This document shows, one piece after another, positions 1-64,000 of a stretch of 64,000 bases of DNA. Below the pieces are notes generated by a model that was given only the letters and a program-made list of their open reading frames with translations, was not told where the DNA came from and ran no database searches. A program made the translations under genes and the position numbers. The number at the start of each line of letters is the position of its first letter. The stretch's first letter is position 1. The DNA is from Halomonas sp. 1513 (GTDB lineage: Bacteria; Pseudomonadota; Gammaproteobacteria; Pseudomonadales; Halomonadaceae). The stretch is taken from the NCBI GenBank assembly GCA_001971685.1, contig CP019326.1:3100001-3164000 (forward strand). The letters are read 5' to 3'.

Positions 1-87
1 GGACGTCTCCCCGTGGGAGAGGCATGATCGTCGTCTCGGACCAATAAGCCAAACAGCAACTTTTGATAGCCGCCATCGGATTTTCTT

Positions 88-978
88 ATGAGCCTACCCT
101 TCGATCTGCGCGCCCTACAGTGCTTCGTCAGCGTCGCCGACCAGCGCGGCTTCAGCGCCGCCGCCCGCGAGCTGCATGTCGCTCAGTCGGCCATCAGCCA
201 GACCATCGCCAATCTCGAAAAGCGCCTCGAGCTGACCCTCTTCCATCGCCACGAGCGACGCATCAGCCTCACCGCCGAAGGCGAAGCGCTCTACGCCCAC
301 GCCAAGGCGCTGCTCGAGCGCGCCGAGGCGGCCCATCTGGCGATGCGCGAGCTGCACGGCCTGGTCAAGGGCGAGGTGCGCATCGGCATTCCCTCGATGC
401 TCGGCTCCTACTACTTTCCGCCGCTGCTGATGGGCTTCAAGGCGCGCCACCCGGGCATCCGCCTGACGGTGGTCGAGGCCGGCACGCGTCGCCTGCAGCA
501 CATGATCAACGCTGGCGAGCTGGATCTGGGTGTGGTGATCGACGATGCCACCAGCCAGGGGCTGGAGCGGCGCCGCTTCCTGCGCGAGGAGATGGTGGTT
601 TGCGTACCCGAGGATCATCCGTTTGCCGGACGCGCCAGCGTCTCGCCGGCGGACTTCTTCAGCGAGCCCTTGGTGCTGTTTCAGGACGGCTACTTTCACC
701 GCGAGTTCGTCGATGCCCTGGCCGAGGCGGGTGACCACCAGGCCGACGTGGCCTTTCAGTCGAACCTGATTCCGCTGACCAAGGCCATCGTCCGCCAGGG
801 GTTCGGGATCACCACCTTCCTGCGCCGGGTGATCGACGAGCCGGGGCTGGCCGCGGTGTCGTTCGCCCCCGAGGCGTGGCTGGAACTCTCGCTGGCCTGG
901 GCCCGTGGCAGTGGCCTGTCACGGGCCGAGCAGGCCTTCGTCGACTTCGTGCTGGAGCACCCCGATCAGCCGCGCTGA
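88..978 (+). CDS. LysR-family transcriptional regulator
   Basis: A 296-residue protein with the usual LysR layout. The N-terminal winged helix-turn-helix (about residues 5-65, with FSAAARELHVAQSAISQ as the recognition region) is followed by a periplasmic-binding-protein-like effector domain (about 92-290). The length is typical of the family. The ATG at 88 is used because the HTH begins right after it, although no good Shine-Dalgarno precedes it. The 3' end overlaps the convergent mepS-like gene by 13 bases. LysR regulators usually control a divergent neighbour; that neighbour would lie left of the window, so the target is unknown. The family call is firm; the effector is not known. Confidence 0.93.
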   Translation: MSLPFDLRALQCFVSVADQRGFSAAARELHVAQSAISQTIANLEKRLELTLFHRHERRISLTAEGEALYAHAKALLERAEAAHLAMRELHGLVKGEVRIGIPSMLGSYYFPPLLMGFKARHPGIRLTVVEAGTRRLQHMINAGELDLGVVIDDATSQGLERRRFLREEMVVCVPEDHPFAGRASVSPADFFSEPLVLFQDGYFHREFVDALAEAGDHQADVAFQSNLIPLTKAIVRQGFGITTFLRRVIDEPGLAAVSFAPEAWLELSLAWARGSGLSRAEQAFVDFVLEHPDQPR

Positions 979-1562
979 GTCCAGGCCGCGCGCTGTGCCA
1001 GCTGGGTCTGGTCCATGGGCCGCCGCGACTGCCAGTAGTGGCGCTGCCAGTAGGTGTTATCGATCTCGGAGAGGATCACCCCCTGGGACGTGGAGGCGTG
1101 CAGGAAGTAGCCGTCGCCGACATAGACGCCGACGTGGTTGTAAGGCCCCGGCGGGCGAAAGAACACCAGATCACCGGGACGCAGCTCGCTACGCTCGATG
1201 CGGCTGCCCTGCAGCGCCTGGGACTCGGTGGTGCGCGGCAGGTCCATGCGGAAGCTGTCGTTGAAGACATGCTGCATCAGCGCCGAGCAGTCGATGCCGG
1301 CCTGGCCTTCGCCGCCCAGGCGATAGGGGGTGCCCACCCAGCGCTCGTGCTGCGCCAGCAGTGCCTGGCGCACCAGCGCCGGCGAGGGACGCTGGAAACT
1401 GCGCAGTTCGCGGGTCGGGTTGTCCACCGGAGACATCAGCGGGTCACGGTCGAGAGACGGCAGGGAAGTACCGAAGTACTCGGCGGGCGGCTCTTCCTGC
1501 GGGGTTCCAGCACAGCCAGCCACGATACCGAGAAGCAGACATACGCCAGCAATACGCAACAT
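966..1562 (-). CDS. NlpC/P60 lipoprotein, MepS (Spr)-like murein endopeptidase
   Basis: A 198-residue lipoprotein that probably cleaves peptide cross-links in peptidoglycan at the outer membrane. The signal peptide ends in the lipobox VAGC, with Cys17 as the lipidated residue. The NlpC/P60 domain (about 65-185) has the catalytic Cys92 in GIDCSALMQ, His143 in NHVGVYVG and a third polar residue, His155, in LHASTSQG, the same arrangement as E. coli MepS. The start at 1562 is chosen because the signal peptide begins there; the frame opens 16 codons earlier. The 3' end overlaps the LysR gene convergently. The family is certain; assignment to MepS rather than another NlpC paralogue is by motif similarity. 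Confidence 0.9.
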   Translation of the reverse strand: MLRIAGVCLLLGIVAGCAGTPQEEPPAEYFGTSLPSLDRDPLMSPVDNPTRELRSFQRPSPALVRQALLAQHERWVGTPYRLGGEGQAGIDCSALMQHVFNDSFRMDLPRTTESQALQGSRIERSELRPGDLVFFRPPGPYNHVGVYVGDGYFLHASTSQGVILSEIDNTYWQRHYWQSRRPMDQTQLAQRAAWTQRG

Positions 1563-1818
1563 TAAGCGACCTCGTTCACGAATGCGCGAACCGCGCCTTG
1601 CCACCAGCACGCGTAATCACGCATGTCGGGGGCAGTGTGACGTCGCTGTGGAAGTGGTGCCCAGGGCGGATGCCCGACGTACCACGTCCATAGCGGCCTG
1701 TCAGCGGTCCGATGCCAAGGGAAAATCAGGCACCTGACAGGAAGCGCCTGTTGACAAAAACCTGTTGAATATAATCCATGTTATGGCGCCTGGCGACAGC
1801 CGGGAACGTAACGTTTGG

Positions 1819-4278
1819 TTAATGAAGGGTGCGCGCATCCCCCGGCAGGGTATCGATATGCATCGGCGCCCAGTGCCGCGGCCGTGCCCCCGGGAAGTCG
1901 AGGCTCGCCCAGGCGCCGGCCAGCGGCGGCGCGCCGGTGAGCCAGGCCACCAGTGCCTCGCGGAAGCTGGCCAGGAAATCTGACCGCTCCTCGGTCTCGC
2001 CCATGAAGAACGAGAAACCGGCGTAGAGACCGCGGGCGTAGGCCGACCAGCCGGCGTAGTGCTCGGCGGCCAGCCGCGTGGCGCGCTCCAGCACCGCGGC
2101 GAAGGCCGCTTCATCGAGCCAGGCCAGCTGACGCGCGGCAATCGCCAGGTCCACCGCCTGGGCGATGTCCCAGGCGGTCATGTCGATATCGTTGCAGCCA
2201 TCCTCGTTGTCGCGCACCCGCGCCAGCCGCAGCAGGTGATTGCGCTCCTCTTCGCCGCAATCACCGGACTCAAGGGTGGCGATTTCGGACGCCAGGCGGG
2301 CGGTGTTGAGGGTATAGGGGGCATAGTTGATCTGGAATTCCTGGCGATCCCCGGAACCGAGCAGGAAATCCAGAAACTCGGCCACGCCCGCGGCGCTGTG
2401 CAGGCCGTAGTGGCCGTCGAGCCACTCGCGGATCGCCTCGCACTCCCTGGGGCTCTCGGGTAGCGGCTCGCTCCAGGCGCTGGTGTTGAGCGGCCCGACC
2501 AGCGCCAGCGCGGTGAAGCGCGGCAGGCTGGGACGCTCGCCGGGCTCCTGCCAGGCCCCTGGCTTCCAGTCCAGCCAGTGGAAGGGGCTGCCGGGATCGT
2601 CGCGGTGCCAGCAGATCTCGTGGCTCAGCAGCGGCCCCTCGCCGTCGGGCAGCACGCTCTCCCAGGCCGACCAGGCGCTCAACAGGCGCCGCGCATCGGG
2701 ATAGAAGCGACACAGCACGCCGCGCAGCGATTCGGCCTGGTCAGCCAGAGCCGCGGCGTCGAACTCGCCGCTGTCCATCGCCATCTGCAGGTAGAAAGCG
2801 TACTTCTCGGCCATGTGAATGGTGGCGGCATGGCGGCTGCAGCCGGCCAGCGCATCGCGCTGGGCCAGCGCCGCGGCCGGCGGCTCACCAAAGGGAGTGC
2901 GCGTCCTGGGCAGCGCCGCATGGCTGGCATCGGCGGCCAGCTGGTTGAGATGGTGGGCCTGGGCCGGCAGCCAGTAGCGGCGCAGCCCGTCGGCGCCGTC
3001 GTCAGGGAACAGCCCCAGCGTCTCGCGCAGGTAGCCGCGGGCGTCATCGCTGCGGGCCTCGCTCAGCGCTGGCGACACACCCTGGCAATAGAGCAGGTCG
3101 GGTTCGCGGATCGAGGCCAGCGCCAGCACCCAGTGACGCGGCTCACGGCGCCAGGCGCGCATCGCTGTGCGGCTGCGCTGGCGCAGCGGCTCCTCGAGCA
3201 AGTCGGCCAGCGGCTCGCGCCAGGGACTGACCGCCGACTGCAGCAGCAGCCCCCAGTCGCCGGGCACCTCACCGCAGCGATCGCGCCCGTCGAACAGGCT
3301 GCGTCCGCGCTGGTAGGCGTTGACCAGCGCCATCCAGTCGCTGTAGCGCCGCGCCAGCAGATCCAGGGCATGGCCGGCGAAATCCTCGGCCTCCTCCTGG
3401 CTGAGCCACTCCAGGCACCAGCCGGCATGCGCCAGCTCGACCATCCGCAGCCAGTCCCAGGCCGCCCACTCCAACGGCTCGCCGCGGGCCACGAAGGTCA
3501 GTAGCATATGGCCGTAGGGCTCGGCACCCTGCAGCCCGGCCAGCCACGCCTGGCGCTGCTCGGCGTCCTGCTCGAGCAGGCGGCTGGCGTCGAGGTCCCA
3601 GCCGTAGCGGTCGCCCTGCCCGGCCAGCCACAGTATCAGGCGGATCAGCCCGTCACGCTCATGCACCTGCCACACCTCACCCAGCCAGCCGGCCACATCG
3701 GGCCAGTCGAGGCCGGGGCTCGGCGGCAGCGCCAGGGTCGGCGCGAAGGCCGCACGCAGGCGCCACACCGACTCCCGCGGGGCGCTCGGCCAGAGCGGGG
3801 CCGGCGCCTCGCGCCGCGCCAGGCGCGCAGCGAGCATCTCCCAGGTCACGCCGTCACCGTCCTGCTCGAGGCGCGCCAGCGCCTCACAGGCTTCATAGAA
3901 GCCGTCGTCGCCGCGCACCCAGCCCTCGCCACTGCGGATGGCAAGCAGCGCCTTGAGCCACTCGCCGAGATCACGGTAGTGGGCGCAGATATCGTCGGCC
4001 AGGCGCCTGACCCAGGCCCGCGCCTGCTCGCCGGGCAGCCAGCCCGCTGCCGCCGCCAGCGCCAGCAGCTCCAGGGCATCGAGCTGGCACAGGGCATTGG
4101 GCGGGCCCGCAGGGAACGCCTCGAGCAATCGCCAGCCGAGTTCGCTGCGCTCCTCGACCCCGAGGTAGCTCAGCCGCTCGGCGGCCAGCTCCGCCGACAC
4201 CGCCGTCGGGTCGGGCTCGAAGGCCCAGCCGCACAGCACCAGTTGTTGCGCCCACCAGGCATTCAGGGGATCGACCAA
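1819..4278 (-). CDS. Large DUF1266-type protein of unknown function
   Basis: An 819-residue, Trp- and Ala-rich, probably all-helical cytoplasmic protein without a signal peptide or membrane segment. The C-terminal part (about residues 610-790) resembles DUF1266 (E. coli YbeR/YbeU family). It has the block with EWLDGHYGLHSAAGVAEFL, then TAWDIAQAVDLA, and then a GWSAYARGLYAGF segment. The N-terminal 120 residues look like a diverged copy of the same helical unit. Known DUF1266 proteins are about 235 residues, so this is a multi-unit version. The start is TTG at 4278 behind a GAGGTGA ribosome-binding site. It is monocistronic and divergent from gabD. Function unknown; the DUF1266 call is from remembered family patterns. 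Confidence 0.75.
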   Translation of the reverse strand: MVDPLNAWWAQQLVLCGWAFEPDPTAVSAELAAERLSYLGVEERSELGWRLLEAFPAGPPNALCQLDALELLALAAAAGWLPGEQARAWVRRLADDICAHYRDLGEWLKALLAIRSGEGWVRGDDGFYEACEALARLEQDGDGVTWEMLAARLARREAPAPLWPSAPRESVWRLRAAFAPTLALPPSPGLDWPDVAGWLGEVWQVHERDGLIRLILWLAGQGDRYGWDLDASRLLEQDAEQRQAWLAGLQGAEPYGHMLLTFVARGEPLEWAAWDWLRMVELAHAGWCLEWLSQEEAEDFAGHALDLLARRYSDWMALVNAYQRGRSLFDGRDRCGEVPGDWGLLLQSAVSPWREPLADLLEEPLRQRSRTAMRAWRREPRHWVLALASIREPDLLYCQGVSPALSEARSDDARGYLRETLGLFPDDGADGLRRYWLPAQAHHLNQLAADASHAALPRTRTPFGEPPAAALAQRDALAGCSRHAATIHMAEKYAFYLQMAMDSGEFDAAALADQAESLRGVLCRFYPDARRLLSAWSAWESVLPDGEGPLLSHEICWHRDDPGSPFHWLDWKPGAWQEPGERPSLPRFTALALVGPLNTSAWSEPLPESPRECEAIREWLDGHYGLHSAAGVAEFLDFLLGSGDRQEFQINYAPYTLNTARLASEIATLESGDCGEEERNHLLRLARVRDNEDGCNDIDMTAWDIAQAVDLAIAARQLAWLDEAAFAAVLERATRLAAEHYAGWSAYARGLYAGFSFFMGETEERSDFLASFREALVAWLTGAPPLAGAWASLDFPGARPRHWAPMHIDTLPGDARTLH

Positions 4279-4457
4279 GACTCACCTCTACATCACGAAA
4301 GACGGCAACGCATAAATCGGCGCCCAGTGTAGCCGAAAGCGTACAGGCCGCCGATGGTTGACGGCCAAACAGGGCAATATGGCCGCCGAATCGTTTTATA
4401 TATTGCACACTACGTCAATTATGATAACAATCAGCCCATCGACCCTGAGGAGGCAGC
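4279..4457. promoter_or_regulatory. Divergent control region between DUF1266 gene and gabD
   Basis: This 179-bp gap serves two divergent genes and becomes AT-rich just before gabD (about 4393-4430). The 9-mer GGCCGCCGA occurs twice, at 4346-4354 and 4381-4389, 35 bases apart, so the copies lie on the same helix face if bound by a protein. A TATGAT hexamer lies in the AT-rich part, but no convincing -35 pairs with it. A GAGGAGG ribosome-binding site at 4448 serves gabD. Confidence 0.4.
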
Positions 4458-5909
4458 ATGCCCATACACACAATCCCCGATCTGATGATCGACAAGGCGT
4501 TCATTGCCGGCGCCTGGCGCGACGCCGAGCGGCGCTTCGCGGTGACCAACCCGGTCAGTGGCGACGTGCTCGCCGAAGTGCCCGACCTCGACGCCGACGC
4601 CGCGCGCGACGCCGTGGCCGCCGCCGAGGCGGCCTGGCCGGCGTGGCGCAAGACCCCGGCCAAGCAGCGCAGCGCGCTGCTGCGCGCCTGGTTCGAGGCG
4701 ATCATGGCCCACCAGGAAGACCTGGCACGCTTGATGACCCTGGAGCAGGGCAAGCCGCTCGCCGAATCCCGCGGCGAGGTTGCCTACGGCGCCAGCTTCA
4801 TCGAGTTCTACGCCGAGCAGGCCAAGCGCATGGCCGGCGAGACGCTGCCCAGCCACGGCGCCGACAAGCGCCTGCTGGTGCTGCGCGAACCGGTCGGCGT
4901 GGTCGCCGCCATCACTCCGTGGAACTTCCCGCTGGCGATGATCACCCGCAAGTGCGCCCCGGCGCTGGCCGCCGGCTGCCCGGTGGTGATCAAGCCCGCC
5001 GAGGCCACCCCGCTGACCGCCCTGGCCCTGGCGCGCCTCGCCGAGCAGGTCGGCTTTCCCGCCGGCCTGCTCAACGTGGTCACCGCCGAGAAGCCGGCGG
5101 CCATTGGCGAGGTGCTGACCAGCGACCCGCGGGTGCGCAAGGTCTCCTTCACCGGCTCGACGCCGGTGGGTAAGAAGCTGCTGGCGCAGTGCGCCGGCAC
5201 GGTCAAGAAGGTCTCCATGGAACTGGGCGGCAACGCGCCGTTCATCGTCTTCGACGACGCCGACCTCGACGCCGCGGTGGAGGGCGCCATCGCCTCCAAG
5301 TTCCGCAACGCCGGTCAGACCTGCGTCTGCACCAACCGCTTCCTGGTTCAGGACGGCGTCTATGATGCCTTCCTCGAGAAACTCGCCGCCCGCGTCGCCG
5401 AGCTCGAGGTCGGCGACGGCCTCGATGAGGGCGTGACGCAGGGGCCGCTGATCAATGCCGCGGCGGTGGACAAGGTCCAGTCGCATATCCACGACGCCCT
5501 GGAGAAAGGCGCGCGGCTGGTATGCGGCGGCGAACCGCATGTCCTGGGCGGCAACTTCTTCCAGCCCACCGTGGTCGCCGACGTTACCGCCGAGATGCGC
5601 GTGGCCCGCGAGGAGACCTTCGGCCCGCTGGCCCCGGTGTTCCGTTTCGACACCGACGAACAGGCCATCGCCATGGCCAACGCTACCGAGTTCGGCCTCG
5701 CCGCCTACTTCTATGCCCGCGACTATCGGCGCATCTGGCATGTCATGGAAGGCCTCGAGTATGGCATGGTAGCAGTCAATGAAGGTCTGCTTTCCACCGA
5801 ACTTGCGCCGTTTGGCGGCGTCAAGGAATCGGGCCTGGGCCGTGAAGGGTCGCACCACGGCCTGGATGACTTCACTGAGCTAAAGTATGTGTGTATCGGC
5901 GGCCTGTGA
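4458..5909 (+). CDS. gabD: Succinate-semialdehyde dehydrogenase (NADP+)
   Basis: A 483-residue cytoplasmic aldehyde dehydrogenase, the second step of 4-aminobutyrate breakdown: succinate semialdehyde plus NADP+ gives succinate. The motifs sit where E. coli GabD (482 residues) has them: PWNF with Asn156, the general base Glu255 in MELGGN, and the nucleophile Cys289 in NAGQTCV. A GAGGAGG Shine-Dalgarno 3-9 bases before the ATG fixes the start. gabT follows after 34 bases on the same strand and closes with a strong terminator, so the two form a gabDT operon. No dedicated GabR- or GabC-type regulator is adjacent. Succinate feeds directly into the succinate dehydrogenase encoded later in the window. 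Confidence 0.95.
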   Translation: MPIHTIPDLMIDKAFIAGAWRDAERRFAVTNPVSGDVLAEVPDLDADAARDAVAAAEAAWPAWRKTPAKQRSALLRAWFEAIMAHQEDLARLMTLEQGKPLAESRGEVAYGASFIEFYAEQAKRMAGETLPSHGADKRLLVLREPVGVVAAITPWNFPLAMITRKCAPALAAGCPVVIKPAEATPLTALALARLAEQVGFPAGLLNVVTAEKPAAIGEVLTSDPRVRKVSFTGSTPVGKKLLAQCAGTVKKVSMELGGNAPFIVFDDADLDAAVEGAIASKFRNAGQTCVCTNRFLVQDGVYDAFLEKLAARVAELEVGDGLDEGVTQGPLINAAAVDKVQSHIHDALEKGARLVCGGEPHVLGGNFFQPTVVADVTAEMRVAREETFGPLAPVFRFDTDEQAIAMANATEFGLAAYFYARDYRRIWHVMEGLEYGMVAVNEGLLSTELAPFGGVKESGLGREGSHHGLDDFTELKYVCIGGL

Positions 5910-5943
5910 GCGCCCCCCTACCAACGATCCAAGGAGTGACACG

Positions 5944-7242
5944 ATGACTAATGCAGAGCTCAACGACCTCAAGCAGCGCTATGTGGCCAACGGCGCCGCC
6001 AGCCCCGCCACGGCCTTCGCCGACCGCGCCGAGAACGCCCAGGTGTGGGACGCCGACGGCAACCGCTTCGTCGACTTCGCCGGCGGCATCGGCGTGCTCA
6101 ATATCGGCCACCGCCATCCCAAGGTGGTCGCAGCGGTCAAGGCCCAGCTCGACAAGGTGATGCACACCTGCCAGACCGTGATGCCCTACGAGGGCTACGT
6201 GAAGGTGGCCGAGAAGCTCAGCCAGATCACCCCGGTGCGCGGCCACGCCAAGGTGATGCTGGCCAACTCCGGCGCCGAGGCGCTGGAAAACGCCGTCAAG
6301 GTCGCCCGCGCCGCCACCGGCAAGAACAACGTGATCTGCTTCGACGGCGGCTATCACGGCCGTACCTTCATGACCATGGCCATGAACGGCAAGGTCGCGC
6401 CCTACCAGACCGACTTCGGCAGCATGCCCGGCAACGTCTTCCGTGCGCCCTTCCCGGTGCCCTACCACGGTGTCAGCGAAGACGAAGCCCTGCGTGGCTT
6501 GAAGATGGCGCTCAAGACCGACGCCAACCCCAAGGACACCGCAGCCATCGTGCTCGAGCCGGTGCTCGGCGAGGGCGGCTTCTATCCGGCGCCGACCAGC
6601 TTCCTCAAGGCGATCCGCGAGATCTGCGACGAGCACGGCATCCTGATGATCATCGACGAGGTGCAGTCGGGCTTCGGGCGCACCGGCAAGATGTTCGCCA
6701 TCGAGCACAGCGGCGTCGAGCCCGATATCATGACCATGGCCAAGAGCATGGCCGACGGCATGCCGATCTCCGCGGTGGTCGGCACCGACAAGGTGATGGA
6801 CGCTTCTGGCGGCAACTCGCTGGGCGGCACCTATACCGGCAGCCCGGTCTCCTGCGCCGCGACCCTGGCGGTACTCGAGGTCTTCGAGGAGGAGAACATC
6901 CTCGCCAAGAGTAACGCCCTGGGCGACAAGCTGGCCAAGCGCTTCGCCACCTGGCAGCAGGACTTCGACTGCATCGACAACGGGCGCAACATGGGCGCCA
7001 TGGCGGCCTTCGACCTGGTCTCCGACAAGGCCAACCACACCCCGGACGCCGAGCTGGCCGCGGCGCTGTGCAAGAAGGCCCGCGACAACGGCCTGATCCT
7101 GCTCTCCTGCGGCATGTACGGCAACACCATCCGCTTCCTGATGCCGGTCACCATCGAGGACGACATCCTCGAAGAGGGCCTTGGCATCCTCGAGTCGTGC
7201 CTCAAGGAACTGGTCGGCCAGAAGGCAAGTGCCACCGCCTGA
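5944..7242 (+). CDS. gabT: 4-aminobutyrate aminotransferase
   Basis: A 432-residue class III PLP-dependent aminotransferase that converts 4-aminobutyrate and 2-oxoglutarate to succinate semialdehyde and glutamate. The PLP-binding Lys267 is in TMAKSMADG, the cofactor-contacting Asp238 is in MIIDEVQSGFG, and the NSGAEALENA phosphate-binding stretch lies near residue 110; spacing matches E. coli GabT (Lys268). The frame is open 19 codons further upstream, but the ATG at 5944 has an AAGGAG site at the right distance and begins the conserved N terminus. It is co-transcribed with gabD. Family members can also take 5-aminovalerate, so substrate breadth is open. Confidence 0.94.
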   Translation: MTNAELNDLKQRYVANGAASPATAFADRAENAQVWDADGNRFVDFAGGIGVLNIGHRHPKVVAAVKAQLDKVMHTCQTVMPYEGYVKVAEKLSQITPVRGHAKVMLANSGAEALENAVKVARAATGKNNVICFDGGYHGRTFMTMAMNGKVAPYQTDFGSMPGNVFRAPFPVPYHGVSEDEALRGLKMALKTDANPKDTAAIVLEPVLGEGGFYPAPTSFLKAIREICDEHGILMIIDEVQSGFGRTGKMFAIEHSGVEPDIMTMAKSMADGMPISAVVGTDKVMDASGGNSLGGTYTGSPVSCAATLAVLEVFEEENILAKSNALGDKLAKRFATWQQDFDCIDNGRNMGAMAAFDLVSDKANHTPDAELAAALCKKARDNGLILLSCGMYGNTIRFLMPVTIEDDILEEGLGILESCLKELVGQKASATA

Positions 7243-7267
7243 GTCAGCCCCTAGTCGTCACTACCCA

Positions 7268-7300
7268 CCGCCCGGCTGACCGCAGCCGGGCGGTTTTTTT
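7268..7300 (+). terminator. Rho-independent terminator of gabDT
   Basis: A perfect 10-bp stem (CCGCCCGGCT at 7268-7277 and its complement at 7284-7293) with a 6-base loop is followed by seven T residues at 7294-7300, 25 bases behind the gabT stop. Confidence 0.93.
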
Positions 7301-7354
7301 GGTGATATCCTTGCCCTGGCTTTGCACGACACTGCCTGCGCCCAAGGACCTTCG

Positions 7355-7948
7355 ATGTTTCGCACCCTCTCTCTGCTGCGCTCGCTGCACGGCGCCCACC
7401 ACTCGCTGGCGGACGCCCGCGCCACCGTGCAGCGCGCCTGCGACTACCGCTGGCTGCGCGGGGCCATGGCCGGCTGCCATGTCGCCGAGGCGTCCAAGCC
7501 GCTGGCTGACGCCACCCCCTGCGTGGCCCTTACCCAACTGGTCAGCGCGTCGCCGGCGCGGCTGCGCGGCGGCAACTGGCCCGCCGACGCCGAGGCTCGT
7601 GAGCGCTGCCGGGTCGAGGGTAGCCACGCCTGCCGCGCCGCCGGAGCACCGGCCTATCGCACCCTCGAGAGCCTCTCCCAGGGCCTGGTTCATGGCGCCA
7701 TGTCGGTGCTCGAGGATGCCGCCCGGCTCGACTACCTGCTCGAACAGCGGGCGCTATGGCTGACCTGGCGCCGCCCCCAGCGTCTCGAGGGCGCGCTTGC
7801 GGCGCTGGCCGCTCGCCGGCTTGGCCAGGCACACCAGGGGGTGTTCGTGCTCGAGCTCAGGGTGCCGGGACGCGACCTTGAGGGCGCCCCCCGCGGCGCC
7901 TGGCTCGATCAGCAGCTCGACCGCTACCGCAAGCTGCTGCCCCGCTGA
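7355..7948 (+). CDS. Hypothetical protein, orphan
   Basis: A 197-residue protein I do not recognise. Codon third positions are almost all G or C, as in its neighbours, which supports it as real, and an AAGGA site precedes the ATG at 7355. The frame is also open from 7322 but without a ribosome-binding site. There is no signal peptide and no membrane helix. The composition is rich in Ala, Arg and Leu, with several Cys (residues 30, 41, 57 region and others), and the C-terminal half is predicted helical. It sits alone between the gab terminator and the amidase gene. No function is suggested by the context. Confidence 0.7.
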   Translation: MFRTLSLLRSLHGAHHSLADARATVQRACDYRWLRGAMAGCHVAEASKPLADATPCVALTQLVSASPARLRGGNWPADAEARERCRVEGSHACRAAGAPAYRTLESLSQGLVHGAMSVLEDAARLDYLLEQRALWLTWRRPQRLEGALAALAARRLGQAHQGVFVLELRVPGRDLEGAPRGAWLDQQLDRYRKLLPR

Positions 7949-8026
7949 CCCCTTGTAGGACACACCGTGACTCTCCTAGGCTGGTAGCCACGCATGATGC
8001 GACGCCACCCACACAAGGAGAGACGT

Positions 8027-9442
8027 GTGAACGACACAGACCTCGGCGTTCTCGACGCCGCCCATCTCGTCGAGCGCTATCGACGCCGCGACTGCTCGCC
8101 GCTGGAGGCCACCCGCGCCGCCCTCGAACGGATCGAACGCTTCAATCCTGCCGTCAACGCCTATGTATACGTCGATCACGAGGGTGCCGAGAAAGCCGCC
8201 CGAGCCTCGGCGCGGCGCTGGGGCAAGGGCGAGCCGCTGAGCGCCATCGACGGCGTGCCGGTGTCGCTCAAGGACCTCACCGCGGTGGCCGGCATGCCCT
8301 CCCGGGACGGCTCGCTGACCACCGATGACGTCCCCCGTGAGCACGACTCGCCGCCGGCCCGAAAGCTGCGCGAGGCCGGGGCGATCCTGCTCGGCAAGAC
8401 CAATACGCCGGAGTTCGGCTGGAAGGGCGTGACCGACAGTCTCGTCCACGGCGCCACCCGCAACCCCTGGGATACCCGGCTGACCCCGGGCGGCTCCTCC
8501 GGCGGCGCGGGCGTCGCCGCGGCGCTGAACATGGGCGTGCTGCACCAGGGCGGCGACTCTGGCGGTTCGATTCGCATTCCCGCCGCTTTCACCGGCACTT
8601 TCGGCTTCAAGCCGTCGTTCGGCTGGGTGCCCCAGTGGCCGCCCTCCCAGGAGCCGACACTCTCGCACCTCGGTCCAATCACCCGCACCGTGGGCGATGC
8701 GGCCCTGATGCTCAACGTGATCGGCCGCTATGACTACCACGACCCCTACGCCATCCGCGGCCAGCCCGACGACTGGGGCAGCGATATCGGCCAGGGCATC
8801 GAAGGGCTGCGCATCGCCTACTCCGCCGACCTCGGCTATGCCAAGGTCGACCCCCAGGTCGCCCAGCGCGTCAGGGAGGCCGCCGACAAGCTCGCGGCAC
8901 TCGGCGCCGAGATCGTTGAGGTCGACCCCGGTTTCGCCTCACCGCTCTCCACCTTCCAGACCATCTGGTTCACCGCCTCGCTGGACATGTACCAGCAGCT
9001 GAGCGCCAGTCAGCGCGAACAGCTCGACCCCGGTCTGGTCTCGAATGCGCTGCGCGCCGAGTCGCTGTCGTCGGTGGATCTGTTCCGCGCCCTCAGCGAG
9101 CGCGCACGGCTGACCGAGCGGTTGGAACACTTCAATCGCGACTATCATCTGCTGATGACCCCGGCAGTGGCCGTCGAGCCGTTTGCCATCAACCACGAGG
9201 TACCGCCGGGCAGCGGCATGCAGGACTGGGAGGACTGGGCGCCCTTCTCTTACCCCTTCAACCTCAGCCAGCAGCCCGCCGCCTCGGTGCCCTGCGGCTT
9301 TACCGACAAGGGGCTGCCGGTGGGCTTCCAACTGGCCGGCGGCAAGTTCGACGACCAGCGTGTGCTGCGCGTCTGCCATGCCTTCATGGAGGCATATCCG
9401 CCACGCTTCCCGGCCATGCCCGACCCCATTCAACAGGCCTGA
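8027..9442 (+). CDS. Amidase (amidase-signature family)
   Basis: A 471-residue cytoplasmic hydrolase of the amidase-signature superfamily, which cleaves carboxamide C-N bonds. The Ser-cisSer-Lys triad is visible: Lys82 in PVSLKDL, the Ser pair at 157-158 in TPGGSSGGAG, and the nucleophile Ser181 in GGDSGGSIRIPA. The GTG at 8027 is taken as start because AAGGAG lies six bases upstream; an ATG at 7994 is in frame but has no such site. The gene is monocistronic and ends in a stable hairpin. It is not GatA (no gatB/gatC nearby); the substrate may be an aryl or aliphatic amide and cannot be told from sequence. Confidence 0.92.
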   Translation: MNDTDLGVLDAAHLVERYRRRDCSPLEATRAALERIERFNPAVNAYVYVDHEGAEKAARASARRWGKGEPLSAIDGVPVSLKDLTAVAGMPSRDGSLTTDDVPREHDSPPARKLREAGAILLGKTNTPEFGWKGVTDSLVHGATRNPWDTRLTPGGSSGGAGVAAALNMGVLHQGGDSGGSIRIPAAFTGTFGFKPSFGWVPQWPPSQEPTLSHLGPITRTVGDAALMLNVIGRYDYHDPYAIRGQPDDWGSDIGQGIEGLRIAYSADLGYAKVDPQVAQRVREAADKLAALGAEIVEVDPGFASPLSTFQTIWFTASLDMYQQLSASQREQLDPGLVSNALRAESLSSVDLFRALSERARLTERLEHFNRDYHLLMTPAVAVEPFAINHEVPPGSGMQDWEDWAPFSYPFNLSQQPAASVPCGFTDKGLPVGFQLAGGKFDDQRVLRVCHAFMEAYPPRFPAMPDPIQQA

Positions 9443-9447
9443 ACGCA

Positions 9448-9473
9448 CACCGCCCGGCAGGTGCCGGGCGGTG
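9448..9473. terminator. Stable hairpin between amidase and glsB-like gene
   Basis: An 11-bp GC stem (ACCGCCCGGC at 9449-9458 with its complement at 9463-9472 plus one flanking pair) and an AGGT loop lie between two convergent genes. There is no T-run on either strand, so this may be a processing or 3'-end-protecting hairpin rather than a classical terminator. Confidence 0.6.
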
Positions 9474-9496
9474 CTCAGTCGCGTGCCGCGATGTCG

Positions 9497-9739
9497 TCAG
9501 GCGCTGCGCACCTTGGAAATCACCCATAGCAGGACCACCGCACCTACCGTGGCGGTGACCAGCGAGCCAATGAAGCCGCCGGACTGCAGCCCCAGCAGGC
9601 TGAACAGGAAACCGCCGATCACTGCCCCGACAATCCCCACGCCGATATTGCCGAGGATGCCAAAGCCGCCGCCGCGCATGATATTACCGGCAATCCAACC
9701 CGCCAGACCGCCAATGATCAACCACAGAATCAATCCCAT
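9497..9739 (-). CDS. GlsB/YeaQ/YmgE-family small membrane protein
   Basis: An 80-residue inner-membrane protein of the family annotated as transglycosylase-associated. It has three hydrophobic, Gly-rich segments (about 3-20, 28-50 and 56-76), with the typical LWLIIGGLAGWIAG opening and GNIGVGIVGAVIGG core. E. coli YeaQ and YmgE are of similar size and are general-stress or sigma-S-linked. A larger frame opens far upstream, but the ATG at 9739 has a GAAGGAGAG site and begins the conserved region. The biochemical role of the family is not known. Confidence 0.9.
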   Translation of the reverse strand: MGLILWLIIGGLAGWIAGNIMRGGGFGILGNIGVGIVGAVIGGFLFSLLGLQSGGFIGSLVTATVGAVVLLWVISKVRSA

Positions 9740-9797
9740 CGTGCTCTCCTTCGTCCATTGAATCGTCTCGCATGCAGCCATCCGCGGCGATAGCACT

Positions 9798-10340
9798 TCA
9801 GAACGATGAGCCAGGCTCATCGAGAAAGGCCAGTTCCTGCGCCGTGGAGTCACGCCCCAGTATGGCATTGCGATGGGGGTAGCGGCCAAACCTGGCGATG
9901 ACATCGCGGTGGCGATGTTCGAAGCGCAGGTTCTCCTCGAGGCCCGGCTGGTCGAACAGGCGCAGCGCTTCATCGTGCACCTTGAGCGACTCGCTGTGCA
10001 TATAGGGCATATACAGGAAAGCGCGCCAGGCAACGTCGAGATGGCGATCACGGCGCTGGGCCACCGCCTCCTGCGCCAGTACCAGGGCCATGCCATCGTT
10101 GGCGAAGGCTGCCGGGGTGTCGCGATAGACGTTGCGCGAGAACTGGTCGAGCAGGATGATCTCGGCCAGCCGCCCCCGCGCCGAGAGGCGCCACTCCCAC
10201 AGCTCACCGCGACTCGCCGCCTCGAGCCTGGCGCCAAAGCGCCGCGAGATGCTGGCATCGAGCGCCGCATCCTTGCGAAACCACTGCGCAGGCGTCAGCT
10301 CGTCGAACCAGAACGCCAGTATCTCATCTGCATCGTCCAT
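9798..10340 (-). CDS. DUF924 family protein
   Basis: A 180-residue soluble protein matching DUF924 in size and in the sequences ILAFWFDELTPAQWFRKD at the N terminus, LDQFSRNVYRDTPAAFA in the middle and YMPYMHSESL in the second half. The family has a TPR-like helical fold in known structures and no established activity. The ATG at 10340 has a GGGAGG site; the 19 in-frame codons upstream are not conserved. It lies 58 bases upstream of the glsB-like gene on the same strand, so the two may share transcripts. Confidence 0.88.
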   Translation of the reverse strand: MDDADEILAFWFDELTPAQWFRKDAALDASISRRFGARLEAASRGELWEWRLSARGRLAEIILLDQFSRNVYRDTPAAFANDGMALVLAQEAVAQRRDRHLDVAWRAFLYMPYMHSESLKVHDEALRLFDQPGLEENLRFEHRHRDVIARFGRYPHRNAILGRDSTAQELAFLDEPGSSF

Positions 10341-10450
10341 GCCACCTCCCGTCGTTGCCGGCGCGCCGCTGCAGCGCTGCGGTGCAGTTGCTATCATCTG
10401 AGCCCGCCGCCCGCCGCGGGTTCCCCCTTAGCCTACGTCAAGGAGTCACG

Positions 10451-10630
10451 ATGGCCACCCAGGAAATGTTGGAAATGTCGCTGTTCGTCTTCAACCTGGT
10501 CGGCCTGGTGGTGTGCCTGGTCGGCCTAAGCCTGACCCGGCGGCGGCGCACGCTGGGTTACACCATCGCCGTGCTCGGCTTCCTGATTGCCGCGACTCCC
10601 ATGCTGGCGCAGCTCGTCGGCAGCCTCTGA
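10451..10630 (+). CDS. Small two-helix membrane protein
   Basis: A 59-residue protein with two hydrophobic helices (about 9-28 and 36-57) joined by the basic loop TRRRRT, which would face the cytoplasm. An AAGGAG site eight bases before the ATG supports translation. No family is recognised. It is divergent from the DUF924 gene and 84 bases upstream of an MFS gene on the same strand. Confidence 0.7.
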   Translation: MATQEMLEMSLFVFNLVGLVVCLVGLSLTRRRRTLGYTIAVLGFLIAATPMLAQLVGSL

Positions 10631-10714
10631 GAAAGACCTACAGCCGGGCGACGACGGTTGCCGCCTGCCCCACGCCGCGCGACACTGGTGGCTGACTTGC
10701 CATGGATTGCCGTC

Positions 10715-11893
10715 ATGCCCGTTACCGTCACCCTGCTGTCGCTGTGCCAGGCCCTGCTGGTCAGCGGCAATATCCTGCTGATCGCGGTATCGCCGCTGAT
10801 CGGTGCCAGCCTGGCACCCAGCCCCAACTGGTCCACCGCGCCGGTGGCCACCCAGTGGCTGGGGCTGATGTGCGCCACCATCCCGGCTTCGCTGATCATG
10901 GCCAGGCTGGGTCGCAAGCGCGGCTTCGTGCTGGGCAACCTGCTGGGGCTCGCCGGCGTGGCGGTGGCGATACAGGCGCTACGCGGCGAGCAGTTCGCGC
11001 TGTTCCTGCTCGCCACCTGGCTGATCGGTATCGGCATCGGCTTCGGTCAGCTGTATCGTTTCGCCGCGGTGGAGGCCGCCCCGGCGCCGCTGCGTGACCG
11101 CGCCATCGGCCTGGTGATGGGCGGCGGCGTGCTGGCGGCGTTCTTCGGCCCGTGGCTGGCCCGGGTCAGCCGCGAGGTCGGCGAAGTCCCCTTCCTGGGC
11201 AGCTTCGTCGGGCTCGGCGCGCTCTACCTGGTGGCCCTGCTGATCCTCGCCGTCACGCGGCTGCCACCAGCGACCCGCACTCACGGCGAGGGCACGCCAC
11301 GACCGCTGGGCGAGATCCTGCGCCAGCCGACCTTTATCGTCGCCGTCAGCGCCGCACTGATTGGCTACGGAGTGATGAACCTGGCCATGACCGCCACGCC
11401 GCTGGCGATGGCTAGCGTCGGGCACCACTTCGACCACGTTGCCGCGACCATCCAGTGGCACGTAGTGGCGATGTTCCTGCCGTCGTTCTTCACCGGTCAT
11501 CTGACCGCCCGTTTCGGCGCCAGGCGCATGATCGTCGCCGGCTGCCTGCTGCTGGTGGCCAGCGCCCTGGCCGCGCAGATCGAGACCGGGGTGATGGGCT
11601 TTCACCTGGCCCTGGTGCTGCTCGGACTGGGCTGGAACTTCACCTTCCTGCCCGCCACCGGGCTGCTCACCGAGACCTATCGGCCGGTGGAGAAGGCCCG
11701 CACCCAGGCCGCCAACGAGTTCCTGGTGTTCTCCACCGTGGCGCTGACCGCGCTACTCGCCGGGCCAATGGTAAGCCAGCTCGGCTGGGCCACCCTCAAC
11801 GCGCTGCTGATCCCGCTGGCGCTGCTGCCAGTGGCCTTACTGGCCTGGCAGCGACTTGCCAAGGCGCCCACTGGCCCGCACATTAGTGGCTGA
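10715..11893 (+). CDS. MFS transporter
   Basis: A 392-residue inner-membrane protein with about twelve transmembrane helices. Helix 1 is VTLLSLCQALLVSGNILLIA, and the loop between helices 2 and 3 carries the family marker MARLGRKRGF. A second half-repeat starts near residue 200, with TARFGARRM as its loop motif. The start is uncertain: the frame is open from a TTG at 10658 and a GTG at 10688, and none has a clear ribosome-binding site, so the ATG just before helix 1 is used. ycjX follows after 23 bases, so they may be co-transcribed. The substrate is unknown; it looks most like uncharacterised drug/metabolite exporters. Confidence 0.85.
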   Translation: MPVTVTLLSLCQALLVSGNILLIAVSPLIGASLAPSPNWSTAPVATQWLGLMCATIPASLIMARLGRKRGFVLGNLLGLAGVAVAIQALRGEQFALFLLATWLIGIGIGFGQLYRFAAVEAAPAPLRDRAIGLVMGGGVLAAFFGPWLARVSREVGEVPFLGSFVGLGALYLVALLILAVTRLPPATRTHGEGTPRPLGEILRQPTFIVAVSAALIGYGVMNLAMTATPLAMASVGHHFDHVAATIQWHVVAMFLPSFFTGHLTARFGARRMIVAGCLLLVASALAAQIETGVMGFHLALVLLGLGWNFTFLPATGLLTETYRPVEKARTQAANEFLVFSTVALTALLAGPMVSQLGWATLNALLIPLALLPVALLAWQRLAKAPTGPHISG

Positions 11894-11916
11894 ATTCACA
11901 CCACGAGTCGTCTTGC

Positions 11917-13314
11917 ATGCCGCAACCCCTGGCACGCGAACTGGGTAATCTCATCGAACGCGGTCGCGACCGCCAGCTGCGGCTGGCGGTCACCGGCCTG
12001 TCGCGGGCCGGCAAGACCGCCTTTCTCACCTCGCTGGTCCATCAGCTGCGCCACGCCGGCCTCGAGGCGCGCCTCGATCTGCTGCCGGCGGCCCGCGACG
12101 GCCGCCTGCTCGGCGCCAGCCGGGTCAGCCAGCGCGACCTCGGCGTGCCGCGCTTCCCCTACGACCAGGCACTGGCGGCACTCGACGAAACCCCACCGCG
12201 CTGGCCGGCGCCGACCCGCGGCATCAGCGAACTGCGCCTGGTGATTCGCTACCGCCCGGCCAAGCGCGGTTTGCTCGGCGGCGAGAGCCGCGAGCTGACC
12301 CTCGACCTGTTCGACTACCCCGGCGAGTGGCTGCTCGACCTGCCGCTGCTCGACCACGACTACCTGAGCTGGAGCGAGTCCCAGGATGCGCGACTGACCC
12401 GCGGCCAGGCGCGCCACGCCATGTTCGCCGAGTGGCGCGCCGCGGTGGCCGACCTCGACCCTGCCGCTGACGCCGACGAGGCGCAGCTGGCGGCGATTGC
12501 CGAACGCTATGCCGAAGGGCTGCGCGCCGCCCGCGAGGCCGGCTTCGCCGACCTGCAGCCGGGACGCTTCCTGCTCCCGGGCGATCTCGACGGCGCCCCG
12601 GTACTGCAGTTCTTCCCGCTGCCGGGGCTCGCCGAGGCCCAGCGCAAGTCCCTCGAGGCACTGCCCGAGGAGAGCGTCTATCGCACCCTGGCGGCACGCT
12701 ACGCCCACTACCGCCGCCACATCGTCAAACCCTTCTACCAGCAGCATTTTCGGCGCTTCGACCGGCAGGTCGTGCTGGTCGACGTGCTCGGCGCCCTCAA
12801 CGCCGGCCCCGAACGCTTCGAGGACCTTTCCCGGGCGCTCTCCACGCTGATGCAGAGCTTCGCCTACGGCAAGCGCAGCCTGGTCTCGCGGCTGTTCGCA
12901 CCGCGCATCGACCGCCTGGCGATCGCCGCCACCAAAGCCGACCACGTCACCCCCGAGCAGCACGGCCACCTGGTCAGCCTGCTCGAAGCGCTGCTGGCCG
13001 AGCCGCTCAAGGACCTGCGCTTCGCCGACGTGCCGGTGCGGGCGCTGTCGCTGGCGTCGATCCGCGCCACCCACCCGCGGGAGGTCGAGCAGCGCGGCAA
13101 GCGCACCCCGGCGCTGGCCGGCACCACCCTCGACGGTGACGAGGTGCTGCTGTTTCCCGGCGAGGTGCCGCCGCGGCTGCCGGACGCCGGCTTCTGGGCC
13201 CGTCAGGGGTTCGACTTCCACGCCTTCCGGCCGCTGCCTCGCGACGCCGGCGCCCTGCCCCATATCCGCCTCGACGCGGCCCTCGACTGGCTGATCGGAG
13301 ACAAGCTGCAATGA
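11917..13314 (+). CDS. ycjX: YcjX-like P-loop NTPase (DUF463)
   Basis: A 465-residue cytoplasmic protein of the DUF463/YcjX family. The Walker A motif GLSRAGKT is at residues 27-34, and LTLDLFDYPGEWLLDLPLL carries the DxxG-like switch region. YcjX homologues bind GTP and in enterobacteria belong to the phage-shock (Psp) regulon, but no psp genes are visible here. The stop overlaps the start of ycjF (ATGA), so the two are translationally coupled, as is the adjacent pair in E. coli. The physiological role remains unclear; envelope stress is the usual suggestion. Confidence 0.93.
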   Translation: MPQPLARELGNLIERGRDRQLRLAVTGLSRAGKTAFLTSLVHQLRHAGLEARLDLLPAARDGRLLGASRVSQRDLGVPRFPYDQALAALDETPPRWPAPTRGISELRLVIRYRPAKRGLLGGESRELTLDLFDYPGEWLLDLPLLDHDYLSWSESQDARLTRGQARHAMFAEWRAAVADLDPAADADEAQLAAIAERYAEGLRAAREAGFADLQPGRFLLPGDLDGAPVLQFFPLPGLAEAQRKSLEALPEESVYRTLAARYAHYRRHIVKPFYQQHFRRFDRQVVLVDVLGALNAGPERFEDLSRALSTLMQSFAYGKRSLVSRLFAPRIDRLAIAATKADHVTPEQHGHLVSLLEALLAEPLKDLRFADVPVRALSLASIRATHPREVEQRGKRTPALAGTTLDGDEVLLFPGEVPPRLPDAGFWARQGFDFHAFRPLPRDAGALPHIRLDAALDWLIGDKLQ

Positions 13315-14333
13315 ACGATCCCCGCCCCGGCCAGCGCTTCGCACTCGATGATCCACCCGCTGCGCCCGGCGATCCGCGCCCGGCCCAGGCCTTCGACCCG
13401 GCCACCGAGAGCCGCGACTGGCAGCCCGAGGCCGAGCCCCAGGCCCCCGGCGAAGCGGCACTGGTGGCGAGCCTGGCGCGCCCGCGCAGGCGCCGCTGGG
13501 GCCTGCTGACGCTGCTCGGCGGTGCCCTCGGCCTGGGCGCCGTGGAAGCAGGCTCGACGCTGTATGCGGCGAGCCTCGGCGGCGACTGGCTGGCCGGCGC
13601 CTGGAGCGTGCTGCTGATGCTGGCGCTGGGGCTGGGTGGCCGCGCCCTGCTGCGCGAGCTGTGGCGACTGCGGCGGCTGCGCCGTCACGGCCGCCTGCGC
13701 GAGGCGCTGGCCGGCCTCGACCAGGCCAGCCCGCGTGAGGCACTGGCGCTGGCGCAGCGGCTGCGCGAGCAGCTCGGCCTGGATGCCGACCACCCCCACT
13801 GGCAGGGCTTCGTCACAGCCCATCAGCCCCACCACGACGGCGGCGAGACCCGCGCGCTGCTGGCCCACCACCTGCTCGCGCCCCGCGACCGCGAGGCGCG
13901 CCGGCTGATCTCGCGGATGTCCGGCGACACCGCGGTGCTGGTGGCGGTCAGCCCGCTGACGCTGGTCGACATGGCACTGGTGGCGTGGCGCAACCTGGCG
14001 CTGATCGACCGCCTGGCGCGCCTCTACGGGCTCGAACTCGGCTACGCCAGCCGCCTGCGGCTGTTTCGCGCGGTGCTCTACAACATGGCCTTCGCCGGCG
14101 CCAGCGAGATTGCCTCCGAGGCGAGCATGGAGATCCTCTCGATGAACCTCGCCGGACGCCTCTCGACCCGCGCCGGTCAGGGACTCGGCGTGGGCCTGCT
14201 CAGTGCCCGCCTGGGGCTGCGTACCGCCCGGCTGACGCGCCCGCTGGCCTTCGCCGACGACGAGGCACCGCGCATGAAGGACCTGCGCGGTGAGGTGTGG
14301 CAGCGGCTGCGCCGCCTCGAGGAAGAGCGCTGA
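13311..14333 (+). CDS. ycjF: YcjF-like membrane protein (TIGR01620/DUF697)
   Basis: A 340-residue inner-membrane protein. A charged Pro-rich N terminus (1-60) is followed by two transmembrane helices (about 64-85 and 90-108) and a cytoplasmic DUF697-type domain with the conserved stretch AVLVAVSPLTLVDMALVAWRN and then a LYNMAFAGASEIASE region. The length is close to E. coli YcjF (353). The start codon overlaps the ycjX stop by four bases. The partnership with YcjX is conserved across proteobacteria and probably reflects a membrane-anchored NTPase complex, an inference from gene neighbourhood. Confidence 0.92.
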   Translation: MNDPRPGQRFALDDPPAAPGDPRPAQAFDPATESRDWQPEAEPQAPGEAALVASLARPRRRRWGLLTLLGGALGLGAVEAGSTLYAASLGGDWLAGAWSVLLMLALGLGGRALLRELWRLRRLRRHGRLREALAGLDQASPREALALAQRLREQLGLDADHPHWQGFVTAHQPHHDGGETRALLAHHLLAPRDREARRLISRMSGDTAVLVAVSPLTLVDMALVAWRNLALIDRLARLYGLELGYASRLRLFRAVLYNMAFAGASEIASEASMEILSMNLAGRLSTRAGQGLGVGLLSARLGLRTARLTRPLAFADDEAPRMKDLRGEVWQRLRRLEEER

Positions 14334-14340
14334 GACTTGC

Positions 14341-14388
14341 TTGACCGGGATCAATGCAGCGCCGCTGTGATCGGCTAGGCTGAGGGGG
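14341..14388 (+). promoter_or_regulatory. Anr/FNR box and class II promoter of uspA-type gene
   Basis: TTGACCGGGATCAA at 14341-14354 matches the FNR/Anr consensus TTGAT-N4-ATCAA with one mismatch. A TAGGCT hexamer at 14376-14381 would serve as -10. The predicted start near 14388-14389 places the box centre at about -41.5, the spacing of FNR-type class II activation. This suggests that the following stress gene is induced when oxygen is low, as ANR-dependent usp genes are in Pseudomonas. Confidence 0.7.
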
Positions 14389-14411
14389 AAACATCCCTGA
14401 CGGAGACAGCC

Positions 14412-14852
14412 ATGTTCAAATCAGTACTCATCGCCGTGGACGGCTCAGAGCACGCCAAGAAAGCCCTCGAGGTCGCCTGCCAGCTGGTCAGCAAGGAGGA
14501 TGCGACCCTGCATATCCTGCACATCCCCGAGGCGCTGACCCATGAGACCACGCTAGTATGGGGGATCGGCGCCATCGCCATCGAGTCCTCCCGCGAGGTG
14601 CTCGAGGAGGCCGGCAAGTCGGTCATCGACCGCGCCAGCGAGGCGGCCCGCAGCATGGGCGCCAGCCACGTCGAGACCCACCTCAGCAAGGGCGACCCGG
14701 CGCGCAACATCCTGCGCCACGCCGAAAAGCTCGGCGTCGAGGCCATCGTGATGGGCAGCCGCGGCCTGGGCGACTTCGCCGGGCTGATGATGGGCAGCGT
14801 CTCGCACAAGGTGACCAACAGCGCCAAGTGCACGGTGATCAGCGTACGCTAA
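14412..14852 (+). CDS. Universal stress protein, UspA family
   Basis: A 146-residue single-domain UspA protein. ATP-binding residues are present: Asp10 in IAVDGSEHA and the G-2x-G-9x-G(S/T) loop as GSRGLGDFAGLMMGSVS at residues 115-131, so this is the nucleotide-binding type. The ATG follows a GACGGAGA site. The promoter region holds a well-placed Anr/FNR box, suggesting a role in low-oxygen survival. The gene ends only three bases before the convergent HAD phosphatase gene, leaving no room for a terminator. Confidence 0.95.
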   Translation: MFKSVLIAVDGSEHAKKALEVACQLVSKEDATLHILHIPEALTHETTLVWGIGAIAIESSREVLEEAGKSVIDRASEAARSMGASHVETHLSKGDPARNILRHAEKLGVEAIVMGSRGLGDFAGLMMGSVSHKVTNSAKCTVISVR

Positions 14853-14855
14853 GGC

Positions 14856-15653
14856 TCAGAGAGCGAAATAGTCCCGTAGGCGCCTGGCCACGGCGGTATC
14901 GGCATGATGGCCGATCAACCTGGCACCGTGGACACGCCCGGCGAGGCCAGGATGGGCATTGGCCATGACATGGGCCTCGCCGGCCACCGCCAGCATCTCG
15001 CTGTCGTTGAGGTTGTCGCCGAAGGCCAGACAGGCCTCCGGGGCAACCTCCAGACGCTCGAGCAGTGCCAGAAGCGCCTGACCCTTGTTGACCCCGCCGG
15101 CCATCACCTCCAGCGAGTTGGCCATCGAGTAGGTGACGTGCAGCTGCGCGCCAAGTCGCGCGGCGATGTCAGCCTCGAGTTCGGCCAGATGCGCCGGCTC
15201 GCCGATATACAGCACCTTGCCCACCCCCTGGCCATCGAGCAGGGCCGGCTCCACCACCCGATAGCCGAAACCGGTATGCGCGTGTAGCGCCAGCAGCGCC
15301 GGCGCCGGGGCGTCGATCAGCCACTCGTCGTCTTGATAAAGGTTGAGCCGTACGCTGTCCGGCCGCTCCAGGGCGATCAGCTCGCGGGCGTGCTCCGCCG
15401 CCAGGTGGCGGGCATGCAGCAGCCGATCATCGGGGTCGTGCAGGTAGGCGCCGTTGGTGCTGATCAGGTGCACCGGCACCCCGAGCCGCTCGCGGAATGC
15501 CAGCATGTCGCGATAGTGGCGCCCCGACGCGAAGGCCAGGTGGTGGCCCCGCTCGGCCAGGGCGCGCAGGGTGGCGACGGTGTCGGGATGAAGGTCGTGG
15601 TCGGCGCCCAGCAGGGTACCGTCGAGATCGGAAACGATCAGGTGTGGCGGCAT
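14856..15653 (-). CDS. Cof-type HAD-IIB phosphatase
   Basis: A 265-residue cytosolic phosphatase of the Cof/YidA subfamily of HAD hydrolases. Motif I is DLDGTLLGADH (nucleophile Asp9, acid Asp11 region), motif II is the FASGR threonine/serine equivalent near residue 43, motif III is the Lys in GVNKGQAL, and motif IV is CLAFGDNLNDSEML. The IIB-type cap lies between motifs II and III. Members dephosphorylate sugar phosphates or flavin/PLP-type phosphates; the substrate cannot be assigned here. It is monocistronic with a GAGGA site before the ATG, and convergent with the uspA-type gene. Confidence 0.92.
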   Translation of the reverse strand: MPPHLIVSDLDGTLLGADHDLHPDTVATLRALAERGHHLAFASGRHYRDMLAFRERLGVPVHLISTNGAYLHDPDDRLLHARHLAAEHARELIALERPDSVRLNLYQDDEWLIDAPAPALLALHAHTGFGYRVVEPALLDGQGVGKVLYIGEPAHLAELEADIAARLGAQLHVTYSMANSLEVMAGGVNKGQALLALLERLEVAPEACLAFGDNLNDSEMLAVAGEAHVMANAHPGLAGRVHGARLIGHHADTAVARRLRDYFAL

Positions 15654-15768
15654 GCAGCGTCCTCAATGGAATCGTGTCACCCCGACTAACGTATAGCCGA
15701 ACGCCCTGCGACCACAAGCGCCGGGGGCGTATGCTGGGGGTCTCGATAGTTGTGTCACAGGAGACGCC

Positions 15769-16398
15769 ATGAAGACCCTCGTGATCGGCGCCAACGGCCA
15801 GATCGGCCGCCAGTTCTGCGAACTCGCCAGCCGCGGCGGCATGTCGCTACGCGCCATGATCCGCCACTCCGACCAGCAGCCGTGGTTTCACGAACGCGGT
15901 ATCGATACCGTGATCGGCGACCTGGAAGGCGACTTCCACCAGGCCTTCAACGGCTGCGACCAGGTCGTCTTCAGCGCCGGCTCGGGCCCGCATACCGGCC
16001 CCGACAAGACGCTGCTGATCGACCTGTATGGCGCGATCCGCGCCGTCGACCTGGCGGTCGAGCGCGGCCTGGAGCGTTTCCTGATGGTCAGCGCGCTGCG
16101 TGCCAGCGACCCCATGGCCGCCCCCGCCAAGCTGCGGCCCTATATGGCGGCCAAGTTCGCCGCCGACGCCTACCTGCGCTGCGCGCGCATCCCCCACGTG
16201 ATCCTCAAGCCCGGCAAGCTCACCGACGCCCCCGCCAGCCGACTGGTGAGTGCCGCCGCCGCGCATGCCGACGGGATCGAGGTCTCGCGCGGCAACGTCG
16301 CCTACGCGCTGCTGCACTTGAGCCAGGCGCGCATGCTCAAGAATCGCGAGTTCGACCTGCTCGACGGCGACTCGAGCATTGCCATGGCCCTGCTGTAA
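15769..16398 (+). CDS. NAD(P)-binding atypical SDR (YwnB/YhfK-like)
   Basis: A 209-residue single-domain Rossmann protein with the atypical-SDR glycine motif VIGANGQIGRQF at residues 5-16 and the conserved LMVSALRASDP strand. It lacks the classical YxxxK pair, placing it with the YwnB/HSCARG-like group that binds NAD(P)H, in some cases as a redox sensor. AGGAG lies just before the ATG. It is upstream of rnb but separated by a credible rnb promoter. Activity is unknown. Confidence 0.88.
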   Translation: MKTLVIGANGQIGRQFCELASRGGMSLRAMIRHSDQQPWFHERGIDTVIGDLEGDFHQAFNGCDQVVFSAGSGPHTGPDKTLLIDLYGAIRAVDLAVERGLERFLMVSALRASDPMAAPAKLRPYMAAKFAADAYLRCARIPHVILKPGKLTDAPASRLVSAAAAHADGIEVSRGNVAYALLHLSQARMLKNREFDLLDGDSSIAMALL

Positions 16399-16427
16399 TT
16401 GGCGAGGCCGGCGGGAATCCGTATAGT
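16399..16427 (+). promoter_or_regulatory. Sigma-70 promoter for rnb
   Basis: TTGGCG at 16399-16404 and TATAGT at 16422-16427 are separated by 17 bases. The -35 begins two bases after the end of the preceding gene, and the predicted start lies about 26 bases before the rnb ATG. Confidence 0.65.
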
Positions 16428-16459
16428 GGCCCTCTACCCCCGCCAAGCAAAAGTGTCCG

Positions 16460-18400
16460 ATGCTGCAGAATAACGCCCTGCTTGCCCAGCTCAAGCAACA
16501 GATTCGCTCTACCACGCCCCGCGTAGAGGGCGTGATCAAGGCCACCGACAAGGGATTCGGCTTCCTCGAGACCGACGACGGCGAGTCCTACTTCGTGCCG
16601 CCGCCGGCGATGAAGCAAGTCATCCACGGCGATCGCGTCGCGGCCGTGCTCCACGAGGAGGGCGACAAGCGCTCCGTCGAGCCGGACACCCTCATCGAGC
16701 AGGGCCTGACGCGCTTCGTCGCCCGCGTCCAGAAGCGCGAAGGCCGGCTGGCCGTGGTGCCCGACCATCCCTCGATCAAGAATGTCCTCAAGTCGCGGAT
16801 CAAGAACAGCCTCGACGAGGAGAGCATCGGCGACGGCGACTGGATCGTGGCGCGCCTGGTGCGTCATCCGCTCAAGGAGAACGACCGCGGCTTCTTCGCC
16901 CAGATCGACGAACTGGTGGTCAAGGCCGACGACCCGGCAGTGCCGTGGCGCGTGACCCTGGCCCGCCATGCCCTCGAGCAGGCCTCCCCCGAGGCCGGTG
17001 ACGAGTGGCCGCTGCGCGACGAGGGCCTCGAGCGCGAAGACCTCACCGCCGAGCCGTTCTTCACCATCGACGGCGAGAAGACCCGTGACATGGACGATGC
17101 GCTGCGCGTCGAGCCCCGCGACGGCGGCGGCTGGCGGCTCAGCGTGGCCATCGCCGACCCCACCGCCTACGTCGACGAGCAGCACGCCGCCGACCTCGAG
17201 GCGCGCACCCGGGCCTTCACCGTCTATCTGCCGGGTCAGAACGTCACCATGCTGCCGGAAGTGCTGGCCGACGACCTGTGCTCGCTGTGGGAAGGCCGCG
17301 AGCGGCCGGTGCTGGCCTGCCAGCTCGAGGTCAATGCCGACGGCAGCCTCGGCGACTATCGCTTCTTCGCCGCCACCGCCACGTCGCATGCCAAGCTGGC
17401 CTATGACCGGGTCTCCGACTGGCTGGAAGGCCAGGGCGAATGGGCCCCCGACGCGGCGATCGCCCCCCAGCTCGAGGCGCTACGCGACCTGACCGAGGCG
17501 CGCAGCGCCTGGCGCGCCGAGCATGCGCTGGTGTTCAAGGATCGACCCGACTACGAGTTCGACCTCGACGAGGCCGGCAACGTGCTCGGCATCCGCACCG
17601 AGCAGCGGCGCATCGCCAATCGCATGATCGAAGAGTCGATGATCGCCGCCAACGCCTGCTGTGCCGACCTGCTCGCCGACAAGGTCGGCCACGGCATCTT
17701 CAACGTGCACCGCGCCTTCGATCCGGACAAGGCCGAGGCCGCTCACGAGTTCCTCAGCGCCCAGCAGATCGAAGTCGAGCGCGAGGCGCTCACCGAGCTG
17801 CCGCGCTACCGTGAGCTCAAGCGCGCGCTGGAGAGCCGCGAGGACGCCTGGCTGGACATCCGCCTGAGGCGTTTCCAGGGCTTCACCAGCATGTCGGCGC
17901 TGCCCGGACCGCACTTCGGCCTGGGCCTGGCCGCCTACGCCACCTGGACCTCGCCGATCCGCAAGTATGGCGATATGGTCAACCACCGCCTGATCAAGCA
18001 GGTCCTCAAGGGCGAGAGCGCCTCGGCGGAGGCCAGCCAGCAGCTCACCGAGCAGCTCACCGAGCGGCGCCGTCTCAATCGCATGGCCGAGCGCGACGTC
18101 AAGGACTGGCTCTATGTGCGCTTCCTGACACCCGCCGCCAAGGCCCAGGACGCCTTCGAGGCGGAGATCATGGCCATCAACCGCGGCGGCATGCGCGTGC
18201 GCCTGATCGCCAACGGTGCCACCGCCTTCGTGCCCGCGCCGATGATGCACAGCGACCGCGACAAGGTCGTTATCGACGACAAGGAGGGCCGCATTCAGGT
18301 GGAAGGCGAAGAGCGCTACAAGCTCGGCGATGCGATTCGCGTGGCGCTGGTCGAGGCCCGCGAGGAGACTCGCTCGCTGGTGGCCCGCCCGGCGACCTGA
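16460..18400 (+). CDS. rnb: Exoribonuclease II
   Basis: A 646-residue 3'-to-5' processive exoribonuclease that degrades single-stranded RNA and mRNA tails. It is collinear with E. coli RNase II (644 residues). The N-terminal cold-shock domains (about 20-160) contain KGFGFLETDD. The RNB catalytic domain (about 190-530) has Asp204, Asp210, Asp212 and Asp213 in TRDMDDAL for two metal ions. The C-terminal S1 domain (about 565-640) ends ETRSLVARPA. The TWTSPIRKYGDM block of the RNase II/R family is intact. It ends in a strong terminator and has its own promoter. It is RNase II rather than RNase R by length and by full-length similarity. Confidence 0.96.
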   Translation: MLQNNALLAQLKQQIRSTTPRVEGVIKATDKGFGFLETDDGESYFVPPPAMKQVIHGDRVAAVLHEEGDKRSVEPDTLIEQGLTRFVARVQKREGRLAVVPDHPSIKNVLKSRIKNSLDEESIGDGDWIVARLVRHPLKENDRGFFAQIDELVVKADDPAVPWRVTLARHALEQASPEAGDEWPLRDEGLEREDLTAEPFFTIDGEKTRDMDDALRVEPRDGGGWRLSVAIADPTAYVDEQHAADLEARTRAFTVYLPGQNVTMLPEVLADDLCSLWEGRERPVLACQLEVNADGSLGDYRFFAATATSHAKLAYDRVSDWLEGQGEWAPDAAIAPQLEALRDLTEARSAWRAEHALVFKDRPDYEFDLDEAGNVLGIRTEQRRIANRMIEESMIAANACCADLLADKVGHGIFNVHRAFDPDKAEAAHEFLSAQQIEVEREALTELPRYRELKRALESREDAWLDIRLRRFQGFTSMSALPGPHFGLGLAAYATWTSPIRKYGDMVNHRLIKQVLKGESASAEASQQLTEQLTERRRLNRMAERDVKDWLYVRFLTPAAKAQDAFEAEIMAINRGGMRVRLIANGATAFVPAPMMHSDRDKVVIDDKEGRIQVEGEERYKLGDAIRVALVEAREETRSLVARPAT

Positions 18401-18415
18401 GGCCGCCAACACCAC

Positions 18416-18444
18416 AACGCCTCGACCAACGTCGAGGCGTTTTT
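18416..18444 (+). terminator. Rho-independent terminator of rnb
   Basis: AACGCCTCGAC at 18416-18426 pairs perfectly with 18431-18441 around a CAAC loop, and the stem runs into a T-tract. The stem begins 16 bases behind the rnb stop. Confidence 0.9.
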
Positions 18445-18474
18445 GTTAGTGATGCCTTCATCGGCGCGCGCCCC

Positions 18475-19749
18475 TCAGGTCGCGCTGCGGCCTGCCTGAT
18501 CTACGGACAGCGCATGAGACTGGAAGAAACGCAGCATTTCCTGGGTCGCATCGGGTCCTTTGGCATCCGTATGCGATCCGCGTGCATCGCCCCCTGACCA
18601 GGCATGGCCGGCCCCGTGGATGACCCACTGCTCGAGGCACAGCTGGCCATGCGCATCATGATGGAGAGTCTTGGTGTAGGCGTGGCCATTGGCGACCTGC
18701 CCCCGCTCCAGCGAGGTTCCGGCCCCTCGTGAGACGGCGTACTGTGCGGCAACGCGATCGGCATTGCTGGGATGCACCGTGGTGTCACGATCGCCGTGAA
18801 ATACCACGGCAGGCACCGTCGATGCCCAGGTGGAGGCGCCGGCCGATGAGGCGGCAGCCATGGGGCGTCCACCCTGCATCGCCGCCAAGGCATCGGGGAG
18901 GCTCTGGGCGACCGCGTGAGGCAGCCCCGAGTGCACGCCCACCGCCGCATAGAGGTCCGGATAGGTCATCGCCAGTGTGGTTGCCATGGCGCCACCCGCG
19001 GATAGGCCTGCGACATAGACTCGGCTGGCATCGAGCGCGTGGGTGTCGATGATCTGGCGGGTCATGCCGGCGAGGATCGCCGGCTCACCGCCGCCGCGCT
19101 GCTGGTCTTCGGCCTTGAACCAGTTCCAGCATTTGGAGCTGTTGGCGGTCATCGGCTGAGCAGGATAGAGCACGCAGAACTGCTGCTCTTCGGCCAGCCG
19201 GTTCATGCGGGTCCCAGCGGCGAAGTCATCCGGGTCCTGGGTGCAGCCATGCAGCATGACGACCAGCGGCAGTGCCTGGCCGTGATAGCCACCGGGCAGA
19301 TACAGCTTGTATTCACGCGTGCCGGCAGGGTGGCTAAAGCGACCGGCGGTGAACGCGCCGGGCTGCGCTATCTCGCTGGTGCTCAGCTCGGACCGGGCCA
19401 TGGATTCACGCATCTGGCGCCACGTGTCGCGCCATGCCGAAGGCATCCCGCCACCAGCGGTCCCCGCCGTGGCCTGTCGGGCATGGCCAAACGCCGTGAA
19501 CGGCGCCGCGCCCGCTGACGGCTCAGCGGTCGAGTGTCCCTCGGCAGACGCCGACGACACTTCCTCGTCAACGACTTCGCAGGTCCCGGTGAAGGTATTG
19601 CCTGCGGAGTAGGACGCATCCGGCGCGTGTTCGCTGCTGCCCGTACTCTTCCCGTCAGGCATGGCGCCCTGCAGGATAGCCATGGCCTCGTGCAGCTGCC
19701 CGGCGCGGGTGAGCCGCGTCGCTTCTTGCATTCGCTGTGCGTCGATCAT
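18475..19749 (-). CDS. PHB-depolymerase-family esterase
   Basis: A 424-residue alpha/beta hydrolase of the esterase PHB-depolymerase (LpqC, COG3509) family. The catalytic Ser lies in the lipase box GLSAGGAM, the acid in FHGDRDTTVHP and the His in GAGHAWSGG. The oxyanion strand is VVMLHGCTQDPDDF. There is no signal peptide; the N terminus has the EATRLTRAGQLHEA helix common to intracellular members, followed by a low-complexity linker (about 30-110). It could degrade stored poly-3-hydroxybutyrate or another ester such as a feruloyl or short polymer ester. It lies 23 bases behind a ribbon-helix-helix regulator gene and is very probably in its operon. Confidence 0.9.
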   Translation of the reverse strand: MIDAQRMQEATRLTRAGQLHEAMAILQGAMPDGKSTGSSEHAPDASYSAGNTFTGTCEVVDEEVSSASAEGHSTAEPSAGAAPFTAFGHARQATAGTAGGGMPSAWRDTWRQMRESMARSELSTSEIAQPGAFTAGRFSHPAGTREYKLYLPGGYHGQALPLVVMLHGCTQDPDDFAAGTRMNRLAEEQQFCVLYPAQPMTANSSKCWNWFKAEDQQRGGGEPAILAGMTRQIIDTHALDASRVYVAGLSAGGAMATTLAMTYPDLYAAVGVHSGLPHAVAQSLPDALAAMQGGRPMAAASSAGASTWASTVPAVVFHGDRDTTVHPSNADRVAAQYAVSRGAGTSLERGQVANGHAYTKTLHHDAHGQLCLEQWVIHGAGHAWSGGDARGSHTDAKGPDATQEMLRFFQSHALSVDQAGRSAT

Positions 19750-19772
19750 CTTCGATGTCCCTATTCGGTGCG

Positions 19773-20189
19773 TCAGTGGATTCGATCCGCCAGGGCCGTC
19801 TTGACCGCCTTGCTGGCATGCAGGGCTCCCAGCACGACCACCGATTCGATGGTGGCGCGGGCAAGCTCCGCTGATACGTCGTCGGCAATGCTGGCCATTC
19901 CCAGCACCTGAATCTGCAACATCTCTCCCGCTGCCTGCAGCGCCTCCAGGTCGCTGCGGCTGTAATGCTCGAGCCCCAACACGAAGGCCTTGCGCGTCAC
20001 GGTGTCCCTGACCACTTCGGCATGGGTCGCCAGCTGGTTGCGGATAGCGGTACGGATCAGGTCGGTGCGATTGGAGTAGAAGCCTTCCTGGACCAGCAGG
20101 TCGATCTGCCCCAGGTCGACGACCCCCAGGTTGATGGTGATCTTCTCGCTCGAGTCGCCGCCCTTGCGGCGAAGTTCGTGCACGCTCAT
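19773..20189 (-). CDS. CopG/ribbon-helix-helix transcriptional regulator
   Basis: A 138-residue regulator. Residues about 12-50 form an RHH motif (EKITINLGVVDLGQIDLLVQ strand-helix, then YSNRTDLIRTAIRNQL helix 2) followed by a helical C-terminal region that may sense a ligand. The ATG at 20189 has GAGG eight bases upstream; in-frame ATGs at 20210 and 20237 lack a site. The promoter contains a 9-bp-arm palindrome overlapping the -10, so autoregulation is likely. The downstream esterase is the probable target. It resembles larger CopG regulators found beside PHB-depolymerase genes rather than plasmid antitoxins; no toxin gene is adjacent. Confidence 0.85.
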   Translation of the reverse strand: MSVHELRRKGGDSSEKITINLGVVDLGQIDLLVQEGFYSNRTDLIRTAIRNQLATHAEVVRDTVTRKAFVLGLEHYSRSDLEALQAAGEMLQIQVLGMASIADDVSAELARATIESVVVLGALHASKAVKTALADRIH

Positions 20190-20258
20190 GTGCGTTACCT
20201 CGTTATCCATACAGCAGGCTCCGCGCCCACCATCCAAATGGAAGCTAATGGGAATCCA

Positions 20259-20307
20259 TATACCATCTGTACGGATGGTATAATAGACCTTCTCGGCAGC
20301 TAGTCAA
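20259..20307 (-). promoter_or_regulatory. Promoter and palindromic operator of the RHH-esterase operon
   Basis: Reading the minus strand, TTGACT (20302-20307) and TATTAT (20280-20285) are spaced by 16 bases. The inverted repeat TATACCATC / GATGGTATA (20259-20267 and 20274-20282, six-base spacer) covers the end of the -10 and the expected start site, so a bound repressor would block transcription. RHH proteins typically bind such two-fold-symmetric sites. Confidence 0.7.
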
Positions 20308-20316
20308 CGCTCGGAC

Positions 20317-20341
20317 AAAAAAAAGCCCGCCGATGGCAGGC
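20317..20341 (-). terminator. Terminator behind the DUF1989 gene
   Basis: On the minus strand a 7-bp GC stem (20335-20341 with 20325-20331, one G-T pair) with a 3-base loop is followed by eight T residues. Confidence 0.85.
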
Positions 20342-20368
20342 CTCTCTACGCGGTGTCAGCAGGATGCT

Positions 20369-21235
20369 TTACAGGCCGCGCTGACGCTTCTCCTGCGCCC
20401 AGTCGATGGCGGGGCCGCGCATGCCGTGGCCGCCGCGATAGGGGGCATACTGCGGCGGCTGCCAACCGTTGAGCAAAGCCGGATCGAGGCGATACACCTC
20501 GACACCGATGGGCTGGCAGGTGCTCAGCGGGTCCTTGGCGTTGGGGCCCCACAGATCCACCGATAGATCGCCGCCGGGGCAGCACGACAGCGCGCAGAGC
20601 AGGTCGATCTCGGCGAAGAACTCGATATAGTCGCCTTCGCGTGCCGGGCAGGCCTTCATGAAGTACTGGTCGTCCTCGTTGAGGCCGGTGCACTGGAAGA
20701 CGTTGAGCACGTCGTGGACGTCGAACTCGGTGAGCCCGAAAGGCGCCACCGCGCGCACCAGATTCGAATGGCAGTGGTGGTCGAAGTCCTCGCCGGTGAG
20801 CAGCTTGTTGACGTAGGGGTCGCAGCGCGTGCCGAGCAGGTCGTGGACCCGGCCACCGTCGTCATCGACGCCGTAGCCCTCCAGCGTATCGGCGATGATG
20901 GTGGCCATCGGCCGCAGGTAGGGCAGCGTCGACCACAGCCGGTCGAAGGTCGAAACGTGGGCGCGCTGCAGCTGACGCGTCCGCGAGGCCCAGAAGCGCT
21001 CGCGGGGGTTGTGCAGGCTCCAGAGATTGAAGTCGCCGACCTGGGGGCCATGCAGCGTCGACAGGCGCAGCACGTGTCCGGCCGGCACCGTCCAGGCCAG
21101 TCCGTCGCGCAGCGGCACCACGTGCTGTGCGATGCGCTCACGGTCGGCGGGATCACATAGCCGCGAGTAGAAATCGCGATCCACGTCGAGTACCGACCCC
21201 TTGCTTGCCTGATAGGCGGCAGACACCTTGGCCAT
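20369..21235 (-). CDS. DUF1989 (urea carboxylase-associated type) protein
   Basis: A 288-residue soluble protein of the DUF1989 family. Landmarks are PLRDGLAWTVPAGHVLRL, QVGDFNLW, the HHCHSNL metal-binding-like cluster and the Cys pair in ALSCCPGGDLS. DUF1989 includes the subunits of carboxyguanidine deiminase (formerly urea-carboxylase-associated proteins), so a deiminase or amidohydrolase role is plausible. However, no urea or guanidine carboxylase gene is nearby and only one DUF1989 gene is present. A GAGGAG site precedes the ATG. The gene lies 36 bases behind a BCCT transporter gene on the same strand and ends in a clear terminator, so the pair forms an operon. Confidence 0.85.
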   Translation of the reverse strand: MAKVSAAYQASKGSVLDVDRDFYSRLCDPADRERIAQHVVPLRDGLAWTVPAGHVLRLSTLHGPQVGDFNLWSLHNPRERFWASRTRQLQRAHVSTFDRLWSTLPYLRPMATIIADTLEGYGVDDDGGRVHDLLGTRCDPYVNKLLTGEDFDHHCHSNLVRAVAPFGLTEFDVHDVLNVFQCTGLNEDDQYFMKACPAREGDYIEFFAEIDLLCALSCCPGGDLSVDLWGPNAKDPLSTCQPIGVEVYRLDPALLNGWQPPQYAPYRGGHGMRGPAIDWAQEKRQRGL

Positions 21236-21271
21236 GCATTTCTCCTCGTCATGTCACTGCCGGCGGCAGCG

Positions 21272-22882
21272 CTACATCTGGTCCGGGCGCGGCGGCGTGC
21301 CGATCCTGGGCTGGCTGATATCCTCGGAGGATAGCCCGCGGAACAGCGCGAAGATCATGGCAAACACCATGATGAAGATCGGCAGTCCGATCACCGTGAT
21401 CACCTGCTGCAGCGCCTCGAGGCCCGCTTCGCCGGCGAGCACGATCAGCATCGCCGCCACGACGCCCTCGGACACCCCCCAGAACACGCGCTGGCGCACC
21501 GGCCCCTGGCCGGCATCACCGGTGCACAGCATGTCGACCACCAGCGACGCCGAGTCCGATGAGGTGGCAAAGAAGATCGCCACGATCACCACCGCCAGTC
21601 CCTGGATCAGCGTGGTGGCCGGAAAGTGCTCGAAGAAGGCGAACATCGCCAGCGGCACGCTCTCGGCCACCGCCGCCGACATCACCCCCGCCTGGTCGCC
21701 CAGCGCCTCGCGGGCGGCACTGCCGATACCGTCGATCTCCATCGCCGACCAGCCGAAGATGGCGAACCACACCAGGGTGAACAGCGACGGCGCGAACAGC
21801 ACGCCGAGCACGAACTCGCGAATGGTGCGGCCCTTGGATATACGCGCCACGAAGATGCCGATGAACGGCGACCATGTCACCGTCCAGGCCCAGTAGAACA
21901 CCGTCCAGTTGCCCTGCCAGCCCCAGCTGCCGCCCTCGCGGGTGTACTGGGCCAGGGTGTCATTCCAGAACGCCATGGGCACGATATTGGACACGTAGAT
22001 ACCCAGCGTCTCGACGATCCCGCGCAGCAGGAACACCGTGGAGCCGGTGAGCAGCACGAACAGCATCAGGCCGGTGGCCATGCCGATATTGATGTTGGAA
22101 AGGATCTTCACGCCCTTGTCGAGCCCGGCGACGATCGAGCCCACGGCCACCGCGGTCAATACGATGATGATCAGAACCTTGACCGTGACGCTATCCGGCA
22201 CGCCCATCAGCTCCGACAGGCCGGCGTTGATCTGCGAGGTGCCCAGGCCGATCGACACCGCCACCCCGAACAGGGTGCCGAGCACCGCGAAGACGTCGAT
22301 GGTCTTGCCCAGCGGCCCATAGACCCGCTCCTTGAGCAGCGGGTAGAACACCGAGCTGACCCGCATCGGCAGGCCGTGGCGATGGATGAAGTAGGCAAAG
22401 GCCAGCCCCGGCAGGGTGAAGATGGTCCAGGTATGCAGGCCCAGGTGATAGAGCGAGAAGCCGATCGCCTCCTGGGAGGCCGCCACCGAGTGTGGCTCGA
22501 TGTCGCCGTGGGGCGGATTGGAAAAGTGAAAGATCGGCTCGGCCACGCCCCAGAACATCAACACGGTGCCGATACCGCCGGCAAACAGCATGGAGAACCA
22601 GGAGACGTTGCCATACTCAGGCCTTTCATCCTCGCGGCCTAGGCGTATCTGGCCATAGCGGCTCATCGCCACCCACAGCAGAAACAGCAGCCAGGCGTTC
22701 ACCCCCATGATGAAGAACCAGCCGAGGTTGGTGACCACCCACTCGCGGCCGCTGGCAAACACATCTCGGATGGTTTCCGGGGCGATCAGCAGCGCCAGCA
22801 GAAAGAGCACCATCAATCCTGCCGAGGTGAAGAAGATGGTCGGTTCGGTGCGCAGCCCGAGTCGCTTGGCTAGCTTATCCAT
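21272..22882 (-). CDS. BCCT-family transporter (betaine/choline/carnitine type)
   Basis: A 536-residue inner-membrane carrier with twelve predicted helices. BCCT markers are intact: GGIGTVLMFWGVAEPIFHF in the helix 3 region and the Trp-rich substrate segment around WAWTVTWSPF followed by ISKGRTIREF. The C-terminal tail is short, unlike osmo-regulated BetP-type carriers, which favours a catabolic uptake role. The ATG at 22882 is used because MDKLAKRLGL leads directly into helix 1; twelve more codons are open upstream. The DUF1989 gene follows in the same operon. Substrate: a quaternary or guanidino/amidino amine is likely; choline versus carnitine cannot be distinguished. Confidence 0.92.
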   Translation of the reverse strand: MDKLAKRLGLRTEPTIFFTSAGLMVLFLLALLIAPETIRDVFASGREWVVTNLGWFFIMGVNAWLLFLLWVAMSRYGQIRLGREDERPEYGNVSWFSMLFAGGIGTVLMFWGVAEPIFHFSNPPHGDIEPHSVAASQEAIGFSLYHLGLHTWTIFTLPGLAFAYFIHRHGLPMRVSSVFYPLLKERVYGPLGKTIDVFAVLGTLFGVAVSIGLGTSQINAGLSELMGVPDSVTVKVLIIIVLTAVAVGSIVAGLDKGVKILSNINIGMATGLMLFVLLTGSTVFLLRGIVETLGIYVSNIVPMAFWNDTLAQYTREGGSWGWQGNWTVFYWAWTVTWSPFIGIFVARISKGRTIREFVLGVLFAPSLFTLVWFAIFGWSAMEIDGIGSAAREALGDQAGVMSAAVAESVPLAMFAFFEHFPATTLIQGLAVVIVAIFFATSSDSASLVVDMLCTGDAGQGPVRQRVFWGVSEGVVAAMLIVLAGEAGLEALQQVITVIGLPIFIMVFAMIFALFRGLSSEDISQPRIGTPPRPDQM

Positions 22883-22999
22883 AGTGGCCCCTGCTCCTGG
22901 TGGCGGAATGTCGCGCATCCCGGTGGCATTCGCTTCTCAGCCTAGCAGCTAGCGATGGTCACACCGCTCAGCGACACCGCAGGTCATTCAACGCCCACG

Positions 23000-23025
23000 A
23001 AAAAAGGCACCCGAAGGTGCCTTTT
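23000..23025 (-). terminator. Terminator of the sdh-suc array
   Basis: GGCACC at 23006-23011 pairs with GGTGCC at 23016-23021. On the minus strand the loop is TTCG, a stabilising tetraloop, and the stem is followed by six T residues, 27 bases behind the sucD stop. The plus strand also has a T-run, so it may work in both directions. Confidence 0.9.
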
Positions 23026-23051
23026 AACGTGCCGAAGAGGCAGCGACCGAG

Positions 23052-23924
23052 TTACCAGCCGGTCACCTGCTTCAGGGCGTCGCCGATCTCGGCCAGCGAA
23101 CGCACGGTCTTGACCCCGGCGTCCTCGAGGGCGGCGAACTTCTCGTCCGCGGTGCCCTTGCCGCCGGAGATGATCGCACCGGCGTGGCCCATGCGCTTGC
23201 CCGGAGGCGCGGTCACGCCGGCGATGTAGGAGACCACCGGCTTGGAGACGTTGGCCTTGATGTAGGCCGCGGCCTCTTCCTCGGCGGTGCCGCCGATCTC
23301 GCCGATCATCACGATCGCCTCGGTCTGCGGGTCCTTCTCGAACATCTCCAGGATGTCGATGAAGTTGGAGCCCGGGATCGGGTCGCCGCCGATGCCCACG
23401 CAGGTCGACTGGCCGAAGCCGTGGTCGGTGGTCTGCTTGACCGCTTCATAGGTCAGCGTGCCGGAGCGTGACACGATGCCGACGCGGCCGGGCTGGTGGA
23501 TATGCCCCGGCATGATGCCGATCTTGCACTCGCCCGGGGTGATCACGCCGGGGCAGTTGGGGCCGATCAGGCGCACGCCCAGCTCGTCACACTTGACCTT
23601 GGCGTCGAGCATGTCGAGGGTCGCGATGCCTTCGGTGATGCACACGATCAGCTTGATGCCGGCATTGGCGGCTTCGAGGATCGAGTCCTTGCAGAACGGC
23701 GCCGGCACGTAGATCACGCTGGCCTCGGCGCCGGTCTTCTCGACCGCTTCCTTGACGGTGTTGAACACCGGCAGGCCGAGATGCTCCTGGCCTCCCTTAC
23801 CCGGGGTCACACCGCCGACCATCTGCGTACCGTAGGCAATCGCCTGCTCGGAGTGGAACGTACCTTGGCCACCGGTGAAGCCCTGGCAGATGACCTTGGT
23901 GTTCTTGTCGATCAGGATGCTCAT
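23052..23924 (-). CDS. sucD: Succinyl-CoA synthetase subunit alpha
   Basis: A 290-residue TCA-cycle subunit that binds CoA and carries the phosphohistidine. The CoA-binding Rossmann part opens [20 protein letters not shown]. The active-site His is in [17 protein letters not shown], and [16 protein letters not shown] is the family signature. Length equals E. coli SucD (289) within one residue. The start overlaps the sucC stop in a TAATG junction, so translation is coupled and subunits are made 1:1. It is the last gene of the array and ends in a UUCG-loop terminator. Confidence 0.97.
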
Positions 23925-25090
23925 TACTTGCCCTCCGCCGCGTTAACGACCTGCTGAGCCGCGTCGGTCAGACTGGTAGCCGCGATGATATTCAGACCGC
24001 TAGACGCGAGTTTCTCCGTACCTAGCTCGGCGTTGTTGCCTTCCAGGCGCACGACGACCGGCACGTTGACACCGACCTGCTCGACGGCACCGATGATGCC
24101 TTCGGCAATCATGTCGCAGCGCACGATGCCGCCGAAGATGTTGACCAGTACGGCCTTGACGTTATCGTCAGACAGAATGATCTTGAACGCCTCGGCGACC
24201 CGCTCCTTGGTGGCACCGCCGCCGACGTCGAGGAAGTTGGCCGGCTTGCCGCCGCTCAGGTTGACGATGTCCATGGTGCCCATGGCCAGGCCGGCACCGT
24301 TGACCATGCAGCCGATGTTGCCATCCAGCGCCACGTAGTTGAGTTCCCACTTGGCGGCGTCGGCTTCGCGCTGGTCTTCCTGAGACGGGTCACGCATCGC
24401 CTGCAGGTCCGGGTGACGGTACAGCGCGTTGCTGTCCAGCCCCAGCTTGGCGTCGAGGCAGTGCAGGTTGCCTTCGTCGGTGATCACCAGCGGGTTGATC
24501 TCGAGCAGCGCCAGGTCCTTGTCGTGGAACAGCTTGGACAAGCCCAGGAAGATCTTGGTGAACTGCTTGATCTGGTCGCCCTTGAGGCCCAGGGCGAAGG
24601 CCAGCTCACGGGCCTGGTACGGCTGCGCGCCGACCAGCGGATCGATCTCGGCCTTGAGGATCTTCTCGGGTGTCTCCTCGGCGACCTTCTCGATCTCTAC
24701 ACCGCCTTCGGTGGAGGCCATGAAGACCACACGGCGGGTAGTGCGGTCGACCACCGCACCCAGATACAGCTCATCGGCGATATCGGTGCAGGTCTCAACC
24801 AGAATCTTGGCTACCGGCTGGCCGTGTTCGTCGGTCTGGAAGGTCACCAGGTTCTTGCCCAGCCACTGCTCGGCAAAGGCCTTGGCCTCGGCCGGATCCT
24901 TGATCAGCTTGACGCCGCCGGCTTTGCCGCGACCACCGGCATGCACCTGGGCCTTGACCACCCACATGTCGCCGCCGATCTTCTTGCATGCTTCTGCTGC
25001 TTCTTCGGGAGTGTCCACTGCAAAACTCTTGGACACCGGCAGACCATAGTCGGCAAACAGCTGCTTGCCTTGATACTCGTGAAGGTTCAT
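23924..25090 (-). CDS. sucC: Succinyl-CoA synthetase subunit beta (ADP-forming)
   Basis: A 388-residue subunit, the same length as E. coli SucC, that binds the nucleotide through an ATP-grasp fold and completes succinyl-CoA to succinate plus ATP. It opens [20 protein letters not shown] and contains [19 protein letters not shown] (ATP-grasp) and [16 protein letters not shown] near the C terminus. The frame is open 16 codons upstream, but the conserved N terminus begins at the ATG at 25090. It follows lpdA after a 140-bp gap that holds two hairpins, and overlaps sucD by one base. Confidence 0.97.
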
Positions 25091-25176
25091 CGATTCATGC
25101 CATTGGTTGCATGTGACTCGAACGATGACCGCGGACACTCATCTTGGCGAAGTGCGTTCCCGGGTCACCCCCGTCT

Positions 25177-25222
25177 GCTTCCGGTACGTCGCCGGAAGCA
25201 ATGCGCCGCCCTCAGGCGGCGC
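25177..25222 (-). terminator. Two tandem hairpins between lpdA and sucC
   Basis: GCTTCCGG / CCGGAAGC (25177-25184 and 25192-25199) and GCGCCGCC / GGCGGCGC (25203-25210 and 25215-25222) are both perfect 8-bp stems three bases apart. Neither has a good T-run on the minus strand. They may attenuate read-through or protect the 3' end of the upstream sucAB-lpdA message. Confidence 0.55.
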
Positions 25223-25230
25223 TTGTTGTC

Positions 25231-26712
<1,482 letters not shown>

Positions 26713-28242
26713 TTACACGTCGAGCAGCAGACGTGCCGGATCCTCGAGCAGTTCCTTGATGGTCACCAGGAACTGCACCGCGTCCTTGCCATCGATCATG
26801 CGGTGGTCATAGGAGAGCGCCAGGTACATCATCGGGCGGATCTCGACCTTGCCGTTGACCGCCATGGGGCGTTCCTGGATCTTGTGCATACCCAGGATAG
26901 CGGTCTGCGGCGGATTCAGAATCGGCGTCGACATCAGCGAGCCGAAGATGCCGCCGTTGGTAATGGTGAAGGTGCCGCCCTGCATCTCGTCGATGCCCAG
27001 CTTGCCGTCGCGGGCACGCTTACCGAAGTCGACGATGGTCTTCTCGACGTCGGCGATCTTCATGCTGTCGGTGTCACGCAGTACCGGGACCACCAGACCG
27101 CGCTCGGTGGAGACCGCCACGCCGATGTCCTGGTAGCCGTGGTAGACGATATCGCTGCCGTCGATGGAGGCGTTGACATCGGGGAAGCGCTTGAGTGCCT
27201 CGGAGGCCGCCTTGACGAAGAAGCCCATGAAACCGAGCTTGGTGTCGTGGGCCTTGAGGAAGGTGTCCTTGTACTGCGCGCGCAGGTCCATCACCGCGCC
27301 CATGTCGACCTCGTTATAGGTGGTCAGCATGGCGGCGGTCTGCTGGGCCTGAACCAGCCGCTTGGCGATGGTCTGGCGCAGGCGGCTCATCGGCACGCGC
27401 TTCTCGGGGCGCTCGCCTTCGACGACCGGTGCCACGGGGGCGGCCTGCTTGGGTGCGCTGGCCGGCTTGGCGGCCTTCTTCGCGGAGCCCTCCTTCACGG
27501 CCTTCTGGACGTCCTCCTTGAGGATGCGCCCGCCCTTGCCGGTACCCTCGATCTTGCTGACCTCGAGGTCATGCTCGGCGACCAGCTTGCGCGCCGCCGG
27601 GGCGAGGATCTTGTCACCGACCTTCTCGTCGCCGTCGTCACCCGACGCAGCACTCTCTGCCGGCGCCGCCTCGCTGCCAGCGCCATCACCTTCGCTGAAG
27701 ATCGCCAGCACCTGCTCGGAAGCAACCTGGCTACCCTCTTCGGCCTTGATCTCGGCGAGGGCACCGTCGGCCGGCGCCACCACCTCGAGGACCACCTTGT
27801 CGGTCTCGATCTCGGCCAGCACCTCGTCGCGCTTGACCGCTTCGCCGACCTGCTTGTTCCAGCTGGCCACGGTGCCTTCCTGGATCGACTCGGGGAAGGT
27901 CGGCGCCTTGACGTCGTGCTGCTGGCCGCTGGCGGCGGGCTTGGGAGCCTCGGCCTTGGCGTCGTCGGCTTTGCCACCCTTGTCGGCAGCCTTGGCCTTG
28001 TCGCCGGCCGCGCCAAGAATGCCCAGCACCTGCTCGGACTGAACGGTGTCGCCTTCCTCGGCGTTGATTTCGCTCAGCGTGCCGGCTTCCGGCGCCACCA
28101 CTTCGAGCACCACCTTGTCGGTCTCGATTTCGACGATCAATTCGTCGCGCTCAACGCTATCGCCGGGCTGCTTGTGCCAGGCCGCCACGCTGCCTTCGGC
28201 AACGGACTCTGGAAAGGTTGGCGCTTTGATCTCGGTAGCCAT
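26713..28242 (-). CDS. sucB: 2-Oxoglutarate dehydrogenase E2 (succinyltransferase), two lipoyl domains
   Basis: A 509-residue dihydrolipoyl succinyltransferase, the core of the 2-oxoglutarate dehydrogenase complex. Two lipoyl domains are present, with [12 protein letters not shown] repeated and lipoyl lysines at Lys43 and Lys149. They are joined by Ala/Lys/Asp-rich linkers. The peripheral-subunit-binding domain follows (about 210-246, [20 protein letters not shown]), then the catalytic domain with the active His in [12 protein letters not shown]. coli and Pseudomonas SucB are about 405 residues with one lipoyl domain, so this protein has one extra. The ATG at 28242 has an AAGGAAA site; sucA ends 40 bases upstream. 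Confidence 0.96.
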
Positions 28243-28282
28243 GTCGTTTCCTTGTGTGTTCTCTCTCGTCCGGCAGGACGCC

Positions 28283-31117
28283 TCATGCATTGAAGGCGTC
28301 GTCTACCAGTTGGCGCTGCTGTTCGACGTGTACGGACATGTAGCCCGCGGCGGGGGCGGCCGAAGCCGGACGACCGGCGAACTTGAGCTCGCGGCCCAGG
28401 CCGTTGTGCAGCATGTCGGCAACTACCCGCATATGGTGCTGGCTCTGGTACCAGGCGCCCTGGTTGAGCGGCTCTTCCTGACACCACACGATCTGTTCGA
28501 GGTTGGTGTAGCCCTTGAGGGCCTCAAAGAGCTCCTCCTTGGGGAACGGATAGAGCTGCTCGAGACGCACCACCGCGGTGTCTTCGCGCTCATGCTCGCT
28601 ACGGTAGTTGGCCAGATCGTAGTAGACCTTGCCGGCGCACAGCACCACGCGCTTGACCTTCTCGGCGTCGAGCTTGCCCTGATCCGCCAGCACCATGTGG
28701 AACTTGCCGTGGGCCAGCTCCTCGAGGGTCGAGGTCGCCTCCTTGTGGCGCAGCAGGCTCTTGGGCGACATCACCACCAGCGGCTTGCGCAGTGGCCGGA
28801 TCACCTGGCGACGCAGCAGATGATAGATCTGTGCCGGTGTCGTCGGCACACAGACCTGCATGTTGTGCTCGGCGCACATCTGCAGGAAGCGCTCCAGGCG
28901 CGCCGAGGAGTGCTCGGGGCCCTGCCCTTCGTAGCCGTGAGGCAGCAGCATGGTCAGGCCGCACAGACGCCCCCACTTGGTCTCACCGGAGGAGATGAAC
29001 TGGTCGACCACCACCTGGGCACCGTTGAAGAAGTCGCCGAACTGCGCCTCCCAGACCACCAAGTGGTTGGGTGCGGTTGTCGCATAGCCGTACTCGAACG
29101 CCAGCACCGCCTCTTCCGACAGGAAGGAGTCGTGAATGGTAAAGCGCGGCTGGCCGTCGGCCATATGCTGCAGCGGCACATAGGTGCTGCCGTCCTTCTG
29201 GTTATGCACCACCGCATGACGGTGGGAGAAGGTGCCGCGGCCCGAGTCCTGGCCGGTGATGCGGATCGGGTGGCCCTGGTCGAGCAGGGTGGCGTAGGCC
29301 AGGGTCTCGGCAAAGCCCCAGTTGAGTCCCATGCCGCCGGCCTGCATCTTGCGACGATCCTCGTAGATCTTGGCCACCTGACGCTGCACCTGAACGCCGT
29401 CGGGCACCTCGCACATCTTGGCGGCGAGCTGCTGCATGCGCTTCATGTCGAAGGTGGTATCGGCATCGCCGGTCCACTCATGGCCCAGATAGGGCGCCCA
29501 GTCGACGAACAGCTCGGTGTTGGGCTCCTTGACCAGGGCGTTGGCCACATGGTTGCCGGCCATCAGGTCTTCGCGATAGGTCTCGCCCATCGCCTTGGCG
29601 TCGTCCTCGGAGAGCACCCCCTCCTCGACCAGGCGCTTGGCATACAGCGCCCGCGCCGAGGGGTGGTTCTTGATCTTCGAGTACATCATCGGCTGGGTGC
29701 CGGACGGCTCGTCGGCCTCGTTGTGACCGCGGCGACGGTAGCAGACCAGGTCGATGACCACGTCGCGCTTGAACTGCTGGCGATAGTCGATGGCCACTTG
29801 GGTGGCGTGCAGCACCGCATCCGGGTCGTCGCCGTTGACGTGGAAGATCGGCGCCTGGACCATCTTGGCAATGTCGGTGCAGTATTCGGTGGAGCGGGTG
29901 TCGTCAGGATGCGAAGTGGTGAAGCCTACCTGGTTGTTGATCACGATGTGCAGCGTGCCGCCGGTCTTGTAGGCACGGGTCTGGGACATCTGGAAGGTCT
30001 CCATGACCACGCCCTGACCGGCGAAGGCTGCATCGCCGTGAATATTGATCGGCAGTACCTTGTCACCTGCCGGATCATCGCGACGATCCTGACGGGCGCG
30101 CACCGAGCCCTCTACCACCGGCGCCACGATCTCCAGGTGCGAGGGGTTGAAGGCCAGCGCCAGGTGAACTTCGCCACCCGGGGTCATGACGTTGGAGCTG
30201 AAGCCCTGATGATACTTGACGTCGCCGGAGCCGCGCTCGATGACCTTCTTGCCGTCGAACTCCTCGATCAGCTCGGAGGGGCTCTTGCCGAGGATATTGA
30301 CCAGCAGGTTGAGACGCCCGCGGTGGGCCATGCCGATCACCACTTCCTTGGTGCCGTAGCCGCCAGCGCGCTGGATGATCTCGTCCATCATGGGAATGAA
30401 GGACTCGCCGCCCTCGAGGCCGAAGCGCTTGGTGCCCGGGTACTTCGAGGCCAGGTAGTTCTCGAGCCCTTCCGCGGCGCTGAGCCGCTCCAGCACGTGC
30501 TTGCGCACCTCGGGGCTGAACTTGGGCTTCGAGCGCACCGACTCGAAGCGCTGCTGCAGCCAGCGCTTCTCTTCGGTGTCGACGATATGCATGATCTCGC
30601 AGCCGATCGACCGACAGTAGGTCTCATCCAGCGCCTGGACGATCTCCTTGAGCGGCGCCTTGTCCTTGCCCAGGAAGAACGAGCCGGTCTGGAACTCGGT
30701 GTCCAGGTCGGCACTGGTCAGCTGGTGGAAGGAGAGGTCGAGATCGGGAACCGGCACCGGGCTGCGCAGGTCGAGCGGATCAATATCCGCCTTCTGGTGC
30801 CCGCGGAAGCGGTAGGCGTTGATCAGCTGGAGCACCTTGACCTGCTTCTTGTTCTCGCCACTGTCGGCGGCGCTGGCGGCTTGGGTGCTGCGGCGTGACT
30901 TGCCGAGCTGATAGAACTGGTCGCGAATCGGGCTTAGCGGAACATCGTGGGAGGAACTGCCTTCAGGACGCGGCAACTGGTCGAAGTAGTTGCGCCACTC
31001 GTCGGGGACAGCATTGGGATCAACGAGGTACTGCTCGTAGAGCGCTTCCACATAGTGAGCGTTGCCGCCACTCACGTGAGAAGTGCGCCACATCAACTCC
31101 ATTATGCCTTCTTGCAT
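28283..31117 (-). CDS. sucA: 2-Oxoglutarate dehydrogenase E1
   Basis: A 944-residue thiamine-diphosphate enzyme that decarboxylates 2-oxoglutarate and passes the succinyl group to SucB. The N terminus [18 protein letters not shown] corresponds to pseudomonad SucA, which fixes the start at 31117 although the frame is open 58 codons upstream. Visible blocks are [28 protein letters not shown] (thiamine-diphosphate region), [13 protein letters not shown], and [13 protein letters not shown] C-terminal motifs. It follows sdhB on the same strand after 263 bases that contain a strong hairpin, so it can be read from the sdh promoter and perhaps from its own. Confidence 0.97.
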
Positions 31118-31273
31118 CTCTCGGTCACCCTGCACTGATGGGGTGTTGTCGGCGCCTGATACGACGTCGCCGCATCGGCGTTTCTGGTGCCCTGCCGGCG
31201 GGGCGGTCATCCTGTCCGGCATGCCTGGGCAGGCAGCATTGCCTGAACCCCGGCCTGGCCGATGATCGTCGAA

Positions 31274-31296
31274 AGCCGGTGCCACGGGCACCGGCT
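31274..31296 (-). terminator. Intercistronic hairpin between sdhB and sucA
   Basis: AGCCGGTGCC at 31274-31283 pairs perfectly with 31287-31296 around a three-base loop. The minus strand continues TTTCGACG, so the T-tract is weak. It could reduce read-through from the sdh genes into the suc genes. The rest of the 263-bp gap shows no ORF. Confidence 0.6.
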
Positions 31297-31380
31297 CTCT
31301 GCGATCAGGGCCGTAGTGAGCTGCGACACTCGGTCACAGCGCAAAACCGGGCTACATGATAGCAAGCCTGGGGCCACGAT

Positions 31381-32091
31381 TTAAGTGGCATTGGCCAGCA
31401 GCATCTCGCGAATCTTGCCGATCGCCCGGGTTGGATTGAGGCCCTTGGGGCATACCGACACGCAGTTCATGATGCCGCGGCAGCGGAACACGCTGAACGG
31501 GTCCTCGAGCTCGGCCAGGCGCGCCTGGGTCGCCTCGTCGCGGGAATCGGCGAGGAAGCGGTAGGACTGTAGCAGGCCAGCGGGCCCCACGAACTTGTCC
31601 GGGTTCCACCAGAACGACGGGCACGAGGTCGAGCAGCAGGCGCACAGGATGCACTCGTAGAGCCCATCCAGCTTGTCGCGATCTTCCGGCGACTGCAGCC
31701 GCTCGATGGCCGGGGCCGGGGTGTCGTTCTGCAGGTACGGCTGAATGCGCTCGTACTGCTTGTAGAAGATCCCCATGTCGACCACCAGGTCGCGGATCAC
31801 CGGCAGGCCGGGCAGCGGACGCAGCACCAGCTTGTTGTGCTTGACCACCTCGGAGAGCGGCGTGATGCAAGCCAGGCCGTTCTTGCCGTTCATGTTCATG
31901 CCGTCGGAGCCGCAAACCCCTTCGCGGCAGCTGCGGCGGTAGGCCATGGAGCTGTCCTGCTCCTTGGTCAGGTGCAGCACGTCGAGCACCATCAGGTCGC
32001 GACCCTTGGTGTCGACCTGGAACTCCTGCATATAGGGTGCGGAGTCGGTTTCCGGGTTGTAGCGGTATACGGATACCTGAAGCGTGGACAT
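31381..32091 (-). CDS. sdhB: Succinate dehydrogenase iron-sulfur subunit
   Basis: A 236-residue subunit carrying three iron-sulfur centres between SdhA and the membrane anchor. The [2Fe-2S] ligands are in SCREGVCGSDGMNMNG and GLAC. The [4Fe-4S] and [3Fe-4S] ligands are in CILCACCSTSCPSFWW and CRGIMNCVSVCPKGLNP. The start at 32091 (MSTLQVSVYRY) follows a GGGGGT site ten bases behind the sdhA stop. Length matches E. coli SdhB (238). Confidence 0.97.
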   Translation of the reverse strand: MSTLQVSVYRYNPETDSAPYMQEFQVDTKGRDLMVLDVLHLTKEQDSSMAYRRSCREGVCGSDGMNMNGKNGLACITPLSEVVKHNKLVLRPLPGLPVIRDLVVDMGIFYKQYERIQPYLQNDTPAPAIERLQSPEDRDKLDGLYECILCACCSTSCPSFWWNPDKFVGPAGLLQSYRFLADSRDEATQARLAELEDPFSVFRCRGIMNCVSVCPKGLNPTRAIGKIREMLLANAT

Positions 32092-32101
32092 CGTGACCCC
32101 C

Positions 32102-33874
32102 TTAATATGTACGGACTTTCGGCTCGAAGGTATCGACGGTCTTCGGCGTGAAGTTGACGTCGCGCTTGCCAAGCCGCTTGTCGGCCGGGAAATAGAGCGA
32201 GTGCTTCAGCCAGTTGACGTCGTCCCGATCCGGATAGTCATAGCGGGAGTGCGCACCGCGGCTCTCCTTGCGCTCCAGCGCCGAGATCGCGGTGGCCTCG
32301 GCCACTTCCATCAGGTTGTCGAGCTCCAGCGCTTCGACACGCGCGGTGTTGAAGGCGTTCGACTTGTCGCCCAGGTGGGCATTGGCGATCCGCTCGCGCA
32401 GGTCGGCGAGCTTCTTGACGCCCTCCTGCATGTTGTCCTCCTGGCGGAACACGCCGAAGGCGTTCTGCATGATGTCCTGCAGTTCGGCCTTGAGCTCCGG
32501 CACGCTCTCGCCGCCGCTCGACTCGTTCCAGCGGCTCATGCGCTTCATCGCCGCATCGACGTCGGATTGCGTAGCGTCAAGGTAGTCGATGCCCTCGTTG
32601 AGCGCGCCCTCGATGAACATCCCCGCCGCGCGGCCGAACACCACCAGGTCGAGCAGCGAGTTGCCGCCCAGGCGGTTGGCGCCGTGCACCGACACGCAGG
32701 CCGCCTCGCCACAGGCGAACAGGCCGTTGACGATCTGGTCGTTGCCGTCGGCGTCCTGCATGATCGCCTGACCGTGCACGTTGGTGGGGATCCCGCCCAT
32801 CATGTAGTGGCAGGTCGGCACCACCGGGATCGGCTCCTTGGCCGGATCGGCGTGGGCAAAGGTCTTGGACAGTTCGACAATGCCCGGCAGGCGCTTGCCC
32901 AGCACCTCTTCGCCGAGATGATCGAGCTTGAGGAAGACGTGGTCGCCCTTCTCACCGCAGCCGCGGCCCTCGAGGATCTCCATGACCATCGAGCGCGCTA
33001 CCACGTCGCGGCCGGCAAGGTCCTTGGCGTTGGGCGCATAGCGCTCCATGAAACGCTCGCCGTCCTTGTTGACCAGATAGCCGCCCTCACCGCGGCAGCC
33101 CTCGGTGACCAAGGTGCCGGCGCCGTAGATGCCGGTGGGGTGGAACTGCCACATCTCCATGTCCTGCATCGGGAAGCCGGCGCGCAGCGCCATGCCGATG
33201 CCGTCACCGGTATTGATCAGGGCGTTGGTGGTGGAAGCGTAGATGCGCCCGGCACCACCGGTGGCCAGCACCGTGGCCTTGGACTTGACGTGCACCACTT
33301 CGCCGGTCTCGATGTCCAGCGCGATGCAGCCCACCACGTCGCCGTTGGCGTTCTTGACCAGATCCACCGCATACCACTCGTTGAGGAAGGTGGTATTGTT
33401 CTTCAGGTTGTTCTGGTAAAGGGTGTGCAGCAGGGCGTGGCCGGTGCGGTCGGCCGCGGCACAGGTGCGCGCCGCCTGGCCGCCCTCGCCGAAGTTCTTG
33501 GACTGGCCACCGAACGGCCGCTGATAGATGCGGCCGTTGTCGAAACGCGAGAACGGCAGGCCCATGTGCTCGAGCTCGAAGACCGCCTTGGGGCCCTCGG
33601 AGCACATGTACTCGGCGGCGTCCTGGTCGGCGATATAGTCGCCGCCCTTGACGGTGTCATACATGTGCCAGCGCCAGTCGTCGTTGGGGTCCGCCGAGGC
33701 GATGGCACAGGTGATACCGCCCTGGGCAGAGACGGTGTGCGAGCGGGTCGGGAAGACCTTGGAGAGCACCGCGGTCTTCTTGCCGGACTTGGCCAGCTCG
33801 AGCGCGGCACGCAGGCCGGAGCCACCCCCGCCGATGATGATGGCGTCGAAGGACAGGCTACGCATGTTGGACAT
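32102..33874 (-). CDS. sdhA: Succinate dehydrogenase flavoprotein subunit
   Basis: A 590-residue catalytic subunit that oxidises succinate to fumarate with covalently bound FAD. The dinucleotide motif is [16 protein letters not shown]; the FAD-linking His is in [11 protein letters not shown]; the active-site arginine/histidine blocks [21 protein letters not shown] and [17 protein letters not shown] ([11 protein letters not shown]) are intact. Length is essentially that of E. coli SdhA (588). It lies three bases behind sdhD and ten before sdhB. Confidence 0.97.
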
Positions 33875-33877
33875 GGA

Positions 33878-34225
33878 TCAGGCTCCCCACAGAATTTGAA
33901 TGCCCCAGACCAGGAACACGAAGATGGCCAGGATGATGGCGCTCTGTGCCGTCAGGCGGATGCCGGTCGGCTTGAGATAGTCGGTGGTCACGGTCCACAG
34001 CCCGATCCAGGCGTGGGCGGCAATCGAGACGAACGCCAGCAGCGAGAAGATGCGCATCCAGGTCTGGGCGAAAAGACCACTCCAGGTGGCATAGTCGAGG
34101 CCCGGGTTGAGCAGCAGGTAGGCGACGATGAAGAGCGTGTAGAGTGCCAGAATGACGGCTGAGAAACGCTGGATCAGCCAGTCCGATAGGCCGCTGCGAC
34201 CGAAGTTGGTGATATTGGTTACCAT
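33878..34225 (-). CDS. sdhD: Succinate dehydrogenase membrane anchor subunit
   Basis: A 115-residue anchor protein with three transmembrane helices (about 20-40, 55-78 and 90-112). It holds the quinone- and heme-binding region; the heme ligand is probably the His in SIAAHAWIGLWTVTTDYLK. AGGAG precedes the ATG. Its start overlaps the sdhC end by seven bases. Conservation at sequence level is low in this family, but position and topology leave little doubt. Confidence 0.95.
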   Translation of the reverse strand: MVTNITNFGRSGLSDWLIQRFSAVILALYTLFIVAYLLLNPGLDYATWSGLFAQTWMRIFSLLAFVSIAAHAWIGLWTVTTDYLKPTGIRLTAQSAIILAIFVFLVWGIQILWGA

Positions 34226-34596
34226 ACCCAGACTCCTGCGAGGATCACTAGAACCGCACTGACCACCACGGTGATCTGTGCCTTGCGCATGCCGCTTTCC
34301 AGGGTCACGCCGATATTGAGGTCCATCAGCAGGTGCTTGATGCCGGCCACGAAGTGGAAGGCCAGCGCCGACAGCAGCCCCCAGGCGACCAGCTTGGCCA
34401 ACAGGTTGTTGGCGAGGGCGTCCTGCACCGCATAGAAGCCCGCCGGGGACGACAGCGACTTGTCCAGCGCCCAGAAAGCGAAAATCAGGCCGACGAACAG
34501 GATAATGCCGGTGATACGGTGAGTGATCGACGTCAGGGCGGGTAGCGGTAGCTTGATGGTGGAGATATCGAGATTAACGGGTCGTTTGCTATTCAC
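34219..34596 (-). CDS. sdhC: Succinate dehydrogenase cytochrome b556 subunit
   Basis: A 125-residue three-helix anchor. The conserved opening RPVNLDISTIKLPLPALTSI-THRITG contains the Ser/Arg quinone-site region, and HFVAGIKHLLMD provides the heme-ligand His. The start is taken as GTG at 34596, just before NSKRPVNL, as in pseudomonad SdhC; the frame remains open 30 codons further. It is the first gene of the nine-gene sdhCDAB-sucAB-lpdA-sucCD array and faces gltA across a 403-bp control region. Confidence 0.93.
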   Translation of the reverse strand: MNSKRPVNLDISTIKLPLPALTSITHRITGIILFVGLIFAFWALDKSLSSPAGFYAVQDALANNLLAKLVAWGLLSALAFHFVAGIKHLLMDLNIGVTLESGMRKAQITVVVSAVLVILAGVWVW

Positions 34597-34814
34597 GGCT
34601 CTATACACACTCTCTTGGCCCGCTCTGTGCTTCGGGCATGGCCCGAGCGGGCGGTGGTTTTGAGGAAGGGCTCGGCCGTCTGCCAAGTCGGCACGACCTC
34701 CGTTTCCTGCCAGTCGCGCGGGGTGGATTATAGGGACTGGGGCTCACCATGACAAATTGTCGACGACCGCTTGCGACCATGGTGTAGCCTTGACCTACTG
34801 CCCCCAGCGCGGAC

Positions 34815-34833
34815 AATGGTGCAAAGCACCATT
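34815..34833. promoter_or_regulatory. 19-bp palindrome at predicted sdh start site
   Basis: AATGGTGC (34815-34822) and GCACCATT (34826-34833) are a perfect 8-bp inverted repeat around AAA. The minus-strand -10 TATAGT lies immediately upstream at 34835-34840, so the palindrome covers the expected transcription start near 34828, a classical repressor position. Confidence 0.6.
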
Positions 34834-34836
34834 TAC

Positions 34837-34853
34837 TATACAAGACCTGTATA
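34837..34853. promoter_or_regulatory. 17-bp inverted repeat TATACA-N5-TGTATA
   Basis: TATACA (34837-34842) and TGTATA (34848-34853) are perfect 6-bp arms around AGACC. The repeat overlaps the minus-strand -10 of the sdh promoter and lies one helical turn from the AATGGTGC palindrome. The binding protein is unknown. Confidence 0.5.
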
Positions 34854-34894
34854 AATATTAAAGGTTCGCACAATAGATCGCCGCTATGGGCTAA

Positions 34895-34922
34895 TTGACA
34901 ATCCCCGGCACGCTTCTATAGT
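34895..34922 (+). promoter_or_regulatory. Sigma-70 promoter of gltA
   Basis: A consensus TTGACA at 34895-34900 and TATAGT at 34917-34922 are spaced by 16 bases. The predicted start near 34929 leaves a leader of about 70 bases before gltA. Confidence 0.8.
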
Positions 34923-34999
34923 GGGCTGACCTTTTTCGCCAGCTTGGCAAGCGAGACAACGACTTATCGTCCGACGACAGAACTGTAGAGGAGGCCGAC

Positions 35000-36286
<1,287 letters not shown>

Positions 36287-36321
36287 CACGCGCGCCACTC
36301 GGCGAGCGACAGCGCTCGCGT

Positions 36322-36349
36322 AGCGGGCCACCCTTCGAGGTGGCCCGCT
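36322..36349 (+). terminator. Hairpin terminator behind gltA
   Basis: An 11-bp perfect GC stem (AGCGGGCCACC at 36322-36332 with 36339-36349) and a CTTCGA loop lie 36 bases behind gltA. The following TTGCGTTAT is only moderately T-rich. Confidence 0.7.
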
Positions 36350-36818
36350 TGCGTTATGCCGCTACCTCCTCCGGCGAGCACCACAGCTCTTGTATAAGTC
36401 TCTTTCCGCCGACACCCACCCCCTGCACCCCCTTGCGCCCATTGCTGCACCACGGCGAACCCAGCCCTGCCCTTGCCTCCCGGCGGGTCACCGAGGGTTT
36501 TCCACACAATCTGTGGATAACGCTGTGCGCAACCTCGAGATAAGCCGCACAAGCCACCGTGACAAGCGGGTTGCAGTTAGATTGCTCAATTTTTAAACAA
36601 TTCTATGTCACTGATTTTTATGGATTAAACGTATTTTTTTCGAACAACCCCAGATTATATGAAGGTTGTGCACAAGCCATCGCCGCACGCCGGGCGCCGT
36701 GGACAACTCAGGGGATATGTCAAGCCTCGATGGGCGATTTATGGCTTGTGCATCAGGGTCAGGGTGGGGAGGCACGGGCATGAGTCCGCGCGTCATGAGG
36801 CACGCAGGCCTCACAAAG
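36350..36818. other. Gene-free, AT-rich region with DnaA-box-like sequences
   Basis: About 470 bp without a credible gene. A TTTTCCACA sequence (36498-36506) and a perfect DnaA box on the minus strand (TGTGGATAA, 36512-36520) form a close inverted pair. Two weaker boxes follow: the palindrome TTGTGCACAA at 36666-36675 and CGTGGACAA at 36698-36706. Between them lies a very AT-rich stretch (about 36579-36645), unusual in this genome. The arrangement resembles an origin or a DnaA-titration site, but the dnaA, gyrB or gidA genes that normally flank the origin are absent. It may instead be a relic or a regulatory locus. Confidence 0.4.
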
Positions 36819-36843
36819 CAAAAAGACGCCACTTGGGCGTCTT
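36819..36843 (-). terminator. Terminator of the tRNA-Ala/tRNA-Glu unit
   Basis: On the minus strand AAGACGCC and GGCGTCTT pair across CAAGT and the stem ends in a run of T residues, 13 bases behind the CCA end of tRNA-Glu. Confidence 0.88.
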
Positions 36844-36855
36844 CTCTGAAGGAGG

Positions 36856-36931
36856 TGGCGTCCCATAGGGGGTTCGAACCCCTGTTCCCGCCGTGAAAGG
36901 GCGGTGTCCTGGACCACTAGACGAATGGGAC
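36856..36931 (-). tRNA. tRNA-Glu (anticodon TTC)
   Basis: A 76-nt tRNA with encoded CCA end. The acceptor GTCCCAT pairs with ATGGGAC, the anticodon stem CCGCC/GGCGG encloses the loop CTTTCAC with anticodon TTC, and the T-arm contains GGTTCGAACC. The discriminator is G. It is the second tRNA of a unit behind gltX, the synthetase gene for this same tRNA. Confidence 0.97.
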
Positions 36932-36946
36932 GCATCGGTTCCGAGA

Positions 36947-37022
36947 TGGTGGAGCCTAGCGGGATCGAACCGCTGACCTCGACACTGCCAGTGTCGCGCT
37001 CTCCCAGCTGAGCTAAGGCCCC
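36947..37022 (-). tRNA. tRNA-Ala (anticodon GGC)
   Basis: A 76-nt tRNA with encoded CCA. The acceptor GGGGCCT pairs with AGGCTCC and includes the G3:U70 wobble pair, the identity element for alanyl-tRNA synthetase. The anticodon stem CGACA/TGTCG encloses CTGGCAG (anticodon GGC). The discriminator is A. It lies 15 bases upstream of tRNA-Glu. Confidence 0.97.
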
Positions 37023-37042
37023 GTCTCTCAAGAACGAGGCGT

Positions 37043-37071
37043 ATACTACCCGGCACCTCGTGCTTCGTCAA
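37043..37071 (-). promoter_or_regulatory. Promoter of the tRNA-Ala/tRNA-Glu unit
   Basis: On the minus strand TTGACG (37066-37071) and TAGTAT (37043-37048) are spaced by 17 bases in the short gap between gltX and tRNA-Ala. The tRNAs can therefore be transcribed independently of gltX. Confidence 0.7.
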
Positions 37072-37090
37072 CCGCTTTTCGCGCCACGCC

Positions 37091-38569
37091 TCACAGCTCG
37101 CGGAATTCCTTCTCGAAGCGCTTGGCCTGCTTCTTGGACACGCCGCCGAGCACATCGATGGCATGGCGCAGCCGTGCACGGGTCATGTCGGAGCCGAGGA
37201 TCACCATGGCATCCATCACCGAGGTCGAGGTGGCCGAGCCGGTCACGGCGATGAATACCGGCGCCAGTAGCGCCTTCATCTTGAGCTCGAAGTGCTCGCC
37301 CAGCGCCTTGACCTCGGCCAGCAGCGACTCCTTGTCCCAGCGCGCCACCCCTTCGAGGCGCCAGACCAGAAACTGCAGCAGCTTGAGCAGCGTCTCGCGC
37401 TCGAGCTTGACGTCGGCAAAGCTCTCTTCGTCGATGGCCGGCAGCCCGGAGAAGAAGTGCCCGGCCAGCGGCGCGACCTGGGACAGGGTATCCACCCGCG
37501 GACGTACCTGGGGCAGGATCTGGTTGACGTAGGCTTCATTGAAGGCCCAGTCGCGCAGCGCCTGGAGAAATGCCGCGTCGTCGAGGTCCTCGCGGATATA
37601 GACGCCGTTGAGCCAGGTCAGCTTGTCCAGATCGAACACTGGCCCACCCAGCGACACGCGCTGGATATCGAAACTGGCCATCATCTCGTCGAGGGAGAAC
37701 TTCTCGCGGTCGTCGGGCATCGACCAGCCCATGCGGCCCAGGTAGTTGGTCACCGCCTGGGGCAGGAACCCCATGCGCCGGTAGTAGTTGATCGAGGTCG
37801 GGTTCTTGCGCTTGGAGAGCTTGGACTTGTCTGGGTTGCGCAGCAGCGGCATATGACAGAGCTGCGGCATCTGCCAGCCGAAGTACTCGTAGAGCAGCTG
37901 GTGCTTGGGCGCCGAGTTGATCCACTCCTCGCCGCGCAGCACGTGGCTGATACCCATCAAGTGGTCGTCGACCACGTTGGCCAGGTGGTAGGTGGGCATG
38001 CCGTCGGACTTGAGCAGGATCTGCGCATCGACCTGAGCCCAGTCGACCTCGATCTCGCCGCGCAGCATGTCATTGACCACGCAGGTGCCTTCGCTGGGCA
38101 CCTGCATGCGCACCACATAGGGCCAACCCTCCTGCTCGCGACGCGCCTGCTCGTCGTCGGGCAGCGCCAGATCGACGGGCTTGAGGGCCATCTGCAGGCC
38201 GGCGGCCTTGCGCGCCTCGCGCAGCTCGTCGAGCTCCTCGCTGGTGCGGTAGCACTTGAAGGCGTGGCCGGCATCGAGCAGCCGCTGGGCGTGCTCAGCG
38301 TAGATCTCGCCGCGCTCGCTCTGGCGATAGGGGCCGTGGGGACCGCCCACGTCAGGCCCTTCGTCCCAGTCGAGGCCCAGCCAGCGCAGCGAGTCGAGGA
38401 TCATCTGCTCGGACTCCGCGGTGGAGCGCACCCGGTCGGTGTCCTCGATGCGCAGCACGAACTGACCGCCGTGCTGGCGGGCGAAACACAGGTTGAACAG
38501 CGCGATATAGGCGGTGCCGACATGGGGGTCGCCGGTGGGCGACGGGGCGATGCGCGTGCGTACGGTCAT
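37091..38569 (-). CDS. gltX: Glutamyl-tRNA synthetase
   Basis: A 492-residue class I synthetase that charges tRNA-Glu. The HIGH-type motif is [13 protein letters not shown] near the N terminus and the KMSKS-type loop is [13 protein letters not shown]. The C-terminal half is the helical anticodon-binding domain typical of bacterial GluRS. The ATG at 38569 begins the conserved [13 protein letters not shown]; the frame is open 25 codons upstream. It lies upstream of tRNA-Ala and tRNA-Glu on the same strand, so enzyme and cognate tRNA are neighbours. Confidence 0.97.
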
Positions 38570-38692
38570 CTGCTGCAATCCTTGGGTCGAGAAGCTTGCC
38601 GGCATTATACGCACTCCCCCGCTGCCCATCAGCCGGGGAATCATTCGCCCGCCCGAGAGTCCATTGAGCGGCGCAACGTCAGGAGGTTAGCC

Positions 38693-39445
38693 ATGTTTCC
38701 CACGCTCCCGGAGCGCATCAACGTACTGCTCACCGGTGCCTCAGGCGGCATCGGCCAGGCGCTCTGCCACGCCCTGCTCGATGAGCCGCAGGTGGCGCGA
38801 GTGATCGCCGTCAGCCGACGCCCACTGGCTCTCGATGAGCACGACCCACGCGGCATCGCCGAGCCGCTGCAGGCCGACCTGACCGCTGCCGAGGGCCGCG
38901 CGGCGCTGGCCGACCACCTCGACGGTGCGCCGCTGCACCTCATCGTCAACACCCTGGGCATGCTTCACGACGACGCCGCAGGCATCGCCCCGGAGAAGCG
39001 CCTCGAGGATCTCGATCCCGGCGCGCTGGCGCGGCTCTTCGAGGTCAATGCCGCGACCCCGGCGCTGCTACTGCAGGCGCTGCTGCCGTCGCTCAAGGGC
39101 ACGCATCCGGCCTATTTCGCCAGCCTCTCGGCGCGGGTCGGCTCGATTGCCGACAACCGCCTCGGCGGCTGGTACGCCTACCGTGCCAGCAAGGCCGCCC
39201 ACAATATGCTGCTCAGTACCGCCGCGGTGGAGTTCAAGCGCCTCAACCGCCGGCTGTGCGTGCTCTGCCTGCACCCCGGCACCACCGATACCGCGCTCTC
39301 AGCGCCGTTTCAGGCACGGGTGCCCGACGGCAAGCTGTTCACCCCTGACTTCGTGGCCGAGCGGCTGCTGGCAGTGATCGCCGAGCGCAGCGCCGACGAC
39401 AGCGGCGGCTTCTGGGATTGGGCAGGAGACCCCATCCCCTGGTAA
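38693..39445 (+). CDS. Short-chain dehydrogenase/reductase
   Basis: A 250-residue SDR. The cofactor motif is VLLTGASGGIGQAL (residues about 11-24), the NAG-equivalent strand is LIVNTLGML, and the catalytic residues are Ser in SLSARVGS and Tyr-Lys in YAYRASKAAHNM. Small folding-type members near this size act on unknown carbonyls; the C-terminal LHPGTTDTALSAPF is typical of the csgA/YciK-like group. AGGAGG precedes the ATG. The frame runs far upstream opposite gltX, but that extension is only a shadow. It is divergent from gltX and convergent with the LysR gene. Confidence 0.9.
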   Translation: MFPTLPERINVLLTGASGGIGQALCHALLDEPQVARVIAVSRRPLALDEHDPRGIAEPLQADLTAAEGRAALADHLDGAPLHLIVNTLGMLHDDAAGIAPEKRLEDLDPGALARLFEVNAATPALLLQALLPSLKGTHPAYFASLSARVGSIADNRLGGWYAYRASKAAHNMLLSTAAVEFKRLNRRLCVLCLHPGTTDTALSAPFQARVPDGKLFTPDFVAERLLAVIAERSADDSGGFWDWAGDPIPW

Positions 39446-39449
39446 GGGG

Positions 39450-40346
39450 TTACAGCGCCAGGTGTTCGCGAAACCAGTCGGTAATGAAGTCGAGATAGGC
39501 GCGGGTCTTGTCGGGCAGGTACTTACGCGAGCGGAACAGCACCAGCATGCTGCCATGCTCGTTCCAGTAGGGCTGCAGCAGCGGCACCAGCAGCCCCTCG
39601 GCCACCGCCTGGCGGGCGGCGAAGGTCGGCAGGTAGGCCAGTCCGAAACCGGCCTTGGCCGCCTCCACCACCCCCAGCAGGTTATTGATCACCAGCCGCG
39701 AGCCCGGCTCGATATCCAGCGGCTGGCCGTTGAGTGAAAAGCGCCAGTGGGCGCCGAGGTCGTAGTTGCCGTAGAACACGCTGTCGTGCTCGCGGATGTC
39801 CTGGGGGTGCTGGGGGCGGTTGACCCTGGCCAGGTACTCGGGCGATGCATAGAGCCCGTAGACCACCTTGCACAGCGGCCGCGACACTAGGCTCGAGGGC
39901 GGCAGCGGCCCCATGCGGATCGCCAGGTCGACGGCATCGTCGATGGGTTCGAAGCGCTGGTCCTCGAGCAGGATCTCCACGGCCACGTCGGGATAGCGGC
40001 GCATGAAGGCGGTGGTCGGCGCCGCCAGGTACATGAAGCCGAAGCTGACCTGGGCGCTGACCTTGAGCTGGCCCCGCGGCCGCGCGGTGACCGACTGCAC
40101 CTGGGCCTCGGCGGAGGCCAGCTCCTCGCGGATGCGCAGCCCGTGCTCGTAGTAGATCTGTCCCGACTCGGTGAGCCGCAGCGAGCGGGTCGAGCGGTTG
40201 AGCAGACTCACCCCCAGTTCATCCTCCAAGGCCGCCACGCGCTTGGACGCCAGCGACTTGGAGATACCCAGGCGCCGTGCCGCGGCGGTGAAGCTGCCGC
40301 TGCGCACGACCTCGACGAAGACTTTCAAGGCATCCAGGGTTGCCAT
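39450..40346 (-). CDS. LysR-family transcriptional regulator
   Basis: A 298-residue regulator. The winged HTH (1-62, FTAAARRLGISKSLASKRVAALE) is of the DsdC/AaeR-like subgroup that starts MATLDALKVFVEVV. The effector domain (about 90-295) contains MGPLPPSSLVSRPL and FYGNYD segments. The 3' end is five bases from the convergent SDR gene. Its upstream region contains no divergent protein gene but a candidate structured RNA, so its target is not obvious. Confidence 0.93.
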   Translation of the reverse strand: MATLDALKVFVEVVRSGSFTAAARRLGISKSLASKRVAALEDELGVSLLNRSTRSLRLTESGQIYYEHGLRIREELASAEAQVQSVTARPRGQLKVSAQVSFGFMYLAAPTTAFMRRYPDVAVEILLEDQRFEPIDDAVDLAIRMGPLPPSSLVSRPLCKVVYGLYASPEYLARVNRPQHPQDIREHDSVFYGNYDLGAHWRFSLNGQPLDIEPGSRLVINNLLGVVEAAKAGFGLAYLPTFAARQAVAEGLLVPLLQPYWNEHGSMLVLFRSRKYLPDKTRAYLDFITDWFREHLAL

Positions 40347-40447
40347 GTCCTGCCCCGCGTTAGTGAATGATCGACCAGGCCAGATGTTTCCATTTTGGAA
40401 ACACTAGTTTTCGATTGTACCCACTTATTCCGCAAACGCCGACTGCC

Positions 40448-40604
40448 TATACTGCCCGGGTCTCGCAGCGAACGGCTGTGCCGGGCGCCACCGAGACCAA
40501 CGCCATCAGGCAGGGGCAATGGTGCCCACGCCTGGATGACGCCTTCAGTGCAACTCGCTTGTGCGCGGCCGGCTATCTCTCGATGACCGGCGCGCTTTCT
40601 TTTG
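40448..40604 (+). ncRNA. Candidate structured non-coding RNA with own terminator
   Basis: A TATACT -10 at 40448-40453 (weak -35) would start transcription near 40459. The predicted RNA has three stem-loops. Stem 1 is GGTCTCG/CGAGACC (40459-40465 with 40492-40498) enclosing a small CAGC/GCTG hairpin. Stem 2 is CATCAGGC/GCCTGGATG (40504-40511 with 40530-40538, one bulged G) with an inner GGGCA/TGCCC. Stem 3 is a terminator hairpin GCGCG-CCGG/CCGG-CGCGC (40563-40595) followed by TTTCTTTT. No protein frame on this strand has a ribosome-binding site. It could instead be the leader of a gene displaced by the adjacent intron. Confidence 0.45.
40563..40603 (+). terminator. Terminator of the candidate ncRNA
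   Basis: GCGCG and CCGG (40563-40572, one bulged G) pair with CCGG and CGCGC (40587-40595); an inner ATC/GAT pair closes a TCTC loop. TTTCTTTT follows. No protein gene on the plus strand lies upstream, which is why a non-coding transcript is proposed. Confidence 0.7.
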
Positions 40605-40625
40605 CCCGCCATCTGCCCCCTGATA

Positions 40626-42553
40626 ATCGGGTAGGGGCCGGGGTCACCCCCGGCGCCCTCCCACACCACCGGGCATACGGTTCCGTACCACGGCGGTTCA
40701 CGAAGAACGGCTAAGCCCTCTTACCGTATCAAGTACCGAGATCAGGCCCAGTTGGTTGAACCACTTCCGTGGCAGGGCCTGATTCATGTGCGAGGCCCCG
40801 GCGTTCCACCACGGGCCTCGACCGTTCCCCGCCGATTTCCAGGCGCGCTGGTCGTCCAGCCCCAGCGCCAGGAGCTTCCGGCGTCGAGTCTGCGGCCGCT
40901 TCCACTGCCGCCAGATCACGCAGCGCAGTCGGCGGCGTATCCAACCATCCAGCGCTTCCAACGGGCGTTTAACATCGACGAGACTGAAGTAGCTGGCCCA
41001 GCCTCGCAGGACTGGCACCAGCTCTTCGACGACGCGTCGGATATTGCGCCCCTTGCCACGCTTGAGTACCTCACGGACACGCTGCATCAGGCGCTGCAGG
41101 CTGGCCTTGGCCAGCGTCAGCTTCGGCAGTTTGTGTCGGGTCAGCGTGTAGCCCAGGTACCCGCGGTGCCACGGGCGGTCCACCGCACTCTTGGCGTGAT
41201 TGACCGTGAGCCTGAGTGAGCTCTCGAGAAAATCACTCAGGCTAGCCATAACGCGCTCACCCGCTCGACGACTCCTGACGTATACCTGCAGGTCGTCGGC
41301 GTAGCGGCAGAAGCGGTGACCGCGGCGTTCCAGCTCCTTGTCCACGTCATCCAGCAGGATATTGGCCAGCAGCGGACTCAGCGGTCCGCCCTGCGGCGTT
41401 CCCTGTTGGCGTGGCGCGGGCAGGCCGTCCTGAAACATCCCGGCTTCCAGATAGCGACGAATCAGGCGCCGTACCCGCTTGTCGCGGATGCGGCGCGCGA
41501 CCCGGGCCATCAGCAGGTCGTGGTTCACCCGGTCAAAGAAGGCTTTCAGGTCAAGATCGACCACCCAGCGGTGGCCGGCAGTGACATGGGCCTTCATCGC
41601 CGAGACGGCCTGCTGGGCACTGCGCCCTGGCCTGTAGCCGTAGCTCGATGCCGAGAATGTCGGATCGAAGATCGGCGTCAGTACCTGAAGCAGCGCCTGC
41701 TGGATCAGCCGGTCGGTCACCGTGGGGATGCCGAGCTGCCGTGTCCCGCCCTTGGGCTTGGGAATCTTGACGGCCCGGACCGGGCTGGGATGATACTCAC
41801 CGGCCAGCAGCCGCTCGCGCAGCGTCGGCCAGTACTGTTTCAGGTGATCGGCCAGCTGATCCACCGTCATGCCGTCGGCACCCGGTGCGCCTTGGTTGGC
41901 GACCACCTTCCGGTAAGCCCGCGCCATGTTGGCCTTCGCTACCACGGCCTCCATGAGCGGGGCGGGCTCCGCTTTCGTCCACGATGACGACGCCGGGACC
42001 GTCTCGACGCCCACCGGCCGGGACTCAGAGTTCCGCCCCTGCCCCTCTGGGTGGGTGACGGTATCAGCGTCAGTGTCTGTCTTCATGATCGATCCTCGAG
42101 ACGTCATCGCCTACTCGCGGTTCTTCATGTTCGGCCCTTGGTGCCGGGGTGAATCGGCACTTACTATGACCTCTGCTGACGTCTGGTGACCCATCCCGCC
42201 GCCTCTCGACGCCGGTAGCACCGTGGCAGACCACCAGACCTCCCAGGGTAAGACGCGCGACCTTCCTCCCACCTACCCGCCGCATTTACTACCGCACCTT
42301 CTGGATAGCTATCGGGTTTCGAGGATCTTAGCCCTCTCGCCCAGATGCGGGAGCCTCATATACGGTTCCTGTTCGTCGGGCCAGGAGTTTGCCTTCAGCT
42401 TCCTTCAGATTCCGCCTCGCGACGGACACCCTTGCTGTTCAGCTAACGGTTCCCGCTATCAGGGTCCGTAGGGGACTCTCACCCCCGAGTCATCCCGAGG
42501 CACCACCCTCGGAAACAGCGCCCGTCAGGCGCTGCGCGCCATGCCTGGCGCAC
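40626..42553 (-). mobile_element. Group II intron, full length
   Basis: A 1.93-kb intron on the minus strand. It begins GTGCGCC at 42553, the group II 5' consensus. Structured domains I-III cover about 42110-42553, the maturase gene fills domain IV, domain V is at about 40665-40697 directly behind the maturase stop, and domain VI (40626-40658) ends CTACCCGAT, consistent with the AY 3' end. The 5' end lies one base behind the T-tract of the eda terminator. Insertion behind a terminator stem-loop and the lack of an endonuclease domain both fit group IIC introns. The exact 3' boundary could shift by one or two bases. No interruption is seen, so it may be mobile. Confidence 0.88.
40698..42086 (-). 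CDS. ltrA: Group II intron reverse transcriptase/maturase
   Basis: A 462-residue intron-encoded protein that promotes splicing and reverse-transcribes the intron during transposition. The RT domain spans about residues 60-300, with IPKPKGGTRQLGIPTV (RT1-2), WVVDLDLKAFFDRVNHD (RT3), GTPQGGPLSPLLANILL (RT4) and the catalytic RYADDLQVY (RT5). The maturase X domain follows, with LRGWASYF and GPWWNAGASHMN. No HNH endonuclease domain is present. The ATG at 42086 is preferred over one seven codons upstream. All catalytic aspartates are intact, so it is probably functional. Confidence 0.94.
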   Translation of the reverse strand: MKTDTDADTVTHPEGQGRNSESRPVGVETVPASSSWTKAEPAPLMEAVVAKANMARAYRKVVANQGAPGADGMTVDQLADHLKQYWPTLRERLLAGEYHPSPVRAVKIPKPKGGTRQLGIPTVTDRLIQQALLQVLTPIFDPTFSASSYGYRPGRSAQQAVSAMKAHVTAGHRWVVDLDLKAFFDRVNHDLLMARVARRIRDKRVRRLIRRYLEAGMFQDGLPAPRQQGTPQGGPLSPLLANILLDDVDKELERRGHRFCRYADDLQVYVRSRRAGERVMASLSDFLESSLRLTVNHAKSAVDRPWHRGYLGYTLTRHKLPKLTLAKASLQRLMQRVREVLKRGKGRNIRRVVEELVPVLRGWASYFSLVDVKRPLEALDGWIRRRLRCVIWRQWKRPQTRRRKLLALGLDDQRAWKSAGNGRGPWWNAGASHMNQALPRKWFNQLGLISVLDTVRGLSRSS

Positions 42554-42554
42554 C

Positions 42555-42584
42555 AAAAAAAGGCCCGCTCACGGGGAACGGGCC
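42555..42584 (-). terminator. Terminator of the zwf-pgl-eda operon (intron target)
   Basis: On the minus strand GGCCCG (42579-42584) and CGGGCC (42562-42567) flank an 11-base GC-rich loop and are followed by seven T residues (42555-42561). The group II intron starts two bases further on, so this hairpin is probably its insertion signal. Confidence 0.88.
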
Positions 42585-42629
42585 GAACAACAGCACGGGC
42601 TGTCGAGAGAGATCGAATTCGCTAACGCC

Positions 42630-43292
42630 TCAGTGGTGGAAGCGCTCCGCGGCCTGGCGCGCCAGCTCGCGGATGGCACTCCAGTCCTCGGCCTCCACCA
42701 GCGCCTTGGGGGTCAGCCAGGAGCCGCCCACACACATCACATTGGGCAGCGCCAGGTACTCGTCGGCGTTGTCGACGCTGATGCCGCCGGTGGGGCAGAA
42801 GCGCGCCTCGGGAATCGGCGCACCGAAGGCCTTGATCGCCTTGGCCCCGCCGCTGGACTCGGCGGGGAAGAACTTGAAGCGCCGGTAGCCGTACTGCCAG
42901 CCGGTCATCAGTTCGGAGATGGTCGACACGCCGGGCAGCATCGGCACCGGGCTCTCGACGCCGTAGCGGTAGAGCGCCTCGGTGGCCCCTGGGGTAACCA
43001 CGAAGTCGGCGCCGACCTCCTCGGCCAGGCGATACTGGGCCGGGGTGAGCACCGTACCGACGCCAATGCTGGCCCCCGGCAAGGCCTCGCGCATGCGCTT
43101 GATCGCTTCCAGGGCACAGTCGGTGCGCAGCGTCACTTCGAGGACGGTCAAGCCGCCCTCGACCAGGGCGCGGCCCATCGGCACCGCGTCCTCGAGGCGC
43201 TCGATGGTGATCACCGGGATCACCTCGGCCTTGAGGCAGATGCTGTCGAGTTCGGTGGTGCGCGTGGATGGCAGCTGCTTGTCGATGGTCAT
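42630..43292 (-). CDS. eda: KDPG aldolase (bifunctional eda)
   Basis: A 220-residue class I aldolase, the last Entner-Doudoroff step: 2-keto-3-deoxy-6-phosphogluconate gives pyruvate and glyceraldehyde 3-phosphate. The Schiff-base Lys is in RRFKFFPAE, the catalytic Glu in VLEVTLRT, and GGISVDNADEYL forms the phosphate site. The family also cleaves 4-hydroxy-2-oxoglutarate. It lies 21 bases behind pgl in a zwf-pgl-eda operon. edd is not in this window. Confidence 0.96.
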   Translation of the reverse strand: MTIDKQLPSTRTTELDSICLKAEVIPVITIERLEDAVPMGRALVEGGLTVLEVTLRTDCALEAIKRMREALPGASIGVGTVLTPAQYRLAEEVGADFVVTPGATEALYRYGVESPVPMLPGVSTISELMTGWQYGYRRFKFFPAESSGGAKAIKAFGAPIPEARFCPTGGISVDNADEYLALPNVMCVGGSWLTPKALVEAEDWSAIRELARQAAERFHH

Positions 43293-43313
43293 GTTCGGAG
43301 TCTCCAGAGGGGA

Positions 43314-43979
43314 TCAGGGCGCCCAGTAGATGGCCAGCGGGCAGGCCAGGAAGGCGCGGATCGGCAGTGCGCGAACGTCGTCGCCGCCCAGCGCCGCGGC
43401 CAGCACGCTGCGCTTGTCGTCGCCGTTGATGTGCAACATGTGGCGGCGCGCCTGGTGCAGGCGACCGGCACTCATAGTGATGCGCGGCTGCGGCTGGCTC
43501 GGAGTGCGTACCGCGACCAGCGGCTCATCGCTGGACAGCGCCAGGTCGAGCTCACGGCTATCGGGAAACAGCGAGGCGGTATGGCCGTCGCCGCCCATGC
43601 CGAGGATCACCACGCTGGCCGGCCAGGCCAGCGGCTCGATCCGCCGGGCCACCTCGGCCACGCCCTGCTCGGGGGTCTCGGCGGCACTGGTCAAGGGCAC
43701 GAAGCGGGCCGCCGCTGCCGGCCCCTGAAGCAGATGCTCGCGCACCAGGCGGGCGTTGCTGTCGGCACTCTCGGCATCGACCCAGCGCTCGTCGGCGAGG
43801 GTCACCTCGACCCGCGACCACGGCAGGTCATAGGCAGCCAGCGCAGCGAAGAAGGGTACCGGCGTCGAGCCGCCGGACACCACCAGCAGAGCGCGCTCCT
43901 GACGGTCAAGATCCACACGCAGCGCTTCGGCGACGGCCTCGGCGAGCTGTTCGGCGAGTTGTTGGCGAGCCTGACTCAT
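43314..43979 (-). CDS. pgl: 6-Phosphogluconolactonase
   Basis: A 221-residue DevB-type lactonase that hydrolyses 6-phosphogluconolactone made by Zwf. Family blocks are VVSGGSTPVPFF, VTLADERWVDAESADSN, the glycine-rich VILGMGGDGHTASLFPD and the C-terminal ACPLAIYW. The ATG at 43979 is used, with its GAGGA site inside the last codons of zwf; an ATG five codons upstream would overlap the zwf stop by four codons. Only one base separates this start from the zwf stop, so translation is coupled. Confidence 0.95.
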   Translation of the reverse strand: MSQARQQLAEQLAEAVAEALRVDLDRQERALLVVSGGSTPVPFFAALAAYDLPWSRVEVTLADERWVDAESADSNARLVREHLLQGPAAAARFVPLTSAAETPEQGVAEVARRIEPLAWPASVVILGMGGDGHTASLFPDSRELDLALSSDEPLVAVRTPSQPQPRITMSAGRLHQARRHMLHINGDDKRSVLAAALGGDDVRALPIRAFLACPLAIYWAP

Positions 43980-43980
43980 G

Positions 43981-45474
43981 TCAATAGTCCTCATACCAGC
44001 TGCGGCCGTCCTGGGTGATCATGGCGATCGACGCGACCGGCCCCCAGGAGCCGGCAGGATAGCGCCGCGGCGGCATATCGCGCGCCTCCCAGCCCGCGAT
44101 CAGCTGATCGCACCAGCGCCAGGCGTGTTCGACCTCGTCGCGACGCACGAACAGGTACTGCTGGCCCTTCATGACCTCGAGCAGCAGGCGCTCATAGGCA
44201 TCGGGAATCCGCGACTTGGGGAAGGCGTTGTTGAAATCCAGGTGCAGCGGCCCGGGGCGCAGGCGCATGCCCTTGTCCAAGCCGCTGTCCTTGGTCAGCA
44301 CCTGCAGCGCAATGCCCTCCTCCGGCTGCAGGCGGATGATCAGCTTGTTAGCCGCCAGGCTGCGCTGGTCCGGGTCGAAGATATAGTGCGGCTGCTGGCG
44401 AAAGTGAATGACGATCTGCGACAGCTTCTCGGGCATGCGCTTGCCGGTGCGCAGGTAGAACGGCACCCCCGCCCAGCGCCAGTTGGCGACCTCGGTCTTC
44501 ATGGCGACGAAGGTTTCGGTGTGGCTGTCGGTATTGGCACCCTCCTCCTCGAGGTAGCCGGGCACCGCGGCGCCCTCGCTGGTGCCGGCGGTATACTGGC
44601 CGCGCACCACGTCGCGACCCAGCGCCTCGCCGACGAACGGCTTGAGCGCCTTGAGCACCTTGACCTTCTCGTCGCGGATGGCATCGGCGTCGAGGTTCGA
44701 GGGCGGGTCCATGGCGATCAGGCACAGCAGCTGCAGCAAATGATTCTGCACCATGTCGCGCAGCTGGCCGGCCTGGTCGAAATAGCCCCAGCGGCCCTCG
44801 ATGCCGACCTGCTCGGCGACGGTGATCTCGACGTGGGAGATGTGGTTCTGGTTCCACTGGGTACCGAACAGCGGATTGGCGAAGCGCAGCGCGATCAGAT
44901 TCTGCACCGTCTCCTTGCCCAGATAGTGGTCGATGCGGTAGATCCGCGACTCGGGGAACACCTCGCCGATGACGTCGTTGATCTGCTGCGATGAGGCAAG
45001 GTCGTAGCCGATCGGCTTCTCCACCACTACCCGGACGCTGTCGTCGAGGCTGCCGCTGGCCTGCAGGTTACGGCAGATATCACCGTAGATGCTGGCCGGC
45101 ACCGAGAGATAGACCACCATCGGCCGCGGCGACCCTTCGCGCCAGGCGCGGATCGCCTCGTATCCCTCGACGCTGGCGAAATCCAGCTTGAGGTAGTCGA
45201 GACGCGCCATGAAACGCTTGAGGCTGGCCTTGTCCTGCTCGCTGCTCTTTACCCGCCGCTGCAGGGCATCGGCGACCTGCTGGCGAAACGCCTCGCCGTC
45301 GATATCCTGACGTGCCAGACCGAGCAGACGGGTACCCTCGGGCAGCAGCCCCTCGCGGTCGAGGTGATAGAGCGCCGGAAACAGCTTGCGCAGCGCCAGG
45401 TCGCCCAACGCGCCGAACAGCGCCAGATCGATCTCGGTGTCGGCCACGTTCGGCATCGCGCTGTGCTGACTCAT
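43981..45474 (-). CDS. zwf: Glucose-6-phosphate 1-dehydrogenase
   Basis: A 497-residue enzyme that commits glucose 6-phosphate to the Entner-Doudoroff and pentose phosphate routes and makes NAD(P)H. The nucleotide motif is [16 protein letters not shown] (GA-L-GDLA in place of the common GASGDLA). The substrate/catalytic motif RIDHYLGKE is intact, with the second His in [11 protein letters not shown]. The pgl and eda genes follow. The promoter region shared with divergent hexR carries HexR-type operators, predicting repression relieved by KDPG. Confidence 0.96.
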
Positions 45475-45525
45475 GCCTTGCCCCCTGAAATTTGGTTAAC
45501 TTACCGATAAAATACGTGTTCGCTG

Positions 45526-45549
45526 ACAGATAAAGCAACATTTATCTGT
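45526..45549. promoter_or_regulatory. Perfect 9-bp inverted repeat upstream of zwf
   Basis: ACAGATAAA (45526-45534) and TTTATCTGT (45541-45549) are perfect arms around a six-base spacer. The right arm overlaps the first HexR-type site by three bases. It could be an additional operator or a hairpin in a zwf leader; the minus strand reads TTGCTT and TATTTT as weak promoter elements around it. Confidence 0.5.
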
Positions 45550-45561
45550 AATTTTACTACC
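45547..45561. promoter_or_regulatory. HexR operator, canonical spacing
   Basis: TGTAATTTTACTACC matches the HexR consensus TGTARTWWWAYTACA at 14 of 15 positions. It lies 73 bases upstream of the zwf start codon on the zwf side of the gap. Confidence 0.75.
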
Positions 45562-45628
45562 AAAGATGCAGTAGCGTCGAGCCATGTATGGTCATCCTGG
45601 CATCCTCCCGCTAGGATAGCCGTGAAAA

Positions 45629-45646
45629 TGTAGTTAAATCACTACA
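45629..45646. promoter_or_regulatory. HexR-like operator, expanded spacing
   Basis: TGTAGT (45629-45634) and ACTACA (45641-45646) are perfect half-sites, but the spacer is six bases instead of three. It lies 75 bases before hexR and may mediate autoregulation. Confidence 0.6.
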
Positions 45647-45720
45647 TCATCGGTCGCCATGCATCAAGGCCGTCGCCGTACCACAGCGATGATTGCCCGC
45701 TACCAAGAGTCTAGCCGCCC

Positions 45721-46578
45721 ATGTCCAGCCATGACCTGATCGAACGTATCCGCAAGCGCCTGGACGAGCTCAACCGCTCCGAACGCAAGGTTGCCGACGT
45801 GATTCTCGCCGACCCCGCCTCGGCCACCGGCATGAGCATCGCCACCCTGGCACAGGCCGCCTCGGTCAGCGAACCTACGGTCAATCGGTTCTGTCGCAAC
45901 TTCGAGGCCAAGGGTTACCCCGACTTCAAGATCAAGCTGGCACAGAGCCTGGCCGGCGGCACCCCCTACGTCAGCCGCAGCGTCGAGCGCGACGACGATG
46001 CCGCCGGCTACGGCGACAAGATCTTCGGTGCCACCATCGCCGCCCTCGACGAGGCGCGCCGAGCGCTCGACGCCAGGCGTGTCGAACGCGCCGTCGACTA
46101 CCTGATCCAGGCCAAGCAGATCCACTTCTTCGGCTTGGGCGCCTCTGGGCCGGTGGCCCAGGACGCCCAGCACAAGTTCTTCCGCTTCAACCTGCCGGTG
46201 ATGGCCTATGAAGACGTGCTGATGCAGCGCATGGTCGCCGCCGCCAGCCATACCGGTGACGTGGTGGTTATCATCTCCTACACCGGACGCACCCGGGAAC
46301 TGGTGGAAATTGCCCGTCTGGCGAGGGAGAACGGCGCGGTAGTACTGGGCATCACCGCCCCCGACTCGCCGCTGGCCGGCGAGTGCACCGAAACCCTTGG
46401 GGTCACCGCGCCGGAGGACACCGACGTCTATATGCCGATGACCTCGCGGATGATCCACCTGGCACTGATCGACGTGCTGGCCACCGGCGTCACCCTGCGC
46501 CGCGGCGAGGATTTCCTGATTCACCTCAAGAAGATCAAGGATAGCCTGCAGGCGACGCGCTTTCCCGTAGGCCGCTAG
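45721..46578 (+). CDS. hexR: HexR, RpiR-family repressor of glucose catabolism
   Basis: A 285-residue regulator. The N-terminal RpiR helix-turn-helix (1-77) contains [22 protein letters not shown], and the C-terminal SIS sugar-phosphate-binding domain (about 120-260) contains [20 protein letters not shown] and [18 protein letters not shown]. HexR proteins sense KDPG and control zwf, eda and edd. It is divergent from zwf-pgl-eda, with two HexR-type operators in the 246-bp gap, the arrangement known from pseudomonads. The ATG lacks a strong ribosome-binding site. Confidence 0.95.
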
Positions 46579-46678
46579 CCTTAACCGCAACCAGCGCGCC
46601 GCCAGAGGTTTTCGCCGGGAACCGATTGGCGCATCATGGGGTCTGCTCACGCACTCGGTTTCCCCGGACGGAGTCCAC

Positions 46679-47485
46679 ATGCTCCCTGTGTCATCGCTTC
46701 CCGTTCGTCGGTCGCTGGCTTGCCTGGCAGGCAGTGCCTTGCTCTGCGCCAGCGCCCAGGCCCTTGAGCGCGAGGATCTGCAGCGCCAGCTGGCCACCCC
46801 GGCCCAGCTGCAGGGCAACTTCGAACAGCGCCACTGGCGGGAAGAACAGCAGTCGCGCCTGCACAGCGACGGACAATTTCTCTATCAGCGTGAACGCCTG
46901 CTGGTATGGCGCTTCGCCTCCCCGCGCGAAGCTACCCTGGCGTTTCCGAAACGCCTGCCCGGCCCTCGTGACGACATCGAGGAGGATGGCCTGCCGGACC
47001 GCGAACTGCTCGACGAGCTGCTCCCGGACAGGGTCGAATTCGGACGCCACCTGGTCGACCTGCTGGGCGGCAACTGGGCGCCGCTCGAAGAGGACTACGC
47101 CATCGCCCTGGCCGGTGAGGCAGACGCCTGGCAGGCCCGCTTCAGCCCCCGCGCCCCGGCATTGGAGCAGCAGCTCGGCGAACTGCTGCTGAGCGGCGAT
47201 GACAGCGGCTGGCAGCGCCTGGAGATACACGACGCCAACGGCGACGAGCTGCAGATCGAGTTCTCCGCCATCAGCGCGATGGTCGACGCGTCGCTGAGCG
47301 CCTTCCTAGGTCAGTGGCTGGAGGTCGAGGCTGCGCCGCGGGAAGAACAGGATCCGGACGACGATGACGGTGACGCGGTCATGGCCGAGGAGGTCGACCC
47401 CGAGGAGATCGACGCAGAGGTCGAGGAAATGGCCGACCAGAATGACGCAACGGACACCGACGCGGCTGACGACGCCGACGATTGA
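46679..47485 (+). CDS. LolA-like periplasmic protein with acidic tail
   Basis: A 268-residue exported protein. A signal peptide (about 1-28, SLACLAGSALLCASAQA then cleavage before LEREDL) is followed by a LolA-like beta-barrel pattern: LQGNFEQRHW, LHSDGQFLYQRERLLVWRF and later strands. This matches the LolA-related COG2834 group rather than LolA itself. The last 45 residues are almost all Asp, Glu and Ala, including DPDDDDGDA, an unusual and probably disordered acidic tail. A hydrophobic ligand such as a lipid or acyl chain is the family expectation. A membrane protein gene follows after 86 bases. Confidence 0.75.
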   Translation: MLPVSSLPVRRSLACLAGSALLCASAQALEREDLQRQLATPAQLQGNFEQRHWREEQQSRLHSDGQFLYQRERLLVWRFASPREATLAFPKRLPGPRDDIEEDGLPDRELLDELLPDRVEFGRHLVDLLGGNWAPLEEDYAIALAGEADAWQARFSPRAPALEQQLGELLLSGDDSGWQRLEIHDANGDELQIEFSAISAMVDASLSAFLGQWLEVEAAPREEQDPDDDDGDAVMAEEVDPEEIDAEVEEMADQNDATDTDAADDADD

Positions 47486-47521
47486 TCCCCGACTCAAGTT
47501 TCCCCCCTGCCGGCCGATAGC

Positions 47522-47562
47522 CCTGTCAGGACACTCGGCGATACGCGCCGAGTGTCGACAGG
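47522..47562 (+). promoter_or_regulatory. RBS-masking hairpin in leader
   Basis: CCTGTC pairs with GACAGG (47522-47527 with 47557-47562) and ACACTCGGCG with CGCCGAGTGT (47531-47540 with 47546-47555), giving 16 base pairs with a small internal loop. The right arm contains AGG of the AGGAG ribosome-binding site (47560-47564) for the gene at 47572, so the folded form should limit translation. Confidence 0.6.
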
Positions 47563-47571
47563 AGCACATGG

Positions 47572-48204
47572 ATGAACCGCAACGCTTCGCCGAGCGCCGC
47601 TACGCTGGTGCTAATCGTGGTAGCAGCGCTCGCCCTTGGCGGCCTGGGGCTGTCGCTGAGTGACCTGCGCCTACCGCTAGGCGCCGAGGATCTCGTGGCA
47701 CTGGCAGTTTACGGCCTGGCAGTGACAGGACTGCTGTGCCTGCTGATGCTGGTGGCGAGCCTGGTCAGTGGCCTGCGTGTCCAGCAGGCGGCGCTCATTC
47801 AGAGCCTCGAGACACAGAGCCGCCAGCTGCGCGCCGCCGAAGCCGCCCAACTGATGGAGCGCTTCGTGCATCAGGCCGAAGCGCTGCTCGACAAGGAGAG
47901 CCTCGACCCCAACAAGCGCAGCGTACTGCGCTGCCTTGCGGTGGACGCCATGCGCGGCAACACCGGCCGCGGCGATCCCAATATCGCGCGACTCGGGCGC
48001 CTGTTCGAATGGCTGGCCGGCGAGGCCGAGCAGGCCAGCGGCGATAGCGCCCGCCTGGGCCTGATCGATCCGGTGCTGCGCCAGTATGCCGAGATCGCCG
48101 AACAGCTATGTCAGGTAGGTGAATGCGATGCCGAGCGTATGGCGGTGTTTTTACGCCACCAGCCGCGACAGCCGGCCGCGGCGAGTGACGAAGCCGCCGA
48201 CTAG
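47572..48204 (+). CDS. Hypothetical two-helix membrane protein
   Basis: A 210-residue inner-membrane protein. Two transmembrane helices (about 9-28 and 42-66) are followed by a 145-residue cytoplasmic helical domain that begins with a probable coiled coil (about 70-100, QQAALIQSLETQSRQLRAAE). No family is recognised. The ATG at 47572 has AGGAG seven bases upstream, partly hidden in a hairpin. An out-of-frame ATG four bases earlier is not used. It lies downstream of the LolA-like gene, and a shared envelope role is possible but unproven. Confidence 0.75.
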   Translation: MNRNASPSAATLVLIVVAALALGGLGLSLSDLRLPLGAEDLVALAVYGLAVTGLLCLLMLVASLVSGLRVQQAALIQSLETQSRQLRAAEAAQLMERFVHQAEALLDKESLDPNKRSVLRCLAVDAMRGNTGRGDPNIARLGRLFEWLAGEAEQASGDSARLGLIDPVLRQYAEIAEQLCQVGECDAERMAVFLRHQPRQPAAASDEAAD

Positions 48205-48207
48205 CAC

Positions 48208-48573
48208 TTAGGCGCTGCCGGGCACCAAGGCGGTGACGGTAATCTCGACCTTGAGCTCATCGGCCGGCAGCGCCGCGCATACGCAGGTGCGCGCCGGTGC
48301 ATGCCCCTCGGGCACCCAGGCATCCCAGACCGCATTCATCGCCGCCACATCGTGGCCATCCTTGAGGTAGATCGTCGCCGACAGCAGGTGCTCGCGATCG
48401 GAGCCGATCTCGGTGAGGAGCGCATCGACCCGCGCCAGCATGCTCTCGGTCTGGGCGGTGATATCGCCGTGCCGCGCCTCGGGCCCGGCCACCTGGCCAC
48501 ACAGCCAGGCCACGCCGTTGTGGATTACCGCGCGGCTCATGCGCGCCTTGGTGTCATGACGGGTGATAGACAT
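48208..48573 (-). CDS. RidA-family protein (YoaB-like)
   Basis: A 121-residue small trimeric-fold protein of the RidA/YjgF superfamily. The conserved Arg that binds carboxylates is in [12 protein letters not shown], and the C-terminal Glu is in [10 protein letters not shown]. RidA hydrolyses reactive enamines and imines; subfamilies near YoaB keep the Arg but have unassigned roles. AGGAG precedes the ATG. It is convergent with the two-helix membrane protein gene, three bases apart. Confidence 0.9.
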
Positions 48574-48641
48574 TGCCCTGCTCCTGATTAGACTGCATAA
48601 GTGGCATGATGAACTGAAATTTTATCTGAATGCGACGGTTT

Positions 48642-48989
48642 TCACTGCGCTTTCGCGCAGTCGATGCATTTCAACACCAGCGGATCCCATTCGAGACGTT
48701 TGGCGGCGATCCACTCGCCGCAGCCGATACACTCGCCGAAGTCGCCGCGCTCGATGCGTATCAGTGCCGCCTCGATACGCTTCAGGGCCAGCTGGCGGCG
48801 CTCCTCCTCGGCCTTGGCCATGGCCTGGCCCTGCATCGCGTCCATCCGCGACAGCCGCCCCACCGAGGTCTGGTCGAGCACCACGGTGTCGCGTGCTTCG
48901 CTGCTCGACGCGCTATCGGCGAGCAGTTCCTGGCGCAGCGCCGCCAGCCGCGCCTCTACCGTCGGCATGTCGAGTTCGGGGTGGTTCAT
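48642..48989 (-). CDS. TraR/DksA-family zinc-finger protein
   Basis: A 115-residue protein with a long helical segment (about 15-80) and a C-terminal four-Cys zinc finger (CIGCGEW, then CIDCAKAQ at the very end). It lacks the long coiled coil and the DxxDxA tip motif of DksA, so it is a shorter DksA-like protein of the YbiI/TraR type, which may bind the RNA polymerase secondary channel. The ATG at 48989 has AGGAG upstream; the eleven codons before it are not needed. Confidence 0.88.
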   Translation of the reverse strand: MNHPELDMPTVEARLAALRQELLADSASSSEARDTVVLDQTSVGRLSRMDAMQGQAMAKAEEERRQLALKRIEAALIRIERGDFGECIGCGEWIAAKRLEWDPLVLKCIDCAKAQ

Positions 48990-49107
48990 CTCGGGCTCCT
49001 CGCTAACCTGGCTACGCCGCACTTGTTATGCTGCACGCCTGCCGGCGTCGCGCCGACCATGCCATCATCTTGCCATCCGCGGCACGTCGACGCACAGGGA
49101 GGCGCAA

Positions 49108-50304
49108 ATGGGGTATCGCACCCTGCTACGTCAGCACTACGGCCTGCTGGGCATCGCCTTCCTGGCGATGTTCACCTCGAGCCTCGGCCAGAGCTTCTTC
49201 ATCGGCCTGTTTCAGGCACCGATCAGCCAGCAGCTGGGCCTCAGCGCCGGCCAGTTCGGCAGCGCCTACGCCCTGGTGACGCTGGCCGCCGGCTTCGCCA
49301 TGCTGCGCTTCGGTCCCGCCATTGACTGGATCCCACCGCGACGCTTCGCCGCGCTGGTGCTGGGCGCGCTGCTCGTCGGCATCCTGCTGCTGACGCTCTC
49401 GCCGTGGTGGCTAGCCGGCCTGCTGGGGCTCGGTCTGGTGCGCTTCTGCGGCCAGGGCATGATGACGCATCTGGGCAACACCCTGGCCGGGCGCGAATTC
49501 AGCCATCAGCGCGGCCGCGCCCTGGGCCTGGTCGGCCTGGGGATGATGCTCGGCGAAACCCTGCTGCCACCGCTGATGGCGGCGCTGTTGATCTGGCTCG
49601 GCTGGCGTGAACTATGGTGGCTGTTCTGCCTGGTGCTCGCCTCGCTGTGGCTGCCGCTGCTGCTGCGCGCACGCTGGCCCGACGCACCGCGCCAGCGTCC
49701 GCGGCGCGGCCAGCCGCAGCAAGGCCCGCGACCGTTTCGCGACCACCGCTTCTGGCGCCTGCTACCGCTACTGATGATCCTGCCGGTGACCATGACCGGG
49801 ATGTTCATCTACCAGGCCAGCATGACCGCCGACCTGGGCAGCAGCCTGGCCGTCTATGCGCTGGCACTAACCGGGATGGGCATTGCCAAGCTGCCCGGCG
49901 CGCTGCTCGGCGGGCGCCTGGTGGACCGTATCGGGCCGCTGCTGCTGGCGCGCTGCTACCTGTTGCCCTTTGCCCTGGCCCTGCTGCTGGCGCTGGTGGT
50001 GGGTGGCCACGTTGGCGTGTGGGCGCTGATGGTCGGCGGCGGACTGTCGATGGGTGCCCAGGAGCCGGTCGCCACCAGCCTGCTGGTCAAGCTGTGGGGC
50101 GTGGAGCACCTCGGGCGGGTGCGTGCCACCCTGAGTGCCTGCATGGTCTTCGCCACCGGCCTGGCGCCGGCAGTGCTGGGCATCGCTCTCGACCTGGGCA
50201 GCAGCTTCGGCCACATCCTGGCCGGCATGCTGGCGCTGCTGGTGGCCGGCTGGGGCCTGGCCCAGGGGCCGCTGACCCGCCTGCCGTCAACGCCGCGCGA
50301 TTGA
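49108..50304 (+). CDS. MFS transporter
   Basis: A 398-residue membrane protein with about twelve helices. Helix 1 is LLGIAFLAMFTSSLGQSFFIGLF, and the middle loop RWPDAPRQRPRRGQPQ separates two six-helix halves. The motif GLVRFCGQGMMTHLGNTLAGREF with Arg-rich loop is seen in an MFS group often annotated as YbfB or OxlT-like. The ATG at 49108 follows GGGAGG; the frame upstream overlaps the zinc-finger gene and is a shadow. Substrate unknown. Confidence 0.88.
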   Translation: MGYRTLLRQHYGLLGIAFLAMFTSSLGQSFFIGLFQAPISQQLGLSAGQFGSAYALVTLAAGFAMLRFGPAIDWIPPRRFAALVLGALLVGILLLTLSPWWLAGLLGLGLVRFCGQGMMTHLGNTLAGREFSHQRGRALGLVGLGMMLGETLLPPLMAALLIWLGWRELWWLFCLVLASLWLPLLLRARWPDAPRQRPRRGQPQQGPRPFRDHRFWRLLPLLMILPVTMTGMFIYQASMTADLGSSLAVYALALTGMGIAKLPGALLGGRLVDRIGPLLLARCYLLPFALALLLALVVGGHVGVWALMVGGGLSMGAQEPVATSLLVKLWGVEHLGRVRATLSACMVFATGLAPAVLGIALDLGSSFGHILAGMLALLVAGWGLAQGPLTRLPSTPRD

Positions 50305-50358
50305 CCGGCGTCCAGAGGGCAGCATGCCGCCAATGACGTATTGAAACGTCCGGGGGGC

Positions 50359-51213
50359 TCAGCGCAGCAGCAATACCGGCACGCTGGCGCGGCGCAGCAT
50401 CGCCGTGGTGGTGCTGCCCACCAGCAGGTGACGAATCCGCGAATGGCCGTAGGCACCCATCACCAGCAGGTCGATGCCCTGCTCTTCCTTGTAGTTGCGC
50501 AGGGTCTCCTCCACCTCGCCGGCGCGAATCGCCCCCTGCGCCTCGAGCCCCGCGGCGCGCAGGGTCTCGAGCGCCCACTCGAGCTGCGAGCGGTTGTCGC
50601 CGGTCTCGGCGCCGACGATCACCACGTGCACCGGAATGCCCTCGAACAGCGGGCTCTTGGCGATCATCTCGACGCCCTTGCGGGTGGTCTTGCTGCCGTC
50701 GAAGGCGATCAGCACCTGGCTGGGTGTCTGGAACTGGTCCGGCACCATCAGGATCGGCCGGTGCAGGCTGCGCACCACCCGCTCGAGGTTCGAGCCCAGG
50801 TGGTCGACGGCCTGGTGAGCGGTCTCGCCGCGCTTGCCGATCACCAGCAGGCGGATCTCGTTCTCCAGCTCGCTGAGCGTCTCGACCAGGGTGCCGTTGC
50901 GCTGGCGGGTGGCCGGCTCGTCGACACCGGCTCCGACCGCCCGGGTCTTGGCCGCAGACAGCATCACCCGGCCCTGCTCCTGGGCCAGCTTGGCGCGCTG
51001 CTCATCGAGGTTGGCCAGCTCCTCCAGCAGGTGCTCCCGCGAGCCCAGGCCGATGTTGCCGGACAGGTCCGCCTCGGCGACCTGCGGGTGGTTGTCCACC
51101 ACGTGCAGGAAGGTCAGCGGCGCCGCCAGCGCCTGGCTGGCCCAGGCTGCGTAGTCGCATACGCCTTCAGAAAAGTGCGAGCCGTCGATGGCGGCCATTA
51201 CCTGATCTGTCAT
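50359..51213 (-). CDS. Tandem-domain universal stress protein
   Basis: A 284-residue protein with two UspA folds (about 1-150 and 160-284). The second domain has an intact ATP-binding loop, MGAYGHSRIRHLLVGSTT, and the acidic residue in LIAFDGSKTT. The first has a degenerate loop, GKRGETAHQAVDHLGSN. This is the UspE-like or hypoxia-type tandem arrangement, in which one domain binds nucleotide. No Anr box is visible upstream, unlike the single-domain Usp gene at 14412. It is convergent with the MFS gene. Confidence 0.92.
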   Translation of the reverse strand: MTDQVMAAIDGSHFSEGVCDYAAWASQALAAPLTFLHVVDNHPQVAEADLSGNIGLGSREHLLEELANLDEQRAKLAQEQGRVMLSAAKTRAVGAGVDEPATRQRNGTLVETLSELENEIRLLVIGKRGETAHQAVDHLGSNLERVVRSLHRPILMVPDQFQTPSQVLIAFDGSKTTRKGVEMIAKSPLFEGIPVHVVIVGAETGDNRSQLEWALETLRAAGLEAQGAIRAGEVEETLRNYKEEQGIDLLVMGAYGHSRIRHLLVGSTTTAMLRRASVPVLLLR

Positions 51214-51323
51214 CGTGTCGTGTCCCGAACTGGCGTGGGTTGGCGCTCGGCGTCGAGCATCATGTTGCTGCCATATCCACTCGTTCTACACCATCGACTT
51301 GTGGAATCCCAGCGCATGGATCG

Positions 51324-51503
51324 TTACGAAACAGGCGCCACCCCTGGCGACGTCAACGCCGCCAGTGAAAAGAGCAGGCCCGAGATCGCAAACAGCGCAC
51401 TGAAGCCCCAGTGGAACCACTGGCGGCCGGCGCGGTTGCGCTTGACCGCCTGGGTCACGGCGATATAGCTGAACAGCGCCGACAGTACGGTGAGCCACAG
51501 CAT
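51324..51503 (-). CDS. Small membrane protein (59 aa)
   Basis: A short gene encoding a 59-residue protein that starts MLWLTVLSALFSYIAVTQAV and has a second hydrophobic helix (about 33-50) after a basic, Trp-containing loop (KRNRAGRQWFHWG). GGAGG lies eight bases before the ATG, and codon third positions follow the genome pattern. It is downstream of the aldo/keto reductase gene on the same strand (28-base gap), so probably co-transcribed. No function known. Confidence 0.65.
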   Translation of the reverse strand: MLWLTVLSALFSYIAVTQAVKRNRAGRQWFHWGFSALFAISGLLFSLAALTSPGVAPVS

Positions 51504-51531
51504 AGGAACACCTCCAGAAGCGCCTTGGCTG

Positions 51532-52563
51532 TTAGAGTCCGAACAGGTCGGCCTTGGGCGGCATGCCCACCTCCTCGACCAGTGCGTACACCTGGTCGAG
51601 CAGGTCGCGCTCGGGATAGTTGCCGTCGCAGGCCGCCAGCATCGCCTCGACCTGACGCTCGTTGTTGGCGCTGACCACCAGCGAGGTCACCGCTGGGTGC
51701 GCCAGGGCGAACTTGAGCGCGAAGTCGGTCCAACCGCCGTCCGGCTCGCCGATGTGCGCACGGATCTTGTCGAGCAGGGCGTAGCGCGAATCCCAGCCGG
51801 CGCGGTGCTTGAGGTCGTCTGCCGGCAGGCCCTCGCGCTGGACTCGCTTGTCGGTCAACATGCCCTGCAGCAGCGGGCGAATGGCCAAAAATCCCCGGCC
51901 CTCCTGCGCCAGGCGATCGAGAATCGGCAGTGCCTCGGGCTCGATGACATTGAAGAAGTGCGCCACGCCAGCATAGGCGTCGGTGTCCAGCGCCGCCCGG
52001 GCGTAGCCCATGGTATGCGGGAAGGTGATGAAGTGGCCCACCTTGCCTTCGCGCTTGAGCGCATCGAAGGTCTCGACGAGCGGTTCGAGTATCGCCGGCA
52101 GCGCGCCGATGCGTCGCGCGTCGCCCTCAGCCGCGTAGGCCTCGACCTTGGGCACGTGGGGGCCGCGCTGAAGGTGCTGGACCACGGCGATGCGGTCGGT
52201 ATGCAGGTCGCGCAGCGCCTCCTCGACGCTGTCCCGCAGCACCCGGGGATCGACCTGCCCCTCCTCGTAGTCGGGCGTGGTCATCTTGATCACATGGTGG
52301 ATGTCGTGGCGCTTGGTGTGCCGAGCGAGTATCTCGCTGAGCATCCAACGCGTGCCATAATCGCCGCTGGAGTGGATACAGTTGACGCCTGCATCGAGGG
52401 CTGCCTCGAGGGCCCGGCGCCCCTCGCGGTTCTGCTGCTCCGCCTCGGCCTGGCTGCGCTCGCCGGGAAGCGTCACGTGGTCCGCTGTACTGGTGAAGCG
52501 CATCGCGCCGAAGCAGAGCTCTGAGAGTTCCAGGTCGGTGTTGCCGAATCGTCTATAACGCAT
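51532..52563 (-). CDS. Aldo/keto reductase-like protein, altered active site
   Basis: A 343-residue TIM-barrel protein of the aldo/keto reductase superfamily, opening MRYRRFGNTDLELSELCFGA. The usual tetrad is altered. Tyr69 (SGDYG) and Lys93 (HVIKMTTP) are kept, but the Asp normally five residues before the Tyr is His64, and the histidine strand reads VVQHLQRG, with His shifted by one. C-terminal SLVVSANNERQV is the NADPH-phosphate region. It may be a weak oxidoreductase or a non-redox relative. It lies 48 bases behind the sigma-54 activator gene, on the same strand. Confidence 0.85.
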   Translation of the reverse strand: MRYRRFGNTDLELSELCFGAMRFTSTADHVTLPGERSQAEAEQQNREGRRALEAALDAGVNCIHSSGDYGTRWMLSEILARHTKRHDIHHVIKMTTPDYEEGQVDPRVLRDSVEEALRDLHTDRIAVVQHLQRGPHVPKVEAYAAEGDARRIGALPAILEPLVETFDALKREGKVGHFITFPHTMGYARAALDTDAYAGVAHFFNVIEPEALPILDRLAQEGRGFLAIRPLLQGMLTDKRVQREGLPADDLKHRAGWDSRYALLDKIRAHIGEPDGGWTDFALKFALAHPAVTSLVVSANNERQVEAMLAACDGNYPERDLLDQVYALVEEVGMPPKADLFGL

Positions 52564-52611
52564 GGGATTACCTCGATGTTGTCGTTATCGGGAGGCCTGG
52601 CACTTGATATC

Positions 52612-54615
52612 TCAAGGCCGCTGTTTCAGGTATTTATAAACGGTGCTGCGCGAGACCCCGACCTCGCGTGCCACCTTGGAGACGTTGTACATGTGCCGCT
52701 GGCAGGCTTGCAGGATCTGCTCGGCGAGCAGTCGCTGGCGAGTGTCAGCGGCACCGCTTGGCGGCGTTGACGAAGCGTACTTCTCCTGGCGGCCTGGCGG
52801 CGCTGTCTGACGCTGGCGCGCCGGATCGGGAATCCCCACCAGCGTTTCCATCTCGAAGGTTGCCAGGACATGCTTGCGGGTGATCTTGCTCTCGTCGTTC
52901 AACACCACGAGACGCGTGAGAAAGTTACGCAGTTCACGGATATTGCCGGGCCAGTCATGACGGTGGAGTTCATCGAGGCCGCAGCGCGAAAGCGTGACCT
53001 CGGGGTCGATCTTGCCCAGGATATGCCTGGCCAGCTCGGCAAAGTCCGCACGCTCACGAATATTGGGCAACTGGATGGAAATCGTGCTCAGGCGGTAGAA
53101 CAGGTCGGAGCGAAAGTCACCCGCCTGAACCGACTCTTGCAGGTTGGCATTGGTGGCCGCTACCACCTGGATGTCGACATCGATATCCGTGGTTCCACCC
53201 ACCGGGCGATAGCGTCGATTGTCCAGCACGCGGAGCAACTTGACCTGAGTCGCCAGCGGCAGTTCGCCCAGCTCATCCAAAAAGATGGTACCGCCATTCG
53301 CCTGATGGAAAAGCCCGTTGGCGCCGCCCTTTCGCGATCCGGTAAAGGCGCCATCGACATACCCAAACAGTTCGGATTCGACGAGGTTCTCCGGGATCGC
53401 CCCACAGTTCACCGGTACGAATTGCCCCTCGCGGCCGCTGGCCTGATGGATATACTTTGCGAACACCTCCTTGCCGGTGCCGGTCTCGCCGGTAATCAGA
53501 ATCGGCAAGGTGCGCTTGACCGCATTTTTCAAGTACTTCAGCTGCTCGAGCAGCTGTGGGTCGTTGGCCACGAAACGCGCGTTCGGGCAAGGTTCCGGCT
53601 CGGGTTCGGTGCTGTCGGCACCCCTGGAATCACAATCGCTGGAGGCGTCGCCACGCGACTGAAGGGTGTGCGTGGTCTGCAGCACGTTGGTATTCTCCAC
53701 CGCCAGGAAGTAGTGGCTCCCCACATGGTCGGCGACCATGGTCTCGCCGGTGGCCAACACCTTGTCGATCACCTCGCCAAAGGGGGTGGTGAAGAGGTCA
53801 TTGAAGTGGCTGTCACGGGAGACCCCCATTCCGTCGAGGATGAACAGTGCCTGACGGTTGGCGGCCAGCAAGTGCCCGTCAGGGGTCAGCGCAACCAGCC
53901 CGGCACTGACGGTGTAGCGATACTCACGCCGGCTATGAAACGATAGGATGAGATGCTGCTGATAACGCTCGCGGAAGTAGCCCATCTCGATGTTCTTGGC
54001 CGAGAAATTGACCAGCGCCAGGGTGTGCGGTGGCCGCGGGCAGGAGTCGGACGAGGCATCGAGAATCGCGATGATATTGCCGTCGGGATCAAATACCGGA
54101 GCCGCAGCACAGGTCAGCGTCTTGTAACGATCGAGATAGTGCTCGCCGGCATGCACCAGCACCGGCTGCTTGACCAGCGCACAGGTGCCGAGGGCATTAG
54201 TGCCTTGGAGAGACTCCTGCCACAGCGAGCCGAGGCGAATATTGCGCTGCCGCGCAACGCGCTTGAAATCGCTGTCGGCCCGCGCATCCATGATCAAGCC
54301 GGTCTCGTTGGCCAGCGCCACCGCAAAGCGCGTCCCGGCGATCTGGCCATAGAGAAGATCGAGTTCGGCCCTGGCGATACGACGTATCACGTTGAGTCGC
54401 TCGCGCTCTGCGCACAGCACGTCCTTGGCCACATAGTTGAGTTCCGGTTCATCCTGCGGCGAGAGGCCCACCGCCTGGCAGCGTCGCCACGACGCCTCGA
54501 TCAACGCCTCCTGCGGTAACTCATTGTATGTCGTACTGGCTGACGTGATGCCGATGGCACTCTGGTTGTCGCGTGCCAACGACGCGTGTCGATGGTGGTT
54601 ATCGCTGGATAGCAT
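52612..54615 (-). CDS. Sigma-54-dependent activator, AcoR/DhaR type
   Basis: A 667-residue enhancer-binding protein. The N-terminal GAF-type sensor (about 70-190) is followed by a PAS-like domain (about 230-310), the AAA+ domain (about 350-585) and a Fis-type HTH (about 625-667, NVSKVAREVGVSRSTVYKYL). Walker A is GETGTGKE (376-383) and Walker B GGTIFLDELGELP. The sigma-54 contact loop reads GAFTGS instead of GAFTGA. The ATG at 54615 has GGGAGGAG upstream; 31 earlier codons are discounted. The matching sigma-54 promoter lies at 63809-63824, at the head of the same-strand gene set, and is its likely target. Confidence 0.93.
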   Translation of the reverse strand: MLSSDNHHRHASLARDNQSAIGITSASTTYNELPQEALIEASWRRCQAVGLSPQDEPELNYVAKDVLCAERERLNVIRRIARAELDLLYGQIAGTRFAVALANETGLIMDARADSDFKRVARQRNIRLGSLWQESLQGTNALGTCALVKQPVLVHAGEHYLDRYKTLTCAAAPVFDPDGNIIAILDASSDSCPRPPHTLALVNFSAKNIEMGYFRERYQQHLILSFHSRREYRYTVSAGLVALTPDGHLLAANRQALFILDGMGVSRDSHFNDLFTTPFGEVIDKVLATGETMVADHVGSHYFLAVENTNVLQTTHTLQSRGDASSDCDSRGADSTEPEPEPCPNARFVANDPQLLEQLKYLKNAVKRTLPILITGETGTGKEVFAKYIHQASGREGQFVPVNCGAIPENLVESELFGYVDGAFTGSRKGGANGLFHQANGGTIFLDELGELPLATQVKLLRVLDNRRYRPVGGTTDIDVDIQVVAATNANLQESVQAGDFRSDLFYRLSTISIQLPNIRERADFAELARHILGKIDPEVTLSRCGLDELHRHDWPGNIRELRNFLTRLVVLNDESKITRKHVLATFEMETLVGIPDPARQRQTAPPGRQEKYASSTPPSGAADTRQRLLAEQILQACQRHMYNVSKVAREVGVSRSTVYKYLKQRP

Positions 54616-54672
54616 GGCGCACTCCTCCCGATACGCCGGCAGCACAGTGTGCCACTGGCGATGATTGTTATT

Positions 54673-54685
54673 GTTATTAAATAAC
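54673..54685. promoter_or_regulatory. 13-bp palindrome upstream of the sigma-54 activator gene
   Basis: GTTATTAAATAAC is a perfect palindrome in an AT-rich stretch 58 bases before the activator start, inside its probable promoter (minus-strand TTGGAT and TTTAAT lie nearby). It may be an operator. The remaining 166-bp gap shows no gene. Confidence 0.4.
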
Positions 54686-54781
54686 ATTCTTGAAGGATCC
54701 AACTTCATTCAAAGTTAACCATGTTCGCGGCAGAAGAGTCCAACCAAGGATGTAAGTGATTGACGACACCTAAACCGAGAT

Positions 54782-55522
54782 TCAAGTTGTCTCACCGGGC
54801 AGCGGTGCGGCGTCGCCATCGGTGCCTACCGAAAAGACGTCATACTCGCGAATACCTGGCTCGCGCTGGCCGGTGATGCCGACCCAGCCGTTGGCGCCGA
54901 CACGCTCCGGTTCGATATCCGCCACCTCGTAGTGCCACCAGTCCGGCTCGGCCTCACCGTCCCGCCACCCCTTGGCCTTGACCTGCAAGGCACCGCCCTC
55001 GGCCTCGACCCGAACGCGCAGCCAGCACCAGGCATCGGGCTGCCAGGGGAAGAAGCTCTCGCCCCAGATTCTGGCCACGCCGTGGGGGCGTTGCGGGCCG
55101 CGTTCGGCCTCGCCCTCAGGGTTGTAAGCAACCAGAAACAGGGTCTGGCGCTGCTCGAGCTTGGGCGCTTCATACTCCACCAGGCCGTGGTTAGCGCCCT
55201 TGAAGCACTCGCAGGTGATGCCCTGCTCGGTGCCGCGCTCGCCCTCGCCGTCACCGCGCACGATGACACCGAAACGCGAATCGCCGCTGGTGCTGCGCAT
55301 GCGGGTCAGCACCTCATAGCTCACGGCTCCCCGAGGCACTCGCTCCCAGGCCCAGGCGCGCCGGTTGTTGGTATCAATGCGGTGCCGCAGCAGTTTGCCG
55401 CCGATGGCATCCGCTGCGTCCTGGACCTCGAGGCGATGCCCGCCGGGAATCCAGGCATCCCGCCAATCGGCCGGCGGCTCGCCGCTGGGATAGTCGGAAA
55501 AGTCGGTCAGATATTGCGCCAC
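54782..55522 (-). CDS. Protein of unknown function in the catabolic cluster
   Basis: A 246-residue soluble protein with no signal peptide, rich in Trp and beta-strand-like segments. Stretches such as SYEVLTRMRSTSGDSRFGVI and WCWLRVRVEAEGGALQVKAK recall concanavalin-A-like jelly-roll domains of carbohydrate-active proteins, but no catalytic motif is recognised. The start is GTG at 55522 with AAGGAG seven bases upstream. A 12-bp hairpin separates it from gloA. Cytoplasmic location and its place between gloA and the activator gene suggest a role in handling the cluster's substrate. The fold assignment is tentative. Confidence 0.65.
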   Translation of the reverse strand: MAQYLTDFSDYPSGEPPADWRDAWIPGGHRLEVQDAADAIGGKLLRHRIDTNNRRAWAWERVPRGAVSYEVLTRMRSTSGDSRFGVIVRGDGEGERGTEQGITCECFKGANHGLVEYEAPKLEQRQTLFLVAYNPEGEAERGPQRPHGVARIWGESFFPWQPDAWCWLRVRVEAEGGALQVKAKGWRDGEAEPDWWHYEVADIEPERVGANGWVGITGQREPGIREYDVFSVGTDGDAAPLPGETT

Positions 55523-55553
55523 TGTGTTCTCCTTGCACGCACCGAGAATTGTC

Positions 55554-55586
55554 GATAGCGCCCTTGCGGTCAGGAAGGGCGCTATC
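55554..55586 (-). terminator. Intercistronic hairpin behind gloA
   Basis: GATAGCGCCCTT at 55554-55565 pairs perfectly (12 bp) with 55575-55586 across a nine-base loop. There is no T-run on the minus strand, so it probably stabilises or processes the message rather than ending it. Confidence 0.6.
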
Positions 55587-55598
55587 AAAGGCCTGCCC

Positions 55599-55982
55599 TC
55601 AGGCCGTTTCCGGCATCTCGCGCAGCTCGAGCTTGTAGCCCGTGGGGTCTACGGCAAAGGCGATGCGCATGCCGTTCTGCATGGTCTTGGGCGGCAGCGA
55701 GAACTCAACGCCACGTGACTTCCACTCCTCATAGGTATCGTCGACGCTGACCACGTCGAAGGCCATGTGGCCGTAACCATCGCCCAGGTCGTAGGAGCGC
55801 CCGTCGTGGTTGTAGGTCAGCTCGATCTCATGACCGCTCTTGGGCTCGCGCAGAAAGGCGATGGTGGCATCGTTGCCGGGCAACTCCTCCCTAGCGACGA
55901 GCTCGAGGCCTATCTTCTGGGTGTAGAAGTCGATGGACTCGTCCAGGTCTTCGACACGTATCATGGTATGTACCAGTCGCAT
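55599..55982 (-). CDS. gloA: Lactoylglutathione lyase (glyoxalase I)
   Basis: A 127-residue VOC-fold metalloenzyme that isomerises the glutathione hemithioacetal of methylglyoxal to S-lactoylglutathione. Metal ligands are in place: His5 (LVHTMIRV), Glu54 (EIELTYN), His72 (YGHMAFDV) and Glu119 (YKLELRE). The short form without extra loops is the Ni/Co-activated type of E. coli (135 residues). AGGAG precedes the ATG. Its presence inside a catabolic operon suggests that the pathway makes a 2-oxoaldehyde, or that this copy acts on a related substrate. Confidence 0.92.
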   Translation of the reverse strand: MRLVHTMIRVEDLDESIDFYTQKIGLELVAREELPGNDATIAFLREPKSGHEIELTYNHDGRSYDLGDGYGHMAFDVVSVDDTYEEWKSRGVEFSLPPKTMQNGMRIAFAVDPTGYKLELREMPETA

Positions 55983-56000
55983 TGCTTGCTCCTCACTCGG

Positions 56001-56948
56001 CTATTTGATGTTCTCGTTGGCCCACTTCTTGTGAACCGCCAGTGCCATCAGGCGGCGGTCACGCCACTGCTGACGCGCCTTGTGCTGATCCATGGGCACG
56101 CGTTCGCGAAAACTCTTGTCGATGTAGTCCAGTAGCGGCCCAGCCCAGGGCACCAGGTCGCGCTGTTCCATTGCGATATTGCGGTTCATGGCCTCGTACT
56201 TCTCGGCATATTCCTTGAAGCCGTTGGGCGCGTTGAGATCACCGACCTCCAGCGGCCCGATGAACGACCAGCGCTGGCTGATGCCCTCGGACATCGCCTT
56301 GTCCACGTCCGCAGGCGACACCACACCCATGGCCACCAGGCGGAAGGCTTCCTGTAGGATCGGCGACTGGAAGCGGTTCATGATGAAGCCGGTGATCTCC
56401 TTGTGCAGGGTGATGGGGGACATGCCCATCGCTTCGAGCCGCTCGCGGGTCTTCTGGGTGACCTCGGGATCGGTCCAGGGCGCTGGCACCAGTTCGAGAA
56501 TCGTCACCACATAGGGAGGATTGGTGGGATGGACGATCATGCAGCGGTGTCGGCCCTCGAGTCCCTCGGTGAACTTGGAGGTCACGATCGACGACGATGA
56601 GCTGGCCAGCACCGCATCCTTAGGGGCGATCTTGTCCAGCTTGGTAAACAGCTCGCGCTTTAGCTCGAGCACTTCCGGGGCATTTTCCTGAACATGGATG
56701 GCCCCCTCGACGGCTCCCTCCATGCTTTTGACAGGGATCATCCGGCTCATCACGTCATCGGTGGTGCGGTCGTTGAGCAGACCGTTCTGCTCGAGATCGG
56801 CCACCGTCTCGCGCATCAGGGGGATCGCCGCCTCTGCCGCACCATCCTTGGGGTCATAGAGGGTGACCTCGTAGCCCCCGCGTGAGAAACAGATGGCAAA
56901 GGCACGTCCGATAATGCCGCTTCCGATCATTGCTACGCGTTCCGCCAT
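56001..56948 (-). CDS. 3-Hydroxyacyl-CoA dehydrogenase family (lambda-crystallin/L-gulonate dehydrogenase-like)
   Basis: A 315-residue NAD-dependent dehydrogenase. The Rossmann motif is VAMIGSGIIGRAFAICFSRGG. The catalytic His is in MIVHPTNPPY, followed by the conserved Glu in ELVPAPWTDPE. The C-terminal domain carries GFIMNRFQ and a SQRWSFIGPLE block. NPPY and the FIGPLE segment point to the lambda-crystallin (CryL) branch, which oxidises free 3-hydroxy acids such as L-gulonate, rather than the fatty-acid beta-oxidation branch; L-carnitine dehydrogenase is a further relative. The ATG at 56948 has AAGGAG at proper distance, unlike the ATG two codons earlier. Confidence 0.88.
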   Translation of the reverse strand: MAERVAMIGSGIIGRAFAICFSRGGYEVTLYDPKDGAAEAAIPLMRETVADLEQNGLLNDRTTDDVMSRMIPVKSMEGAVEGAIHVQENAPEVLELKRELFTKLDKIAPKDAVLASSSSSIVTSKFTEGLEGRHRCMIVHPTNPPYVVTILELVPAPWTDPEVTQKTRERLEAMGMSPITLHKEITGFIMNRFQSPILQEAFRLVAMGVVSPADVDKAMSEGISQRWSFIGPLEVGDLNAPNGFKEYAEKYEAMNRNIAMEQRDLVPWAGPLLDYIDKSFRERVPMDQHKARQQWRDRRLMALAVHKKWANENIK

Positions 56949-56997
56949 GATCATTCTCCTTGGTCTATCGTGTGGTTGTTCGACGCGTCGGATCCGT

Positions 56998-57936
56998 TCA
57001 GCGATTCACGACCCTCGGATCCAGCAGGGTATAAAGCATGTCAGCCAGCAGGTTGAGGGTGATATAGAGCGCGGCCACCGTGGTCAGCCCCGCCGCCACC
57101 ACCGGGATATCGAGCATGCGGATGGAGTCCATCAGCAGGCGCCCGAAGCCGGGCCAGGCGAAAACGGTTTCGATGACCATCGAGCCGGCCAGTATCCAGC
57201 CGAACTGCAGGGCGTACAGCGTGACGTAGGGGATCAAGGCGTTGCGCAGGGCATGCACGTAGATCACCTTGGTTTCGCTGAGCCCCTTGGCGCGTGCCGT
57301 GCGCACATAATCCTCGTTGATGACCTCGAGCACCGTGGAGCGCATCATCCGCGTCAGATAGGCCATCGGCATCAGCGACAGCACCACCATCGGCATCAGG
57401 ATATAGCGCGCCTGTGTCCAGATCGGCGAGCCGGGGTCCGCACGGCCGGAGGAGGGCAGGATGCCCAGCGCCGACGAGAACAGCAGGATGGCCATGATCC
57501 CAACCCAGAAGTTGGGCGCGGCCTGACCGATCAGGGCCACGAAACGCGCCACGTAATCGATCATCGAGTTGCGGTGAACGGCGCTGATCACCCCCACCGG
57601 AATCGAGACCAGGGCGGCCAGCAGCATGGCGGGAAGCGCCAGCTCGGCGGAGCGGCCGAGGCGCTCGATAATGATTGGCACCACATCGGTGCGTTGACGA
57701 TAGGAGACACCAAAGTCCAGCTGTACGGCACTGCGCATGAACTCGAAGTACTGCACGATCATCGGGCGATCGAAGCCCATCGAACGGCGATAGCGCTCGA
57801 GTACTTCAGAGGACGCATCGGGCCCCACGTACATCATCGCGGGGTCCCCGATGACGAACATCATCAGAAAGGCCAGGGTCAGGGCGGCCAGGATAACGAT
57901 CAGGCCCTGGACCACGCGGTTGGCTAGGTAGAACAT
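56998..57936 (-). CDS. ABC importer permease, DppB/OppB type
   Basis: A 312-residue inner-membrane permease with six helices. Family features are the opening YLANRVVQGLIVILAALTLAF, the EAA loop EVINEDYVRTARAKGLSETKV that contacts the ATPase, and the C-terminal ETVFAWPGFGRLLMDSI. It pairs with the DppC-type permease encoded upstream. It is separated from the binding-protein gene by a strong hairpin, which would make the binding protein more abundant than the membrane parts. Confidence 0.94.
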   Translation of the reverse strand: MFYLANRVVQGLIVILAALTLAFLMMFVIGDPAMMYVGPDASSEVLERYRRSMGFDRPMIVQYFEFMRSAVQLDFGVSYRQRTDVVPIIIERLGRSAELALPAMLLAALVSIPVGVISAVHRNSMIDYVARFVALIGQAAPNFWVGIMAILLFSSALGILPSSGRADPGSPIWTQARYILMPMVVLSLMPMAYLTRMMRSTVLEVINEDYVRTARAKGLSETKVIYVHALRNALIPYVTLYALQFGWILAGSMVIETVFAWPGFGRLLMDSIRMLDIPVVAAGLTTVAALYITLNLLADMLYTLLDPRVVNR

Positions 57937-57976
57937 CGACGGCGCTCCCGGAAAGCTATCTTGTTATGGTGGCCAA

Positions 57977-58004
57977 GGCGCAGCCGGCCAGTGCCGGCCG
58001 CGCC
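57977..58004 (-). terminator. Intercistronic hairpin behind the binding-protein gene
   Basis: GGCGC and GCCGGC (57977-57988) pair with GCCGGC and GCGCC (57993-58004), with one A-C mismatch. No T-run follows on the minus strand. Such hairpins behind binding-protein genes are known to raise their message level. Confidence 0.6.
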
Positions 58005-58012
58005 AAGGTAGG

Positions 58013-59572
58013 TCACTCCCTCACGTAGATGGAGGCCCAGTCTTCCACGAGCATCGAAGGATGCGGGTAGTAGCCGCCGATACGCTCGTTGACGCCCATC
58101 GGGATCGGCATCAGATAGGTGTAGAGCCACGGCGGATCCTCGTGGAGGATCTCCTGCATCGCATAGTTGAGCTCCTGGCGACGCTCCTCATCGATGGTCG
58201 AGGACAGCTCGCGATACATCTCCTCCCACTCTTCGTAACGATCGCTGTAGGTCGCCCAGTGGGTCGAGTTGGTCTGGCGCCCGTCGTGGACCGCCCACAT
58301 ATCGGTTTCCGGTGTGTTCTCGGCCGCCGACCAGGCGAAGGCATGCACGCTCAGGGTCCGCGCCGCCCAGCGCTCACGCACCACGCTCCAGTCGAGCTGG
58401 CGCACCTCACCCACATCCACGCCAATCGCACCCCAGTAGGCAGCGGCGATTTCGGCATAGTCGAAGGACTCTGGTGTCATCACATCGATGGTGTCGATAC
58501 GGAAGCCATCGGGATAGCCGGCTTCAGCCATCAGTTCCATGGCCCGCTCGAGGTCGAAGGGATAGGGATCGAGGTCGGGATGGTCATTGGGGGGGTTGAC
58601 CACGTTGACCATCTGCAGATCCTGGTTGCCGAAGGCCAGGGCATCTACCATCTCTTCACGGTCGATGGCGTAGTTGAGGGCCTGGCGAACCCGCGGATCG
58701 CGCAGCTCCTCGTACATGTCCATGTTGAAGCCCAGCATGCCGCGCACCAGGCTTGGCCCGATGACCGTGGTCACGCCATCGGCCTCCTCGGCACTATCCA
58801 CCAGGTCGGGGCGCAGCCGGATGATATCGACATTGCCATCGATCAGTTCCGAGAGTGCCGTGGACTCTTCAGGGATATTGCGGAAGACCAGTTGCTCGAC
58901 GTTGCTGTTGTCGTGCCAGCCCCAGTAGTCGTCATGGCGATCGAGGATCACCCGATCGTCGGCGCGATACTCGTTGAGCTTGTAGGGGCCGGTGCCCATG
59001 GGCTGGAAGCGCTTGTCATCGATCTCATCGATGGCCTGGTAGTGGCCCGGTTCCATGATGAAGGCGCCGTTGCGCGATAGCTGGCTCGGCAGGATCGGCG
59101 CCGGCTCGGTGGTGTGGATGATGACCTCGTAGTCGTTGACGATCTCCACGTGATCGATGGGCACGTCGAGGAACTTGTCACCGCTGGGAAAATCGTCCCG
59201 GAAGGGGCGCTCGATGCTGTACTTGACGGCCTCGGCGTTGAACGGCTCGCCGTTGTGGAAGGTCACGCCCTCGCGCAGCTTGAAGCGCCAGGCGTTGTCG
59301 CCTTCCGGTTCCCACTCGGTGGCCAGCGCCGGGCGCAGACCACTCATCTCACCCTCTTCGGCACGGGCATCGAAGTCCCACACCAGCGGCTCGAATAGAG
59401 CATTCGAGACCATCTGCTCGGAGTAGTTGACGTTCATCACCGGATCGCCGATGACATCGATGGTCTCATACAGCACGTAGGTAACCGTATGGGCTTGCAC
59501 GGCACTCGCCATCGCCGTCAAGGCAAGCGACGGTAGTAGTGCACGACGTATCATCTTGGATGGCATTTTCAT
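58013..59572 (-). CDS. ABC importer substrate-binding protein, family 5
   Basis: A 519-residue periplasmic binding protein of the SBP_bac_5 (DppA/OppA) family. The signal peptide (about 1-27) is MIRRALLPSLALTAMASAVQA, with no lipobox Cys, so it is freely periplasmic. Landmarks are the WRFKLREGVTFHNGEPFNAE strand and GTGPYKLNEYRADDRV. Family members bind peptides, opines, nickel complexes or sugar oligomers; the substrate here is not evident. The ATG at 59572 follows GGGAGA; upstream codons belong to the intergenic stretch. Confidence 0.93.
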   Translation of the reverse strand: MKMPSKMIRRALLPSLALTAMASAVQAHTVTYVLYETIDVIGDPVMNVNYSEQMVSNALFEPLVWDFDARAEEGEMSGLRPALATEWEPEGDNAWRFKLREGVTFHNGEPFNAEAVKYSIERPFRDDFPSGDKFLDVPIDHVEIVNDYEVIIHTTEPAPILPSQLSRNGAFIMEPGHYQAIDEIDDKRFQPMGTGPYKLNEYRADDRVILDRHDDYWGWHDNSNVEQLVFRNIPEESTALSELIDGNVDIIRLRPDLVDSAEEADGVTTVIGPSLVRGMLGFNMDMYEELRDPRVRQALNYAIDREEMVDALAFGNQDLQMVNVVNPPNDHPDLDPYPFDLERAMELMAEAGYPDGFRIDTIDVMTPESFDYAEIAAAYWGAIGVDVGEVRQLDWSVVRERWAARTLSVHAFAWSAAENTPETDMWAVHDGRQTNSTHWATYSDRYEEWEEMYRELSSTIDEERRQELNYAMQEILHEDPPWLYTYLMPIPMGVNERIGGYYPHPSMLVEDWASIYVRE

Positions 59573-59631
59573 TGTTGTCTCCCGATTGCTGTTAGCGTGC
59601 TTTTCTGCGTTTGAAACGTCTTGCAACCTCC

Positions 59632-60564
59632 TCATTCAGCCTTTACGTCGAAGTGATCCCTCACCCAATCCCCGAGGAGATTGAAGGCAAGGACGGTGAA
59701 GGTAATCGCCAGGCCGGGGAACAGCGCGAACCACCAGTTGCGCAGCATGACGTCACGCGCATCGGCAATCATGTTGCCCCAGGTAGGAATTGCGGGAGGA
59801 ATCCCCAGGCCAAAGAAACTCAGGGAGGCCTCGTAGTAGATGGCGATGGCGAGGGTAAAGCTGGCCACCACCAGCATCGAAGCCAGCGCATTGGGCAGCA
59901 CATGCTTGAAGATCAGGCGCACGTTGCCGGCGCCCAGCGCTCGCGCGGCCTGTACGTACTCGGTCTCGCGCACCTTGATCACCTCGGAGCGCACGATGCG
60001 CGCGTAGTAGGCCCACTGAGTCAGGGCGATCACGAAGATCAACTCGACCACCCCGGAGCCGATCAACGCCATCACGATCAGGCCGATCAGCAGGCTGGGA
60101 AAGGCCAGCTGCAGGTCCGCCAGGCGCATGATGATGCCGTCGAGCCAGCGGCCGAAGAAGCCGCTGATCAGGCCCATGAAAATCCCCACCAATCCACTGA
60201 CGATGACCGCTGCCACCGCCACGATCAGGGTCATCTGGGAGGCGTGTATCAGACGGCTGAGAATGTCACGTCCCAGTGAATCGGTGCCCAGGAAGTAGAT
60301 GGGATTCGAGTTGGAGTCGGTCCACACCGGCCACAGCATGCGGTTGCTGATATCCACCGCCCGCGGATCATGCGGCGCGATCCACTGCGCTGTCAGCGCC
60401 ACGATCACCAGCATCAGCAGAAGCAGTGCCGATGCGAGTGCCGCCTTGGAGCGATACAGCGAGCGCAGCGCGCGTTTCCACTCGCTTTTCCTGGGGGCCA
60501 CTATCTGGGCATCGTGCTTGCCGTTGCCAACGGGAGGCTGAGATGTTGCTGTCGTTGTTGTCAT
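59632..60564 (-). CDS. ABC importer permease, DppC/OppC type
   Basis: A 310-residue inner-membrane permease. The cytoplasmic N terminus (1-38) is followed by a first helix ALASALLLLMLVIVALTAQW and the conserved FLGTDSLGRDILSRLIHASQ. The EAA loop is KVRETEYVQAARALGAGNVR, and ALSLSFLGLG-type EASLSFFGLGIPPAIPTWG is the DppC signature. It lies 59 bases upstream of the binding-protein gene and 24 behind the second ATPase gene. Confidence 0.94.
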   Translation of the reverse strand: MTTTTATSQPPVGNGKHDAQIVAPRKSEWKRALRSLYRSKAALASALLLLMLVIVALTAQWIAPHDPRAVDISNRMLWPVWTDSNSNPIYFLGTDSLGRDILSRLIHASQMTLIVAVAAVIVSGLVGIFMGLISGFFGRWLDGIIMRLADLQLAFPSLLIGLIVMALIGSGVVELIFVIALTQWAYYARIVRSEVIKVRETEYVQAARALGAGNVRLIFKHVLPNALASMLVVASFTLAIAIYYEASLSFFGLGIPPAIPTWGNMIADARDVMLRNWWFALFPGLAITFTVLAFNLLGDWVRDHFDVKAE

Positions 60565-60588
60565 TGTGCTGACTCCTGGTCCGCTGTT

Positions 60589-61605
60589 TCAGCGATGAAT
60601 GCAGGCCTTGAAGTGACCGGGACTCTTCTCCTCCAGGGGCGGCACGACCTCGGCGCACTCCTTGGTGGCGATCGGGCAGCGCGTGCGAAACACGCACCCT
60701 GAGGGCGGGTTGATCGGACTCGGTATATCGCCCTTGAGGATGATGCGGGTCTTGTCGTCACGACGACGGGGGTCGGGGACCGGCATCGCCGACAGCAGCG
60801 ACTGGGTATAGGGGTGGGTCGGGTCGGCGTACAGCTTGTCTGCGGGCGCCATCTCCATCACCTTGCCCAGGTAGAGCACGATCACCTTGTCGCAGGCGTG
60901 CTCGACGACACCCAGATCGTGGGAGATCATCAGCATGGAGAACTCGTACTCCTCCTTGAGATCCTGCAGCAGGTTGAGCACCTGGGCTTGCACCGAGACG
61001 TCCAACGCCGACACCGGTTCATCGGCGACCAGCAGCTGCGGGCTCACCGCCAGGGCCCGGGCGATGCCGATACGCTGACGCTGGCCCCCTGAGAACTCAT
61101 GGGGGTGACGGTTGACGTGGGCAGGCCCCAGCCCCACGGTTTCCAGCAGCCTGGCGATGCGCTCGTTGCGCTCTGCCATGCCGTACATGCGATGCACGTC
61201 GAGGCCTTCGCGGATGATCGGCCCCACCTTCATGCGCGGGTTCAGGCTGCCGTAGGGATCCTGGAAAATGATCTGGATCGCCTTGCGCATCGCCATCAGC
61301 TCCTTGCCTTCCGCCGTGGCGACATCGGTCTCACCGAATTGGATGCTGCCCGAGGTCGGGTCGATCAGGCGCATGATCATCCGCCCGATGGTGGTCTTGC
61401 CCGAGCCGGATTCGCCGACTAGCCCCACCACCTCGCCCTTCTTTACCGTGAAGGAGACATCGTCCACGGCCTTTACATGGCGCCGATTCTTGATGAAAAA
61501 CGTCTTGCCAACCGGGAAGTATTTCTTGAGATTCACGACGCGGAGCAATTCGTCGTCGGGGAGCGCCTGCTGGTCGGCATCCTGCTTGAGTGCTGCTTCG
61601 CTCAT
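60589..61605 (-). CDS. ABC importer ATPase, DppF/OppF type
   Basis: A 338-residue ATP-binding subunit. Walker [10 protein letters not shown], the ABC signature LSGGQ-equivalent [15 protein letters not shown], Walker [15 protein letters not shown] and the switch His in [11 protein letters not shown] are intact. The C terminus has the oligopeptide-ABC extension with Cys residues ([11 protein letters not shown], then GHFKACIH) that may bind an Fe-S cluster as in DppD/F. Its start lies two bases behind the upstream ATPase stop, with AGGAGG inside that gene. Confidence 0.95.
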
Positions 61606-61607
61606 GA

Positions 61608-62627
61608 TCAGACGCCTCCTGCCTTGGCATGGTCATTGATTTCCTTCCAGCGCACGCAGCGCACCCGGTGGTCGTCACCGATGGACTCCAGCGGCGGCAC
61701 CTTCTGGGTACAGATGTCCTTGGCATACCGACAACGCGGCTCGAAGCTGCAGCCCGGCGGCAAATTGTGCGGGCTCGGCACATTGCCGGGAATCGCCACC
61801 AGACGATCCCGCTTGCCCTGCTTGTGGCCAACCCAGGAGGGAATCGAGTTGAGCAGCCCCTGGGTATAGGGCATGCTCGGGCGCTCGTAGATATCGAAGA
61901 CGCCGGACTCCTCGACGGCGCGGCCGGTGTACATCACCACCACCCGGTCGGCCATTTCGGCAACCACGGCCAGATCATGGGTAATGAACAAGATGCTGGT
62001 GCCGATCTCCTTCTGCAGGTTGCGCATCAGATCGAGGATCTGGGCTTGGATGGTGACGTCGAGCGCCGTGGTCGGCTCATCGGCGATCAATAGACGCGGA
62101 TTGCACGACAGCGCGATGGCGATCATTACTCGCTGGCGCATACCGCCGGATAGCTGATGGGGGTATTCCTTGGCACGCTGGGCGGGCTCGGGAATGCTGA
62201 CCAGGTCGAGCATCTCGATGGCGCGGTTCCAGGCCGCCTTCTTGTCGAGTTTCTGGTGCAGAGCCACCGCCTCGGCGATCTGGTAACCCACGGTAAACAC
62301 CGGGTTAAGGCTGGTCATGGGTTCCTGGAAGATCATCGAAATGCGATTGCCACGCAGGGCTCGACGCTGCTGGGGCGTCATCTTCACCAGATCCTGACCC
62401 TCGAAGAATATCTCGCCGCCGGCGACATAGCCCTTGCCCTTGGGCAGCAGGTCCATGATGCCGAGGCTGGTGACGGATTTGCCGGAGCCGGACTCGCCGA
62501 CCACGGCCAGGGTCTCGCCCTCGTTGATATCGAAGCTGACCCCGTCCACGGCGGGGACGATGCCGTCGTCGGTCTTGAAGTGGACCTGGAGGTCCCTGAC
62601 GCTGAGAAGCGGTTTGTTAGCTGTCAT
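61608..62627 (-). CDS. ABC importer ATPase, DppD/OppD type
   Basis: A 339-residue ATP-binding subunit. Walker A is [10 protein letters not shown], the signature [15 protein letters not shown], Walker [15 protein letters not shown] and switch His [12 protein letters not shown]. The C-terminal oligopeptide-ABC extension carries [14 protein letters not shown]. With its neighbours it completes an importer of two ATPases, two permeases and one binding protein. A hairpin separates it from the alcohol dehydrogenase gene. Confidence 0.95.
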
Positions 62628-62660
62628 CGGAAAGTGCTCTCTCTAGCAAAGGAGTGTCGC

Positions 62661-62678
62661 GGCCCGCCTCTGCGGGCC
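62661..62678 (-). terminator. Intercistronic hairpin behind the dehydrogenase gene
   Basis: GGCCCGC at 62661-62667 pairs perfectly with GCGGGCC at 62672-62678 around CTCT. No T-run follows. It lies between the dehydrogenase stop and the importer genes and could lower expression of the latter. Confidence 0.55.
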
Positions 62679-62689
62679 ACTGCAATGGG

Positions 62690-63733
62690 CTAGGGAATCA
62701 GGACGGCGCGTCCTGGCACTCTTCCGTGATGCAGATCGTGAAGCGCCTGGTTGGCGTCTTTCAGCGCGTACTCGCGGGTCGCCAGTTCCACGGCGCCGCG
62801 GTCGGCCAGCGCCATCAGCTCTACCAGTTCCGGGTAGGTACCCACCAGATTGCCGATGATGCGCTTCTCGGTGACGACCATGTCGATGGTGGGGATCTCG
62901 ATCTTGCCGCCGTAGCCGATCACGTAGTAGCCGCCGTTGGTGCGGGTCATCGCCAGGCCCTTGCTGACCGCGTCACCCTCGCCGACGAAGTCGAGCACCG
63001 CCTCGGCACCGTGACCGTTGGTCAGCGACATTACCGCCTCGACTTCACCGCCGTCGGCCTTGATGGCGTGGTGGGCACCCCCCGACTCGGCCAGCTTGAG
63101 GGCCGACTCGGCGCGATCGATGGCGATGATCTCGGCGCCGCACAGCGCGGCCAGGACCTGGACGCCAATATGGCCGAGGCCGCCAACACCCAGCACCACC
63201 ACCTTCTGGCCGGGCACTAGATGCTGGGCGGCCTTCTTAGCCGCGTGGTAGGCGGTGAGACCGGCATCGGTGTAGGGTGCAACATCCTTGGGGGCCAGGC
63301 TGCCCGGCAGCGTGATCAGCGCCCGCTCATTGGTATACAGGTAGTCGGCATAGCCGCCCTGAGCGTTGATGCCCGGAAAGCTGCTCTCTTCGGCGTGCAT
63401 GTCGTTACCTCGCCGGCAGGCAAGGCAGTGGCCGTTGGTGGCCAGGGGGTGGCAGATCACCGCATCGCCGGGCTTGACGCTGGTGACGCCGGGGCCAACC
63501 TCCTCGACCCAGCCGGCGTTCTCGTGACCCATGACGAAGGGCAGATCGATCGGTGCGTGCTCGCGCCAGATACCCTCGATGATATGCAGGTCGGTGCGGC
63601 AAACCCCGGCCCCGCCGATCCTGACGATGACATCATCGGGCTTTTCGATACTGGGGTCCGGCCAATCTTCATAGGTGACCAGATCCGGACGCTCGACCTT
63701 TTCGTCGTAGGCATGCAGCACGGCTGCTTTCAT
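62690..63733 (-). CDS. Zinc-type NAD(P)-dependent alcohol dehydrogenase
   Basis: A 347-residue medium-chain dehydrogenase. Catalytic zinc ligands are Cys45 (GVCRTDLH) and His70-Glu71 (GHENAG); the cofactor fold has GVGGLGHIGVQVL (182-194). The structural zinc lobe is degenerate: only Cys103 and Cys106 of the usual four Cys remain (GHCLACRRG), with Asn100 and Ala114 near the missing positions. It is the first gene behind a near-perfect sigma-54 promoter with AAGGAG before the ATG, so it is the main product of the regulated unit. The substrate is probably an alcohol or aldehyde released from the compound imported by the adjacent ABC system, an inference from context. Confidence 0.93.
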   Translation of the reverse strand: MKAAVLHAYDEKVERPDLVTYEDWPDPSIEKPDDVIVRIGGAGVCRTDLHIIEGIWREHAPIDLPFVMGHENAGWVEEVGPGVTSVKPGDAVICHPLATNGHCLACRRGNDMHAEESSFPGINAQGGYADYLYTNERALITLPGSLAPKDVAPYTDAGLTAYHAAKKAAQHLVPGQKVVVLGVGGLGHIGVQVLAALCGAEIIAIDRAESALKLAESGGAHHAIKADGGEVEAVMSLTNGHGAEAVLDFVGEGDAVSKGLAMTRTNGGYYVIGYGGKIEIPTIDMVVTEKRIIGNLVGTYPELVELMALADRGAVELATREYALKDANQALHDLHHGRVPGRAVLIP

Positions 63734-63808
63734 GGTCGATCTCCTTACGCATTGTGATTGTTATGGTGACGCTGAGCGGCGGCTCTTCGTTACTCTTTCC
63801 ATTACTAC

Positions 63809-63824
63809 GGCAAGAGTCGTGCCA
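63809..63824 (-). promoter_or_regulatory. Sigma-54 (-24/-12) promoter
   Basis: On the minus strand TGGCACG (63818-63824), ACTC, TTGCC (63809-63813) matches the -24/-12 consensus TGGCACG-N4-TTGCW except at the last base; the invariant GG and GC are exactly spaced. The expected start is near 63798, about 65 bases before the dehydrogenase ATG. Confidence 0.88.
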
Positions 63825-63918
63825 TACCATAACTTTCAATGAGTTAAGAAATACGATCCGGGGAATGTGTGTGTTTGTGCAGTCTGCGAGGCGTGCTCGG
63901 CGGGCACTTCTGGACAGT

Positions 63919-63928
63919 TTTGTACAAA
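63919..63928. promoter_or_regulatory. Candidate upstream activator site
   Basis: TTTGTACAAA is a perfect 10-bp palindrome about 100 bases upstream of the -24 element, a usual distance for an enhancer bound by a sigma-54 activator. The rest of 63734-64000 contains no gene on the minus strand. Confidence 0.35.
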
Positions 63929-63958
63929 TACAGAAGGGGCTTAAGGAGATAGGCGTCG

Positions 63959-64000
63959 ATGAGAGGGGTAGCTGCACGGCAACCGGCAGGGCGCCGGTTG
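63959..64000 (+). CDS. Possible start of a divergent gene, truncated by the window edge
   Basis: An ATG at 63959 with AAGGAG at 63943-63948 (ten-base spacing) opens a frame that runs off the window after 14 codons, beginning MRGVAARQPAGRR. The fragment is too short to identify or to confirm. Confidence 0.25.
   Translation, partial: MRGVAARQPAGRRL

Follow-up and report, generated by a model that had tools for sequence, protein, structure and literature searches.

Gene content of a sigma-54-linked cluster

In Halomonas sp. 1513, twelve minus-strand genes (51324-63733 of the 64,000-nucleotide stretch of DNA analysed, referred to as the window) lie downstream of one sigma-54 site, raising the question of whether they serve a common pathway and which compound that pathway might consume. 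Each gene named in the original prediction is an open frame on the expected strand and at the expected place, and belongs to the family assigned to it (Pfam, NCBIfam). The earlier count of ten holds for the run from the alcohol dehydrogenase (ADH) to the activator; with the aldo/keto reductase (AKR)-like and small-protein genes the cluster comprises twelve, with gaps of 2-76 nt between neighbouring genes. Its features, in the direction of transcription, are:

62690..63733, minus strand: zinc-type ADH, 347 aa (Pfam ADH_N, ADH_zinc_N; closest solved structure 1h2b)
61608..62627, minus strand: OppD-type ABC ATPase (91-94% in relative loci L003-L005)
60589..61605, minus strand: OppF-type ABC ATPase (91-95% in relative loci L003-L005)
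59632..60564, minus strand: OppC-type permease (NCBIfam/Pfam family profiles and relatives)
58013..59572, minus strand: family-5 solute-binding protein (Pfam SBP_bac_5; start revised from 59635)
57937..58012, minus strand: predicted intergenic hairpin 3' of the binding-protein gene (MFE -36.4, z -2.8)
56998..57936, minus strand: OppB-type permease (NCBIfam/Pfam family profiles and relatives)
56001..56954, minus strand: lambda-crystallin-type 3-hydroxyacid dehydrogenase, HCDH (3HCDH; 95-97% in four relatives)
55599..55982, minus strand: glyoxalase I-like protein, GLO (family profiles; metal-ligand positions)
55523..55598, minus strand: predicted intergenic hairpin, stem 55586-55554 (z -2.4)
54782..55522, minus strand: putative jelly-roll (ConA-like) protein, GTG start (predicted structure)
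52612..54708, minus strand: AcoR-like GAF/AAA+/Fis sigma-54 activator (domain matches)
51532..52563, minus strand: AKR-like protein with catalytic Asp replaced by His (Pfam and alignment)
51324..51503, minus strand: 59-aa small protein, apparently of membrane type by eye (68-73% in relative loci L003-L006)
50359..51213, minus strand: universal stress protein gene, usp copy 1, forming the cluster boundary

Two starts were revised because of the relatives' reading frames, namely the GTG of the jelly-roll gene at 55522 and the start of the binding protein, which is more likely at 59572 than at 59635; the binding-protein ORF of Halomonas ML-15 starts at the Met equivalent to 59572.

Conservation in relatives and the E1-lipoyl cassette

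A conserved neighbourhood, proposed earlier as a check, was found in other genomes, contrary to the refuting case in which no relative would share the arrangement. Halomonas ML-15 has the same gene order throughout (12/12), DQ26W and the MAG Kmv22 have it with insertions, and MAG25 in part, its ADH and a D-2-hydroxyacid dehydrogenase lying on a contig apart from the remaining genes. Locus L007, also from a MAG, was left out of the synteny counts because it has a fragment in which OppF and GLO are fused, as well as two GLO pieces, and a misassembly is possible; it was retained in the jelly-roll alignments and tree. Synteny, and a promoter kept in four relatives, support the shared pathway of the original prediction well. 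Alternatively, only ADH, importer, HCDH and GLO might form an operon, while the jelly-roll, activator, AKR-like and small-protein genes would be used separately and share an island through linkage. The hairpins do separate gene blocks, the MAG25 activator stands behind AKR, small-protein and usp-like genes, a kinase gene is inserted between AKR and small gene in DQ26W, and conservation within the cluster is lowest for the jelly-roll, activator and small-protein genes. The order shared with ML-15 and, apart from insertions, with DQ26W and Kmv22, as well as the short intergenic gaps, argues against such independent units, which we regard as very unlikely.

DQ26W, Kmv22 and MAG25 add a D-2-hydroxyacid dehydrogenase, an acetoin-dehydrogenase-type E1 alpha/beta pair and a stand-alone lipoyl domain without the acyltransferase (E2 catalytic) half. 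Their E1 alpha, E1 beta and lipoyl genes occupy the place of the window hairpin at 55523..55598. ML-15, whose cluster like that of the window has its other genes intact and no E1-lipoyl cassette, carries a hairpin with a different stem sequence at the equivalent place (z -3.0). The closest E1 alpha match in the window genome reaches 29% and none lies in the cluster; the cassette was probably lost in the window lineage. An E2-type frame at 26713-28290 was considered as acyltransferase partner and rejected, its neighbours reading by eye as an ordinary 2-oxoglutarate dehydrogenase set.

The E1 alpha of the relatives is 57% identical to plasmid proteins, one of which, when viewed, was encoded in an operon of aco type that also holds genes for E2, 2,3-butanediol dehydrogenase and a sigma-54 regulator, and the best model for the lipoyl domain is acetoin E2. 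Together with the AcoR-like activator and an acoR gene reported to adjoin an AKR gene in Pelobacter (PMC3543383), these similarities would suit an acetoin/2,3-butanediol variant in which ADH turns a vicinal diol into an alpha-hydroxyketone, the relatives' E1-lipoyl proteins cleave this ketone directly and glyoxalase only detoxifies a side product. However, the clusters of the window and ML-15 are intact without the cassette, the E2 catalytic half is absent, E1 alpha fits best to a model named pyruvate dehydrogenase without reaching its curated cut-off, and the D-2-hydroxyacid dehydrogenase would have no place, making this variant improbable in our view. It stands close to the view taken in the original prediction.

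The cluster sits between two direct usp copies that are 99.8% identical, the second at 64017-64868, just beyond the window. Two copies were present in 5/5 cluster-bearing genomes searched and one copy in three cluster-less congeners. The paired genes suggest a simple route for the gain and loss of a catabolic island in these halophiles.

Promoter and activator

Expression of the cluster would depend on two elements upstream of ADH:

63809..63824, minus strand: sigma-54 promoter site TGGCACGACTCTTGCC (consensus match and conservation)
63911..63926, minus strand: TGTACAAAACTGTCCA, a conserved element further upstream and a candidate site for the activator (distance to the sigma-54 site, 87 nt)

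The promoter had been called near-perfect, and it matches 11 of the 12 fixed consensus positions, with no other window site as good. Taken alone, the motif is poor evidence, because 64 kb of sequence would hold about 0.7 sites of this quality by chance and a looser scan of the window showed no excess (30 found versus a mean of 34 in shuffles). The promoter becomes credible through its position, 75 nt 5' of the ADH ATG, and its conservation, as each of the four relatives examined (ML-15, DQ26W, Kmv22 and MAG25) has TGGCA-N6-TTGC[C/G] ahead of its ADH. The genome encodes rpoN (486.6 bits, over the cut-off), and the predicted cognate AAA+ activator gene in the cluster contains a Sigma54_activat domain; compared with aco-linked regulators, the activator shows 38% to that of Aminobacter and 33% to that of P. 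versutus. Element TGTACAAAACTGTCCA was found by aligning the upstream regions of the window, ML-15 and DQ26W. Allowing up to three mismatches, its pattern gave 3 matches versus a mean of 2.3 in shuffles, the exact match being there by construction. By eye, looser forms were seen with 1 mismatch in MAG25 and with 2 in Kmv22, and the element is less strictly kept among relatives than the sigma-54 site.

Further ADH relatives were scanned as well (n=10; L027 and L031 left out, L021 additionally read by eye). Sites matching at least 10 of 12 positions stand 61-75 nt before the ATG in L020, L022, L023 and L025, L026 has one at 123 nt and L028 a poor one at 383 nt; the scan found none before ADH in L021, L024, L029 and L030.

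Enzymes, importer and accessory proteins

ADH is 90-97% identical in the four relatives, and conservation of HCDH and GLO lies within the same range. HCDH scores over the cut-off of NCBIfam NF004783, has 3ado and 3f3s (PDB) as closest solved relatives and, aligned to lambda-crystallin, keeps the Ser, His, Glu and Asn positions and the HPxNPP stretch. These four are the catalytic positions in lambda-crystallin/L-gulonate 3-dehydrogenase, the latter being the name of a lambda-crystallin homologue. GLO retains H5, E54, H72 and E119, the four metal-ligand positions of glyoxalase I, and scores under the curated NCBIfam glyoxalase I cut-offs (104 of 165 bits, 90 of 120 bits). The family-5 (Opp/Dpp-type) importer is complete, comprising the SBP_bac_5 protein, two permeases and two ATPases. 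Solved relatives of the binding protein, among them dipeptide, heme, nickel and agrocinopine proteins, gave no ligand, and the best-ranked matches of this protein in the plasmid collection were only 28-30% identical.

A catalytic role for all parts of the cluster is not supported in the case of two proteins. In alignments of the AKR-like protein to two solved AKRs, His takes the place of the Asp that belongs to the Asp-Tyr-Lys-His catalytic tetrad, leaving the tetrad incomplete; the protein had no plasmid match at E 1e-30. The jelly-roll protein has no assigned activity. It had no Pfam or NCBIfam match at E 0.001 and only chance-level Pfam matches at E 5; no relatives were found among plasmids, nor by PDB profile at E 5. 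The two Halomonas jelly-roll proteins had no match in PHROGs, and none of 187 pattern stretches in viral contigs was related. One weak genome match (E 6.8e-7) lies amid apparent phage structural genes, as judged by eye, its protein having no match in the phage collection; its only use was to enlarge the alignment behind the second structure model. The first model reached a pLDDT of 47.5 and the second, used for the fold search, 60.5. A role as 3-keto-glycoside hydrolase was considered and dropped, with no support from Pfam.

The predicted jelly-roll fold has PL14 alginate lyase, Cip1 and glucuronan lyase among its neighbours, which, with lambda-crystallin as the nearest PDB match of HCDH and the glycerate kinase of DQ26W, would suit a sugar-acid or glycoside pathway. 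A uronate-, aldonate- or glycosylglycerate-type compound would be imported, HCDH would function like L-gulonate 3-dehydrogenase, the jelly-roll protein would be a lyase or glycosidase, and glycerate would be one product. Yet the fold neighbours of this model (pLDDT 60.5) also include many lectins and non-enzymes, the kinase occurs in DQ26W only of the four relatives, the 12 genes include no sugar-acid dehydratase, aldolase or kinase, and both the acetoin-type E1 and the glyoxalase would be left unexplained. We consider such a pathway unlikely.

A tentative pathway

The reading we favour, although at slightly less than an even chance, is that of a sigma-54/AcoR-type catabolic operon, recent or unstable in its distribution, converting a 1,2-diol or alpha-hydroxyketone compound into a 2-oxoaldehyde and, through glyoxalase, into a D-2-hydroxy acid. 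An inducer, either the substrate or the ketol, would act on the GAF domain of the activator, and the element at 63926-63911 would be the place from which the activator drives the promoter at 63824-63809. The compound taken up by the importer would be hydroxylated and end in a 1,2-diol or alpha-hydroxyketone, and ADH, perhaps with HCDH, would oxidise it towards a 2-oxoaldehyde. From the latter, glyoxalase I would yield the D-2-hydroxy acid, using glutathione and aided by a glyoxalase II encoded elsewhere. The D-2-hydroxyacid dehydrogenase, E1 alpha/beta and lipoyl domain of DQ26W, Kmv22 and MAG25 are the steps expected downstream of glyoxalase and may take the acid via a 2-oxo acid to an acyl unit, whereas the window and ML-15 versions would pass it to general metabolism. 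As the E2 catalytic half is missing from the cluster, acyl release is unexplained in this scheme. The two oxidations and 2-oxoaldehyde removal proposed originally fit the GLO ligands, the enzymes added in relatives and a published route (PMC8630023); we depart from the proposal by placing the 2-oxoaldehyde on the main line of the pathway, where it had been seen as a by-product.

Several observations sit uneasily with this scheme. HCDH, the jelly-roll protein and the AKR-like protein are not tied to any particular step, and the importer is of family 5, which small diols would not need. Glyoxalase adjoins an ADH relative in only one of the ten annotated neighbourhoods viewed, a propane-monooxygenase-type one; GLO misses its curated cut-offs, and MAG25 has its ADH and D-2-hydroxyacid dehydrogenase on a separate contig.

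A more far-reaching and rather doubtful possibility is that an undescribed import-to-acyl pathway is encoded by the full cluster, as found in DQ26W and the two MAGs. A ketol-derived 2-oxoaldehyde would become a D-2-hydroxy acid through glyoxalase, be oxidised again and be cleaved by an E1 loading the free-standing lipoyl domain, from which the acyl group would be released in a new way, and the window lineage would keep a shortened version between recombining usp copies allowing loss or amplification of the whole set. A free lipoyl carrier for an acetoin-type E1 without the E2 catalytic half would be unusual. The orphan gene set becomes open to test as a pathway: it has a promoter and a candidate activator site, an order of steps is predicted, and natural variants differ by one cassette.

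Comparison with known systems

A literature search of titles and abstract starts, covering few subscription journals, did not find this gene combination described. That nothing comparable has a name is not supported, since the acetoin and acetol routes have parts in common with it. Propane-monooxygenase (prm/SDIMO) clusters hold ADH relatives in 6 of the 10 neighbourhoods viewed, 51-72% identical and preceded by a sigma-54 site in three of these six (L020, L022, L023), an association that speaks for the tentative pathway; the present cluster differs in having an importer and no diiron monooxygenase among its 12 genes. On Tabrizicola, Ponticoccus and Streptomyces plasmids, an ADH of 58-64% leads a CUT1-type ABC importer and a regulator gene lies nearby in divergent orientation, but the importer family is unrelated (SBP family 1 type in Tabrizicola), HCDH and GLO are absent, and scanning found no sigma-54 site in these loci. 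HCDH is about 47% identical to the 3-hydroxyacid dehydrogenase of BKACE clusters on Phyllobacterium and Sagittula plasmids, where, unlike in the 12 genes, a 3-keto-5-aminohexanoate cleavage-type gene adjoins it and the transporters are different.

In Methylacidiphilum IT6, 2-propanol is converted via acetone, acetol and methylglyoxal into lactate by way of glyoxalase, so that alcohol oxidation, 2-oxoaldehyde and glyoxalase I are all main-line. As described there (PMC8630023), the route differs in using a monooxygenase and, for acetol oxidation, a GMC oxidoreductase rather than this kind of ADH, and has no such importer, HCDH or AcoR-led Opp operon. Acetoin dehydrogenase (aco) operons share the AcoR-type activator and, with three relatives, the acetoin-type E1 alpha/beta and lipoyl domain. 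In P. versutus, AcoC has an alpha/beta-hydrolase-type half, whereas the relatives' lipoyl domain stands alone; the window lacks the E1-lipoyl cassette and, in comparison with aco operons, adds the importer, HCDH and GLO.

Gene order and composition

The original prediction of a same-strand gene set was borne out, with 12 genes on the minus strand at 63733–51324, separated by intergenic gaps of 2 to 76 nt when revised start positions at 59572 and 55522 are used.

Genes of the cluster, in order
63733 to 51324, minus strand: zinc-type alcohol dehydrogenase (ADH), OppD, OppF, OppC, family-5 binding protein, OppB, lambda-crystallin-type 3-hydroxyacid dehydrogenase (HCDH), glyoxalase I-like protein (GLO), unknown, possibly ConA-like (jelly-roll) protein, AcoR-like activator, aldo/keto reductase-like protein (AKR), 59-aa small protein

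A search for this gene order in other genomes showed that it is kept, with 12 of 12 genes unchanged in ML-15 (L003/L040) and 12 of 12 in order, with insertions between them, in DQ26W (L004/L069) and the metagenome-assembled genome (MAG) Kmv22 (L005/L070). The contig of a fourth relative, MAG25 (L006), begins inside OppB, with the ADH on a separate contig and the activator displaced behind the AKR gene, the small gene and a gene resembling that of the universal stress protein (usp; L006 6880–7401). Across the four relatives, ADH, HCDH and GLO are 90–97% conserved, and conservation is lowest for the activator (71–82%), the jelly-roll protein (71–87%) and the small protein (68–73%). A further MAG contig (L007 1–5114), either a variant cluster or a misassembly, has an amidase gene between the GLO and jelly-roll genes and an OppF–GLO fusion fragment. 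The AKR-like protein (51532–52563) has His at the position of the catalytic Asp of aldo/keto reductases, and its IHSS stretch is common to the relatives, the distant L007 protein included.

Promoter

The predicted near-perfect sigma-54 site (63824–63809), 75 nt upstream of the ADH ATG, matches 11 of the 12 fixed positions and is the only site that good within the window; RpoN is encoded in the genome. Because chance alone would give about 0.7 sites of this quality in 64 kb and a looser scan of the window gave no excess of sites, the motif alone is little proof. Conservation in the relatives does the work in making the putative site credible, as TGGCA-N6-TTGC[C/G] precedes ADH in all four (ML-15, DQ26W, Kmv22 and MAG25). 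About 87 nt beyond it, an upstream element, TGTNCANAACTGTCCA, is aligned in the window, ML-15 and DQ26W, with one mismatch in MAG25 and two in Kmv22. With as many as 3 mismatches allowed, the window holds 3 occurrences of this pattern against an expectation of 2.3, no excess over chance, and the perfect one among them arises by construction.

Additional enzymes in relatives

The pathway proposed for the set, import of a hydroxylated compound, two oxidations and removal of a 2-oxoaldehyde by-product, was supported in part and is extended by extra enzymes in DQ26W, Kmv22 and MAG25. Between the GLO and jelly-roll genes, all three carry genes for E1 alpha and E1 beta and, after these, one for a free-standing lipoyl domain (about 100 aa), with no E2 catalytic half behind it in these clusters.

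L004 9575–9874, equivalents in L005 and L006: stand-alone lipoyl-domain gene, without the E2 acyltransferase half

For DQ26W, the lipoyl protein scores highest against the N-terminal part of an acetoin-dehydrogenase E2 model, E1 beta lies above a pyruvate-dehydrogenase subfamily cut-off, and E1 alpha falls below the cut-off of its best model (322 of 394 bits). E1 alpha is 56–57% identical to the best plasmid-borne proteins, one of which sits within an aco-type operon; the best E1 alpha match in the window's genome is 29%. In these three relatives, a gene for a D-2-hydroxyacid dehydrogenase lies immediately upstream of ADH (NCBIfam cut-off exceeded in 2 of 2 tested), and DQ26W adds a glycerate kinase gene between the AKR and small genes.

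A concatenated tree of five proteins splits the window and ML-15 from the three E1-bearing relatives with a support of 100, and a jelly-roll tree including L007 gives the same split (support 81). One loss of the E1–lipoyl cassette in the window/ML-15 line would be simplest if L006/L007 are the deepest branch; the root is not fixed, and a single gain is a possible alternative. Where the three relatives carry the cassette, the window (55554–55586) and ML-15 (L003 9921–9994) have a GLO/jelly-roll intergenic hairpin, whose stem sequences differ between the two.

Distribution and genome setting

A scan limited by a sequence pattern, run across about 85,000 species genomes, located the jelly-roll protein at five loci, all in Halomonas; a genome search of 196 relatives matched only the window's genome and ML-15, and one of 398 phylum genomes gave the window's genome and one weak match. 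HCDH was detected at E 1e-60 in 7 of 390 order genomes, all except the window's own at most 43% identical, and at E 1e-40 in 3 of 5 genomes of the genus, where the close form (97%) is confined to the window and ML-15 and the third match is 41%. ADH occurs in 2 of 151 family genomes at E 1e-80; among 398 genomes of the phylum it has 4 matches, of which the three others are 50% identical.

The cluster is flanked by two usp genes in the same orientation, forming direct repeats that are 99.77% identical over 858 bp.

50359–51213: usp copy 1
64017–64868, just beyond the window (L068 515–1369): usp copy 2

Because the copies are 99.8% identical, recent exchange between them is suggested. Two usp matches were present in 5 of 5 cluster-bearing genomes searched (window, ML-15, DQ26W, Kmv22, MAG25) and a single one in 3 of 3 cluster-free congeners (G001, G003, G004). 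The congeners share the order NfeD-SPFH-SulP-usp-RidA, G004 with DksA-like pieces before RidA, and the window reads SulP-usp-cluster-usp-MFS-DksA-RidA. ML-15 has SulP-usp-RF3-helicase-cluster-usp, with usp copies 92.1% alike. Those of DQ26W (86.3%) enclose an isocitrate-dehydrogenase-like gene (L077 8593–9630) and a helicase remnant, with the cluster on a separate contig. The G+C content of the six 2-kb bins at 52–64 kb is 0.609–0.624 and that of the five preceding bins 0.634–0.681, with equally low values in two other bins at 34–38 kb (0.603 and 0.616); third-position G+C is 0.75–0.86 in the cluster versus 0.85–0.92 in four flanking genes, a small difference with overlapping ranges. This setting is consistent with a set gained or lost, in either direction, at a recombination-prone site.

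Comparison with related alcohol dehydrogenase loci

At residues about 102–116 of the ADH (62690–63733), two of the four positions that normally carry the structural-zinc cysteines have another residue in the proteins of the window, ML-15, Caballeronia, Tabrizicola, Bradyrhizobium, Aminobacter, Ponticoccus and Shinella; those of Gemmobacter (b copy), Paracoccus, Streptomyces and G539 retain Cys at these positions.

At E 1e-60, 25 plasmid records matched ADH; 12 neighbourhoods were viewed, two of them without annotation, leaving 10. A soluble diiron monooxygenase is encoded in 6 of these 10 (L020, L022, L023, L024, L028, L029), and in 3 of 10 ADH is followed by a CUT1-type importer.

ADH, CUT1-type importer and divergent regulator on plasmids
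L021 9001–15618: Tabrizicola
L024 9001–15538: Ponticoccus
L030 9001–15617: Streptomyces

One of the 10 (L022) has a glyoxalase-family gene beside ADH, adjoining a GMC oxidoreductase; its product shares the four metal-ligand positions of GLO. Sigma-54 sites precede ADH at 61–75 nt in 4 of 10 loci scanned and at 123 nt in one, the others being poor or absent. In a comparison of eight regulators, the activator of the window came nearest to the one encoded next to ADH in Aminobacter (38%), followed by the aco-linked regulator of P. versutus (33%).

In known systems, prm clusters carry alcohol dehydrogenase, GroEL and metal-dependent hydrolase genes downstream of the monooxygenase genes (PMC4428276), and Methylacidiphilum converts 2-propanol via acetone and acetol to methylglyoxal, which yields lactate by glyoxalase (PMC8630023).
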